A stretch of 53,384 nucleotides of DNA, taken from assembly GCA_900696455.1 (NCBI GenBank), contig CAADGB010000048.1, forward strand, positions 1 to 53,384, given 5' to 3'. Shown piece after piece: positions 1 to 53,384 of the stretch; within the stretch, counting starts at the first letter, position 1, and the number at the start of each line of letters is the position of its first letter. The DNA is from an uncultured delta proteobacterium. Its GTDB lineage: Bacteria > Myxococcota_A > Polyangia > Haliangiales > Haliangiaceae. The translations under genes were made by a program, and so were the position numbers. The notes beneath the pieces were generated by a model, which did not search any database, was not told where the DNA came from, and saw nothing but the letters and a program-made list of their open reading frames with translations.

Positions 1-196
1 CGGGCAGCGCGGGCAGCGCGGGGCGGTCGGCGCGGAGGTGATCGAGCGCGGCCGCGCACGCGGCGCAGGCCGCGAGGTGCGTCCGGGCCGCCGCGGCGCC
101 GGCGTCGTCGAGCTCGGCCAGGGCGTGGCGCTCGAGCACCAGCCACGACAGCGGCTGGCCGATGCAGGCCGGGGCGGGCGCGGCGGGCGCGCTCAC
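1..196 (-). CDS. putative zinc-finger anti-sigma factor, N-terminal part (runs off window)
   Basis: The reading frame starts with GTG at 196, overlaps the TGA of the ECF sigma gene by three bases (GTGA), and continues past the left edge, so only about 65 residues are visible. It contains H-x3-C-x2-C (HLAACAAC), the core of the zf-HC2 anti-sigma zinc finger. Anti-sigma factors of this type hold an ECF sigma factor at the membrane until a signal arrives. The position directly after the sigma gene supports that role. The transmembrane and sensory parts are outside the window, so the identification is good but incomplete. Confidence 0.7.
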   Translation of the reverse strand, partial: MSAPAAPAPACIGQPLSWLVLERHALAELDDAGAAAARTHLAACAACAAALDHLRADRPALPALP

Positions 197-711
197 GCCA
201 CCCCTCCGCCGCTGGCCCGCTCGAGCTCGGCCAGGACCTCGTGGGCGCGGGCCAGGCGCTTGCCCACGGTCTTGCGCGAGACGCCCAGATGCTCCGCGAT
301 CTCGTCCTGGGTCATCTCGTCGAGGTAGCGGCAGACCAGCACCTCGAGCTGCCCGTCGTCGAGCCGCTCGCCCAGGTGGCCCAGCAGATCGAGCCCGATC
401 ACCCGCGCCTGGTCGCCGAGCCGCGACGGCGGCACCAGCGCCGGCTGCTCGCGCTCGAGCAGCCGCGCCCGCCCGCGCCGATCGCGGATCAGGTTGAGGC
501 AGCGGTTGGTGACCGCCCGGTAGAGGTAGGGGAGCGTCACGAGGTGCTCGGGGCCGGCGAGCAGATCCACGAACAGGCCGTGGACGAGATCGATGGCGTC
601 GTCGGAGTTGCGCAGGTAGCGCGCGGCCTTGCGCACCAGCGCCGGGCCGTAGCGCACGTAGGCGTCGCGAGGATCACTGACAGGTGCCACCGGCGAAGCC
701 GACAGTCTCAC
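193..711 (-). CDS. ECF-type RNA polymerase sigma factor
   Basis: A 172-aa sigma-70 family factor containing only regions 2 and 4. Region 2 lies around residues 20-80 (DAIDLVHGLFVDLL, then YLYRAVTNRCLNLIRDR). Region 4 lies around 110-160 with the helix-turn-helix TQDEIAEHLGVSRKTVGKRL. It would redirect RNA polymerase to a small regulon, probably including its own operon. The start is GTG at 711, which overlaps the end of the upstream Cys-rich gene by 38 bases. A shorter start cannot be excluded. It is the third gene of a caspase, Cys-rich protein, sigma, anti-sigma series on the minus strand. The regulatory target and signal are unknown. Confidence 0.88.
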   Translation of the reverse strand: MRLSASPVAPVSDPRDAYVRYGPALVRKAARYLRNSDDAIDLVHGLFVDLLAGPEHLVTLPYLYRAVTNRCLNLIRDRRGRARLLEREQPALVPPSRLGDQARVIGLDLLGHLGERLDDGQLEVLVCRYLDEMTQDEIAEHLGVSRKTVGKRLARAHEVLAELERASGGGVA

Positions 712-1741
712 AGGCGTGGAGGTCGGGGTCGGCGAGCTCGCCCGGACAGTCGGCGTCGGCGTCGCACTCGCGGTCGAGGCGGCCGTCGCAGCCGCGCAGC
801 GGCGCGCCGGCGCACGCGCCGCTGTCGCAGTCGCCGTGGTCGAAGCAGCCGGCGCCCGGACCGCGGCCGCGATCGCAGCGCGCCGGCCGGACCCCGTCCG
901 CCGGCAGGCAGGCGTCGCCGCCGCAGTCGGCCGCGGTCGCGCACGCGCCGCACACCCCGTCGAGGCAGCGACCCGAGGCGCAGGTCGCGTCGCGCATGCA
1001 GCGCAGGCCGTCGGCGAGCGCGCCCGGCGGCAGGCACTGGCTGGCCACGCTCAGCCAGCCCGGCCACGCCCCGCCGACCACGCACAGCTCGCCGCCGGTG
1101 CAGTCGGCGTCCTCGTCGCAGCCGCCGCACACGTCGGGCCACGCCCCCGGCCACTCGTAGCACTGGCCGCTGGCGCAATCGGCGTCGGCGGTGCAGACCG
1201 CGCCGTCGGGCCGGATCACCGCCAGCGGCGGGGTCGTACAGTCGGCGTCGCGGGCGATCTCGGCGCCGATGTTGGCGAGCACGGCGCGGCCGCGGCCCCG
1301 CTTGGCGAGCCGGAAGAGGACGCCGCTGTAGTCGGCGGGCATCCGCACCAGGTAGGTCAGCTTGCGCCAGTCGCTGGTGGGGACGCGCTCGTCGGTCTCG
1401 ACCGAGCCGTCGCCGAACACGTCCATCGCCAGCCGGACCTCGGCGTCCTCGGCGACGTCGGCGACCAGCGTGAAGCGGACGCAGGTGCCGTCGCTGGCCT
1501 CGACCGGGGTCATCTGGGCGATCGCGGTGTCGTCGCCGAGCAGCTCGACGCCGAGATCGCCCGGGTGCCAGGTCGGCGCCGGCCGGACCTCGCCCTTCTC
1601 GAGCCGCCACGTGCACAGGGACTCGCCGCACCACAGGTCGAAGCCGCGGTCCTCGATGATCTGCCCGCAGTCGGTGGCGCCGCCGGACGCCGCTGCGCCC
1701 ACCACCACCACGAGCCAGGTCGCGCCGTGTCGCGTGCGCAT
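674..1741 (-). CDS. secreted Cys-rich repeat protein
   Basis: A 355-aa protein starting at ATG 1741, five bases after the caspase gene stops. Residues 1-25 form a signal peptide. Residues about 25-170 look like a carbohydrate-binding or jelly-roll-like domain (FTLVADVAEDAEVRLAMDVF). The second half has regularly spaced short Cys modules of the kind ADCASGQC, DADCTGGELC and ATCASGRC, ending in CQ. Such modules are typical of myxobacterial secreted proteins and are probably disulfide-bonded, possibly metal binding. A Cys follows the signal peptide (GGATDC), but it does not fit a clean lipobox, so lipidation is uncertain. No enzymatic motif was found. The role is presumably linked to the caspase in the same operon. 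Confidence 0.75.
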   Translation of the reverse strand: MRTRHGATWLVVVVGAAASGGATDCGQIIEDRGFDLWCGESLCTWRLEKGEVRPAPTWHPGDLGVELLGDDTAIAQMTPVEASDGTCVRFTLVADVAEDAEVRLAMDVFGDGSVETDERVPTSDWRKLTYLVRMPADYSGVLFRLAKRGRGRAVLANIGAEIARDADCTTPPLAVIRPDGAVCTADADCASGQCYEWPGAWPDVCGGCDEDADCTGGELCVVGGAWPGWLSVASQCLPPGALADGLRCMRDATCASGRCLDGVCGACATAADCGGDACLPADGVRPARCDRGRGPGAGCFDHGDCDSGACAGAPLRGCDGRLDRECDADADCPGELADPDLHACETVGFAGGTCQ

Positions 1742-1746
1742 GAGCC

Positions 1747-3414
1747 TCACCTCCGGGTCACCGCGCCCAGGCCGACGGTGACGAGGCCGCCGTCGTGCTG
1801 GTCGCCGAGCAGGTTGTCGATCGCCGGCGCGTAGCTGCCGGTCAGGCGCGCGGTCAGGCCCCAGCGCCGGGTGAACCACACGTCCACGCCCACGGCGGCC
1901 GCGCCGTAGAGGCCGGGGTAGGCGTCGCTCGTCCTGGTCCCGAGCTGGTCGTGGAAGGTGGTCAGGCCGAGCGCCAGCCCGGCGCCGAGCTGGCCGTAGG
2001 CGACGACGCGCCGGCGCCCGAGCTCGACCCGACCGAACCCGCCCAGCGCCAGCGTGTCCCAGCGCAGGCGCAGCGGCTCGAGCTCGGTGTCGCGCCGCCA
2101 CTCCTCGCCGCCGAGCAGCAGGAGCTCGCCGCCGACCAGCACCCGGGCGTGGAGGCGCTGGGCGAGGTGCACGCCGAGCTGCGGGGAGACGAGGCCCTGG
2201 CGGTGGTAGCCGAAGTCCTCGAGCCGATCGACGTAGCCGTCGCCGCGGCCCGCGCCCAGGCCCGCCACCACCGCCAGGTGCCAGCGCGGCCCGAGGTCGG
2301 CGTCGCCCTTGGCGGTGGCCGCGACCAGGCGCTCCACCGCGCAGCCGTCGAGCGCCACCGTCACCGGCGTCCGCCCCGGCGCCGCCGCGCAGCGCAGGAG
2401 GCGGGTCTCGCCGCGCACCAGCACCTGGTAGCGGCCGGGGGCCACCGCGATCGCGAGCGGCGCGCCCCGCGCCTTGTGGACCTCGGCCACCACCGCGCGC
2501 GCCGGCAGCCGCTCGATCAGCACCTGCCCCTCCGCCGCCGGCGGCAGCGTGATCGACGTGGTCGTCGGCTCCGGGAACGACAGCGGGATCTCGCCCTGCC
2601 CCTTCAGGTCGACCTCGACCGAGACGTGCTGGCTGCCGACCGCGGTCGCCGCGGTCGCGGTGAGGGTGTGGTGGTAGGTGTAGCGGTAGGCCTCGTCGAG
2701 CGAGACCCGACCGTCGCCGTTGGTGTCGGCGGCGCCGCGCAGCCCGACCAGGAGGTGGTGGGTGAAGTACGACGAGCGCAGGAAGTCCGACTCCTGCGAC
2801 AGCTCGCTGTCGGTCGACGACGCCAGCACCGCGATCCCGGTGGCGTCGAGCCGCGCCCGCGAGTTGAACGAGAAGTCGGCCGCCGGCTCGACGCCCTTGG
2901 TGCGCGAGAAGGCGCCGCTCTGGCACGCGTCGAGGACGACCACGGTGAGCGCCGCCGGCACGGCGAGGAGCCGCGCCCGCAGCTCGGCCAGCGGCAGCTC
3001 GGCCGTCCCCAGCGACAGCGCCGCGGCGCGGGCGTGACCGGAGTAGTAGAAGAACAGGCGCGCCGGGCGTCCGGCGGCCGCGACCGCGCGCTCGATCGCC
3101 GCCACCTCGGCCAGGAGGCGGGCCGGCGTCGGCGCCAGCACCACGCGCACGTGCTCCCGCCGGTAGCCGCCGAGGGTGACCAGCAGGTCGGCGACCTCGC
3201 GCGCGTCGTCCTCGGCCCACGCCAGGCGGGTCTGACCGGGGCCGGGTGCGTTGCTGCCCACGACCAGGGCGAAGCCGACCGGCTCGTCGTCGGCCCACGC
3301 CGGGCGCGGCGCGCCGACGGTGACGACGGCCAGGGCGAGCGCCACGAGCGCCGCCGCCGACCGGCCAGCAGCGGTGGAGACGGCGCGCGGGAGCGGTGCG
3401 GAGGCCATGCCCAT
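1747..3414 (-). CDS. secreted caspase-like (C14) protease with C-terminal beta-rich domain
   Basis: A 555-aa protein with a signal peptide (residues about 15-41, ending AWA-DD). The caspase fold spans about 45-260. The catalytic His127 lies in FFYYSGHA and Cys164 in LDACQSG, so the dyad is intact. An EF-hand-like calcium loop (DTNGDGRVSLDE, about 230-241) sits inside the caspase domain, suggesting calcium dependence as in some metacaspases. A PEGA-like linker follows, and residues about 380-555 are a Gly/aromatic-rich beta region resembling an outer-membrane barrel. Cell-envelope placement is inferred. First gene of the operon with the Cys-rich protein and the ECF sigma pair. ATG at 3408 is an alternative start. 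Confidence 0.85.
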   Translation of the reverse strand: MGMASAPLPRAVSTAAGRSAAALVALALAVVTVGAPRPAWADDEPVGFALVVGSNAPGPGQTRLAWAEDDAREVADLLVTLGGYRREHVRVVLAPTPARLLAEVAAIERAVAAAGRPARLFFYYSGHARAAALSLGTAELPLAELRARLLAVPAALTVVVLDACQSGAFSRTKGVEPAADFSFNSRARLDATGIAVLASSTDSELSQESDFLRSSYFTHHLLVGLRGAADTNGDGRVSLDEAYRYTYHHTLTATAATAVGSQHVSVEVDLKGQGEIPLSFPEPTTTSITLPPAAEGQVLIERLPARAVVAEVHKARGAPLAIAVAPGRYQVLVRGETRLLRCAAAPGRTPVTVALDGCAVERLVAATAKGDADLGPRWHLAVVAGLGAGRGDGYVDRLEDFGYHRQGLVSPQLGVHLAQRLHARVLVGGELLLLGGEEWRRDTELEPLRLRWDTLALGGFGRVELGRRRVVAYGQLGAGLALGLTTFHDQLGTRTSDAYPGLYGAAAVGVDVWFTRRWGLTARLTGSYAPAIDNLLGDQHDGGLVTVGLGAVTRR

Positions 3415-3531
3415 CAGACACGCAAGTCTGCACCGGCGGGAACCCGGATCGACGTGCGGCCCGGCCGTCCCCGGCGAGGCACACGATTCCGGCAGGTTAG
3501 CGCGCGACCGTGGCCACCGGCCGAGGGCCGC
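3415..3531. other. intergenic region upstream of the caspase operon
   Basis: This 117-base gap separates the caspase gene start from the end of the zinc-ribbon gene, both on the minus strand. It should hold the caspase operon promoter and possibly a terminator for the zinc-ribbon pair. I see no convincing sigma-70 hexamers and no T-tailed hairpin. Confidence 0.4.
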
Positions 3532-3732
3532 TCACGCCCGGCGCTGGCTGCGGTCGATGTCGGCCCACTCCGGTGGGGTCCGCTCCAGGACGTTGTCCAT
3601 GCCGCACTGATCGCAGAGGTACGAGCGCAGGTCGAGGTGCAGCTCGGGCACCGTCACGCGCATCAGCGCGCGGATGGTCATCGAGCTCTGCTTGCGACAG
3701 CGCCAGCAGGTGAACGACGGCGACGTGCTCAT
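3532..3732 (-). CDS. small zinc-ribbon-like protein
   Basis: A 66-aa protein starting at ATG 3732. Two Cys pairs, CWRC near residues 9-12 and CDQC near 40-43, are spaced like a zinc ribbon. There is no other domain. The start overlaps the stop of the upstream membrane protein gene by ATGA, so the two are probably translated as a coupled pair. The function is unknown. The ribbon could bind nucleic acid or a partner protein. Confidence 0.7.
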   Translation of the reverse strand: MSTSPSFTCWRCRKQSSMTIRALMRVTVPELHLDLRSYLCDQCGMDNVLERTPPEWADIDRSQRRA

Positions 3733-4115
3733 GACGCGACCTCCCGCGGCGCTGCGAGCGGCGCCGCCGGCGGGAACAGGAGCGCGCCCAGGACCGGTAC
3801 GGCGCCCACCGCCAGCGCCGGGATCCAGCGGGCGTCGAGCCCGAGCAAGACGTTGTCGATGGTGACCGCCCACGACACGTAGGCGGCGGCCCGGATCAGG
3901 TACTGGCCCAGCGGCGCCGGCCGGCGGCGCGACGCCAGGTACAGGACCACGGCGCTGACGAGGATGCCGGACGCCACCAGCGCCAGGGCCGTGGCCGGGC
4001 GCGTGATGCTCCCGGTGGACAGCACGATCGTGTGTACGAACACGACCTCGCCCGGGATCAGCTTGGCGATGGAGTCGATGACCCCGTCGCCGGGCTCACC
4101 GATGGACAGCGACAT
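3729..4115 (-). CDS. small integral membrane protein
   Basis: A 128-aa protein (start ATG 4115) with about four hydrophobic segments: around residues 17-33 (LIPGEVVFVHTIVL), 40-62 (ALALVASGILVSAVVLYLA), 72-85 and 95-115. The family is not recognised. It is the first gene of a two-gene minus-strand unit with the zinc-ribbon protein. It diverges from the GAF/AAA+ regulator across a 207-base region full of GTCCAC repeats, so the regulator may control it. Confidence 0.65.
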   Translation of the reverse strand: MSLSIGEPGDGVIDSIAKLIPGEVVFVHTIVLSTGSITRPATALALVASGILVSAVVLYLASRRRPAPLGQYLIRAAAYVSWAVTIDNVLLGLDARWIPALAVGAVPVLGALLFPPAAPLAAPREVAS

Positions 4116-4197
4116 GCGCTCCCACGGTGCACCGCCCGTGCCCACCTGCGCCCACCGCCGGCGCGCCCGATCGCCGCGCACGGCCAGGGGCCGCCCG

Positions 4198-4278
4198 GTC
4201 CACCTGTGCGTCGAGGGCACGACCAGGTGTCCACTCCACCGGATCCGACCGCGCGACGATGTCCACTCCAGTGGACAC
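4198..4278. promoter_or_regulatory. iterated GTCCAC operator-like sites with a perfect palindrome
   Basis: Between divergent genes, GTCCAC occurs at 4198, 4229 and 4261, spaced 31 and 32 bases, about three helical turns. The last copy is part of a perfect inverted repeat, TGTCCACT-CC-AGTGGACA, at 4260-4277. The second copy repeats TGTCCACTCCA exactly (4228-4238). CGGATC follows at 4240 and 4281. Equal spacing on one helix face is what cooperative binding sites look like. The likely binder is the adjacent GAF/AAA+ protein through its Fis-type helix-turn-helix (inference). Confidence 0.55.
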
Positions 4279-4322
4279 CCCGGATCGCTGTGGGCGTCGC
4301 GCGCATCGGCTACATTCGCAGG

Positions 4323-5825
4323 ATGACGGGGGACGAGATCGTCCGCGAGCGCGACTTCTACCGTCGCCTGCTCGACCTGGGCGGCGCGGCGGAGGTCGAG
4401 CCGCTGCTCGAGCAGGCGCTGGCCCTGGTGGTCGAGGTCACCCGCGCCGAGGTCGCCTACCTCGAGCTCCACGACGACGACCCCGACGACGACGCCCCGC
4501 CCCGCTACTGGCGGGGCCACCACGTCACCTGCGCCGAGGCCGCGACCATCCGCGAGTCGATCTCCCGCGGCATCATCGCCCGCACCCTCGCCGACGGCCG
4601 CACGGTCGAGACCCCGTCGGCCCTCGACGACACCCGCTTCGAGGATCTGGGCAGCGTCCGCCGTCACGAGATCCAGGCCGTCCTGTGCGCGCCCATCGGC
4701 ACCGCGCCGCCCATCGGCGTCATCTACCTGCAGGGCACCGTCCGCCCCGGCGGCTTCGACGCCACCGACCGCCAGCGCCTCGAGCTGTTCGCGCGCCAGC
4801 TCGCCCCCATCGCCGACCGGCTGCTCGCGCCGCGCGCCCGCGCCGCCCTCACCGATCACACCCAGGAGGTGCGTCAGCGCTTCCGCTGTCCGAACTTGAT
4901 CGGCCGCTCGCGTGCGCTGGCCCACGTGCTGCAAGAGGCCTCGCTCGTGGCGCCGCTGGACATCGACGTCCTCATCACCGGCCCGGCGGGGACCGGCAAG
5001 ACCGCGCTCGCGCGCGCGCTCGCCGAGAACAGCCGGCGCGCCGGCGGCCCGTTCGTCGCCATCAACTGCGCCGCGATCCCCGAGACCCTGATCGAGAGCG
5101 AGCTGTTCGGCGCCGAGCGCGGCGCCCACTCGCAGGCCAACCGCAGGCTCCCGGGCAAGGTGGCGGCCGCCGAGGGCGGCACCCTGCTCCTCGACGAGAT
5201 CGGCGATCTGCCGGCCAGCGGTCAGGCCAAGCTCCTACACCTCCTGCAGGCCCGCGAGTATCACCCCCTGGGGGCGACCTCCACCATCCGCGCCGACGTC
5301 CGGATCATCAGCGCGACCAACGTCGACCTGCGCCAGAAGGTCGCCGCCCGCGAGTTCCGCGAGGATCTGTTCTACCGCCTCCACGTCGTGCCCCTGGCCA
5401 TGCCCGGCCTGCACGAGCGCAAGGACGACATCCCCGAGCTGGTCGAGCACGTGTGCGCCGAGGCCTGCCGCCGCCACGACCTGCCGGCGATGACGGTGTC
5501 GCGCCGCGCCCAGCTCGCCTGCCGCGACGCGAGCTGGCCCGGGCACGTGCGCGAGCTCGCCCACGCCATCGAGGCCGCCGTCATCCGCGCCCACGGCGAG
5601 CGCTCGACCGTGGTGCTCGAGCACCACGTCTTCCCCGCCGCCGATCGCGCCGCCGACGACGGCCGCCGCGCCACCTTCCACGAGGCCACCCGCGACTTCC
5701 AGCGCCGCTACCTGCTCGAGCTGCTCGAGGCCAACGACTGGAACGTCGCCCGCACCGCGCGCCAGCTCGAGCTCGCCCGGGCCCACGTCTACAACCTCAT
5801 CCACGCGCTGGGCCTGCGCCGCTAG
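4323..5825 (+). CDS. GAF-domain AAA+ transcriptional regulator (NtrC-like family)
   Basis: A 500-aa protein with a GAF-type sensor (residues about 25-165), a sigma-54-activator-type AAA+ domain (about 195-420) and a Fis-like helix-turn-helix at the C-terminus (NVARTARQLELARAHVYNLI). Walker A is GPAGTGKT near 220. Walker B is GTLLLDEIGDLP. The loop that is normally GAFTGA and contacts sigma-54 reads GAHSQA here. The start at ATG 4323 was chosen because the GAF domain begins directly after it, although the frame is open further upstream. It probably regulates the following two genes and/or the divergent membrane protein pair. Confidence 0.87.
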   Translation: MTGDEIVRERDFYRRLLDLGGAAEVEPLLEQALALVVEVTRAEVAYLELHDDDPDDDAPPRYWRGHHVTCAEAATIRESISRGIIARTLADGRTVETPSALDDTRFEDLGSVRRHEIQAVLCAPIGTAPPIGVIYLQGTVRPGGFDATDRQRLELFARQLAPIADRLLAPRARAALTDHTQEVRQRFRCPNLIGRSRALAHVLQEASLVAPLDIDVLITGPAGTGKTALARALAENSRRAGGPFVAINCAAIPETLIESELFGAERGAHSQANRRLPGKVAAAEGGTLLLDEIGDLPASGQAKLLHLLQAREYHPLGATSTIRADVRIISATNVDLRQKVAAREFREDLFYRLHVVPLAMPGLHERKDDIPELVEHVCAEACRRHDLPAMTVSRRAQLACRDASWPGHVRELAHAIEAAVIRAHGERSTVVLEHHVFPAADRAADDGRRATFHEATRDFQRRYLLELLEANDWNVARTARQLELARAHVYNLIHALGLRR

Positions 5826-5898
5826 CCGCGGACGCCGACGGCCCGCTTCACCCCAGGGATCCGGGGTCGCTCGCGCGACCACCGGCCGCCGGAGGACC

Positions 5899-6597
5899 AT
5901 GCCCACGATCGTGTTCCACGACTGCAGCGTCCATCTGCACAGCCGCGCCACGACGCCCGACGCCCACGGCGCCATGCTCATGTCGTTCTGGGCCGAGGAC
6001 CCGGACGAGGTCAACCGCGACCCCGCCCTCCTCGTCCCCATCGACGAGCTCAGGTCGGTGAGCGCGTACGAGGCCGGCACCATCGCCCTGGCCAGCGTGC
6101 AGTACGACGACGAGCGCCTGGAGCTCGCCCTCACCGGCGGCGCGGTCCGCGGCGTCGTCCGCATCGCCCGCGATCACTGGCAGCGGGCGCGCCTCGACGC
6201 CCGCGTGCGCTGGCCCCTGCGCAACGACGGGCGCGACTACGAGTACATGGAGGTCCTGGTCATCCCCGATCCCGAGACCGCCCCGCCCGGCGCCACCCGG
6301 GTCCGCTACCGCGGCTTCCACGCCCGCGTCGTCGGCGTCGACGCCGGCCAGGTCGAGCTCCAGCTCTGGCACGGCGGCACCTCGCGGATCACGTCGCTGC
6401 CCCAGGTCACGCGGGTCGTGCCGCTCGCCGACTTCGATCCGCTGGCCCAGCTCTTCTACCCGCGCGACGCCCTGGCGCTGACCACGCTCGATCCCGCCGA
6501 TCCCGCGCACCACGAGGGCGCGCTGTTCGTCGCCGAGCCCGCCTACACGCTGTGGCCGCTCAGCATCCCCAAGCTGCCGCCGTCGCACCAGCGGTGA
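5899..6597 (+). CDS. conserved hypothetical protein
   Basis: A 232-aa soluble protein without a signal peptide or transmembrane segment. A good GGAGG lies a few bases before ATG 5899. The sequence is rich in beta-forming stretches (ATRVRYRGFHARVVGVDAGQ). No family or catalytic motif was recognised. Its stop overlaps the GTG start of the small caspase-like gene (GTGA), so the two are almost certainly co-translated. The pair follows the GAF/AAA+ regulator, suggesting one functional locus. Confidence 0.6.
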   Translation: MPTIVFHDCSVHLHSRATTPDAHGAMLMSFWAEDPDEVNRDPALLVPIDELRSVSAYEAGTIALASVQYDDERLELALTGGAVRGVVRIARDHWQRARLDARVRWPLRNDGRDYEYMEVLVIPDPETAPPGATRVRYRGFHARVVGVDAGQVELQLWHGGTSRITSLPQVTRVVPLADFDPLAQLFYPRDALALTTLDPADPAHHEGALFVAEPAYTLWPLSIPKLPPSHQR

Positions 6598-7256
6598 GGG
6601 GCGCCGTGCCTCCCCGGGGCCCGGGCGCGCGCACCGACCCCGAGCCGGTCTGCCTCAACGCCATCAGCGCCGCCGGTGGCGAGGAGCTCGACCTCGTGCG
6701 GCGCGGGGTCCGCGGCTTCGGCGTCGCCTGCGCCGCCGATCTCGCCACGGCCCTCCATCGCCTCGCCGCGCGCGAGGCGCGCCACGCCGGGCCGCCGCCG
6801 GTGCGCGCGCTCGACCTCATCGGCCACGCCGGCGGCGACCACCGCCTGCTCGAGCTCGGCGGCTGGCGGCTCGGCCCCGACGCCGGGACCGCCGCCGACT
6901 TCGCCGCGCTGGCGCCCATCCTGCGCGCGCTCGGCGTGGGCCACGTCCGCCTGCTCGGCTGCGCCACCGCGACCACCGAGGCCGGGCTGCGAACGATGGC
7001 GCGGCTCCCCGCCGCGCTCCAGGCCGGCCCGCGGGCGGGGCCACCGATCCAGGTGTGGGGCAGCCGCGCCCTGCTCGGGCCCCACTGCTACGGCCGCCTC
7101 GGGCTCCTGCCCCGCCACCACGCCCTGCTCCGCCCGTACCCCGCCGCCCCGGCGCCGGGGCGGTCGCTCACCGCGCCAGCTCCGCCGGCCCCCGGCAGCG
7201 CGCGCCCAGCGAGAACAGCCGGGCCCCGACCGGGCGCGGGTTCTCGATGGCCATGA
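6594..7256 (+). CDS. small caspase-like (DUF4347/CHAT-type) protein
   Basis: A 220-aa protein from GTG 6594, overlapping the previous stop. Two short motifs fit the caspase-clan dyad as seen in DUF4347/CHAT-like domains. LDLIGHAGG carries His78 after a hydrophobic strand, and VRLLGCATA carries Cys123 after another strand, followed by TEAGLRTM. The 45-residue His-Cys spacing and the GHA...GC pattern are typical. There is no signal peptide, so it acts in the cytoplasm. The last 30 residues are low-complexity and overlap the convergent kinase gene by 89 bases. The assignment to the caspase clan is by motif only. Confidence 0.55.
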   Translation: MRGAVPPRGPGARTDPEPVCLNAISAAGGEELDLVRRGVRGFGVACAADLATALHRLAAREARHAGPPPVRALDLIGHAGGDHRLLELGGWRLGPDAGTAADFAALAPILRALGVGHVRLLGCATATTEAGLRTMARLPAALQAGPRAGPPIQVWGSRALLGPHCYGRLGLLPRHHALLRPYPAAPAPGRSLTAPAPPAPGSARPARTAGPRPGAGSRWP

Positions 7257-10200
7257 AGTCGACCAGGGCGGCCTCGGCGTCGTCCCACGACCCGCCGCGC
7301 ACCGTCCGAAATCCGGACGAATGATCCGGCGCCGGCGAGGCCGTCCACTCCAGCAGGTTGCCGGCGAGATCGAGGACCCCGTACGGGCTCGCGTCGCCGG
7401 CCGTCGCGCCCACCGGCAGCGGGCCGTGGACCCGATCGCCGTCGCGCAGGCGCACCGGCAGCGGCAGGTCCGGATCCCCCCACGGCAGGTTGCGGCGCGG
7501 CCACGGGTTGGGGCGGCCGTCGGGCAGGACCAGCCCGCCGCGCATCGCCTTCTCCCACTCCGCGCTGGTCGGCAGGTCCTTGCCCAGGTAGCGGCAGTAG
7601 GCGCGGGCCTCGCGCCAGCTCAGGCTCGCCGCCGGGTAGGCGGGGCCGCCGGCGTCGCGCAGCGGCCCCGAGCCGCCGTAGGTCGGCGCGACGATCCCGG
7701 TGACCTCGCTCATCGCCGCGAACGCCTGGAACGCGGCGTTCGAGACCTCGGTCCGGTCGATCGTGAACGCCGGGAGCTGCACGAGCTCCTCCCGGGCCAG
7801 ATCGGGGAAGCCCTGCTTGTAGCGCGACGGCGGCGTGCCCAGGCCGCCGCGGACGAAGGGCCCGGCCGGGACGAGGATGACCCCCGCGGCCGAGGCCTGG
7901 CAGGTCGGGACCCGCACGCTCAGGCGCTCGCCCGCGCCCCGCCGCGCGTAGCCTGGGAGCGCGCGCACCGGGACCACCGACGGCGGGCAGCCGCGGCCGT
8001 CGCGGTCGCGGCCGTCGACCACCAGGAGCGCCGGGCGCCCCGGCGCCTCGAGCTCCTCGTGCCGCCGCACGCCGTCGTCGCCGCGCGCGCCGGCGATCCC
8101 GCGCACGAACGGCAAGGGAGCGCCCGGCGCATCGGGATCGTCGGCGTCGGGCTGGTGGAGCGCCCACCGTAGCCCGGGCAGCTCGGCCAGCGGGACCGCG
8201 CGCGCCGCCCCGGCGTCCGGATCCCAGTCGAAGGCCGAGAGCTCGAGGGTGAAGCGGCCGAGATCGCGGTCGCGCAGGCGCTGCTCGCGCCGGGCCGCGG
8301 CCGCCGTGGTCCGACGGTCGTTCACCGCCAGCCCGACCACCGCCAGCATGATCGCGACCAGCCCGATCGCGGCCAACCGGCTGCGCCGGGCGATCGCGCG
8401 CGAGCGCGCGACCAGCGCCCGCGGCGACGGCGCCAGCGGCGCCCCGCGGCGGCGGCGGCGCTGCCACTCGGCCTCGAGCTCGTCGACGACGCCGGGGTGC
8501 GCGTCGACCTCGCGCAGCTCGGCGCGCGACAGGTAGCGCGGCGCGTCGGCGCGCGCGTGCCGCAGGTGGTAGCGCACCAGCTCCTGGGCGCGGCGGCGCG
8601 CCAGGTCGCGGCGATCGAGCCAGCTCTGGACCCGCGGCACCAGGCTGTCGTGGACCAGCTCCCACGCCGGCTCGCCCCCGGCGCGACCGACCCGGACCCC
8701 CAGGCCGCTGCTGCGCAGGGCCTCGAGCACGGCCGTCACCCGCGCCGGGTCGTGGCTCACCCGGTCGAGCAGCTCGGCCTCGGTGCGCGCGGCGCGGGTG
8801 TGGACGCCGGTGACCAGGGCCAGGAACAGGTCGCGGGCGATGGTCGCGGCCTCGGCGTCGAGCTCGGTCTCGAGCACGCGCTCGAGGTGCTCGCCGACGA
8901 TCGCGTCGAGCCCGCCGAGGCGGCGGTAGTGCTCGAGGGTCAGGCAGCGCTCGTCGGGAGCCAGCGCCTCGTGGAGGACGGCGCCGGCGAGCTGCAGGTG
9001 CGGCGGGTAGACCGCCGGCGCGCCGTCCCACCCCAGCTCCGGCGCCAGCGCGGCGGCGGCGGCGACCAGATCCTCGAGCAGCGCGTCGAGGAGCTCGGGG
9101 GCGATGGCGAGGCGGCGCTCGGTCAGCGGGCGCTCGAGGGCCTCGCGCGCGCCGGCCGCCGCGAGCGGCCCGAGCCGGACGATGGGGGCGCCCTCGGCGC
9201 GCAGGTCGGCGCGATCGAGGAGCCGGGCCAGGTGGTCCTCGCGCACCGCGAGCACGAGCGCCAGCGCCCCGGTTCGCCCGGCGTCGAACGCCAGCAGCTC
9301 CGCCAGCCACCCCCGGTCACCGCGCGCGCGCGCGCCGCCCGGCTCGTCGACGAGCACGGCCTCGAGCTGATCGAGCACGAGCACCACGCGGCCGCCCCCG
9401 GCCAGGGCCACCCGCGCCGCGGCGACGACGTCCTCGGCCCCGGGCGCGAGCCCGGCGATGATGGCCGCGGCCGGCTCGACGCGGCACGAGACGTACAGCG
9501 CGCGCGTCACCAGGCCGTCGAGCCGCGGCAACAGCCCGGCGCGCAGGAGCGAGGTCTTGCCCACGCCCGACGCCGCGGTGACCACGACGCGGGGGCGGAA
9601 CAGGACGTGCTCGACGAGGGCGCTCAGCTCGGCGTCGCGGCCCAGCAGGTGGCCGCGATCGGCCTCGGTGAAGGGCGCCAGGCGGCGAAACGGCGGCGGC
9701 GCGATCGACGGCGCGTCGGCGAGCGCGCCGGAGGCGGCGGCGTCGCCGGCGAGGAGCGCCGCCAGCTCGGCGGCGCTGCTGGGTCGGGCGGCGGGGTCGA
9801 TCGCCAGCGCCCGGGCCAGCGCGGCGCGCAGCCGTGGGTCGCCGACCTCGTCGAGCGGCGGCACCAGCTCGCTGGCCCGCCGCCGCCGCCAGCCCGTGAG
9901 CAGGGCGACCAGCACCAGCCCGACCGCGAACAGATCGGAGCGGGCGTCGACCCGCCCGTCGCGGAGCTGCTCGGGCGCCATGAACGCGGGCGTCCCGCCG
10001 GCGGAGTCGGCGGCGGCACCGGCGGCGCGCAGCCGGGCCAGGCCGAAGTCGACCAGCACCGCGCGCTCGCCGTCGCGGCCGTCGACGACGATGACGTTGG
10101 CCGGCTTGACGTCGGCGTGGACCAGGCCGGCGTCGTGGGCGGCCCCCAGCCCGGCCAGGAGCTGGCCGACCAGCGCCACCGCGCGGGCGGGCTCGACCGG

Positions 10201-11298
10201 GCCGGCGTCGATCAGCTCCTGCAGCGTGCGCCCGGCCAGGAGCTCCATGGCGAAGAAGAGCCGCCCGTCGTGGGCGACGTCGGCCTGGTGGATGCGCACG
10301 ACGTTGGGGTGATCGATGCGACCGACCGCCTGGATCTCCTGCAGGAAGAGCTGGCCGTCCGCGGACGCCGGATCGACCGGCGCGTGCAGCACCTTGACCG
10401 CGACGTCGCGGCCGACCGCGAGCTGGTGGGCGCGGTAGATCGTCCCGAAGCTGCCGCGCGCCAGCTCGGCCACGACCTCGAAGCGACCGGGCAGCACCAC
10501 GCCCTCGAGGCCGCCGCCGGGCGGCGCCGCCTCGGGCCCCGCGGCGGCGGCGGTGGCCCCCGGCGACCGCCGCGACCAGCCCAGCGCGAAGCGGCGCGTC
10601 AGGGACGGCGGCGCCACCACGGTGGCCGGCGCGCCGGCGTCCGCCGACGCGTGGAGCGCCGCCGCCGGCAGGCGCGCGCGCAGGCACGCCGCCAGGCTCG
10701 CGGTGGTCACCGTGCCGGTGGTCGGATCGAGGGCGTCGCCGGCCAGGGCCTCGGCCAGGGCGGCGATGGCGGTGGCCCGCGCCGCGCGCTCGACGACGAC
10801 CAGGTGGTGGGAGGCCGGCGGCCCCAGCGCCGCGAGGACGTCGGCGGCGGTCCAGGCCTCGCCCGCCGACGCGCGCAGCGACACCACCGCCACCAGCGGC
10901 GACGCCCGCGCGCCGCGCAGCCGCTCGCCCAGCCAGCCGAGGTCCAGGGTCGCGTCCTCGGGGTACGCGCCGACCACGGGCGCGTCGGGCGCCGCCACCA
11001 GGGCCAGCCGCCCGCCGAGCCGCCGCGCCGCTCCGGCCACGGCCAGGAGCGCCGGTCCGTCGCCGTGCGCGGCGAACCCGTCGAGCGCCACCTTGAGGTG
11101 GAGTCGATCGGGCGCCGCCTCCGCCCCGTCGCGGGCGGCGAGCCGGCGCACCGCCCACGCCGGCCCCGCGGCCAGGAGCAGCTCGCCCACCCGCGCCAGC
11201 GCCGCCGCCTCGTCGCCGCCGTGCCCCGCGACGAGCACGGCCGGGTGACGGCCCGGATCCGCGGCCCTCGCCACGGTCGTCACCTGGCTCGCATCCAT
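7168..11298 (-). CDS. pseudo-caspase / Ser-Thr kinase / STAND ATPase / FGE-like fusion protein
   Basis: A 1376-aa protein from ATG 11298. Residues 1-215 resemble the caspase-like domain found in conflict-type fusion proteins: LDLGWLGERL is followed by LVAVVSLRAS and TGTVTTASLAACL, but the expected catalytic Cys position reads S-L. Residues about 270-530 are a kinase: glycine loop RGSFGT, Lys302, HADVKPAN (Arg of HRD replaced by Ala), DFGLARL and APEQ. Residues about 555-950 form a STAND-like ATPase with SGVGKTS and VVLVLDQLEAV. A transmembrane helix lies near 1010. The C-terminal ~230 residues are an FGE-sulfatase/SUMF1-like domain (VPAGPF, LPTSAEWEKAMRGG, GNLLEWT, VRGGSW). It is probably a membrane-anchored signalling protein. 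Confidence 0.9.
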   Translation of the reverse strand: MDASQVTTVARAADPGRHPAVLVAGHGGDEAAALARVGELLLAAGPAWAVRRLAARDGAEAAPDRLHLKVALDGFAAHGDGPALLAVAGAARRLGGRLALVAAPDAPVVGAYPEDATLDLGWLGERLRGARASPLVAVVSLRASAGEAWTAADVLAALGPPASHHLVVVERAARATAIAALAEALAGDALDPTTGTVTTASLAACLRARLPAAALHASADAGAPATVVAPPSLTRRFALGWSRRSPGATAAAAGPEAAPPGGGLEGVVLPGRFEVVAELARGSFGTIYRAHQLAVGRDVAVKVLHAPVDPASADGQLFLQEIQAVGRIDHPNVVRIHQADVAHDGRLFFAMELLAGRTLQELIDAGPVEPARAVALVGQLLAGLGAAHDAGLVHADVKPANVIVVDGRDGERAVLVDFGLARLRAAGAAADSAGGTPAFMAPEQLRDGRVDARSDLFAVGLVLVALLTGWRRRRASELVPPLDEVGDPRLRAALARALAIDPAARPSSAAELAALLAGDAAASGALADAPSIAPPPFRRLAPFTEADRGHLLGRDAELSALVEHVLFRPRVVVTAASGVGKTSLLRAGLLPRLDGLVTRALYVSCRVEPAAAIIAGLAPGAEDVVAAARVALAGGGRVVLVLDQLEAVLVDEPGGARARGDRGWLAELLAFDAGRTGALALVLAVREDHLARLLDRADLRAEGAPIVRLGPLAAAGAREALERPLTERRLAIAPELLDALLEDLVAAAAALAPELGWDGAPAVYPPHLQLAGAVLHEALAPDERCLTLEHYRRLGGLDAIVGEHLERVLETELDAEAATIARDLFLALVTGVHTRAARTEAELLDRVSHDPARVTAVLEALRSSGLGVRVGRAGGEPAWELVHDSLVPRVQSWLDRRDLARRRAQELVRYHLRHARADAPRYLSRAELREVDAHPGVVDELEAEWQRRRRRGAPLAPSPRALVARSRAIARRSRLAAIGLVAIMLAVVGLAVNDRRTTAAAARREQRLRDRDLGRFTLELSAFDWDPDAGAARAVPLAELPGLRWALHQPDADDPDAPGAPLPFVRGIAGARGDDGVRRHEELEAPGRPALLVVDGRDRDGRGCPPSVVPVRALPGYARRGAGERLSVRVPTCQASAAGVILVPAGPFVRGGLGTPPSRYKQGFPDLAREELVQLPAFTIDRTEVSNAAFQAFAAMSEVTGIVAPTYGGSGPLRDAGGPAYPAASLSWREARAYCRYLGKDLPTSAEWEKAMRGGLVLPDGRPNPWPRRNLPWGDPDLPLPVRLRDGDRVHGPLPVGATAGDASPYGVLDLAGNLLEWTASPAPDHSSGFRTVRGGSWDDAEAALVDFMAIENPRPVGARLFSLGARCRGPAELAR

Positions 11299-11370
11299 CG
11301 ACGATCCAGTATCCGCCGATTCGTGCCCCGCCGGTCAACGGCCGGCCACCGTTCGTCGCGCCCGCGATCG

Positions 11371-11420
11371 CGCCGCGCCGCGCCGCGCCGCGCCGCGACG
11401 TGACGTGACGTGACGTGACG
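11371..11420. repeat. two abutting pentanucleotide tandem repeats
   Basis: CGCCG is repeated five times (11371-11395). A transition unit CGACG follows (11396-11400), then TGACG four times (11401-11420). The array lies between the end of dinB and the start of the kinase fusion, both minus strand, so it sits upstream of the kinase. Short pentamer arrays can slip during replication and change promoter spacing. No such effect is shown here. Confidence 0.75.
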
Positions 11421-11447
11421 CCGCGTCAGCTCCGTCCGTCGGCGCCG

Positions 11448-12659
11448 TCAGTCGTCGGGGTCGAGGTGGACCGCGCGCCGCACCACCGCCTCGCCGAAAC
11501 GATCGCGCAGCCGGTCGAGGGCGTCGCCCAGCCGCTCGCCGCGGGCGCGCCCGGCCTCGTCGAGCGCGAGCTGGCGCGGCGCCTGCCGCGGCTCGAGGCC
11601 GGCGGCGAACGCGCCGAGCAGGCGGACCCGCCGGCCCGGGCGATCCTCGATGTCGAGCTGGGCCAGGAGCGCGGTGGCGGCCCGCACCAGCACCGCCGCG
11701 TCGCTGGTCGGATCGGCCAGGGTCTGGCGGCGGGTGAGCTGGCGGAAGCCGCCGCGGTGGCCGGGCGTGGGCGCGTCGTGCTTGACGACGATGCCGACCA
11801 CGGTGGCGCGCAGCTCGGCGCGGCGCAGGCGCTCGGCGACACGGTCGAGCTGGTGCAGGAGCACGACCTCGAGGTCGGCGCGCTCGGCCAGGTCGCGATC
11901 GAACGTCTCCTGGTGGCCGATCGACACCGGCGCCTGCTCGGGCTCGACCGGCCGCCCGTCCTCGCCGCGGGCGAGCGCCGCCAGCACCGGGCCGGTGGTC
12001 GGCCCCAGCTTCGCCACCAGCGCCGCCTCCGGATAGCGCGCGACGTCGCCGATCGTGGCCAGGCCGAGCGCGCGCAGCGCCTCGGCGGTGGCCTCGCCGA
12101 CCCCGAACAGCCGGCTCACGGGCAGCGGATGGAGGAACCCGAGCAGGTCGTCGGGCGTGACCACGCGCAGGCCGTCGGGCTTGTCGATGTCGGAGGCGAT
12201 CTTGGCCGCGAACTTGTGGGGCGCGACGCCCACCGACGCCACCAGCTCGAGCTCGGCCCGCACCCGGGCCTTGATCCGGGCGCCGACCTCCCGCGGCGCC
12301 CCCAGCAGGCGCTCGCTGCCGGTGAGATCGAGGAACGCCTCGTCGAACGACAGGGCCTCGACCTCCGGCGAGAAGTCGTCGAGGATGCGGAAGAACCGGC
12401 GCGAGGCCTCGGCGTAGCGGTCCATGTGGTGGCGCACGACGATCGCGTGCGGGCACAGGCGCAGCGCCCGCGCCATCGGCATCGCCGAGCACACGCCGTG
12501 GGCGCGGGCCTCGTAGCTGGCCGCCGCCACCACGCCCCGCCGCCGCGAGCCGCCGACGATGACCGGCTTGCCGCGCAGGCCGGGATCGTCGCGCTGCTCG
12601 ACCGACGCGAAGAACGCGTCGAGATCGACGTGCAGGATCGTGCGCGGCGCCGCCGTCAC
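11448..12659 (-). CDS. dinB: DNA polymerase IV (Y family)
   Basis: A 403-aa translesion DNA polymerase. The catalytic carboxylates appear in [12 protein letters not shown] near residues 10-20 and in [11 protein letters not shown] near 100. [18 protein letters not shown] and the helix-hairpin-helix [16 protein letters not shown] are characteristic of DinB. The little-finger domain fills residues about 240-350. The start is GTG 12659, just before the conserved RTILHVDLD. Length matches the family (350-420). It is a lone gene, and no LexA-like site was identified. Confidence 0.95.
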
Positions 12660-12726
12660 GGCCCGATCATCGCACCGCCGCGGCCGGGCGCCAGCGGCGA
12701 GATCGGCGGCCAGGGCGCGCCCCGGA

Positions 12727-13167
12727 TCAGCCCTTGCGCAGGAGCCCCTGGTGCGCGCCGAGCAGGATGATGGCCGCCGCGGCCGCCAGGACGGCGTAGG
12801 TGAGGACCGGCGACACCGGCGTGACCTCGCCGTTGCGGAACTTGCGCACCTTGACCCGGGCCCAGCCATGGACGCCGACGATGACGACGGCGACGAGCGT
12901 GAGCTTGATGTGCAGCCAGGCGCCGGTCTTGAAGAAGTTGATCGTCCCGCCCAGCGCCGACACGAACCCACACACCATGGTCAGGGTCGCGCCGAGGTCC
13001 ATCAGCACGGCGACCTTGCGCTCGTGTCGAGCGAGCACGTCGCGTGCCGCGCCCTCGACCGCGCCGTGGATGCGCAGGAGCTGGAGGAGCGCCAGGAGGC
13101 CGCCGATCCACAGCACGAAGCCGAGCACGTGACCGACGCGCAGCCAGTTGTAGGTGTCGGGATCCAT
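12727..13167 (-). CDS. HemJ/CopD-like four-helix membrane protein
   Basis: A 146-aa protein with four hydrophobic helices (about 10-30, 55-75, 85-105 and 120-140). The N-terminal helix has [14 protein letters not shown], with His13 where HemJ (protoporphyrinogen IX oxidase) has its heme-ligand His. LHIKLTLV carries the matching Lys. Length fits HemJ (about 140). HemJ oxidises protoporphyrinogen IX in heme synthesis. CopD-superfamily membrane proteins are the main alternative. The start at ATG 13167 gives the short N-terminus expected of HemJ. Confidence 0.65.
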
Positions 13168-13224
13168 GCCGCGTTTATACCGGGAGGTCGCGGGATTCCC
13201 TGGCCAGCGCGGCCCCGATTTCCG

Positions 13225-13250
13225 TAGAATCGCGGGGAGCCGTCTCCCCG
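13225..13250 (+). promoter_or_regulatory. possible -10 box and leader hairpin before the 724-aa lipoprotein gene
   Basis: TAGAAT at 13225-13230 is a good -10 hexamer, but no convincing -35 is found at 16-18 bases. Directly after it, CGGGGAG-CCGT-CTCCCCG (13233-13250) forms a 7-bp stem with a 4-base loop. The Shine-Dalgarno GGAGG and ATG 13265 follow. The hairpin would lie near the 5' end of the mRNA. Confidence 0.4.
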
Positions 13251-13264
13251 GCTCGGAGGTCCGC

Positions 13265-15439
13265 ATGCGTCTCGCGTCCTGGCTGCCCCTGCGCCATCCC
13301 CTGGGGCTCGCGCTCCTCGTCGCCACCGGCCTGGCGCTGGCCGCGCTGCCCGCCTGCTCGTGCAACTCGACCACCGGCGGCACGCCGGACTGCACCGGCG
13401 GCGTCGACAACGACGGCGACGGCTACGGCCAGGGCTGCCCCGCCGGCCCCGACTGCGACGACTTCGATCCCGGCCTCAACACCGACTGCTGCAGCGCCGG
13501 CGTCTACCAGGGCTGCCCGTGCAACCCGACGGTCGACAGCCAGATCCCGTGCTTCGACGGGCCGCCCGCGGTCTCGGGCACCCCGCCGTGCCAGCGCGGC
13601 GTGCGCTCGTGCAACCCGGCCTCCAACCTGTGGGACGCCTGCATCGGCCAGGTCCTGCCCCAGCTCGAGGTCTGCAACGGCGTCGACGACAACTGCGACG
13701 GCACCGTCGACGAGGGCGTGCAGAGCACCTGCGGCAACTGCCTGCCCGGCTGCGACCAGAGCGGCGTCGACACCGACCCGTTCCCCTGCCAGCAGCAGAA
13801 CCCGGCCATCACCTGCGACGGCGTCGGCACCGACCCCAACGGCGACCTCGTCCTCGACAGCTCGACGATCGAGAACCACTACCTGTGGATCGCCAACGAC
13901 CACGAGGGCACGGTGACCAAGCTCGACACCCGCACCGGCCGCGAGGTCGCGCGCTACGCCTCGGTCACCCACGCCCGGGTCGTCAACCACACCGGCAACA
14001 ACTTCCCGGCCTGGAACGCGGGCACCGCCGGCGGCGGCTACGCCTCCAACCGGCCGTCGCGCACCGCGGTCGACTTCTACGGTGACGTCTGGGTGACCAA
14101 CCGCGCCCCCGACGCCCAGCCCACGATCACCAAGATCCTCAACGCCCCCGCCGACTGCATGGACCACGACGGCAACGGCATGATCGACACCTCGCGCGAC
14201 GTCAACGGCGACGGCGTCATCAACCCCGCCGACCCCGCCGAGTTCTTCGCCGAGGCCGACGAGTGCATCAAGTTCACGGTCGTGGTCGGCGCCGTCAATA
14301 GCTGGCAGGCGCGCGCCATCGCCATCGACGCCGGCTCCGAGGTCGAGGGTCAGCGCAACCCGGGCAACGTCTGGGTGGGCATGTTCACCGAGCAGGCCTT
14401 CTACCAGATCGACGGCGAGACCGGCGCGCTCCTGCAGCGGGTGCCGGCCACCGGCCGCTTCCAGGACAGCCTCGGCGTCTCGGTCAACCCCTACGGCGCC
14501 GCCATCGACGGCCAGGGCCGGCTGTGGGCGCCGTCCAACTGCTGCGGCGGCGCCTACCTGCTCCGCATCGACACCACCGCCAACCCGGCCACCTTCGGCC
14601 GCACCTCGATGACCTCGGGCGGCGGCTCGTACGGCGTCACCGTCGACCTCATGGACCGGGTGTGGCTGGGCGGCTGGCCGCCGAACGTGGTCTACCGCTA
14701 CACGCCGGCCACCGACACCTGGACCACCGCCACCGTCGCCAGCGCGGGCTGGGGCGTGCGCGGCGTCGGCATCGACACCCGCGGCAACGTGTGGGGCGCG
14801 GTCCACGGCACCGGCGCCGGCTACCCCGGCTCCCGCCTGGCCCGCATCGACGCCGCGACCGCGACCCAGACCGGCCTGTGGGACATGCCGGGCCAGACCA
14901 CGCCCACCGGCGCCGGCGTCGACTTCGACGGCCACGTCTGGGCGATCAACCAGACGACCTCGACCGCGTCGCGCCTCCACATCGACTCCGCCACCGGCGA
15001 GCCCACGCCGCACCCGACCACCGGCAACATCGTCGACACCTTCCCGGTCGGCCTCCACCCCTACACCTACTCCGACTTCACCGGCCTCGGGCTGCGCACG
15101 GTCACCCGGCCCAGCGGCGAGTACCTGGTGCCCATCCAGGGCTGCGCCAACAACGCGCAGGCGACCTGGACCGAGGTGAGCTGGACCTCGACCGAGCCGC
15201 CGGGCACCGACGTCACCGTCTACGTCCGCGCCGGCGACGACCTGGCCACGCTCAACCAGGCGCCGCTCTACGGCCCGTGGCAGGTGTCGCCCGCCGACCT
15301 GACCCAGCCGCCCGGGCCGGTGCCGCCGGCGCGGTACCTGCTCCTCATCATCCGCCTCACCTCGCAGGATCGCGAGTCGACGCCCATCGTCCACAGCTAC
15401 AACGTCGCGTGGAGCTGCCCCGGCGACGTGCCGGGCTGA
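13265..15439 (+). CDS. lipoprotein with MopE-like calcium motifs and a beta-propeller-like region
   Basis: A 724-aa exported protein. The signal peptide ends in a lipobox (LAALPAC, Cys about 23), so it should be lipidated. Residues about 40-160 hold D-rich, Cys-rich motifs (VDNDGDGYGQGC, CNGVDDNCDGTVDEG) as in MopE/MYXO secreted proteins that bind metal. Residues about 185-600 have repeated blade-like motifs (HYLWIANDHEGTVTKLD, GNVWVGMF, RVWLGGWPPNVVYRY), suggesting a Vgb/NHL-like beta-propeller. The C-terminal 120 residues are Ig-like. GGAGG precedes ATG 13265. Its ligand and function are unknown. Confidence 0.82.
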   Translation: MRLASWLPLRHPLGLALLVATGLALAALPACSCNSTTGGTPDCTGGVDNDGDGYGQGCPAGPDCDDFDPGLNTDCCSAGVYQGCPCNPTVDSQIPCFDGPPAVSGTPPCQRGVRSCNPASNLWDACIGQVLPQLEVCNGVDDNCDGTVDEGVQSTCGNCLPGCDQSGVDTDPFPCQQQNPAITCDGVGTDPNGDLVLDSSTIENHYLWIANDHEGTVTKLDTRTGREVARYASVTHARVVNHTGNNFPAWNAGTAGGGYASNRPSRTAVDFYGDVWVTNRAPDAQPTITKILNAPADCMDHDGNGMIDTSRDVNGDGVINPADPAEFFAEADECIKFTVVVGAVNSWQARAIAIDAGSEVEGQRNPGNVWVGMFTEQAFYQIDGETGALLQRVPATGRFQDSLGVSVNPYGAAIDGQGRLWAPSNCCGGAYLLRIDTTANPATFGRTSMTSGGGSYGVTVDLMDRVWLGGWPPNVVYRYTPATDTWTTATVASAGWGVRGVGIDTRGNVWGAVHGTGAGYPGSRLARIDAATATQTGLWDMPGQTTPTGAGVDFDGHVWAINQTTSTASRLHIDSATGEPTPHPTTGNIVDTFPVGLHPYTYSDFTGLGLRTVTRPSGEYLVPIQGCANNAQATWTEVSWTSTEPPGTDVTVYVRAGDDLATLNQAPLYGPWQVSPADLTQPPGPVPPARYLLLIIRLTSQDRESTPIVHSYNVAWSCPGDVPG

Positions 15440-15478
15440 CCCGGGCTGGCGAGACCCCCGGGACGTGCCAGGCTGACC
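15425..15478. repeat. 17-bp direct repeat around a gene end
   Basis: GACGTGCCGGGCTGACC (15425-15441, containing the stop codon of the lipoprotein gene) recurs with one mismatch at 15462-15478. It appears to be a local duplication of the gene end. No function is suggested. Confidence 0.6.
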
Positions 15479-15503
15479 GTCCGCGCAGAGATCCGGCGAG
15501 CTC

Positions 15504-16463
15504 GTGCCCCACCTCAAGCTGTTCTTCCACGACGCCTGCTTCGACGGCACCGCGTCGGCGGCGCTGTTCAGCGCCTTCTACCGCGAGCGCGAGGCGGGCG
15601 CGGTCATCCTCCCGGTGGGCATGCAGCACCAGGTCGGCGACCCGTTCGCCGGCGTGGCGATCGATGGCGACGACAACGCCTGCGTCGACTTCCGCTACGC
15701 CGCCCACCCGCGCATGCGGTGGTGGTTCGATCACCACGCGACCGCGTTCCAGCCGCCGCGCCTGCGCGCCGACTTCGAGGCTCGCGCCGGCGACACCATG
15801 GCCTTCGATCCCGACGCGCCCTCGTGCGCCGGGCTGGTCGCGCGGACGCTGGCCGCTCGCTTCGCCTGGACCGTGCCCGCGGCCTTGCGCTCGCTGACCG
15901 GGTGGGCCGACACCATCGACGCCGCCGCCTACGCCAGCGCCGCCGAGGCGTGCTCGCTGGCGGCGCCGGCGCAGCGCCTCGCCCTGTGGGTGGGTGCGAA
16001 CCGCGATCCGGCGGCGACCGCGCGCTACATCGACGAGCTGTCACGGGTGGGGCTCGACGAGCTGGCCACCGCGGCCTGGCTGCGGCCGGTGCTCGACCCG
16101 GCGCTGGACCGGCGGGCGCGCGACCGCGAGGCGTGGGCGGCCCGCGGCCAGGTCGCCGGTCAGGTGGTGGTCTTCGACCTCGTCGGCACCGACCTGCCGC
16201 CCCCCGGCTTCAGCGCCTACGAGCTGTTCCCCGACTGCACCTACACGGTCACCCTCGGGCGCACGACCACCGCGGTCAAGGTCGGCGTCGGCTGGAACCC
16301 GTGGGGTCCCGGGCCGCGCCGCCACCACCTGGGCGCCCTGTGCGAGCGCCACGGTGGGGGTGGCCACGCCGCGGTGGGCGGCATCACGCTCGGCGCCGAC
16401 GAGGTCGAGGCCGGGCGCGCGGCGGTGGCGGCGATCGTCGACGCCCTCGCCGACGGTCCCTGA
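15504..16463 (+). CDS. DHH-family phosphoesterase
   Basis: A 319-aa cytoplasmic protein with the DHH signature. HDACFDGTASA (residues 9-19) carries the first metal ligands. IDGDDNACVDF gives a further Asp. FDHH (75-78) is the namesake motif. The C-terminal DHHA1-like part ends in HGGGGHAAVGGI. DHH proteins include RecJ nuclease, nanoRNase/pAp phosphatase and cyclic-dinucleotide phosphodiesterases. Its length favours an oligoribonuclease/pAp-phosphatase-like enzyme over RecJ, but the substrate cannot be read from sequence. The start is GTG 15504. Confidence 0.8.
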   Translation: MPHLKLFFHDACFDGTASAALFSAFYREREAGAVILPVGMQHQVGDPFAGVAIDGDDNACVDFRYAAHPRMRWWFDHHATAFQPPRLRADFEARAGDTMAFDPDAPSCAGLVARTLAARFAWTVPAALRSLTGWADTIDAAAYASAAEACSLAAPAQRLALWVGANRDPAATARYIDELSRVGLDELATAAWLRPVLDPALDRRARDREAWAARGQVAGQVVVFDLVGTDLPPPGFSAYELFPDCTYTVTLGRTTTAVKVGVGWNPWGPGPRRHHLGALCERHGGGGHAAVGGITLGADEVEAGRAAVAAIVDALADGP

Positions 16464-16551
16464 GCCCGTCCCCGCGCCCGGCCGCTCGACAAGATCGTGC
16501 GATCGGTCCACGCGCTCTGATAGGATCGTGCGCCTGGAAGGAGTGTCCACC

Positions 16552-17934
16552 ATGCGCGCTTCCCGGCTCGTGATCCTCCTCGCCGCCGCGCCGCTGGCCG
16601 TGGCCTGCGGCGGCACCGGCGTGGGTGACGGCGACGGCGGCAACGGCGACGGCGGCGGCGGCACCGACGCCTGCGTCGGCCTCGAGTGCTTCCAGGTGAG
16701 CTGCCCGGCCGGCGGCACCACCACCGTCAGCGGCACCGTGTTCGCCCCCAACGGCACCCTCCCGCTCTACAACGTCACGGTCTACGTCCCCAACGGCGCC
16801 GTCGAGGCCCTGCCCTCCGGTGCGACCTGCGATCGCTGCGGCCAGCCGCTGTCGGGCAACCCGCTCGTCCAGGCGGTGACCGACACCGAGGGCAAGTTCG
16901 TGCTCGAGAACGTGCCGGTCACCGACGACGTGCCGCTGGTGATCCAGGTCGGCAAGTGGCGGCGGCAGGTGACGCTGCCGGCGGTGACCGCGTGCAGCGA
17001 CACGCCGCTGCCGGGGGCGATCACCCGGCTGCCCCGCAACCAGGGCGAGGGCGACATCCCGCAGATGGCCCTCACCACCGGCAGCGCCGACGCCCTCGAG
17101 TGCCTGCTGCGCAAGATCGGGCTCGACGACGCCGAGTTCACCAACGCCAGCGGCAGCGGCCGCGTCCACCTCTACACCGGCAACGGCACGCCGCGCTTCA
17201 ACGGCGCGCTCGGCGGCGCCAGCTTCGCCGACGCCCAGACCCTGTGGGACACCACCGCGCACCTCCAGCCCTACGACGTCGCGTTCCTGTCGTGCGAGGG
17301 CAGCCAGCGCACCGGCACCAAGCCGGTGACCGCGCGCCAGGCCCTGTCCGACTACACCGACCTCGGCGGCCGCGTGTTCATGTCGCACTGGCACAACGTC
17401 TGGGTCGAGCAGGGGCCGCAGCCGTGGCCGACGACGATCACCCCCAACCACCTGCCCGACCTCAACAACATCACCGCCGACATCAACACCGGCTTCGCCA
17501 AGGGCGCGGCCCTGGCCGAGTGGCTGGTCAACGTCGGCGGCTCGACCCAGCTCGGCCGCATCGCCATCACCGCCGCCCAGCACACCGTGCAGGCGGTCAA
17601 CGCCGCCACCACCGAGCGCTGGATCTCGCTGGCCACCACCGCCAACAACCAGCCGAGCGTCCAGTACTACCAGTTCACCACCCCGCTCACCGTCGACGAG
17701 GCCCAGCGCTGCGGCAAGGTCGTGTTCAGCGACATCCACGTCTCGGCCGGCGACAGCTCCAGCAGCAGCACCCAGTTCCCCAACGGCTGCACCACGACGA
17801 CGATGTCGCCGCAGGAGAAGGTGCTGGCGTTCATGATCTTCGACATCGCCTCGTGCGTCGGCCCGCCCATCGGCCGCGAGGTGCCGGCCCCGGCGGCGGC
17901 GAGCGAGCCGGCGGCGGCGACCGCCGCGCCCTGA
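16552..17934 (+). CDS. lipoprotein with carboxypeptidase-regulatory-like domain
   Basis: A 460-aa protein starting at ATG 16552 with GGAAGGAG upstream. The signal peptide ends PLAVAC-GG, a clear lipobox, followed by a Gly/Asp linker. Residues about 50-160 look like a carboxypeptidase-regulatory/Ig-like fold (SGTVFAPNGTLPLYNVTVYV). The remainder has motifs of an alpha/beta domain (YDVAFLSCEG, GGRVFMSHWHNVW) resembling a ThuA/glutamine-amidotransferase-like fold, without a clear active site. Convergent with the prepilin peptidase. Function unknown. Confidence 0.78.
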   Translation: MRASRLVILLAAAPLAVACGGTGVGDGDGGNGDGGGGTDACVGLECFQVSCPAGGTTTVSGTVFAPNGTLPLYNVTVYVPNGAVEALPSGATCDRCGQPLSGNPLVQAVTDTEGKFVLENVPVTDDVPLVIQVGKWRRQVTLPAVTACSDTPLPGAITRLPRNQGEGDIPQMALTTGSADALECLLRKIGLDDAEFTNASGSGRVHLYTGNGTPRFNGALGGASFADAQTLWDTTAHLQPYDVAFLSCEGSQRTGTKPVTARQALSDYTDLGGRVFMSHWHNVWVEQGPQPWPTTITPNHLPDLNNITADINTGFAKGAALAEWLVNVGGSTQLGRIAITAAQHTVQAVNAATTERWISLATTANNQPSVQYYQFTTPLTVDEAQRCGKVVFSDIHVSAGDSSSSSTQFPNGCTTTTMSPQEKVLAFMIFDIASCVGPPIGREVPAPAAASEPAAATAAP

Positions 17935-17946
17935 TCACGCGATCAG
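17931..17946. terminator. palindrome between convergent genes
   Basis: CTGATC-ACGC-GATCAG lies exactly where two convergent genes end and contains both stop codons (TGA on each strand). The 6-bp stem could work as a weak two-way terminator. It has no T-run, and the symmetry could come simply from facing stop codons. Confidence 0.3.
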
Positions 17947-19115
17947 AGCCCGAGCCGGAACATCACGTAGGGCTCGGCGAACCACCAGAAGAGCGCCGTC
18001 ACCGCCAGGAACGGGCCGAACGGCAGGGCGCCGGGGGCGAGGTCGTCGTCGGCCTGGTGGGCCTCGTCGACGCCGGCGGCGGCCGGCTCGTCGCCCCGCG
18101 CCGCGCGCGCGTCCGCCGGCTCCGGCCCGTCGGTCAGGCCGAGGAAGTCGTCGGCGAGCGCCAGCGCGACGAGCGCCAGCGCGGCGATCCATGGCGGCAG
18201 CGGCGTCAGGAGCACCGCGGCCACCGCCGCGGCGACCACCGCCAGCGACCACAGCGCCAGCCGGCGCTCGGCCCACGGCACCGGCGGCGGTGGGGCGTCG
18301 GCGTCCGCGCCGTCCGCCCCGTCCCCGCCCTCGCCGTCGGCGGCGCCGTCCGCGCCCGCGCCGCGGCCGAGCGCGCCGCGCACCAGCATCGCCGGCACCA
18401 CGACGACCACCGCCACCGCGGCGCCGCCGAACAGCGCCACCACCGGCCCCTTCCAGCCCAGGAGCGCCCCCACCACCGCCAGCAGCTTGCCGTCGCCCAT
18501 GCCCAGGCCGTGCTTGCCGCGCAGGAGCAGGAACAGGTCGGCGACCACCCGCACCAGCGCCAGGCCGACCGCGGCGCCGATCAGGCCGTCGGTCCAGGTC
18601 CGCTCGGGCAGGACCACGCCCAGGGCATAGAACCCGGCCACGGACGGCAAGGTCAGGCGGTCGAGGATCAGCATGTGATCGAGGTCGATGAAGATGACGA
18701 CCACCATCGTCCACGCGAAGGCCGCGCCGATCGCCGCGCGCACCACGCGCAGGTCGAGCGGCTCGAGGGCGGCGCGGGCGTCGACCGCGAACCACCACAC
18801 CGTCGCGAACAGGAGGCCGGTGAGCGCCTCGACCAGGAGGTAGCGAGCCGAGAACTGGGTGCCGCAGTCGCGGCAGCGGCCGCGCAGCCACAGCCAGGCC
18901 AGGATCGGCACGTTGTCGTACCAGCGCACCGGCTTGCCGCAGGCGCCGCAGCGCGACCCCGGCGCCACCACCGACTGGCCGTGGGGGTGCTCGGGCGACG
19001 GCGGCCAGCGGTAGATGCAGACGTTGGCGAAGCTGCCCCACAGCGCGCCGAGGACGAAGGCGGCCGCGAGCGCGGCCGGGCTCGTGGCCAGCGCCTCGAG
19101 CTGCGCCGTCTCCAT
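17943..19115 (-). CDS. pilD: prepilin peptidase (A24 family, type IV pilin/secretion)
   Basis: A 390-aa polytopic membrane aspartyl protease that cleaves and N-methylates type IV prepilins. The N-terminal methylation domain starts with LGALWGSFANVCIYRWP and has the zinc pairs CGAC (56-59) and CRDC (81-84). The catalytic aspartates are Asp144/146 in IDLDHM and Asp208 in GMGDGK. It is longer than usual (about 290) because of a hydrophilic Gly/Asp/Ala-rich insert around 250-285 and an extra charged C-terminal loop plus helix. No pilin genes are adjacent. Confidence 0.92.
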   Translation of the reverse strand: METAQLEALATSPAALAAAFVLGALWGSFANVCIYRWPPSPEHPHGQSVVAPGSRCGACGKPVRWYDNVPILAWLWLRGRCRDCGTQFSARYLLVEALTGLLFATVWWFAVDARAALEPLDLRVVRAAIGAAFAWTMVVVIFIDLDHMLILDRLTLPSVAGFYALGVVLPERTWTDGLIGAAVGLALVRVVADLFLLLRGKHGLGMGDGKLLAVVGALLGWKGPVVALFGGAAVAVVVVVPAMLVRGALGRGAGADGAADGEGGDGADGADADAPPPPVPWAERRLALWSLAVVAAAVAAVLLTPLPPWIAALALVALALADDFLGLTDGPEPADARAARGDEPAAAGVDEAHQADDDLAPGALPFGPFLAVTALFWWFAEPYVMFRLGL

Positions 19116-19180
19116 CGCCGTGACGGTAGCACGCCGTCGGGGCGATTGACCGCGACCGGGGCGGACGCTATCAACCAGGG

Positions 19181-20109
<929 letters not shown>

Positions 20110-20113
<4 letters not shown>

Positions 20114-20898
20114 GCGAGCTCGTCCTCCGCCGCGACTACCTCGGCGCGCACCGCCGCCTCGCCGTCGGCCGCGCCCTGGCCGCCGCCCTGGCCGGGCTGG
20201 TGCCGGTGCCGCTCCTCGACGACTACCTGCTCGAGGCCACGATGGGCGGCGCCTACAAACGCATCGCCGCCGATCACAAGATCGACCTGGCGCCGCTCGC
20301 CGTGAAGAACCTGGTCCACGGCAAGACCCGGCCCAAGCCCTGGTACGAGCTGACCGGCACCGCGATCGCCGGCCGCCTGGCGCCCCGGACCTGGCGCCGG
20401 GCGCTGATCGCCCTGGCCGCGGTGCGCCGCGCCCAGGCCGCCGGCGACGCCTTCGCCACCCTCACCGTCTTCGATCACTACTGCGCGCGGATCCACACCG
20501 GCCTCGGCCTCGACGGCGCGCGCGCCCTCGAGGTCCGCGCGCTCATCCGCCGCGCCCTGGCCGAGACCCCGGGCGGGCTGTCGTTCGCGCCCTTCCGCAA
20601 GGGCGCGCTGGCGGCGGCGCGGCTGGCGGCCAGGGCGCCGCTCACCCTGGCCGACCGGGCCTCGGGCGGCCGCCTGCGCCGGCTGCTCGACCGCGGCGGC
20701 GACGTCGCCGAGGCCGAGGCCGTCGACGAGGTCGACGCCCTGGTCGAGCACGAGCTGGCCGAGACCGACGGCGCGCTGGCCCGCGCGGTCGCCGCCATCG
20801 AGCTCCAGCTCACCGCCGAGGTCAACCCGTTCCTCGACGACGCCATCGAGCGCTTCGACGCCCTGTGGCGGGCCCACGCCAGCATGGACCGGCCGTGA
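20110..20898 (+). CDS. conserved hypothetical protein upstream of proB
   Basis: A 262-aa protein rich in Ala, Arg and Leu. Residues 20-45 (AAALAGLVPVPLLDDYLLEA) could be a membrane-associated or hairpin segment. The C-terminal half is mostly helical with acidic residues (VAEAEAVDEVDALVEHELAE). The family is not recognised. Its start overlaps the lipoprotein stop (ATGA), and its stop overlaps the proB start (GTGA), which fixes it in this operon. Confidence 0.62.
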
Positions 20899-22046
20899 CC
20901 ACCGACGCGCCCATCCCCGGGGCCGGCGGCGCGGTCGCCGCCGAGCGCGCCGAGCTGGCCGCCGCCCGCCGCGTCGTGGTCAAGATCGGCAGCCGGCTCC
21001 TGGCCGAGAGCCCGGCGGGGCGACCGGCGGCCATCGCCGACCAGGTCGCGGTCCTGCGCCGGCGGGGGGTCGAGGTCGTGATCGTGTCGTCGGGCGCCAT
21101 CGCCATGGGGGTCAAGGCCCTGCGCCTGCCGGCGCGCCCCGCCGACCTGCCCGGCCTGCAGGCCGCGGCCGCGGTCGGGCAGAGCCGGCTGATGCAGCAC
21201 TGGCAGCACGCCTTCGCCCCCCACGACCTGCTGATCGGTCAGGTCCTGCTCACCCACGACGACCTCGGCGACCGCCGCCGCTTCCTGTCGGCGCGCCTCA
21301 CCCTGCGCGCGCTGCTCGATCGGGGCGTGGTGCCCATCATCAACGAGAACGACACCGTGGCCGTCGAGGAGATCAAGTTCGGCGACAACGATCAGCTCGC
21401 GGCGCTGGTGTCGAGCCTGGTCTCGGCCGACGCCCTCGTCATCCTCACCGACGTCGACGGGGTGTGGGACGCCCGCGGCCAGCGCATCCCGGTGGTGCGC
21501 GACGTCGAGCGCGAGGCCGCGCCGGTCGCCGGCAAGAGCGTGGGCGACGGCGTCGGCTCGGGCGGCATGGCCTCCAAGGTGCAGTCGGCGCGCACCGTCA
21601 CCCGCCTCGGCATCCCGGCGGTGGTCGCCCCCGGGCGCGAGCCGCAGATCCTGGGCCAGGTGCTGGCCGGGGCCGACCGCGGCACGGTCTTCCTGCCCGG
21701 CCACACCGGCGGCGCCCGCCCGGTCAGCCAGCGCAAGCACTGGATCGCCTACGGCCCGCGGCCCACCGGCCGCCTCCACGTCGACGACGGCGCCCGCCGC
21801 GCCCTGGTCGAGGCCGGCAAGAGCCTGCTCCCCCGCGGCATCACCGCGGTCGAGGGCGAGTTCGACGCCGGCGAGACCGTGAGCGTGGTCGCGGCCGACG
21901 GCACCGAGCTGGCCCGCGGCCTGGCCGCCTACGACGCCGCCGCCCTGCGCCGGATCCGGGGCTTGCATTCGTCCGACTTCGAGGCGACGCTGGGGTACAG
22001 GTCCCTCGACGAAGCCATCCACCGCGACGACCTCGTGCTCCTGTGA
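20895..22046 (+). CDS. proB: glutamate 5-kinase
   Basis: A 383-aa enzyme that phosphorylates L-glutamate, the first step to proline and to glutamate-5-semialdehyde. The amino-acid-kinase domain has VVKIGSRLL near residue 33, VSSGAIAMGVK, NENDTVAVEEIKFGDND and TDVDGVW. The C-terminal PUA domain spans about 290-383. GTG 20895 was chosen because it overlaps the upstream stop and sits just before the domain. It is followed four bases later by proA. It also supplies the precursor a CarB-type enzyme needs, though its context is housekeeping. Confidence 0.96.
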   Translation: MTTDAPIPGAGGAVAAERAELAAARRVVVKIGSRLLAESPAGRPAAIADQVAVLRRRGVEVVIVSSGAIAMGVKALRLPARPADLPGLQAAAAVGQSRLMQHWQHAFAPHDLLIGQVLLTHDDLGDRRRFLSARLTLRALLDRGVVPIINENDTVAVEEIKFGDNDQLAALVSSLVSADALVILTDVDGVWDARGQRIPVVRDVEREAAPVAGKSVGDGVGSGGMASKVQSARTVTRLGIPAVVAPGREPQILGQVLAGADRGTVFLPGHTGGARPVSQRKHWIAYGPRPTGRLHVDDGARRALVEAGKSLLPRGITAVEGEFDAGETVSVVAADGTELARGLAAYDAAALRRIRGLHSSDFEATLGYRSLDEAIHRDDLVLL

Positions 22047-22050
22047 ACCC

Positions 22051-23316
22051 GTGACAGCGCCCGCCACCCCTGACCTGCGCGAGCTCGCGCGGCAGGCGCG
22101 CGCCGCGGCCCGGGTGGTGGCGCGGGCCCCGGCCGAGGTCCGCCACCGCGCGCTCGTCGCCATCGCCGGCGAGCTGCGCGCCCGCGCCGCGTCGATCCTC
22201 GACGCCAACGCCGGCGACGTCGCGACCGGCCAGGCCCGCGGCCTGTCGGCGGCCATGCTCGATCGCCTGCGCCTCGATCCCGGCCGCCTCGAGGCCGTCG
22301 CCGGCGCCGTCCTCGCCATCGCCGACCAGCCCGAGCTGGTCGGCCGCGTCGAGCGCGCCGAGCCCCGTGCCGACGGCCTCGAGCTCGCCCGCATGCGCAT
22401 CCCGCTGGGCGTGATCGCGATCGTCTACGAGTCGCGGCCCAACGTCACCGTCGACGCCGCCGCGCTCTGCCTCAAGGCCGGCAACGCCGCGATCCTGCGC
22501 GGCGGCTCCGAGGCCTTCGCCTCCAACCAGGCGCTGGGCGCGGCGATCGCCGCCGGCCTGGCCAGCGCCGGCCTGCCGCCGGCGGCGGTGACGCTGGTGC
22601 CGTCGACCGATCGCGACGCCATCCGCGAGCTGGTGCAGCTCGACGACCTCATCGACCTGTGCATCCCGCGCGGCGGCGAGGGCCTCATCCGCTACGTCGC
22701 CGAGCACGCCCGGGTCCCGGTCATCAAGCACTACAAGGGCGTGTGCCACCTCTACGTCCACGCCGCCGCCGACCTCGACATGGCGCTCGCCCTGGCCGAG
22801 AACGGCAAGGTCCAGCGCCCCGGCGTGTGCAACGCGATCGAGACCATCCTCGTCGATCGCGCGGTGGCGCCGGCGTTCGTGCCGCGGCTGGCGGCGCGCT
22901 TCGCCGAGCTCGGGGTCGAGGTCCGCGGCGACGCGACCGTGCGCGCCCTCGGCGGCGCCGCGATCGTGGCCGCCACCGACGACGACTGGGCGGCGGAGTA
23001 CCTCGACCTCATCGTCGCCGTGCGCGTGGTCGACGACCTCGACGCCGCCCTCGCCCACATCGAGCGCTGGGGCTCCGATCACACCGAGAGCATCGTCACC
23101 GCCGACGACGCCGCCGCCGCGCGCTTCCTGCGCGAGGTCGGCTCGTCGACCGTCATGCACAACGCCTCGACCCGCTTCGCCGACGGCGGCCAGCTCGGCC
23201 TCGGCGCCGAGATCGGCATCTCGACCACCCGGCTCCACGCCTACGGCCCGATGGGCGCCGAGGGCCTGACCACCACCAAGTTCATCGTCCGCGGCCAGGG
23301 CCACGTGCGGACCTGA
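22051..23316 (+). CDS. proA: glutamate-5-semialdehyde dehydrogenase (gamma-glutamyl phosphate reductase)
   Basis: A 421-aa NADPH-dependent enzyme of the aldehyde dehydrogenase superfamily that reduces gamma-glutamyl phosphate to glutamate-5-semialdehyde. Recognisable segments are RIPLGVIAIVYESRPNVT, KAGNAAILRGGSEA, the catalytic Cys in QRPGVCNAIET (near residue 260) and HNASTRFADGG. Length is normal for ProA. It starts at GTG 22051, four bases after proB, and precedes rsfS and rlmH. Confidence 0.97.
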   Translation: MTAPATPDLRELARQARAAARVVARAPAEVRHRALVAIAGELRARAASILDANAGDVATGQARGLSAAMLDRLRLDPGRLEAVAGAVLAIADQPELVGRVERAEPRADGLELARMRIPLGVIAIVYESRPNVTVDAAALCLKAGNAAILRGGSEAFASNQALGAAIAAGLASAGLPPAAVTLVPSTDRDAIRELVQLDDLIDLCIPRGGEGLIRYVAEHARVPVIKHYKGVCHLYVHAAADLDMALALAENGKVQRPGVCNAIETILVDRAVAPAFVPRLAARFAELGVEVRGDATVRALGGAAIVAATDDDWAAEYLDLIVAVRVVDDLDAALAHIERWGSDHTESIVTADDAAAARFLREVGSSTVMHNASTRFADGGQLGLGAEIGISTTRLHAYGPMGAEGLTTTKFIVRGQGHVRT

Positions 23317-23323
23317 GGCTGCC

Positions 23324-23390
23324 GACGACCCGACGACCCCCGTCGACCCCCCGACGACCCCCGACGAGCCCGACGACCCCCGACGACCGG
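23324..23390. repeat. degenerate CCCGACGA tandem repeats
   Basis: The proA-rsfS gap consists of imperfect copies of CGACGACCC/CCCGACGA. GGAAGGA at 23390-23396 follows, as the likely ribosome-binding site of rsfS, about 11 bases before the ATG. It looks like slippage-generated filler. Confidence 0.6.
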
Positions 23391-23407
23391 AAGGAAGCAC
23401 GACCTGG

Positions 23408-23923
23408 ATGAGCAAGGACGGCAAGGATGGCAAGGACGACCCCGCGCGACAGCGGGAGACCGACCCCGATCGCGACCCGCGACCGGCGCGCGCGCGCCTG
23501 GGGGCGGGCGGTGACTCGAGCGGCGACGGCGCGCCGCGCGCCGACGACGCCGGCCTGGCCGGCGCCCTGCGCGCGCTCGAGCTCGGCCTGGGCAAGAAGG
23601 GGCTGGAGCCGGTGCTGCTCGACGTCCGCGGCCTGTGCACCTACTGCAACTACCAGCTCGTGCTGAGCGGCCGCTCCGACCGTCAGGTCGAGGCCATCAG
23701 CGAGGGGATCGTGGTCGGCCTCAAGCAGGAGGGCGTGCGCGCGCTGTCGACCGAGGGCAAGAAGTCGGGGCAGTGGGCGCTGCTCGACTTCGGCGACTTC
23801 GTCGTCCACGTCTTCCACCACCCCGCGCGCGAGCACTACGACCTCGAGGGGCTGTGGGTCGACGCGCCGCGGGTGCCGATCGAGGGCCCGGCCGACGCCC
23901 GGGTCCAGGCCGACGAGTACTGA
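23408..23923 (+). CDS. rsfS: ribosomal silencing factor
   Basis: A 171-aa protein. Residues about 50-160 are the RsfS/DUF143 domain: LDVRGLCTYCNYQLVLSGRSDRQ, GQWALLDFGDFVVHVFH and REHYDLEGLW. It binds ribosomal protein uL14 and blocks subunit joining during starvation. The first 45 residues are a charged Asp/Arg/Lys-rich extension absent from typical members (about 105-130 aa). It is likely disordered, or the true start is internal. It lies in the conserved proBA-rsfS-rlmH order. Confidence 0.93.
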   Translation: MSKDGKDGKDDPARQRETDPDRDPRPARARLGAGGDSSGDGAPRADDAGLAGALRALELGLGKKGLEPVLLDVRGLCTYCNYQLVLSGRSDRQVEAISEGIVVGLKQEGVRALSTEGKKSGQWALLDFGDFVVHVFHHPAREHYDLEGLWVDAPRVPIEGPADARVQADEY

Positions 23924-23942
23924 TGGCCGCGGGCGCGCCGGC

Positions 23943-24374
23943 GTGAAGCTCACGGTCGCGGTGGTGGGGCGGCTCAAGGAGGACTACCTGCGCGCCGCCG
24001 AGGACGAGTACCGCAAGCGGCTGCGTCCCTACTGCACCCTCGACGTCGTCGAGCACCGGTCGATCGAGGCGCTGCTGGCGGCCGCGCCCGCCCACGCCCA
24101 TCTCTACGCCTTCGACGAGCGCGGCGAGCTGCTGTCGTCGACCGAGCTCGCCCGCGACGTCCTGGCCGCCGAGGAGATGCACGGCGGGGGCGCGCCGGTG
24201 TGGTTCGTGATCGGCGGCGCCGATGGCCTCGGCGACGCCGCGCGCGCCCGCGCCCGCCGCCTGCTCGCCTTCGGTCGGCTCACGATCGCCCACCGCCTGG
24301 TGCGCGTGCTCGTCCTCGAGCAGCTCTACCGCGGCTTCAAGATCGCCCGCGGCGAGCCCTACCACCGCGAGTGA
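23943..24374 (+). CDS. rlmH: 23S rRNA pseudouridine-1915 N3-methyltransferase
   Basis: A 143-aa SPOUT-class methyltransferase, slightly shorter than the usual 155. Hallmarks are an N-terminal KLTVAVVGRLKEDYL, DERGELLSS, FVIGGADGLG and the knot region LTIAHRLVRVLVLEQLYRGFKIARGEPYHRE, which is diagnostic for RlmH. It modifies helix 69 of 23S rRNA on assembled ribosomes. The start is GTG 23943, 19 bases after rsfS. Confidence 0.96.
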   Translation: MKLTVAVVGRLKEDYLRAAEDEYRKRLRPYCTLDVVEHRSIEALLAAAPAHAHLYAFDERGELLSSTELARDVLAAEEMHGGGAPVWFVIGGADGLGDAARARARRLLAFGRLTIAHRLVRVLVLEQLYRGFKIARGEPYHRE

Positions 24375-24424
24375 CGGGGACGCGTGACGCCCGCGCGCGA
24401 CGGCGGCGGGTGACGTGGACGGTC

Positions 24425-24442
24425 GCGGGCGTCAGCGCCCGC
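24425..24442. terminator. hairpin between convergent rlmH and smpB
   Basis: GCGGGC-GTCAGC-GCCCGC forms a 6-bp GC stem overlapping the smpB stop codon. It is the only obvious hairpin between these convergent genes. There is no T-run, so its activity as a terminator is uncertain. Confidence 0.35.
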
Positions 24443-24911
24443 GCTTGATCGCGCGGTCGATCTCGCGTTGATCGTCGGCGGCGCGCTTGGCCTCGCGCTT
24501 GTCGTGCAGCTTCTTGTGGGTGCACAGGCCGAGCTCGACCTTGACGTGGGGCCCCTTCCAGTAGAGCGACAGCGGGATGAGCGTGAAGCCGCGCTCGCGG
24601 GTCCGGGTGCCCAGCTTGCCCAGCTCGGTCCGCGACAGCAGCAGCTTGCGCTTGCGCTTGACGTCGTGGTTCCAGCGGTTGGCCCACGGGTACTCGTTGA
24701 TCTGGACGCCGTAGAGCCAGCCCTCGCCCTTCTCGATCGCCGCCCAGCCGTCGGCGATCACCGCCTTGCCGTCGCGCAGCGACTTGACCTCGGAGCCGAC
24801 CAGCACCAGCCCGGCCTCCAGCCGCTCGTGGATGTGGAACTCGTGGGAGGCCTTGCGGTTGGTGGCGATGACCTTGACCACCGGCGCCGCGCCCTGTGCC
24901 GGCCGGGACAT
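24432..24911 (-). CDS. smpB: SsrA-binding protein
   Basis: A 159-aa protein that binds tmRNA and starts trans-translation on stalled ribosomes. Family motifs are visible: ATNRKASHEFHIHE, GLVLVGSEVKSLRDGKA, YPWANRWNHD (family: Y-x-x-AN-x-x-NH), RKLLLSRTEL, LIPLSLYWKG and a Lys/Arg-rich tail (KLHDKREAKRAADDQREIDRAIKRGR region) that enters the mRNA channel. Its RNA partner ssrA is at 51891 in this same window. Confidence 0.97.
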   Translation of the reverse strand: MSRPAQGAAPVVKVIATNRKASHEFHIHERLEAGLVLVGSEVKSLRDGKAVIADGWAAIEKGEGWLYGVQINEYPWANRWNHDVKRKRKLLLSRTELGKLGTRTRERGFTLIPLSLYWKGPHVKVELGLCTHKKLHDKREAKRAADDQREIDRAIKRGR

Positions 24912-25008
24912 CCGCTGCTTCTACCAGAGATCGCGCGCACTTGCACGAAGTGGTCACGAACGCACCGCCACCGCGCAACCGCGGGCGGCTCCGATCGAAA
25001 AGCCGGAC

Positions 25009-25728
25009 ATGACCGCCCTCGCCCGCGCCCTCGAGTTGCTCTACGTCCCGCGCTGCGCCGCCTGCGACGTCCGCGTCCCCGCCGGCCAGCCCCTGTGCCC
25101 GCCCTGCGCGTCGTCGCTGGTCGAGCTCGGCCCGGCCTGCCCGCGCTGCGCCGAGCCCCTGGCCGCGCCGCCGGCGGTGACCTGCGCCCGCTGCGCCCGC
25201 GGCGACTGGCCGCTGGAGTCGACGGCGGCGCCGTGGCGCTTCGGCGGCGACCTCGCCCGCGCCCTGCGCCGCCTCAAGTTCGAGCGCCGCCCCGACCTGG
25301 CGCGCGAGCTGGCGCCCCTGGTCACGCCCTTCCTGGCCGCGGTGGCGCGCGCCGGCGAGGTCGGCCTGGTGGTCCCGGTACCGCTGCACTGGCGGCGCCT
25401 GGCCGAGCGCGGCTTCAACCCGGCCCAGGCCCTGGTGGCCAGCGCCAGCAAGCGCGGCGAGCTCGCGGTCCCCGTCGACGCCGCGGCCCTGCGCCGGGTG
25501 CGCGCCACCGCCCCGCAGACCGGCCTCAGCGCCGCCGAGCGCGAACGCAACCTGCGCAAGGCCTTCCGGGTCGCGCCCCGGCACGTCCGCCGCGTCGCCG
25601 GTCGCCGCGTGCTCCTCGTCGACGACGTCATCACCACCGGGGCGACGCTGGCCGCCGCCGCCCGCGCCCTGCGCGACGCCGGCGCGCTGGCCGTGCTCGG
25701 CTTCGCGGTGGCGCGCGCCGGCGACTGA
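25009..25728 (+). CDS. comF: ComF-family phosphoribosyltransferase-like protein
   Basis: A 239-aa protein with the ComF arrangement. The N-terminal zinc-binding Cys pairs are CAAC, CPPC, CPRC and CARC. Then FGGDLARALRRLKFERRPDLA, VPVPLHWRRLAERGFNPAQ and the PRPP-binding loop VLLVDDVITTGAT near residue 205. ComF is linked to DNA uptake during competence, but the family is also found in non-competent bacteria. Divergent from smpB, convergent with the OmpA fusion. Confidence 0.93.
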   Translation: MTALARALELLYVPRCAACDVRVPAGQPLCPPCASSLVELGPACPRCAEPLAAPPAVTCARCARGDWPLESTAAPWRFGGDLARALRRLKFERRPDLARELAPLVTPFLAAVARAGEVGLVVPVPLHWRRLAERGFNPAQALVASASKRGELAVPVDAAALRRVRATAPQTGLSAAERERNLRKAFRVAPRHVRRVAGRRVLLVDDVITTGATLAAAARALRDAGALAVLGFAVARAGD

Positions 25729-25749
25729 GCGTGTGATTCCTTCACACGC
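25729..25749. terminator. strong hairpin directly after comF
   Basis: GCGTGTGA-TTCCT-TCACACGC is a perfect 8-bp stem with a 5-base loop that begins at the base after the comF stop codon. It lies between convergent genes (comF and the OmpA fusion) and probably ends transcription from one or both sides, though no T-tract follows. Confidence 0.6.
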
Positions 25750-25789
25750 GGGACGCCGCCGGTGGGCGTGGCCCCGGCGGGCGCCGCCG

Positions 25790-31738
<5,949 letters not shown>

Positions 31739-31914
31739 GAGTTCTCCCCGGAGGGCGCACCACGAGCGGGCGCCCGGCAAGGCGAAAATTGTACCGCCAA
31801 CGGGCGGATATCCCCAAGCCCGCGATGGGACCACCTGGCCTCGGCGGGCGTGCGCAACCGCGCGCCGTTCGCCGGGTTTCTGGCGGCCGTGGTCAGGCCG
31901 TGGTCAGGCCGTGG
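31739..31914. other. intergenic region upstream of the OmpA fusion
   Basis: A 176-base gap with both neighbours on the minus strand. It is slightly less GC-rich around 31785-31800 (AAAATTGTACC) and contains the tandem motif GTGGTCAGGCC repeated three times near 31888-31921, at the end of the neighbouring 794-aa gene. No clear promoter hexamer pair was found. Confidence 0.4.
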
Positions 31915-34299
31915 TCAGGCCAGCAGCCAGTGGGGCTCGGTGCTCCAGCCCACGAAGACCCGGGCCTCGGGCGCGGTGTGCGCGCCCGGGCTCATCCCGG
32001 CGGCCGCGAGGCAGAGGCCGGCGTAGGCCGGTCCGAAGCGGCGACGGAAGGCCACGGGCGCGGCGGCCAGGCGCTCGCCGGCCCAGGTCACGAGCTCGCG
32101 CTGGGCCGGCGCCGGCAGGAGCGCGGCGAAGAAGGTCATCTGCCGCCAGGCGGCGGCCGCGGCGCGGATCGCGCGCAGCTGGTGGACGCGGCGCGGCCGC
32201 GGCGTCTGCAGGAGGCGCGTGGCCTCGTCCCACGCCCGCCGGGCCAGCGCCGGCAGGCGGGCGGCGATGCGGGGCGACAGCCCCAGCCCGCCCACCAGCG
32301 CCGCCAGGTTGTGGGTGGTGAGGATCTGCGCCTGCTCGAGGATCGTGCCGTTGTGGGCGGGGCGACCGAAGGGCGAGGTCGCGCCGGCGCGCTCCATGCA
32401 CAGGGACATCAGGCCGGGCGAGATCGGCGTGCCCCAGCGCGACGGCGCGGCGTCGTCGAGCGCGGCCAGGCGCGCCACCGGGAGGTCGTAGTACGTGGCG
32501 TAGAGCGTGCCGGCGAGGAAGCGGGCGGCCTGGCGGGCGGCGCGCAGGAACGTCTCGGACAGCTCGCCCATGAAGATGTCGGCGGCGAGCTCGTCGACGA
32601 GGGGCAGGGCCAGGCCGGCGCGCTCGGCCAGCGCCCGCACCTCCTGCAGCAGCTTGTTGGGCAGGGGCGTCGCCGGCCAGGCGCAGACCGCGACGTCGAC
32701 GACGCGCCCGAGCGCCCGCCGCGCCGCCACGCGGGTCGCGGCGTCGTCGACGCGCGCACCGGTGATGGCCTCGGCCCACGGCAGCTCGCGCAGACGCACC
32801 TGGTGGGCGAGCCGGAGCAGGAGCAGCGAGCGCCGCCGCCGGAAGGCGCGGTAGAGCGCGACCAGGACGCGCCGCAGCGCGGGATCGCGGACGCCGGCCG
32901 CGACCACCGGCGCGGTGAGCTGCGGCACCACCGCCGCCAGCACCTCGGGCGAGCCGATCACGCCGGCGTCGACCAGCCGCTCCACCGGCGCCTCGAGGCT
33001 GCGGCGCACGATCGCGCGCAGGTGGTCGGCGCGGTCGGCGCGGTCGCGGGGTCCGGCGGGGCCGGCGCCGGGCGCGGGCGCGGTCCCGTCGGCGAGGTCG
33101 GCGCGCTCGGTGCGCTCGGTGCGGGGCGCGAGCGCGGCGCCGGCGGGCAGCCCGTGGGCGGCGGCCTCGGCGGCGGTGACGTCGGCGCGCAGGCCGGCCA
33201 GCGTGGCCCGCCCCCGATCGCCGGGGACCGCGGCCAGCCGCGCCGCGACGACGCGGGCGGCCTCGGCGGGAGTCGGGCGCGCGACCCGCCGCCGCTGCGC
33301 CGCGCGCAGCGCCTCCAGCCGCGGCGAGCCCGGCCCTCCGCGCGCGCGCTCGATGCGGGCGAGGATGCCGCGCAGCTCGCCGACGTGCCGCCCGGTGAGC
33401 GACGCCGGATCGGCGACGGCGCGGCCGAGCAGCGCGTGCAGCCGCGCCAGGTTCGAGCGCGGGTGATCGACGCGGCGGCGGCAGCGGTGGGGCTCGGCGC
33501 GCCGCGCGCTGACCTCGTCGTCGAGGGCGCCGGCCCGCTCCGCCCAGCCCGCCGGGTAGCGCTGACACGGCCAGCCGTCGACCACGGTCTCGGCGAACAG
33601 CGCGACCATGCGATCGACCAGCGGCGCCCACACCGTCGCCGCCTCGCGCTCGGCCAGCCGCCGCGCGCGCTCGCGCACCGCCTCGAGCTGCGCGATCGTG
33701 GCCGCCACCGGCTGCAGGCACACCGCGTCGTCGTCACCGCCGGTGGCCGCCGGCGGCCCCGGCTGCGGGTAGAAGCGGAGCTGCCCCAGCCACGGCCCGA
33801 GCTGCTCGAGGATCGCCCGCGCCTCGTCGGCGCCGTCGTGCGCGACCAGCCACGCCACCACCAGCAGCGCCGCCTCCTCGGGCACCTCGACGCGGTAGGC
33901 GCCGTCGTCGAGCCACGCCCGCAGCTCGGCCTGCCCCGCCTCCGACAGGTACCAGGCGTTGAGCGCGCCGCGCGCCGGCGCGTCGGCCGCCACTCCCAGC
34001 CGCGCCAGCAGCGCGCGCTCGTGATCCAGCAGCTCGCCGCCGGCCAGCAGCCGGCCGGTGGCGAAGCCGCCGTGCGCCACCTCGAGCGTCGCCCACGCCG
34101 GCGCCGCGGTCGGCGTCCGCGACCCGAGCTCCAGCGCGCCGCTCACCATCCCCTCGAACACCTGCCGCCAGCGCTCGACCCGCGCCCGCGCCCGCGCCCG
34201 CGCCGCCGGGTCCGGGTGCTCCTCGGCGGTCGTCAGCGCCCGCGCCAGCTCCCCCAGCGCGAACCCGGGGCTCGCCCGGACGTCATCGGCGTCGGCCAC
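31915..34299 (-). CDS. large hypothetical protein of unknown family
   Basis: A 794-aa soluble protein, strongly helical and rich in Arg and Ala. It has no signal peptide and no membrane segment. The best conserved-looking part is the C-terminal third: FLAGTLYATYYDLPVARL, PFGRPAHNGTILEQAQILTTHNLAALVGGLGL and WRQMTFFAALLPA. Residues around 400-440 are a Gly/Pro/Asp-rich linker. The start is GTG 34299, since the frame further upstream is low-complexity and overlaps a repeat array, so the exact start is uncertain. I cannot name a family or function. It stands alone and diverges from the LolA-like gene. Confidence 0.6.
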   Translation of the reverse strand: MADADDVRASPGFALGELARALTTAEEHPDPAARARARARVERWRQVFEGMVSGALELGSRTPTAAPAWATLEVAHGGFATGRLLAGGELLDHERALLARLGVAADAPARGALNAWYLSEAGQAELRAWLDDGAYRVEVPEEAALLVVAWLVAHDGADEARAILEQLGPWLGQLRFYPQPGPPAATGGDDDAVCLQPVAATIAQLEAVRERARRLAEREAATVWAPLVDRMVALFAETVVDGWPCQRYPAGWAERAGALDDEVSARRAEPHRCRRRVDHPRSNLARLHALLGRAVADPASLTGRHVGELRGILARIERARGGPGSPRLEALRAAQRRRVARPTPAEAARVVAARLAAVPGDRGRATLAGLRADVTAAEAAAHGLPAGAALAPRTERTERADLADGTAPAPGAGPAGPRDRADRADHLRAIVRRSLEAPVERLVDAGVIGSPEVLAAVVPQLTAPVVAAGVRDPALRRVLVALYRAFRRRRSLLLLRLAHQVRLRELPWAEAITGARVDDAATRVAARRALGRVVDVAVCAWPATPLPNKLLQEVRALAERAGLALPLVDELAADIFMGELSETFLRAARQAARFLAGTLYATYYDLPVARLAALDDAAPSRWGTPISPGLMSLCMERAGATSPFGRPAHNGTILEQAQILTTHNLAALVGGLGLSPRIAARLPALARRAWDEATRLLQTPRPRRVHQLRAIRAAAAAWRQMTFFAALLPAPAQRELVTWAGERLAAAPVAFRRRFGPAYAGLCLAAAGMSPGAHTAPEARVFVGWSTEPHWLLA

Positions 34300-34362
34300 G
34301 ACGCGGAGCGTACTCCGTCCGCGGACCGCGAGCGCGGTCTTGAAGATCCGGCGTGGCCGGAG

Positions 34363-34411
34363 CGTCCATGCCCGTCCATGCCCGTCCATGCCGTGCATGC
34401 CCGTCCATGCC
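34363..34411. repeat. 10-bp tandem repeat CGTCCATGCC
   Basis: CGTCCATGCC occurs at 34363, 34373, 34383 and 34402, with a 9-base variant GTGCATGCC at 34393. The array lies in the divergent spacer between the 794-aa gene and the LolA-like gene. It has a period close to one helical turn. It may be a protein-binding array or simple slippage. Confidence 0.75.
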
Positions 34412-34499
34412 CGCGACCCGAGGCAGGAGCGGGGCCCTCGGCCTCCCTCCCGAGCACCCTTCAGGAGCAGGCGCGCGCCGGCCCGGCACGCGATTGCTG

Positions 34500-34527
34500 T
34501 TGACCCGCGCCATGGATGGGTTAGTAC
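34500..34527 (+). promoter_or_regulatory. possible sigma-70 promoter for the LolA-like gene
   Basis: TTGACC (34500-34505) and TAGTAC (34522-34527) are separated by 16 bases, about 60 bases before ATG 34588. The -35 match is good (5 of 6) and the -10 is moderate. It is the best promoter candidate in the 288-base divergent region. Confidence 0.4.
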
Positions 34528-34587
34528 CGTCCGTCTCCCTCGCTCCCCTCGTCCTGATCGCCCCGATCGCCTCGTCGAGACCCCGCC

Positions 34588-35400
34588 ATGAAGCTCGCCG
34601 CGCCCCCCACCCTCCTGCTCGCCCTCGTCGTCGTCGCGCTGGCCCCCGCCCCCGCCGACGCCAGCCCCCCCACCGGCCGCGAGGTGCTGGAGCGGCAGGA
34701 GGAGGCGCGCCGGCTGCCGTCGTTCCAGGCCCGCGCCATGCTGTCGACGACGCGCGCGGGCGAGGCGGCCAAGGCGGCCAAGAAGTTCCGCTGGTGGCGC
34801 AAGCTCTCCGCCGACAAGGTCCACTTCGTCACCCTGACCCGCTTCGACGAGCCGGCGACGATCCGCGGCGAGGGCGTGCTGATCCGCGAGGGCAAGAGCG
34901 CGAACGACGTGCTGCTCTACCTCCCCCACTTCAAGAAGGTGCGCCGGGTCGAGGGCCAGTCGCAGAGCTCGAGCTTCTTCGGCTCGGTCTTCAGCTACTC
35001 CGACGTCGCCATGACCCACGCCGATGACAGCACCGCCAAGGTGCTGCGCGAGGAGGCCTGCCCCGGCGAGACGCTGACGTGCTGGGTCGTCGAGATCAGC
35101 CCGGCCACGCCGGCGGTCCGCGACCGCACCGGCTACAGCCGCAGCGTGCAGTGGATCCGCCAGGACAACTGGGTGACGGTGGCCGGCGACTTCTACGACA
35201 AGAAGGGCAAGCTGTGGAAGCGGCTGACGGCGCGCGAGGTGAAGGAGGTCGATCCCAAGGCGAAGAAGTGGCTGCCCCACCACGTGACGCTCGAGGACGT
35301 GCAGAAGCGGCGGACGACCGTGCTGCGCCTGGCCGACGTGAAGGTCAACGTCAGCCTCGACGACTCGCTGTTCACGGAGCAGAGCCTGGCCAGCGAGTGA
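34588..35400 (+). CDS. LolA-like outer-membrane lipoprotein-sorting protein
   Basis: A 270-aa periplasmic protein with signal peptide (cleavage near PADA-SPP). It matches the LolA-like family (TP0789-type) with segments such as FQARAMLSTTRA, LTRFDEPATIRGEGVLIREG and LLYLPHFKKVRRVEGQSQSSSFFGS, the last being typical of the RND-associated subgroup. CPGETLTCW may form a disulfide. These proteins carry lipids or lipoproteins and often stand beside MMPL/RND transporters. None is present here, but a porin-like gene follows with a GTGA overlap. Confidence 0.85.
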   Translation: MKLAAPPTLLLALVVVALAPAPADASPPTGREVLERQEEARRLPSFQARAMLSTTRAGEAAKAAKKFRWWRKLSADKVHFVTLTRFDEPATIRGEGVLIREGKSANDVLLYLPHFKKVRRVEGQSQSSSFFGSVFSYSDVAMTHADDSTAKVLREEACPGETLTCWVVEISPATPAVRDRTGYSRSVQWIRQDNWVTVAGDFYDKKGKLWKRLTAREVKEVDPKAKKWLPHHVTLEDVQKRRTTVLRLADVKVNVSLDDSLFTEQSLASE

Positions 35401-37325
35401 GCGTGCGCGCCCGGCTCCTCCTCCGCGCCGCGGCGATCCTGATCGTGCTCGGCGCCCTGGCCGCGCCCGCGCTGGCGCGCAAGCGCGTGGTGCTGCTCGC
35501 GATCGAGGGCAAGGGCGGCGACGACCTCACGGCCGCGGTCGAGCAGGTGCTCGCCCGCGAGGTCACGGTCCTCTCCGACGGGCTGTTCCGGCGGCGCCAG
35601 CAGCGCCTGCGCCTCATCCAGCTCACCGACCAGGCCTACGCCCGCATCTCCGCCGACCTCCTCGCCGACGCCGTGGTCACCGGCACCTGGCGCAGCACCG
35701 GCCGGCGCTGGCGGCTGACGCTCGTGGTGCGCCACGGCCGCACCGGCGCCGTGGTCGGCCGGGTGACCGAGGTCTTCCGCGGCCGCGAGCTCGAACGCGA
35801 GGACAAGGAGGCGCTGGCCGCGCGGCTGCTGCCGCTCCTGCGCGACCTCGACGCCCCGCCCGGCGCGGCCGACGGCGGTGGCGACGGCGACGCCCCGGTC
35901 GACGGCGCCGGGGGCGGGGACGACGGCGGGGACGACGGCGGCGCCGACGCCACGGCCGAGGACGGCCCCGGCGGGGCCGACGACGGCGGCGCCGCGTCGG
36001 ACGACGTGGCCACCGAGGACGCCGCCACCGGCGACGCCACCCCCGGCGACGACGCCCCCGGCGACGACGCCGCGGCCGACGACGCCTGGGCCGACGACGA
36101 CGGCGCCGGCGGGATCGGGCCGATCAGCGGCCGGACCTTCGCCTACGTGCGGGCGCCGGTCGACGGCGGCGACTTCCAGCAGGTGTCGGCGTCGGTGCTG
36201 CTCAGCGCGCGGCCGCGCTTCAACGACGCCGCCTCGGCCGCGTTCGAGCTCGCGTTCGAGGACGCCGCGGTCGCGCTCTCGGGGGCCGAGGGCCTCCGCG
36301 TCTACGCGCGCGAGGCGTACGTCTCGCTCCGCCGCCGCGGCTGGCTCGTGCGCGCCGGGCACCAGATCCAGCCGTGGGGCGCCAGCGACGTCGTCAACCC
36401 GACCGACTTCCTCACCGCCCGCGACTACCGCTTCTTCGCCGCCGACCCCGAGCACACGCGCCGGGGCGCGCTCGCCCTCCTCCTCTCCCCCGCCACGCCC
36501 CGGCTCGAGGTCAAGCTCGTCGTCACGCCTCGCTTCCCCGCCTCGCGGGTGCTCATCCCGACCTCGGCGCTCCCCGCCGGCGTCTCGCTCGGCGAGCCCG
36601 AGCACATCCCCGCCGCCGTCGACAACACCGAGGTCGCGGCCAAGGTCAAGGTGGCGGGCGGCGGCTGGGACGTGGCCGTGGTCGGGTTCCGCGGCTGGAA
36701 CCACACCCCCGAGCTCGAGCTGGTGTCGGCGACCGACACCGAGCTCGTGCTGCGCCACACCCACCGCCGGATCGTCGCCGCCGGCCTCGACGCCTCGGCC
36801 AGCGTCGGCAAGCTGGTCTTCCGCCTCGAGGCGTCGTACGTCGTCCCCACCGACAACGCCGACGGCGCCGACGCCACCCGCCTGCCGCCGGTCGCGGCCG
36901 CGGTGCTCGGGGTCGAGCGGCCCCTCGGCCAGCGCCTGCGGGCCCAGGCCCAGCTCCTGGCCCGGGCCTATCCGCAGTGGACGGATCCGGCGACCGTGCG
37001 GGGCCCCGACGACGCGACCACCGCCGCGCGGCGCGGGCTCGCCGCCAGCAACGCGCTCCTGCTCGACTACCAGGACGCGCAGCGCCCGGCGGCGACCCTG
37101 CGCCTCGCCTACCAGAGCGAGGAGGGGCGGCTCGAGGCCGAGATCTTCGGCGCCATGAACCTCGTCGGCCGCGACTTCCTCGTGCGCCCGCTGATCGGCT
37201 GGCGGCCGGTGGAGCCCGTCACCCTACAGGTGGGCGTCGACGTCTACGGCGGCCCCCGCGACCGCCCGCTCGGCGCCCTCGAGGATTTCGGAGGCGCGTT
37301 CGGTCAGGTGACCTACGTGTTCTGA
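35397..37325 (+). CDS. outer-membrane porin-like protein with acidic linker
   Basis: A 642-aa protein from GTG 35397, overlapping the LolA-like stop. A signal peptide ends ALAA-PALA. Residues about 30-155 form an alpha/beta domain (KRVVLLAIEGKGGDDLTAAVEQVL) like those at the N-terminus of myxobacterial envelope proteins. Residues about 158-240 are an Asp/Gly/Ala-rich, nearly repetitive linker. The rest resembles a DUF1302-type beta-barrel (VYAREAYVSLRRRGWLVRAGHQIQPWGASDVVNPTDFL) and ends in Phe, as outer-membrane proteins do. Together with the LolA-like gene it may form a lipid export pair. Residues near VNPTDF support the DUF1302 suggestion. Confidence 0.78.
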   Translation: MSVRARLLLRAAAILIVLGALAAPALARKRVVLLAIEGKGGDDLTAAVEQVLAREVTVLSDGLFRRRQQRLRLIQLTDQAYARISADLLADAVVTGTWRSTGRRWRLTLVVRHGRTGAVVGRVTEVFRGRELEREDKEALAARLLPLLRDLDAPPGAADGGGDGDAPVDGAGGGDDGGDDGGADATAEDGPGGADDGGAASDDVATEDAATGDATPGDDAPGDDAAADDAWADDDGAGGIGPISGRTFAYVRAPVDGGDFQQVSASVLLSARPRFNDAASAAFELAFEDAAVALSGAEGLRVYAREAYVSLRRRGWLVRAGHQIQPWGASDVVNPTDFLTARDYRFFAADPEHTRRGALALLLSPATPRLEVKLVVTPRFPASRVLIPTSALPAGVSLGEPEHIPAAVDNTEVAAKVKVAGGGWDVAVVGFRGWNHTPELELVSATDTELVLRHTHRRIVAAGLDASASVGKLVFRLEASYVVPTDNADGADATRLPPVAAAVLGVERPLGQRLRAQAQLLARAYPQWTDPATVRGPDDATTAARRGLAASNALLLDYQDAQRPAATLRLAYQSEEGRLEAEIFGAMNLVGRDFLVRPLIGWRPVEPVTLQVGVDVYGGPRDRPLGALEDFGGAFGQVTYVF

Positions 37326-37371
37326 CCGCGCGGGCACGCCGGTTGCAACCTCGGCGCGTCGATGTCCGACG

Positions 37372-37466
37372 CCACGACCTATCCGACCGATCCGCGGTCG
37401 TGGGATCCTGTCGACCTGGCCCCGGTGACCGGGGCAGGCTCGTCCGGGTGGCTAGTCGACCAGCCA
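37372..37466. promoter_or_regulatory. three inverted repeats in the leader of the carbapenem-like operon
   Basis: In the 155-base gap before the CarB-like gene I see three inverted repeats. CCACGACC-N16-GGTCGTGG lies at 37372-37403. GCCCCGGT-G-ACCGGGGC lies at 37419-37435, perfect with one central base. TGGCT-A-GTCGAC-C-AGCCA lies at 37449-37466, a near-perfect 18-bp palindrome. The Shine-Dalgarno-like GAAGGGG (37469-37475) and GTG 37481 follow immediately. They could be operators, a terminator for the porin gene, or an attenuating leader. No clear -35/-10 pair was identified. Confidence 0.5.
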
Positions 37467-37480
37467 GTGAAGGGGTGATC

Positions 37481-38290
37481 GTGACGCGTTCGTATCAGAC
37501 GCTGATCTACGAGGAGCACGGCCGCATCGCGCGAGTCCAGTTCAACCGCGAGAAGGACACCAACGCCTTCTCCCGGGCGATGACGCTCGAGCTGCTCGAC
37601 GTGTGCGCGCACCTGCACGCCGACGCGGCCTCCGCCGAGCCCCGCCTGGACGCGCTCGTCCTCACCGGCGGCACCGGACGCTCGTTCAGCGTCGGCGGCG
37701 ACTTCAACGACGTGAGCCGGCTGTCCGAGGAGCCGGAGATCCGGGCATACCTCGGCGAGATCATCGACCTCTACGTCGCCCTCCTCGACGTCGAGATCCC
37801 GGTGATCGCCGCGATCGACCGCTTCGCGATCGGCCAGGGCCTGCAGGTCGCGCTCATGGCCGACTGGCGGATCGGTGCCAGCTCGTGCCGGCTGCAGATG
37901 CCGGAGCTCAAGAACGGCGTCGCCTGCCCGCTCGGCTCGATCATCCTCGAGCTCCTGCTCGGCCGCGCCCGCATGCAGGAGCTGGTCTTCGACTGCGAGG
38001 TCATCGATCCGCCGACCGCCCGCGCCTACGGCCTGCTCAGCCAGGTGTGCGCGCCCGAGGAGCTCCAGGACGCGGCGATGGCGATGGCCCGTCGCCTCGC
38101 CGCCTACCCGCGCACCTCGTACGTCACCACCAAGCGCATCCAGAACCAGCGCTTCGTCCAGGCGTTCGAGACCGTGCGCGAGCCCAGCTCGCAGGCCCAC
38201 GTCGCGGCCTTCCTGCGCCGCACCGGCCAGGCCCACTTCGAGCGCATCCTCGGCACCCCGGAGCGGAGCGGCGGACATGGCCGCGAGTGA
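37481..38290 (+). CDS. CarB-like carboxymethylproline synthase (crotonase family)
   Basis: A 269-aa crotonase-fold enzyme. By eye it aligns over its whole length with CarB of Pectobacterium and the ThnE group rather than ordinary enoyl-CoA hydratases. Matches include NAFSRAM (CarB NPFSRTL), RSFSVGGDFNDV (RSFSAGGDFNEV), FAIGQGLQVALM and LQMPELKNGV (FVMPELKHGI; Glu142 fits the CarB catalytic Glu131). The C-terminus also matches (SYVTTKR, QAHFERILG). CarB condenses (alkyl)malonyl-CoA with glutamate-5-semialdehyde to carboxymethylproline. The first gene of an eight-gene tight operon; GAAGGGG supports GTG 37481, with GTG 37475 possible. Confidence 0.85.
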   Translation: MTRSYQTLIYEEHGRIARVQFNREKDTNAFSRAMTLELLDVCAHLHADAASAEPRLDALVLTGGTGRSFSVGGDFNDVSRLSEEPEIRAYLGEIIDLYVALLDVEIPVIAAIDRFAIGQGLQVALMADWRIGASSCRLQMPELKNGVACPLGSIILELLLGRARMQELVFDCEVIDPPTARAYGLLSQVCAPEELQDAAMAMARRLAAYPRTSYVTTKRIQNQRFVQAFETVREPSSQAHVAAFLRRTGQAHFERILGTPERSGGHGRE

Positions 38291-38546
38291 GGCCGGCGCC
38301 GCCGGCGCCGCCGGCGACGTCGACAAGGTCATCGTCGCCATCCGCAAGCTCGGGGTCGGCGGCGACGCGGTCATGACCGCGACCACCCACCTGCGCGACG
38401 ATCTCGGCCTCGACTCGGCGAGCCTCATCGAGCTCACGGTGGTGGTCCACACCCTCTACGGCGTCGACCTCGGCCGCCGCGCCGCCGAGCGCGGCGCCGT
38501 GCCCACGACGGTGGGCGAGCTCGCCGCGCTGCTGGTCGCGCCATGA
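38277..38546 (+). CDS. acyl carrier protein
   Basis: An 89-aa carrier protein with the phosphopantetheine motif DDLGLDSASLIEL. Ser47 is the expected attachment site. It has an Ala/Gly-rich N-terminal stretch and the usual helix II region (LIELTVVVHTLYGVDL). It overlaps the CarB-like stop by 14 bases and the next start by ATGA. A carrier protein is not part of the minimal carABC set, so it probably carries an extra acyl group here. No phosphopantetheinyl transferase is in the window. Confidence 0.88.
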   Translation: MAASEAGAAGAAGDVDKVIVAIRKLGVGGDAVMTATTHLRDDLGLDSASLIELTVVVHTLYGVDLGRRAAERGAVPTTVGELAALLVAP

Positions 38547-39736
38547 AGGCCTACCTGGTCGCCCACCGCCAGCCGCTGCCGCCCTTCCGCAAGCCGGTCG
38601 CCGAGCTCCGGTTCAAGGAGGGCTCGCTGCGCCAGCGCCTCGAGACCCAGCTCCGCGCCGCCGGGCTCGAGGTGGTCCCGGTCGACGCCGTCCCCGCCGA
38701 CGTCGCGCCGCGCTCGGTCGTCGTCTCCGACGACGTCGTGCTGTCGCGCAACCTCCTCCGCCGCTTCCTCGCCGCGATCCCCGATCGCCGCCGGAGCTAC
38801 CAGGCCGAGATCGAGAGCGGGCGGTTCACGCTCCTGGCCTCGCGCAGCGCCCCGGCCCGCTGGCTGCCGCTGCCGCTCCGCTACCGCGGCGACGACGACC
38901 AGGCGCCGGAGCCGCTGCAGCTCCAGCCCCGCCCGGTGTTCGAGTTCGAGGAGGGCCTGCCGGCGCGCATGCACCTCCTCACCGACCTCTGCGTCTACTT
39001 CTTCGACATCTGGGCGCTGCCGATCGCGCACTGGTTCGATCTGCAGACGGCGTCGAGCCTGTACTGCCGGGAGCTGGTGACCCGCCTGATCAGCCCGTTC
39101 CACGGCCGGGTCCCGGCGCCCATCCTGCGCTGGTTCACCGGCTCGCCGTGGGTGATGAGCAAGTGCAACTCGATCGGCAAGCGGACCCGGATCCACCGCA
39201 CCGCGATCCTCGAGGGCTGCGTGGTCGGCGACGGCGTCGAGATCGGGCCGTTCGCGTACCTGCGCTCGTCGGTGATCGGCGACCACGCCGTGATCCGCGA
39301 GAAGTCGTCGATCAAGATGTCGTACGTGGGGCCGCGCGCGTTCGTGATGGGCTCCGACATCGTCAACAGCTACGTCGGCGCCGAGACCGCGATCTTCACC
39401 CCCATGCTCTACAACGCCGTCTTCGGCGAGCGCGGGTTCCTGAGCGGCGGCAGCGGCTTCGCCGACTTCATCCTCGGCGCGGCGTCGATCCCGGCGACGA
39501 TCGAGGGCAAGCAGGTCCCGTCGGGGCTGCCGTTCCTGGCCAGCGGCGTCGGCGACGACTGCTTCATCGGCGCCAACATGATCTTCGCCCCCGGCCGCAC
39601 GATCCCCGACGGCACCCACCTGCTCGACCACGGGCTGATCAAGCAGGTGCCGACCCGGCCCGACGGCACCTACGTGGTGTCGGGCAGCGAGCTGGTCCAG
39701 ATCCCCGAGAGCTTCCTCAAGCGGAGGAGCGCGTGA
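38543..39736 (+). CDS. left-handed beta-helix (hexapeptide repeat) protein
   Basis: A 397-aa protein. The N-terminal ~190 residues are an unrecognised alpha/beta domain. From about 200, hexapeptide-like repeats of the left-handed beta-helix fold are clear (IGKRTRIHRTAILEGCVVGD, then VIGDHAVIREKSSIKMSYVG, SDIVNSYVGAETAI and a late turn, GDDCFIGANMIFAPG). Such folds occur in acyl- and nucleotidyltransferases. Acyl transfer from the adjacent carrier protein is a fair guess. I do not see the three-His pattern of gamma-carbonic anhydrases. ATGA overlap upstream and GTGA overlap downstream place it in the operon. Confidence 0.72.
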   Translation: MKAYLVAHRQPLPPFRKPVAELRFKEGSLRQRLETQLRAAGLEVVPVDAVPADVAPRSVVVSDDVVLSRNLLRRFLAAIPDRRRSYQAEIESGRFTLLASRSAPARWLPLPLRYRGDDDQAPEPLQLQPRPVFEFEEGLPARMHLLTDLCVYFFDIWALPIAHWFDLQTASSLYCRELVTRLISPFHGRVPAPILRWFTGSPWVMSKCNSIGKRTRIHRTAILEGCVVGDGVEIGPFAYLRSSVIGDHAVIREKSSIKMSYVGPRAFVMGSDIVNSYVGAETAIFTPMLYNAVFGERGFLSGGSGFADFILGAASIPATIEGKQVPSGLPFLASGVGDDCFIGANMIFAPGRTIPDGTHLLDHGLIKQVPTRPDGTYVVSGSELVQIPESFLKRRSA

Positions 39737-40869
39737 GCGCCGCCCTCCCCGCCACGATGCAGGCCTGGGTGGTGCGCGAGGATCGCCACGGCGATCCCGT
39801 CCACGCCATGAAGCTCGAGACCGTGCCGGTGCCGCGGCCCGGCATCGGCGAGGTCATCCTGCGGGTCCGGGCGGCGGGCGTGAACTACAACCACGTCTGG
39901 GCCTGCCGCGGCGTGCCGGTGCCGATCAGCCAGCTCCACCCCGACGACCCGCTCCACATCGGCGGCAGCGACGCCGCCGGCGTGGTGGCCGCGGTCGGCG
40001 AGGGCGTCCGGTACTGGAAGGTGGGGGACGAGGTCATCACCCACCCCAACCAGAGCTGCGGTCAGTGCGCCGCCTGCAACGGCCTCGAGCCGCTGTCGTG
40101 CATGCACCAGAAGGCGTGGGGCTTCGAGACGAGCTGGGGCAGCTTCGCCCAGTACGCGCGGGTCCAGGCCCAGCAGCTCCTGCGCAAGCCCGCCGGCCTG
40201 GGCTGGGCCGAGGCCTCGGCCTACGGCCTCAAGCTCTTCACCGCCTACCGCATGCTGTTCGTGAGCGCCGACCTCAAGCCGCGCGATCGCGTGCTGGTGT
40301 GGGGCGCCTCGGGGGGCCTCGGCTCGTACGCCCTGCAGCTCTGCCGCGCGGTGAGCGCGGTGCCGATCTGCGTCGTCAGCTCGCCGCAGAAGGAGGCCTA
40401 CCTCCGCCAGCTCGGCGCCGAGCTGTTCATCGATCGCAACCAGTTCCCGTACCTCGACGCCCCGGCCGACTCGCCGGTGCCGAGCGCCGGCATGCGCCAG
40501 TTCCGGCGCCGGCTGCGCGAGCTCACCGGCGGCGAGGACCCGGAGATCGTCTTCGAGCACGTCGGCGCCGCGACCTTCCCCACCAGCGTGTTCGTGGCCC
40601 GCCGCCTGGGCAAGATCGTCATCTGCGGCGCCACCAGCGGCTACCAGCTCACGTTCGACGCCCGCTACCTGTGGATGCACCAGAAGCAGATCGTCGGCTC
40701 CCACGGCTGCAACTCCCACGACGCCTCGCGCGCCAACGACCTGGTCGAGCGCGGCGTGATCCGACCGACCCTGACGCGCACCTACGCCTTCCACCAGGCC
40801 GCGCTCGCCCACCAGCACCTGCTCGAGGATCGCACCTGCCAGGGCAGCTTCGCGATCATGGTCGACTGA
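39733..40869 (+). CDS. crotonyl-CoA carboxylase/reductase-like enzyme
   Basis: A 378-aa medium-chain reductase that resembles Ccr of Streptomyces throughout: WGFETSWGS, WGASGGLGSYALQL, PICVVSSPQK, LTGGEDPEIVFEH, RYLWMHQKQIVGSH. The residues known to hold CO2 in Ccr appear kept: Asn in VNYNHVW (51/53), Phe131-Glu132 and His324. That argues for NADPH-dependent reductive carboxylation of an enoyl thioester to an alkylmalonyl thioester. It is shorter than Ccr (about 447) and has a Cys-rich loop (CGQCAACNGLEPLSC) like zinc alcohol dehydrogenases. GTG 39733 overlaps the previous stop. Confidence 0.85.
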   Translation: MSAALPATMQAWVVREDRHGDPVHAMKLETVPVPRPGIGEVILRVRAAGVNYNHVWACRGVPVPISQLHPDDPLHIGGSDAAGVVAAVGEGVRYWKVGDEVITHPNQSCGQCAACNGLEPLSCMHQKAWGFETSWGSFAQYARVQAQQLLRKPAGLGWAEASAYGLKLFTAYRMLFVSADLKPRDRVLVWGASGGLGSYALQLCRAVSAVPICVVSSPQKEAYLRQLGAELFIDRNQFPYLDAPADSPVPSAGMRQFRRRLRELTGGEDPEIVFEHVGAATFPTSVFVARRLGKIVICGATSGYQLTFDARYLWMHQKQIVGSHGCNSHDASRANDLVERGVIRPTLTRTYAFHQAALAHQHLLEDRTCQGSFAIMVD

Positions 40870-40870
40870 G

Positions 40871-42370
40871 ATGCTGTGGGACGCTCTCGCCCGCGCGCCG
40901 TTCGCGACCTCGACCCGGGACGCCATCGTCTCCGATCAGGCCACGCTCTCGTACGCCGAGCTGTTCGCCCGCGCCGAGGCCCTGGCCGCCACCCTGGCCG
41001 AGGTCGGCGCCGGCCCCGGCCACGTCGTCCTCGCCTACCTCGACAACACGCCGGCGTTCCTGGTCGCGCTCCTGGCCACCGCCCGCCTCGGCGCCACCTT
41101 CGCGCCGCTCGACATCGGCGTCACCGACGCCGAGGCCGCCGGCCTGCTCGCGCTGTCGCGCAGCGACCTCATCGTCTGCGACCCGACCGCCGGGGCGCGC
41201 TGCGAGCGCTGGTCGAAGAACCTGGTCGCGGTCACGCCGCGCGGCGAGGTGGTCGCGGCCCGCCGCGACGGGCTCGGCGCGCCGTCGGTCGATCCCGGCA
41301 TCGGCATCATGCAGTTCTCGTCGGGCACGACCGCCGCCTCCAAGGGCATCCTGCTCGGCCACGAGGCCCTCTACTACCGCTCGCGCTACCTGTCGCGGGC
41401 CCTCGGCCTCGACGAGCGCGACCGGACGCTGTGCACGCTGCCGCTGTCCCACACCCACGGCGCCGAATGCCTGGCCCTGCCCACGCTGATGACCGGCGGC
41501 ACGCTCTTCCTCAAGTCGCCGCGCTTCGCCTTCCCCCTCTACATCCTCGAGGAGCTCGAGCGCCTCGCGATCACGTTCTTCAGCTCGATCCCGCAGTTCT
41601 ACGACGTCGCGGTCAAGCTCAGCCCGACCCGGACGCCCGACCTGTCGGCGCTCCGCCTGCCGTTCTGCGGCAGCGCCGCCCTGGCCCGCGCCACCGCCGA
41701 GGCGTTCTTCGCCCGGTTCGGCGTCCACATCCGCCAGGGCTACGGCCTGGCCGAGCTGTCGGTGATCTGCGTGAACATGCACGACGACGGCCAGGTCGTC
41801 TACGACTCGGTGGGCCGGGTCCTCGACGGGATCGAGTGGCGGCTGGCCGACGGCGACCGCGCGGGCGAGGGCGAGCTCCTGGTGCGCTCGAAGGCGATGT
41901 TCACCGGCTACATCAACGGGCCGGAGGTCACCGCCGAGCGGCTGCGCGACGGCTGGCTCCACACCGGCGACGTCGTCGCGGTCGACGGCGACGGCCGCTT
42001 CCGGATCGTCGGCCGCAAGGAAGACTTCATCAAGGTCAACGGCTTCAAGGTCTACGCCGCCGAGGTCGAGGCCGCGATCATCGCCGTCGACTGGGTCGCG
42101 GAGTGCGCCGTCGTCGGCGAGCGCGACGCGCTGGGCAGCGAGGCCCTGGTCGCCCACGTCGTGGTCCGCGACGACCGCGCCCCGCCCGGCGCGCTCCACG
42201 ACCAGCTCGTTCGCCACCTGCGCCCGGTGCTGTCCGAGCACAAGCTGCCCCGGCGCACCGTCACCTGGCACGAGCTGCCCAAGAGCCCGCTCGGCAAGAT
42301 CCTCAAGTCGCAGATCAAGGCCGCCCCGTCGCCGTCGCCGTCCCCGTCCCCGTCCCCGTCCAGCAAGTGA
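40871..42370 (+). CDS. acyl-CoA/acyl-ACP ligase (AMP-forming)
   Basis: A 499-aa ANL-superfamily enzyme. P-loop FSSGTTAASKG is near 149-159. QGYGLAE, GWLHTGDVV, IVGRKEDFIKVNG and a C-terminal catalytic Lys in KSPLGKILKSQIK are all in place. It activates a carboxylic acid as acyl-AMP and passes it to CoA or to the carrier protein encoded two genes upstream. The tail is a Pro-Ser repeat from a CCGTC(C/G) microsatellite (42325-42362). It begins one base after the reductase. The acid substrate cannot be read from sequence. Confidence 0.88.
   Translation: MLWDALARAPFATSTRDAIVSDQATLSYAELFARAEALAATLAEVGAGPGHVVLAYLDNTPAFLVALLATARLGATFAPLDIGVTDAEAAGLLALSRSDLIVCDPTAGARCERWSKNLVAVTPRGEVVAARRDGLGAPSVDPGIGIMQFSSGTTAASKGILLGHEALYYRSRYLSRALGLDERDRTLCTLPLSHTHGAECLALPTLMTGGTLFLKSPRFAFPLYILEELERLAITFFSSIPQFYDVAVKLSPTRTPDLSALRLPFCGSAALARATAEAFFARFGVHIRQGYGLAELSVICVNMHDDGQVVYDSVGRVLDGIEWRLADGDRAGEGELLVRSKAMFTGYINGPEVTAERLRDGWLHTGDVVAVDGDGRFRIVGRKEDFIKVNGFKVYAAEVEAAIIAVDWVAECAVVGERDALGSEALVAHVVVRDDRAPPGALHDQLVRHLRPVLSEHKLPRRTVTWHELPKSPLGKILKSQIKAAPSPSPSPSPSPSSK
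42325..42362. repeat. CCGTCC/CCGTCG hexamer microsatellite at the ligase C-terminus
   Basis: About six hexamers encode Pro-Ser repeats at the very end of the acyl ligase. The copy number may vary without changing the enzyme core. Confidence 0.7.
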
Positions 42371-42378
42371 GCCCCGCC

Positions 42379-43167
42379 ATGACCAGCACCTCCCCCACCC
42401 TCACCGCCTCGGGCATGGGCGCCCGCATCACCGATCGCCGCATCACCGACTTCTCGGCCACCGAGATCCGGGAGCTCGTCGCCCGCTACCGGTGGCTCGC
42501 GTTCACCGGCAACCCGGTCAGCGTCGACGAGATGATCGACTACCTGCCCCGGTTCGGCCCGCTCACCGAGAACGACCGCCGCCAGGGCCCGGTGCTGAAG
42601 ATCGACGCCTCCAAGAAGGACGAGGGCGAGGTCCTGCTCGGCCAGGGCTTCCTGCCGCTCCACCGCGACGGCGTGCTCATGGGCTACGACATCGAGCTGG
42701 TCGCGATCTGCTGCGCCGAGCACCAGGACGTCCGCGGCGGCCGCACGTTCATCACCGACATCGAGAACGGATGCAAGGAGGTGCCGGCGGAGATCCTCGA
42801 GCTCCTGCACGAGCGCGGCATCGAGGGCCGACCGGTCGACCGCTACTACACCAAGCCGTCCGACACCTGGCACTGGATCCCGGGCTTCACCGAGCTCGAC
42901 GGCCAGCGCTGGCTCTCGCTCGGCTTCCCCTACCGCCCCGACGAGAAGCCGAGCTGGCTCCTGCGCATCCCCGGCGTCGACGACGCGCGCACCCAGGAGA
43001 TCTTCGAGCTCATGCGCGCCGTCCTGATGAGCGAGACCTACTGCTACTACCACGACTGGCAGGAGGGCGACGTCCTGCTCCTCGACAACCGGCGGACCCT
43101 GCACGGCCGCGAGGCCTTCACCGGCGGCCCGCGCCGGCTGGCCAACCTGCAGGTCCTGGCCCGCTGA
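42379..43167 (+). CDS. CarC-like Fe(II)/2-oxoglutarate-dependent oxygenase
   Basis: A 262-aa enzyme that aligns by eye with carbapenem synthase CarC: ASGMGARI (CarC ASGFGAYI), GQGFLPLHRDGVL (GRGQLPFHADGGL), YYHDWQEGDVLLLDNRRTLHGREAF ([26 protein letters not shown] region). Iron ligands are His95, Asp97 and His242. Arg252/253 should bind 2-oxoglutarate. Tyr157 (in DRYYTK) matches Tyr165 of CarC, the hydrogen donor in C5 epimerisation. CarC epimerises C5 and introduces the C2-C3 double bond. One C-terminal Arg of CarC (RRLYR) is Asn here. ATG 42379 lies nine bases after the ligase. Confidence 0.85.
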   Translation: MTSTSPTLTASGMGARITDRRITDFSATEIRELVARYRWLAFTGNPVSVDEMIDYLPRFGPLTENDRRQGPVLKIDASKKDEGEVLLGQGFLPLHRDGVLMGYDIELVAICCAEHQDVRGGRTFITDIENGCKEVPAEILELLHERGIEGRPVDRYYTKPSDTWHWIPGFTELDGQRWLSLGFPYRPDEKPSWLLRIPGVDDARTQEIFELMRAVLMSETYCYYHDWQEGDVLLLDNRRTLHGREAFTGGPRRLANLQVLAR

Positions 43168-43169
43168 CG

Positions 43170-43856
43170 ATGGCGCTGCTCGAGGCGCGGGGCCTGAAGA
43201 AGACCTACCCGCAAGGCAAGCAGTCGGTCGAGGTCCTGCGCGGCCTCGACGTCACCGTCGACCAGGGCGAGTTCGTGGCCGTGGTCGGGCCCTCGGGCTC
43301 GGGCAAGACCACGTTCATGCAGCTCGTCGGCGGCCTCGACCGCCCGAGCGCCGGCAGCGTGCGCCTGGCCGGCGAGCCGCTCGAGACCTTCAGCGACGCC
43401 CGGCTGTCGGCGTTCCGCCGCCGCAAGCTCGGCTTCGTCTTCCAGTTCTTCCACCTCCTGCCCACCTTGAGCGCCGAGGAGAACGTGTGCCTGCCCCGGC
43501 TGCTCGACGGCGAGGCCTACGCCCGGGTGGCGCCGGCCGCCGCCGCGCTGCTGGAGCGGGTCGGGCTCGGCGCCCGCCGCCACCACCGCCCCGATCAGCT
43601 CTCGGGCGGCGAGATGCAGCGGGTGGCGATCGCCCGCGCCCTGGTCGCCGATCCGGTGCTGATCCTGGCCGACGTACCCACCGGCAACCTCGACAGCAAG
43701 ACCGGCCAGCTCGTGCTCCAGCTCTTCCGCGACACGGTGAAGGAGCGCGGCCAGACCGTGATCATGGTGACCCATGACCCCCGCGCCGCCGCCCTCGCCG
43801 ACCGGGTGATCGGCCTGCGCGACGGCCTCATCGAGCGCGACGAGCCGACCTCGTGA
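43170..43856 (+). CDS. MacB/LolD-type ABC transporter ATP-binding subunit
   Basis: A 228-aa ATPase with Walker A GPSGSGKT (40-47), Q-loop FQFFHLLP, signature LSGGEMQR (144-151) and switch His202 (VTHDPRA). Walker B reads LILADVPTGNLDS: Val169 occupies the place of the catalytic Glu found in nearly all active members (ADEPTGNLDS). It partners the FtsX-type permease with GTGA overlap and starts two bases after the CarC-like gene. The likely role is export of, or resistance to, the product, with impaired or asymmetric hydrolysis if the Val is real. Confidence 0.9.
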   Translation: MALLEARGLKKTYPQGKQSVEVLRGLDVTVDQGEFVAVVGPSGSGKTTFMQLVGGLDRPSAGSVRLAGEPLETFSDARLSAFRRRKLGFVFQFFHLLPTLSAEENVCLPRLLDGEAYARVAPAAAALLERVGLGARRHHRPDQLSGGEMQRVAIARALVADPVLILADVPTGNLDSKTGQLVLQLFRDTVKERGQTVIMVTHDPRAAALADRVIGLRDGLIERDEPTS

Positions 43857-46474
43857 TCCGCACCCTCCTCCGCTTCGCCGGCCTCCGCCACATCCGCCGC
43901 AAGCCGTTCCGCGCCGCCCTCACCGCGCTCGGCATCGCGCTCGGCGTGGCGCTGTTCGTCGCGATCAGCGCGATCAACGAGTCGACGCTCGCGTTCTTCC
44001 GCACCAACGTCAGCTCGATGACCGGCAAGGCGAGCTTCACGGTGCTCGGCTCTCCGGTCGGCTTCCCCGAGGAGCTGGTCGAGGTGGTGCGCGCGGTCCC
44101 CGGCGTGGAGGCGGCGGTGCCCATGGTCGAGAGCCGCGCCCGCTTCGGTGACGGCGAGACCCTGGTGGTCTTCGGCGTCGACCTCCTGCAGGAGGCGGCG
44201 GTGCGCGAGTACGGCGGCGGGCCCGGCGACGATCAGCACGCCGAGGACGTGGTCGAGGATCCGCTCGAGTTCCTCAACCAGCCCGACTCGATCATCGTCA
44301 CCCGGAGCTTCGCCGCCGCCCACGGCCTGCGGCTCGAGTCGCCGTTCGACCTGGTGACGGCGCTCGGCCGCCAGCGCTTCGTCGTGCGCGGGCTGCTCGA
44401 GCCGAAGGGCACGGCCCGCGCCTACGGCGGCGGCGTCGCGATCATGGACATCGACGGCGCCCGCGAGATGTTCGGCAAGGTCGGCAAGGTCGATCGCATC
44501 GACGTCGTGCCCGCCGCCGGGGTCGATCGCGACGAGCTGGCCGGGCGCATCACCCAGGCGGTGGCCCGCGCCGGCAGCGGCCTGCGGGTCGAGCGCCGGG
44601 AGGACCAGGCGAGGTCGATGGCCAAGCTGGTCGAGGGCTACCAGGGCATCCTGGCCTTCTGCAGCCTGCTCGCCCTGCTCATCGGCATGTTCCTGGTCGC
44701 CAACACGATCGCGGTCGCGGTCGCCGACCGCCGCCGCGAGATCGCCGTCCTGCGCGCGCTGGGCGCCTCGCGCGCCGGCATCCTGGTCATGTTCGTGATC
44801 GACGCCGCGATCATGGGCGTGGTCGGCGGGATCATCGGCGCCGTGCTCGGCCGCGAGCTGGCCGAGCTCCTGGTCGAGCGGGTGTCGGCGTCGATGAGCC
44901 GGCAGTACGTGACCCCGATCGACGTCTCCGAGCTGCACTTCTCCTCGGCCCAGGCCGCCGCCGGCGTGATCGCCGGGGTGATCGCCGCCACCCTGGCCGC
45001 GCTGTGGCCGGCGTGGCGGGCGACGCGGGTGAGCGGCGGCGAGGCGTTCGGCGCCGGCCCCGCGGGCGCGCCGCCGCTGGTGCGCAGCCGGCGGGCCACG
45101 ATCCGCCGGCTGGCCGGCCTGGGCATGCTCGCCGCCTTCGGGCTCCTGGCGGCCAGCGGCGCGAGCCACCCCGCCCTCGACGCGGTCACGCCGCTGCTCG
45201 GCGTGGCGGGCGCGGTCCTGGCCGCGCCGTGGCTGGTGGCGCTCGGCCTGCACGGGCTGGGCTGGCTGGTGCGCGCGCGCGGCCCGCTGGGCCGGCTCGC
45301 CGTCCTCCGCCTCGCCTGCCAGAACCTGCTCCGCGATCCGGCCCGCACCGGCGGCAACGTCCTCAGCCTCGTGATCGGGCTGATGCTGGTCATCACGATG
45401 GGCGTGATCCAGTTCAGCTTCAAGACCAGCATCGGCGACTGGAACCAGCGGGTCCTGCGCTCCGACCTCTGGGTGAGCTCGATCGGTCGCGTCCTGGCCG
45501 TCGACGTCCAGCCGCTGTCGGAGGAGCTGGGGCCCGAGATCGATCGCGTGCCCGGCGTCGACCTCGCCGACGGCAAGGGCGCGCGCGGCTTCCGCATCGT
45601 GCACCACCAGCACGAGGGCCGGCAGATCATGCTGAAGGCGATGGAGCCGCAGCACCCGAAGGTCGGCAACGCGTGGTTCGACGTCGTCGACCGCCCGGTC
45701 GATCAGGCGGTCGCCGAGCTGTTCGCGCCGGCCACCACCGGGGTCCTGGTGTCGCAGAACTTCACCCGCCACTTCGGCGAGCGCCCCGGCGACACCCTCG
45801 AGCTCGCCACCCCGAGCGGCCCCGAGCGCTTCCGCGTGCTCGGCACCGTCGTCGACTACGGCAGCCCCGAGGGCACGCTCTACCTGTCGCGCGCGGTCTA
45901 CCGGCGGCTGTGGAAGGACCCGCTGGTCAGCGCGTTCTCGGTCGAGGTCGCGCCCGGCCACACCCCGCTCGAGGTCCAGCAGGCCATCGAGCGCGAGCTC
46001 GGGCCGCGCGGGCTCATCGCCACCCGCAACAGCCAGCTCCGCGAGCAGTTCGACGTCATGATGGACGAGAGCTTCGGCTACACCCGCGCCATCGAGCTCG
46101 CCGCGCTCGGCATCGGCCTGCTCGCGCTGCTGAGCACGCTCCTGCTCAGCCTGCTGGCCCGCCAGCGCGAGCTGGGCATGCTGCGCGCGATCGGCATGTC
46201 GCGCGGCCAGCTCGCCCGCATGATCCTCGGCGAGGCCGCGCTGCTCGGCGTGTTCGGCGGCCTGGCCGCGGTCGCGCTCGGCGTCTACATCGCCCAGCTC
46301 TGGGTGGTCTCGACCCTGGCGTCGTCGCTGGGCTGGTTCATCCAGGTCCACGTGCCGCTGAGCTCGGTCGCGATCACGGTGGTCACCGGCCTCGCCGTCG
46401 GCCTCGTGGTCGGCCTCCTGTGCGCCCGCCGGGTCGCCACCCTCGAGATCCGCGCCGCCCTCGAGGGCTCGTAG
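43853..46474 (+). CDS. FtsX/MacB-type ABC transporter permease
   Basis: An 873-aa membrane protein of the long two-unit type. An N-terminal helix (RAALTALGIALGVALFVAISA) and periplasmic domain are followed by FtsX core helices at about 260-385, two more helices (~420-480), and a second helix plus periplasmic domain. It closes with a second FtsX core at about 745-860 (AALGIGLLALLSTLLLSLLARQRELGMLRAIGMS). This arrangement is seen in LolE-like and antimicrobial-peptide exporters. GTG 43853 overlaps the ATPase stop. The last gene of the operon that begins with the CarB-like gene. Confidence 0.9.
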   Translation: MIRTLLRFAGLRHIRRKPFRAALTALGIALGVALFVAISAINESTLAFFRTNVSSMTGKASFTVLGSPVGFPEELVEVVRAVPGVEAAVPMVESRARFGDGETLVVFGVDLLQEAAVREYGGGPGDDQHAEDVVEDPLEFLNQPDSIIVTRSFAAAHGLRLESPFDLVTALGRQRFVVRGLLEPKGTARAYGGGVAIMDIDGAREMFGKVGKVDRIDVVPAAGVDRDELAGRITQAVARAGSGLRVERREDQARSMAKLVEGYQGILAFCSLLALLIGMFLVANTIAVAVADRRREIAVLRALGASRAGILVMFVIDAAIMGVVGGIIGAVLGRELAELLVERVSASMSRQYVTPIDVSELHFSSAQAAAGVIAGVIAATLAALWPAWRATRVSGGEAFGAGPAGAPPLVRSRRATIRRLAGLGMLAAFGLLAASGASHPALDAVTPLLGVAGAVLAAPWLVALGLHGLGWLVRARGPLGRLAVLRLACQNLLRDPARTGGNVLSLVIGLMLVITMGVIQFSFKTSIGDWNQRVLRSDLWVSSIGRVLAVDVQPLSEELGPEIDRVPGVDLADGKGARGFRIVHHQHEGRQIMLKAMEPQHPKVGNAWFDVVDRPVDQAVAELFAPATTGVLVSQNFTRHFGERPGDTLELATPSGPERFRVLGTVVDYGSPEGTLYLSRAVYRRLWKDPLVSAFSVEVAPGHTPLEVQQAIERELGPRGLIATRNSQLREQFDVMMDESFGYTRAIELAALGIGLLALLSTLLLSLLARQRELGMLRAIGMSRGQLARMILGEAALLGVFGGLAAVALGVYIAQLWVVSTLASSLGWFIQVHVPLSSVAITVVTGLAVGLVVGLLCARRVATLEIRAALEGS

Positions 46475-46528
46475 CTCCGCGCTCGCCCCACGCTGGTCCC
46501 GCCCGCGCGTCGGCGACGGCGCGCGGCC

Positions 46529-47038
46529 TCACGTCCTGGCTCGGGACCGGTGCGTGCGCAGCCAGTCGTTCAGGAACGCGGCCGACTCGCGCCACCCGGC
46601 GCGCAGGTTCTTCTCGAAGCTCGACTCCAGCAGGCCGCCGCTGCCCCGCACCCGGGCCTCGATCGTGAGCGCCAGCGTCCGCCGCGCCGCCGCGCCCGCC
46701 GGCTCGACCCGCATCACCAGGTCGGCGGACATCCGCTCGGCGAACGTGTCGGGGACGGTCCGGGTCCGCCACACCCGCGTCGCGCGGTCGAAGCGCCCCT
46801 CCTCGACGTAGCCGAAGCTCGCGCCGAACACCCGGGCCACCGCCGCCGCCGCGTCGAGGCGCGGCACCGCCCGCGTCGTCTGCCGGATCTCGGCCTCGCC
46901 GTCGACGCGCTCGAGGATCTCGTAGCTGCGGAAGCCGAGCGCGACCACGATCGCGCGCTCGAACTCCGGATCGAAGAACGCCCGCCAGTGTTCGTCGACG
47001 GTGCCGTCGATGTCCTGCACCAGGGTGAGCTCGCGCAT
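46529..47038 (-). CDS. DUF2505/START-like small protein
   Basis: A 169-aa soluble protein resembling the DUF2505 branch of the START/SRPBCC fold: an N-terminal LTLVQDIDGTVDEHWRAFFDPEFE, strands IRQTTRAVP and RTRTVPDTFAERMSADLVMRVEP, and a C-terminal amphipathic helix (RESAAFLNDWLRTH). This fold binds hydrophobic ligands. It faces the exporter gene tail to tail and starts 20 bases from the CarA-like gene in the opposite direction, so the two may share a promoter region. A link to the cluster is possible but unproven. Confidence 0.65.
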   Translation of the reverse strand: MRELTLVQDIDGTVDEHWRAFFDPEFERAIVVALGFRSYEILERVDGEAEIRQTTRAVPRLDAAAAVARVFGASFGYVEEGRFDRATRVWRTRTVPDTFAERMSADLVMRVEPAGAAARRTLALTIEARVRGSGGLLESSFEKNLRAGWRESAAFLNDWLRTHRSRART

Positions 47039-47058
47039 CGTGGTAGTAGTGTAGCCGC

Positions 47059-48420
47059 ATGCCCTTCCTGTTCCTGCGGCCGCGGCGCCCCGGCGCCGCC
47101 GTCACGCCGAACGAGCCTCGCCTGGCCGAGCGGCTGTGCCCGTACCGGGGCCCGCTCGGCCGCCACCACCTCGCCGGCGGCGCGCTCTGGCTGTCGCCCC
47201 TGGCCGGCGCCACGGCGCGCGGCTTCGAGCTCCCGGCCGGCACCCGGCGACCGCCGCACGCGGCCTGGCTCGCCGTCGACGCCGACGACGGCGGCCTCCG
47301 CTTCCAGACCGATCCGCTGGGCACGTTCCCGCTGTGGGTGGCCGAGACCGACGAGCTGATCGCGGTCACCGCCGAGGTCAAGAGCCTGACCGCGCTCCCC
47401 GGGCTCGACGTCGGCTTCCAGGCCGAGCGCTGGCCCGCCGCCCGCAAGCGGCCGCCCGACTACTCGCCGTACGCCCGGGTCGCGCGGGTCCGGCCCGGCG
47501 CCGTCCTCCACCTCGACGCCGACGGCGGCCGGCGGATCGAGGGCGGCTCGCCCCTCGTCTACCGACCCGACGCCATGCTCACCGCCGCCGCCGAGCAGGC
47601 CGAGGCCCTCGACGCGGCGCTGGACGCCGCCGCGCGGACCATGGCCGCCACCGGGCCGGGCTGGGGCGCGCTGCTGTCGGGCGGCATCGACTCCTCGACC
47701 GCGACCGCGCTGCTCGCCCGCCACGATCCCACGCTCCGCACCTACACCCTGGGCACCGAGCACGGCGACGAGTACGCCGACGCCGAGGCGCTGGCCAGCC
47801 ACCTCGGCACCCGCCACCGCCGCGTCTTCGCCACCGCCGCGCAGGCGCGCGCCCACTTCGACCGCGCCGTCTTCTGCAACGAGACCGTCGACGGCCTGAC
47901 CGCCGAGACCCTGGCCCAGCTCGGCCTCCTGGTCGCGGCCGCGGCCCAGGACGTCCGCAAGGTCGTCACCGGCTACGGCGCCGACCTCCTCTTCGGCTCG
48001 ATGCTGCGCCACGACCTGTACATGCAGGTCACCGGCGTCGACGACCTGCAGTCGCTGATCGAGCGCACCGCCTGGAGCGGCGAGTTCGCGCCGTTCTACG
48101 CCTGGTCGCTCGGCGTCGAGGTCCACCACCTGTTCTGGGATCCGGCGGTGATGAACACCGCGTTCCGCATCCCGCCCGCGGCCAGCTTCGACGGCGGCCA
48201 CGAGAAGCTCGTCCTCCGCCACCTCGCCGTCGACCGCGGCCACCTCCTGGCCGAGCACGCCTTCCGCCGGAAGACCGCGCTCACCGACGGCACCCAGTTC
48301 AACCGCGTCCTGTCCACCGCCCTGGGCCTCGCCGATCGCCACGCCTACCCCGGCAAGGACGCCGCCGCCGTCGCCGCCCTGCGCCGCATCCTCGCCGGCT
48401 CCGGACCGGAGTCCTCGTGA
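47059..48420 (+). CDS. CarA-like beta-lactam (carbapenam) synthetase
   Basis: A 453-aa asparagine-synthetase-like protein aligning by eye with CarA. Matches include LSGGIDSSTATALLARH (207-213 is the ATP-binding loop), TYTLGTEHGDE (CarA TYSIGTELSNE), NETVDGLTAE (NEIFDGLSAE), VTGYGADLLFG (LTGYGSDLLFG), RTAWSGEFA (RTRWTGEFA) and RRKTAL. Tyr306, Glu342 and Lys405 are spaced 36 and 63 residues apart; Tyr345, Glu380 and Lys443 of CarA are spaced 35 and 63. The N-terminus (MPFLFL) lacks the Cys2 of true glutaminases, as expected for beta-lactam synthetases. It would adenylate carboxymethylproline and close the beta-lactam. It lies downstream of the main operon, past one opposed gene. Confidence 0.85.
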   Translation: MPFLFLRPRRPGAAVTPNEPRLAERLCPYRGPLGRHHLAGGALWLSPLAGATARGFELPAGTRRPPHAAWLAVDADDGGLRFQTDPLGTFPLWVAETDELIAVTAEVKSLTALPGLDVGFQAERWPAARKRPPDYSPYARVARVRPGAVLHLDADGGRRIEGGSPLVYRPDAMLTAAAEQAEALDAALDAAARTMAATGPGWGALLSGGIDSSTATALLARHDPTLRTYTLGTEHGDEYADAEALASHLGTRHRRVFATAAQARAHFDRAVFCNETVDGLTAETLAQLGLLVAAAAQDVRKVVTGYGADLLFGSMLRHDLYMQVTGVDDLQSLIERTAWSGEFAPFYAWSLGVEVHHLFWDPAVMNTAFRIPPAASFDGGHEKLVLRHLAVDRGHLLAEHAFRRKTALTDGTQFNRVLSTALGLADRHAYPGKDAAAVAALRRILAGSGPESS

Positions 48421-48860
48421 TGCCCCGCCCGCTCGATCGCCCCGGGCGGCCGCGCCGCGCGGCGCGCGCCCGGATCGTCGCCGCGATCGGCCTGACCCTC
48501 GGCGTGACCCCGGCGTGCGGTCCCGCGTCACCGCCAGCCGCGCCGTGCGATCGGCTGGTCGCGAGCCTCGAGCGGTGTGCGACGACACCGCTGCCCGCCG
48601 GCGCCCGGGACAGCGTCGAGCGCTTCTGCCGCCTGTCGCTCCGCTACCAGCCCGCGCCCGACGACCGGCCGGACAACCTCGCCGCCCTCACTCGCGACGC
48701 CCTCCTCGCCTGCGCGGCGGTCGAGCCCTGCCAGGACCTCCACGCCTGCCTCGACCGACACGGCTGCCAGCTCGTCGCCGCCGGTCCGGGCCAGGCGCTC
48801 CAGTTCACCTGCTGGCCGCCGGCTCCCCCCGCGGCACCGCGCCCGCCGCCGTCCCCTTGA
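48420..48860 (+). CDS. small Cys-rich putative lipoprotein
   Basis: A 146-aa protein whose ATG overlaps the CarA-like stop by one base (TGATG). The N-terminus is basic, then hydrophobic, with Cys in GVTPAC-GP as a possible lipidation site. Cys-rich pairs follow (ERCATT, LLACAAVEPC, HACLDRHGC) and a Pro-rich tail. No family recognised. Translational coupling to the beta-lactam synthetase gene makes a periplasmic role in the same pathway possible, such as immunity or binding, but the sequence offers no direct support. Confidence 0.6.
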   Translation: MPRPLDRPGRPRRAARARIVAAIGLTLGVTPACGPASPPAAPCDRLVASLERCATTPLPAGARDSVERFCRLSLRYQPAPDDRPDNLAALTRDALLACAAVEPCQDLHACLDRHGCQLVAAGPGQALQFTCWPPAPPAAPRPPPSP

Positions 48861-48866
48861 CCCGCC

Positions 48867-48880
48867 GCGGGCCGGCCCGC
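48867..48880. terminator. GC-rich palindrome between convergent genes
   Basis: GCGGGCC-GGCCCGC is a perfect 14-base palindrome in the 19-base gap between the Cys-rich lipoprotein gene and a convergent minus-strand gene. A two-way terminator is possible, but there is no loop spacer and no T-run. Confidence 0.25.
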
Positions 48881-49575
48881 TACCAGACGTTCACGGGCCC
48901 CGCCGGCGGCGGCAGCAACTGGTCGCTGCCGAGCCAGCTCGCCAGGAGCTGGGTGGTCGCGAGCAGGCCGGTCACCAGCGCCTGGCGCCGCCGGCGCGCG
49001 CGCACCTCGCCGCCCGGCGGCTCCCGGCGCACGCGGTTGGCGTCGTCGCACAGCTCGCCCATCGCCGGCAGGTAGCCCGGGCGCGCCAGCGCCGCGCGGC
49101 ACCCGTCGACGGCCGCCTTGAGCGCGTCGTCCTGCGCCGGATCGTCGGCGTCGACCATCGCCAGCACCGGCTGGCACCGCCCCCACACGCCGATGGCCGG
49201 GTGGTGGGCCTCGGCGCCGTCGGTCAGCTCCGCCGCCCAGGTCTGGGCGATCGCGGCGCGCAGGGCGGCGAGCCGGCGCCGGTGCTCGTCGAACCACGCC
49301 CGCAGCGAGCCGTCCTCCTCGAGCAGCCTCGCCCACCCGTCGTCGCGGTAGTCGTCGCGCGCGAGGTAGAGCTGCAGCGCCTCGATCCGGGCCAGCCCGG
49401 TCTCCATGTGGGCGAGGTACGCGACCGCGGCCTTCGCGTACGGCGCCTCGCTCGTCGCCAGGAGCGCCGCCAGCTCGCGCCGCGAGGTGTCGCCCGAGAT
49501 GTAGAACTTGAACCGCGGCAGGTGCCCCGGCCAGCGCACCGTCACCGAGCCGTCCGTCGCGCGCACCGCCGGCAC
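48880..49575 (-). CDS. hypothetical protein
   Basis: A 231-aa protein. Residues about 30-60 and 75-130 are helical with a regular heptad-like pattern (TGLARIEALQLYLARDDYRD). CQPVLAMVDADDPAQDD looks like a loop region. The C-terminal 40 residues contain a hydrophobic helix (ALVTGLLATTQLLASWLG). No signal peptide. Family not recognised. Last gene of a four-gene minus-strand run. Confidence 0.55.
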   Translation of the reverse strand: MPAVRATDGSVTVRWPGHLPRFKFYISGDTSRRELAALLATSEAPYAKAAVAYLAHMETGLARIEALQLYLARDDYRDDGWARLLEEDGSLRAWFDEHRRRLAALRAAIAQTWAAELTDGAEAHHPAIGVWGRCQPVLAMVDADDPAQDDALKAAVDGCRAALARPGYLPAMGELCDDANRVRREPPGGEVRARRRRQALVTGLLATTQLLASWLGSDQLLPPPAGPVNVW

Positions 49576-49581
49576 GCCCGG

Positions 49582-49872
49582 CTAGGTGTGCTCGAGGAGC
49601 GCGACGCTCCGCCCGTGGACCTCCGCGACCGCGATCGCCGCCGGCAGCAGGCGGACGAGCGGCGTGGGCGGCGCCGGCTGCGCCCGCGTCGCCTCCCCCG
49701 CCGGCCCGCCGTCCGTCCCCGACCCGACCGGGCCCTCCCCGCTCGGCCGCCGGTCCCCTCGCGCCCCGTCCCGCGACGACATCGCCCTCGTCGCCATCAC
49801 GATCGTGGCCACCGTGATCGCCATGGCCGCGAGGCCGACCACCCGCACCGTCAGGAGCTGCCGCGGCGTCAT
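49582..49872 (-). CDS. small membrane-anchored protein
   Basis: A 96-aa protein from ATG 49872, overlapping the previous stop (ATGA). One transmembrane helix (residues about 6-28: LLTVRVVGLAAMAITVATIVMA) is followed by a Gly/Pro/Arg-rich linker and a short C-terminal hydrophobic region (LVRLLPAAIAVAEVHGRSVALLEHT). Function unknown. Confidence 0.5.
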   Translation of the reverse strand: MTPRQLLTVRVVGLAAMAITVATIVMATRAMSSRDGARGDRRPSGEGPVGSGTDGGPAGEATRAQPAPPTPLVRLLPAAIAVAEVHGRSVALLEHT

Positions 49873-50837
49873 CCGGTCTCCGCCTCCGGCGCGGGCGCCG
49901 GCGCGACCGCGGCGGCCAGCGCCTGGAACACCGGCGACGCGCTCGGCACCGGCGCGAACGCCACGTGCGGCACGACCGCGACCACCTCGGCGTCCGGCGG
50001 CAGGCCGAGCGCCGGCAGCGCCAGCGCCGGCGGCCCCAGCCGCGCGTCGAGGGTCGCGCCGTGGAAGTCCGCCAGCGCCCGCGCCGTCACCGCGACGCCC
50101 TCGACCGCGCCCCGCACCCGCGAGCCGTAGGCGATCCCGGCGGCGCGCGCCGCGAACAGCCCCGACGGCCGCGCGCCATCGACCCACTCGAGCGCCAGCC
50201 CCCAGTCGTCGCCGGCGCGGGCCGCCACCGCCCGCACGTCGTGGGCCGCGGCCGGCGGCGCCAGCCGCACCCGGGTCGGGAACAGCCGCGCCGCGCAGGC
50301 GTCGAGGAGCGCCAGCACGTCCGCCGCCCGCTCCGGCGCGCCGCGCACGCCGCCCGCGCGGAGGTGGGCGCGCGCCCGCGGCTCGTGCGCCGCCCGCCGC
50401 ACCAGCTCCGCCCGCGCCGTCGCCGGGTGGCGCTCGCTCCACGCCGCGAGCAGATCACGATCGCCGGCGCCGCCCCACGGCGTGCGGCCCTCGACCCGCG
50501 TCACCCGCCACACCAGCGCGAAGGCCTCGGCGCCGCCGCAGGCGAGCAGGCACGGCACGACGCACCACGGCTGGTTGTGCAGGACGCCGTCGTCGTCGAG
50601 CCGGGTCGCCAGCCACGGCACGATGCCGTCGCCGTAGCGGGCGTGAAGGTCGACGTTGTGGAAGCCGCGGGGGTGGAACTCCCAGCGCAGGCGGCTCGCC
50701 ACCGCCACCAGCTCGGCGGCGTCCGCCAGCGACAGCAGCGCCGCCCACAGCTCGTCGCCGCGCTCGCGCGTGAAGGCGTCGACCCCGGCGAGGATCGCGC
50801 GCGCCTGCGCCAGCGGCATCGGCCCGGGCTGGCTCAT
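49869..50837 (-). CDS. hypothetical protein
   Basis: A 322-aa soluble protein starting at ATG 50837, with overlaps on both sides (ATGA). Recognisable but unassigned stretches are LRWEFHPRGFHNVDLHARYGD and HNQPWCVVPCLLACGGAEAF in the first half and an Ala/Pro-rich C-terminus. No catalytic motif. It is encoded between the YwqG-like protein and the small membrane protein. Confidence 0.55.
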   Translation of the reverse strand: MSQPGPMPLAQARAILAGVDAFTRERGDELWAALLSLADAAELVAVASRLRWEFHPRGFHNVDLHARYGDGIVPWLATRLDDDGVLHNQPWCVVPCLLACGGAEAFALVWRVTRVEGRTPWGGAGDRDLLAAWSERHPATARAELVRRAAHEPRARAHLRAGGVRGAPERAADVLALLDACAARLFPTRVRLAPPAAAHDVRAVAARAGDDWGLALEWVDGARPSGLFAARAAGIAYGSRVRGAVEGVAVTARALADFHGATLDARLGPPALALPALGLPPDAEVVAVVPHVAFAPVPSASPVFQALAAAVAPAPAPEAETG

Positions 50838-51721
50838 CCCAGGATCGAGTAGACGCGCACCTTCGAGAAGTCGCGCGCGGCCAGCTCGGCCTTGGTCAGG
50901 AGGAAGAACAGCTTCTGGCAGTCGCCGAACTGGAGCTCGGCGGCGTCCTCGGAGTCGACCTGGAGCAGGAGCTGGTCGTCGGTGCCGTGGGCGTGGGCGT
51001 CGACGTAGTCCTGCTCGTCGACGTACCCGAGCAGGAAGTTCTCGTGGTAGGGCGCGCTCGCCCCCGACAGCGCGCGGTGGTGCTCGGCGGTGAAGTCCTG
51101 CCAGAACCCGGTGGGCGGCGCGGTCACGAACGGCGACACCCCGCCCGGCAGCGACGCCGTGCGCGCGAAGCTCAGCGACGCCAGCCCGTGCAGGAACGGC
51201 GCGAGCTGGGTGACGTCGGCGTACTCGCTCTTCCACTCGACCCGCGGCGGCGCCGCCCGCACCAGCGCGTCGTCGGGCCCGTCGTGGTAGAGCACCGCGC
51301 AGCACGCCGCGTCCGCGTCCTGGTCGGAGGTCGTCCACTGGCTGTTGTAGAAGAACAGCAGGCTGCCCTGCCCCGGCAGCCGCTCGTCGGCGCCGGCCGC
51401 GGCCACGTCGGCCAGCCGGAGCTGGGCGATGAACTCCATCGGCACGCCGTCGCGCTCGGGCCAGCTCGCTCCCGGCGGCAGGTCGGGCACGCCGCCGAAC
51501 CGGGACGCCCCGACCGGCAGCGCCGCCAGCGCCGCCTCGTACTTCGCCAGCGCCTCCGGGTCCGTCCCGTCCTCGTCCTCGGCCTGGCGGAAGGTGCCCG
51601 GCCGCCCCGCCAGGGCGGTGGCCGAGATGCGATACGAGGGCTGGAGCAGCGCGGCCACGGCCTCGGCGTGGTCACCGTGGCCAGCGGCCTCGAGGAGGGT
51701 ACGGAGCGCGTCGGGGTTCAT
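50834..51721 (-). CDS. YwqG-like (DUF1963) protein
   Basis: A 295-aa protein matching the DUF1963/YwqG pattern: SRFGGVPDLPPGASWP near residue 75, then PMEFIAQLRLADVA, LPGQGSLLFFYNS, and near the C-terminus LLLQVDSEDAAELQFGDCQKLFFLLTKAELAARDFSKVRV. The biochemical role of the family is not known. The start is ATG 51721. The first gene of a run of four minus-strand genes joined by ATGA overlaps. It diverges from tmRNA. Confidence 0.82.
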   Translation of the reverse strand: MNPDALRTLLEAAGHGDHAEAVAALLQPSYRISATALAGRPGTFRQAEDEDGTDPEALAKYEAALAALPVGASRFGGVPDLPPGASWPERDGVPMEFIAQLRLADVAAAGADERLPGQGSLLFFYNSQWTTSDQDADAACCAVLYHDGPDDALVRAAPPRVEWKSEYADVTQLAPFLHGLASLSFARTASLPGGVSPFVTAPPTGFWQDFTAEHHRALSGASAPYHENFLLGYVDEQDYVDAHAHGTDDQLLLQVDSEDAAELQFGDCQKLFFLLTKAELAARDFSKVRVYSILG

Positions 51722-51821
51722 CAGCCGGTCGAGTCTACCGGGTCCCGCTGTGACCGCGCAGCCGCGGGCCGCGGGCTTGCGCCGCGGCGCCGGGGGGCCG
51801 CCCACGCCCGGCCGCCGCACC

Positions 51822-51850
51822 TTGACCCCCGGTCCCCCCGGCCCCATATT
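51822..51850 (+). promoter_or_regulatory. probable promoter of tmRNA
   Basis: TTGACC (51822-51827) and CATATT (51845-51850) are 17 bases apart, the ideal sigma-70 spacing, about 40 bases before the mature tmRNA 5' end. The precursor leader would be removed by RNase P. CATATT differs from TATAAT, so the -10 is only moderate. Confidence 0.5.
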
Positions 51851-51890
51851 GTCCCACCGGTCCAGCCATGGGCCGGCTGTACTCTGACAA

Positions 51891-52251
<361 letters not shown>

Positions 52252-52286
52252 GCATTGATATTGCTTGCTTTTCGCCTCGTGCTTGC

Positions 52287-52511
52287 ATGAGATTCATGCG
52301 CGCCGTCAGCGCCACCGTCGTCAAAGGCACGGTAGTCACCCGGGCGAAGCTCCCCGAGGGTGCGCGGCTGACCGTCGTCGTGCATGAGGACGACGAGTCG
52401 ATCGTTCTCGACACCGCGGACCAGGCCGAGGTCTCGCGCGGCATCGGCGAGATCAACGCGGGCAACTTCGTCAACGCGGATCGCGCGCGCTCGTTCCTTC
52501 GCCGCAGGTAG
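52287..52511 (+). CDS. antitoxin-like small protein
   Basis: A 74-aa protein. MRAVSATVVKGTVVTRAKLPEG resembles the short antitoxins (AF2212-like type, with a V-x-P-E-x-LPEGT-like pattern) found before ParE/RelE toxins. The acidic middle (VVVHEDDESIVLDT) and C-terminal helix (EVSRGIGEINAGNFVNADRARSFL) fit toxin binding. Either ATG 52287 or ATG 52296 could start it. It is directly followed by the broken toxin gene. It begins 36 bases after tmRNA, in sequence less GC-rich than the rest of the window. Confidence 0.65.
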   Translation: MRFMRAVSATVVKGTVVTRAKLPEGARLTVVVHEDDESIVLDTADQAEVSRGIGEINAGNFVNADRARSFLRRR

Positions 52512-52824
52512 ATGCCGGGCACGTTCGAGATCCGCATCGCCGCGTCGGCGATGCTCTCGATCGAGCGTGCGTCACGGTGGTGGCGGAAGCACCGTCGCGC
52601 TGCGCCGCTCCTCTTCGATCGCGAGCTCAACGGCGGCGCTGGACCTGCTCGAGCTGCATCCCGAGATCGGGACTCGCGCCACGCATTCTCTGCGTGGCGA
52701 GGTACGCGTGGTGGTCCTCCCACGTTCGAGGTACCGCGTCACGTATCAGCTCCACGAGTCCACGCAGCAGGTCTGGATCGTCCAGGTGAGGCACACGAGC
52801 CGGCATCCGACGCGCGGGCGCTGA
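52512..52824 (+). pseudogene. frameshifted ParE/RelE-type toxin
   Basis: ATG 52512 abuts the antitoxin stop. The first 40 residues (FEIRIAASAMLSIERASRWWRKHRRAAPLLFDRELN) match the start of ParE-type toxins. The remainder continues only in the +1 frame (ALDLLELHPEIGTR, then VRVVVLPRSRYRVTYQLHE, VWIVQVRHTSRHPTRGR), as typical for ParE. Removing one G at about 52632 restores a 103-aa protein of normal length. It is either a real inactivating mutation or a sequencing error. If real, the antitoxin is an orphan. Confidence 0.75.
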
Positions 52825-53237
52825 TTGGTTCTGGACTGGACAGGCGCGTCGTCGCGTCAAGGAGGCGCCGCGCCCACGAGTACGGTGTTCCCCGTCGAGA
52901 GGTTGACACTTCCAGGGACTGAGCCGAGCGCAGCGAGGCGGCTCTGGTCCGGATGAGATCGGACGAGCCCGTCTGCGGGCGAGGTCGATCGATCGAAGGA
53001 GAGCCTGGCATCGATTCGATGACAGGCTCTGAGGCGAACGCGACGCGCGAGCCCCGCCCGTGCGCTGGATGGCCTCGCGATCTCGTTGCGAGGACTTCGC
53101 TGCGCGCGGCGCGGCGACGCCAGAGCGCGCTCCCACCCGACACCTCGCCCGGGGGCCGCGCCGGGACCGGGGGTGAGCGCCAGCGGTCGCCTGCCGGCCT
53201 GCTCCGCGCGCCTGGTCCGACATGCGACAGTGCGGGC
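52825..53237. other. gene-free region with serial hairpins
   Basis: About 410 bases without a credible gene. It holds consecutive inverted repeats: 52921-52944 (GAGCCG/CGGCTC), 52947-52964 (GTCCG/CGGAC), 52967-52980 (GCCCG-TCTG-CGGGC), 53001-53029 (GAGCCTG..CATCGA-T-TCGATG..CAGGCTC) and 53073-53093 (CCTCGC/GCGAGG). Also TCGATCGATCGA at 52985-52996. Composition is less GC-rich than elsewhere. Confidence 0.6.
53001..53029. repeat. 29-base near-perfect palindrome
   Basis: GAGCCTG and CAGGCTC flank CATCGA-T-TCGATG, with one G/A mismatch between the two stem halves. It is the strongest hairpin in the gene-free region and could be a terminator, a REP-like element or a protein-binding site. Confidence 0.65.
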
Positions 53238-53384
53238 ATGCCCCCACGGAAGGTCGCGCGCACCCCCGCCGGCGCGCGCAAGCCCGCCGCGAGGCCACCC
53301 GCCGCCACGCGCACGCCCGCCGCGAAGCCACCCGCCGCCACGCGCACGCCCGCCGCGAAGCCACCCGCCGCCACGCGCAGGGCC
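53238..53384 (+). CDS. Ala/Pro/Lys/Arg-rich protein, N-terminal part (runs off window)
   Basis: The frame opens at ATG 53238 and is open to the right edge (49 codons). It reads MPPRKVARTPAGARKPAAR and continues as repeats of RTPAAKPPAAT. Such basic, Ala/Pro-rich repeats resemble histone-H1-like or AlgP-like DNA-binding tails, which in myxobacteria are often attached to other domains. Only the start is visible, so no function is assigned. Confidence 0.5.
   Translation, partial: MPPRKVARTPAGARKPAARPPAATRTPAAKPPAATRTPAAKPPAATRRA
53276..53374. repeat. three 33-bp tandem repeats
   Basis: Units at 53276-53308, 53309-53341 and 53342-53374. The last two are identical and the first differs at two positions. 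They encode the 11-residue repeat R(T/K)PAA(K/R)PPAAT in the partial gene at the window end. Confidence 0.85.

Follow-up and report, generated by a model that had tools for sequence, protein, structure and literature searches.

The twelve-gene Car-like block at positions 34588-48420 of the window, the whole 53,384-nucleotide stretch of DNA analysed here, appears to be a locus for the biosynthesis and export of a carbapenem-type β-lactam that receives its C-6 chain in the opening step; we put the probability of this reading at roughly 0.57. The most informative clues to the product come from the genes surrounding the three core Car homologues. The presence of a carboxylating reductase, together with an altered CarB pocket, points to an alkylmalonyl-CoA and not malonyl-CoA as the putative CarB substrate, and we infer a natural route through crotonyl-CoA carboxylase/reductase (CCR), CarB, CarA and CarC homologues to a 6-alkyl carbapenem with Lol-like export. 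A sequence-only reading of the same DNA had assigned CarA, CarB and CarC homologues in an apparent myxobacterium, described an unfamiliar gene layout, and proposed a carbapenem-type product that would be new. The Car assignments, the host, the layout and, probably, the product are supported, but the identity of the product does not follow from the trio by itself. The twelve genes are as follows:

34588-35400, + strand: LolA-like outer-membrane lipoprotein-sorting protein of 270 aa, marking the left end of the block (Pfam PF17131, E = 2.1e-46)
35397-37325, + strand: predicted outer-membrane barrel protein, 642 aa (barrel judged by eye)
37481-38290, + strand: CarB/ThnE-type crotonase of the carboxymethylproline synthase family, 269 aa, GTG start (PDB phmmer, tree, pocket residues)
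38277-38546, + strand: acyl carrier protein (ACP), 89 aa (PF00550, E = 2.3e-5, 25 bits against 20.8)
38543-39736, + strand: left-handed beta-helix (hexapeptide-repeat) protein, 397 aa (PF00132, E = 4.8e-11)
39733-40869, + strand: CCR family enzyme (TIGR01751, alignment)
40871-42370, + strand: acyl-adenylate/CoA ligase, 499 aa (PF00501, 3.5e-60; PF13193, 2.5e-14)
42379-43167, + strand: CarC-type Fe(II)/2-oxoglutarate oxygenase, 262 aa (PDB phmmer, alignment)
43170-43856, + strand: LolD-like ABC ATPase (TIGR02211, 1.4e-70)
43853-46474, + strand: FtsX/MacB-type permease, 873 aa (PF02687, 5e-33; PF12704, 1.7e-27)
46529-47038, - strand: DUF2505 protein (PF10698, 4.9e-14)
47059-48420, + strand: CarA-type β-lactam synthetase homologue, 453 aa, right edge of the block (PDB phmmer, residues, model)

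The three Car-like ORFs lie where they had been placed, all on the forward strand, and the neighbours listed with them (ACP, ligase, carboxylating reductase, left-handed beta-helix protein and exporter) are present. The range then given, 37481-48420, contains the trio; its left end is slightly short, since the genes at 34588-37325 belong to the block too. These two genes, for the LolA-like and outer-membrane proteins, hold an identical position in the relatives. The host is indeed a myxobacterium, with same-genus relatives titled Myxococcales and Kofleriaceae. The locus occurs in five genomes (5/30 of the family and 5/317 of the class), and because these keep the gene set in one order, as far as the contigs show, its co-occurrence is far beyond chance. 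The CarA, CarB and CarC homologues share one contig in the window and in TH-Jun18-119 and are all present, on separate contigs, in the other three genomes (the MAG26 CarA homologue is a fragment). The order crotonase, CCR/ligase, oxygenase is found in three of the genomes (the window, TH-Jun18-119 and UBA2376); the remaining two, in which the locus is divided among contigs, are compatible with it. Conservation across the four other genomes extends to the LolA-like protein (75-82% identical, position conserved), the ACP (66-83%) and the beta-helix protein (69-81%), for which the structure model was of low confidence (pLDDT 40). The 642-aa outer-membrane protein matched no Pfam or NCBIfam family at E 0.001, and its homologues adjoin the LolA-like gene in L010 (over a 137-aa stretch only), L039, L040 and L041. 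The DUF2505 gene sits between the exporter and the CarA homologue and is divergent from the latter, with 20 bases between the start codons; the same arrangement is seen in L010, L032 and L045, and the gene was not seen in the MAG26 contigs. The twelve genes include no polyketide synthase, and no proline dehydrogenase or ferredoxin as in the Pantoea car locus.

The window copy differs from its relatives in at least two respects. First, P450 and desaturase genes are present in all four relatives and absent from the window copy between the oxygenase and ABC ATPase genes, which are here 2 bases apart. Second, the window ATPase has Val (codon 43674-43676) at the position of the Walker B catalytic Glu, which is Glu in the four relatives; export may therefore be impaired in the window strain. 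Both would fit a formerly functional locus that is decaying in this strain and yields no finished or exported product, a situation that would not conflict with our favoured reading as applied to the relatives. We regard such decay as quite unlikely, given that all twelve open frames are intact, that dN/dS is 0.26-0.43 for six genes of the locus, and that the single base change may be an error in a fragmented assembly.

The proposed first step draws on the crotonase and on the CCR. In a phmmer search of 177,635 distinct PDB sequences, the database used for the whole trio, the crotonase matched CarB (2a7k) at 3.5e-55 and the CarB homologue 5o34 at 7e-46, with the next crotonase at 5.2e-24; it is 36-40% identical to the CarB of car clusters and 37% identical to ThnE. 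The phylogeny grouped it with CarB/ThnE, apart from enoyl-CoA hydratases (support 100/99), in a clade of 18 rows with 9/9 general crotonases outside; two long-branch host crotonases were dropped from this final tree, and an earlier tree had 8/8 general crotonases outside as well. The alignment shows CarB E131, oxyanion G62, Q111 and H229 kept in all five myxobacterial copies. At the Trp79 position of the malonyl pocket these copies have Tyr (5/5) and the ten other rows (eight car, ThnE and att) have Trp; the M108 position is Gln, so that both positions are altered in every copy. The missing Trp79 probably reflects a change of substrate, since W79F/A/Y/S variants of CarB take ethylmalonyl-CoA, W79Y being active with it (PMC6542682). 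An altered W79 is no proof of such a change, because Bradyrhizobium sp. 62B has Phe at this position with no CCR match within the 24.7 kb examined, and Tyr occupies the W79 column in one of eight general crotonases.

The CCR matches the NCBIfam equivalog TIGR01751 with 437 bits (cut-off 378.55). In the alignment, all five copies of the locus CCR have Gly at the AntE Val350 position, which follows the GSH motif; this residue is Phe in 4gi2, Phe again in the second CCR of the host, and Val in AntE. We read the Gly in place of Phe as a probable substrate trait and not as an exclusion from the family; the AntE V350G variant has a broader range (PMC6164871), and this one pocket residue is what would suggest the chain length taken by the CCR. 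The best PDB matches of the ligase are fatty-acyl/feruloyl- and malonyl-CoA synthetases, and RevS/RevT provide a precedent for a ligase and a CCR that together make alkylmalonyl-CoA (PMC5187497). The ACP gene shares bases with the end of the crotonase gene on one side and with the start of the beta-helix gene on the other, and its phosphopantetheine site reads DSAS (the Pfam run covered 38292-38543). If the product were instead a simple unsubstituted carbapenem, for which CarA, CarB and CarC are reported to suffice in Pectobacterium (PMC6542682), the CCR, ligase, ACP and desaturase would form a separate lipid pathway sitting in the operon by chance. We consider this very unlikely: W79 and M108 are altered in all five CarB homologues, the CCR and ligase genes lie between the crotonase and oxygenase genes in the order described above, and the pocket of the locus CCR is unlike that of the host's other CCR.

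The oxygenase matched CarC (1nx4/4oj8) at 1.3e-34 and the next PDB entry at 1.4e-7; it is 29-33% identical to the CarC of car clusters and is the sole TauD-family match in the genome assembly. H95, D97 and H242 align with the CarC iron ligands H101/D103/H251, and Y157 with the hydrogen donor Tyr165 (roles according to PMC6097109); all four are kept in 5/5 myxobacterial copies. For the CarC 2-oxoglutarate residue Arg263, an Arg occurs 9-11 residues past the distal His, in a register that varies. The C-terminal stretch RLYRGQ of CarC is not retained in the myxobacterial copies, and substrate binding may therefore differ.

The synthetase matched CarA (1q15) at 1.2e-38, β-lactam synthetase (BLS; 1jgt) at 1.3e-20 and AsnB at 2.4e-9. 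It is 23-27% identical to the CarA of car clusters and 36% identical over 235 aa to the S. cattleya homologue. Tyr306, Glu342 and Lys405 align with the catalytic Tyr-Glu dyad and Lys, which we take to be Tyr345, Glu380 and Lys443 of CarA in number and role. The claim that each enzyme keeps the motifs of its Car counterpart (the equivalents of CarB G62/Q111/E131/H229, CarC H101/D103/H251/Y165 and CarA Tyr345/Glu380/Lys443) thus holds for all three. The dyad Tyr is found in 0/2 AsnB rows and 0/3 ligase-linked rows (R. fascians, A. indicus and S. decoyicus). The predicted structure is closest to carbapenam synthetase (Foldseek 2.8e-25; Z 32.1, compared with 27.7 for BLS and 25.1 for AsnB), from an input alignment that included seven CarA rows, which favours CarA. 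In the deep tree, the AU p values were 0.44 for CarA with the myxobacterial copies, 0.25 for CarA, BLS and S. cattleya with them, and 0.12 for AsnB with them; a sister relationship to CarA is thus neither established nor rejected, and one to AsnB is not rejected either. The PDB score, the catalytic residues and the fold of the model favour CarA, but the tree does not separate the enzyme from AsnB.

The trio might also give a product that is not a β-lactam, with the CarB homologue making an amino acid of the carboxymethylproline type and the synthetase another amide, as Tyr-less homologues may do. Trios beside a ligase in Rhodococcus fascians, Acinetobacter indicus and Streptomyces decoyicus have lost the synthetase Tyr, so a trio need not mean a β-lactam; an AsnB-like origin left open by the CarA tree and the different CarC C-terminus would fit as well. 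We hold this to be unlikely, as the Tyr, Glu and Lys of all five copies (one a fragment) match those of CarA, BLS and the S. cattleya enzyme, and the synthetase is nearest CarA in sequence and fold.

For the 6-alkyl carbapenem, the pathway might run as follows. The ligase, perhaps with the ACP, would turn a fatty acid into a 2-enoyl thioester, which the CCR, given its family, would reduce and carboxylate to an alkylmalonyl-CoA of a length suggested by its pocket. The CarB homologue, a family member whose substrate is proposed here, would decarboxylate this extender and join it to pyrroline-5-carboxylate, giving 6-alkyl-carboxymethylproline; the CarA homologue, by its conserved residues, would adenylate this and close the β-lactam to a 6-alkylcarbapenam; and the CarC homologue, likewise, would invert C-5 and/or desaturate C2-C3. 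In the four relatives, the P450 and the fatty-acid-type desaturase probably act on the side chain. Finally, the LolD/FtsX ABC system, the LolA-like carrier and the outer-membrane protein would export the lipophilic product; the ATPase scores 237 bits against TIGR02211, under the equivalog cut-off of 308, and the FtsX domain of the permease is duplicated (PF02687, two stretches). More tentatively, at somewhat less than even odds, the product could be a natural lipo-carbapenem of Kofleriaceae-type myxobacteria, with a medium or long C-6 alkyl chain set at the first C-C bond by a CCR-fed CarB, tailored by desaturase and P450, and taking the Lol route out.

Natural carbapenems are known from enterobacteria and Streptomyces. 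The literature searched held no report of a carbapenem from myxobacteria, and CarC-type enzymes are here found in a phylum distant from the enterobacteria. The carbapenems in clinical use have a hydroxyethyl chain at C-6 and are produced by synthesis (PMC6542682), and C-6 chains are thought to be late additions (PMC6542682 and PMC6097109). If the present reading is true, an enzyme set that begins by installing the C-6 chain would offer ready-made biocatalysts for substituted carbapenams, and a lipo-carbapenem would parallel in nature the laboratory CCR/CarB tandem and form a β-lactam class with its own membrane-directed delivery.

The gene layout differs from both car and thn, as first noted. 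The car cluster of Pectobacterium, Photorhabdus and Xenorhabdus, which makes the simple carbapenem, shares all three core enzymes with their catalytic residues kept; the myxobacterial locus has another gene order with no CarA-B-C block, adds the CCR, ligase, ACP, beta-helix protein and Lol-like exporter, and differs by W79Y and M108Q in CarB and in the CarC C-terminus. The thn cluster of Streptomyces cattleya, for the complex substituted carbapenem thienamycin, shares the CarB homologue ThnE and a synthetase homologue. In thienamycin the radical-SAM enzyme ThnK forms the C-6 ethyl group, and according to PMC6097109 thn has no close CarC homologue; in contrast, the myxobacterial chain would enter at step one. 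In the R. fascians att, Acinetobacter indicus pB18-1 and S. decoyicus plasmid quartets, crotonase, synthetase, oxygenase and ligase families adjoin, with aligned stretches 25-35% identical to the myxobacterial locus. Their synthetases are without the dyad Tyr, whereas the myxobacterial one keeps it, and W79 is retained in att (alignment) and Acinetobacter (by eye), whereas myxobacterial CarB has Tyr. In S. decoyicus, whose cluster is separate from the myxobacterial locus, a Gly-type CCR also occurs together with a CarB having Thr at W79; as the S. decoyicus synthetase is without the Tyr, a CCR-CarB pair alone need not mean a β-lactam. RevS/RevT, which supply alkylmalonyl-CoA to polyketide synthases (reveromycin), likewise combine an acyl-CoA ligase and a CCR, but the myxobacterial extender would feed a crotonase and not a polyketide synthase. 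We found no report of a natural CCR-CarB operon in the literature searched. The engineered tandem of Hamed et al. 2019 (PMC6542682) uses a CCR to make alkylmalonyl-CoA and W79 variants of CarB to make 6-alkyl-carboxymethylproline, some of which CarA closes; that system is a laboratory one, whereas the myxobacterial pair lies in one natural operon.

The CarA-, CarB- and CarC-like genes claimed by the sequence-only reading were borne out, all three being intact (CarB-like crotonase, 37481-38290; CarC-like oxygenase, 42379-43167; CarA-like synthetase, 47059-48420), and they lie in a block with the following features.

Gene block of the window (a single coordinate is a gene start)
34588, + strand, LolA-like gene, left end of the block
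35397, + strand, predicted outer-membrane protein gene
37481, + strand, CarB homologue
38277, + strand, ACP
38543, + strand, beta-helix protein
39733, + strand, crotonyl-CoA carboxylase/reductase (CCR)
40871, + strand, ligase
42379, + strand, CarC homologue
43170, + strand, ABC ATPase
43853, + strand, FtsX permease
46529-47038, - strand, DUF2505 gene, divergent, between the permease and the CarA homologue
47059-48420, + strand, CarA homologue, right end of the block

Since adjacent genes from the crotonase to the permease overlap or lie at most 8 bases apart, this stretch suggests a single transcription unit. No sigma-70-type promoter came up in a scan in which 0.2 were expected, and a single terminator-like site was present versus 1.7 expected. 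Between the start codons of the DUF2505 gene and the oppositely oriented CarA homologue lie only 20 bases (47039-47058), a gap very short to hold two promoters; in three loci of relatives (L010, L032, L045) it measures 18-20 bases. For the beta-helix protein, neither a structure model (pLDDT 40) nor a search of PDB sequences (best match 0.0015) was informative. Of five beta-lactamase-family matches in the host genome, four exceeded the cut-off and the fifth fell short of it; none shares a contig with the locus, and they have no connection to it.

Each of the three enzymes, searched against all PDB sequences, matched its Car counterpart best. For the crotonase, CarB (3.5e-55) was followed by the CarB homologue 5o34 (7e-46), whose sequence is identical by eye to the protein read from the S. 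cattleya locus, and then by the next crotonase at 5.2e-24. The CarB tree placed it in an 18-row clade at 100/99, made up of eight car rows (Pantoea and 7 of the 11 enterobacterial loci), ThnE, att, Acinetobacter, Bradyrhizobium, S. decoyicus and the five myxobacterial copies, with 9/9 general crotonases outside. The scores and the tree therefore rule out an ordinary enoyl-CoA hydratase, the grouping that the sequence-only reading had named as refuting its claim, and the enzyme groups instead with CarB/ThnE. For the oxygenase, the gap between CarC (1.3e-34) and the next match (1.4e-7) disfavours a generic TauD oxygenase; it is also the only TauD-family match in the host assembly (7.98 Mb, rated 95% complete). 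CarC residues His101, Asp103, His251 and Tyr165, whose functional roles are described in PMC6097109, are aligned in all five myxobacterial copies; the C-terminal stretch found after the distal His in car enzymes is not conserved in them. The CarC tree separated 17 rows from PvcB and a protein of genome G212 at 100/98, but with long-branch warnings. The G212 match is weak (6.6e-14, 25%), and the 19 kb around it held no further cluster gene except a weak P450 match.

For the synthetase, CarA (1.2e-38) preceded beta-lactam synthetase (BLS, 1.3e-20) and AsnB (2.4e-9). Its Tyr, Glu and Lys are present in 5/5 myxobacterial copies, and equally in BLS, the S. cattleya enzyme and 8/8 car rows. The Tyr is replaced by Glu in both AsnB rows, by Leu in R. 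fascians, by Met in A. indicus and by Val in S. decoyicus. The AlphaFold model (pLDDT 79) fitted carbapenam synthetase best (Foldseek 2.8e-25; Z 32.1, rmsd 3.1 over 428 residues), versus Z 27.7 for BLS and 25.1 for AsnB, although the seven CarA rows in the alignment behind the model tilt this fold comparison towards CarA. Score, residues and fold thus disfavour the AsnB or lasso cyclase identity against which the sequence-only reading had asked for a phylogeny, but the deep branching of the tree, from which lasso cyclase is absent, did not separate the CarA homologue from AsnB and is compatible with an AsnB origin.

When genome contigs were scanned with an alignment of three CarC sequences, 14 loci matched, 11 of them enterobacterial car loci and three myxobacterial (UBA2376, Kofleriaceae MAG_26 and TH-Jun18-119). 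In whole-genome searches, 5/30 family genomes had the CarB homologue (E 1e-40) and 5/317 class genomes had the CarC homologue (E 1e-20), and an evenly drawn phylum sample gave 3/377 genomes at E 1e-10, namely the window's own, G333 (taken to be TH-Jun18-119) and a weak 25% match. The three named relatives belong to the same genus as the window; the fifth genome, G394, represents a different one. The full block stands on a single contig in TH-Jun18-119 and is spread across two or three contigs in the other three relatives, with the same gene order wherever one contig covers it. The CarA homologue occurs in all five genomes, only as a fragment in MAG_26. The UBA2376 exporter was taken from a second contig, the end of the first being apparently chimeric within the ABC gene; there (L041 16942-17595, equal to L013 13333-13986) the gene changes ABC family mid-frame, so that the contig is likely chimeric.

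In 4/5 copies (MAG_26 by eye), the CarC homologue is followed by a P450 and a fatty-acid-type desaturase before the ABC gene begins; in the window the CarC homologue and the ABC gene are 2 bases apart with neither gene between them. Because the window nests within the group carrying this pair in the CarB tree, its loss in the window would be the simplest account. Four desaturase-family matches occur elsewhere in the host, the closest 26% identical to a relative's desaturase. In the window ABC ATPase, codon 43674-43676 encodes Val (GTA) at the catalytic Glu of Walker B, which is kept in four relatives (ADEPTGNLD); the exporter may be broken in this strain, or the codon may be a base error. The dN/dS of six genes against a near relative (UBA2376 for five, MAG_26 for the CCR) was 0.26-0.43, rough values given NG86 counting in a very GC-rich genome.

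Three concordant sequence signs predict an alkyl chain: the CCR residue, the CarB pocket and the CCR-adjoining ligase. First, the cluster CCR scores above the TIGR01751 cut-off and has Gly at the place of AntE Val350 in 5/5 copies; this numbering was inferred from chain position 370 minus an assumed 20-residue tag, and is supported by 4y0k and 4y1b, which differ by Val versus Ala. AntE V350G has a broader range (PMC6164871). A housekeeping role of the cluster CCR is unlikely, because a second CCR (571 bits), with Phe at that place, exists elsewhere in the genome. Second, the CarB W79 and M108 positions are Tyr and Gln in 5/5 myxobacterial copies, and W79 is Trp in 10/10 car, ThnE and att rows. 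According to PMC6542682, CarB W79F/A/Y/S take ethylmalonyl-CoA, and CCR and W79 variants in tandem yield 6-alkyl products. Two observations count against a strict W79-CCR link: Phe stands at W79 in Bradyrhizobium sp. 62B, where the 24.7 kb examined contain no CCR match, and this column is Tyr in one of eight general crotonases. Third, the ligase gene lies directly 3' of the CCR, and in RevS/RevT an acyl-CoA ligase and a CCR cooperate (PMC5187497).

Related clusters were seen elsewhere. Acinetobacter indicus pB18-1 (568-4982) carries four genes, crotonase-synthetase-TauD-ligase, resembling R. fascians att, with the synthetase Tyr gone, suggesting that the quartet is dispersed; the passages of att literature searched give no product. 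Bradyrhizobium sp. 62B p1 (11003-12756) has two adjoining CarB-like crotonases in opposite directions, one being that with Phe at W79, and the 24.7 kb locus held no CarA match to the window proteins. The S. decoyicus plasmid NZ_CP108348.1 (L048/L081) bears a large cluster with CarA-, CarB- and CarC-like genes, a ligase, NRPS genes, a P450 and a Gly-type CCR.

The literature searched, mostly outside subscription journals, described no myxobacterial carbapenem-type cluster and no natural CCR/CarB pairing. In PMC12766979, on conserved myxobacterial clusters, 'lactam' and 'carbapen' are absent from the main text and the pan-genome set is without Haliangium and Kofleria; PMC12482188 treats carbapenem clusters of Streptomyces, and CarA, CarC and 'myxo' are absent from its main text. 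The separate S. decoyicus cluster likewise pairs a Gly-type CCR with a CarB changed at W79, there to Thr, and its product may differ from the window's because its synthetase lacks the Tyr. The locus places carbapenem-type enzymes in a phylum and a gene layout that are new for them, with a predicted early alkyl branch.
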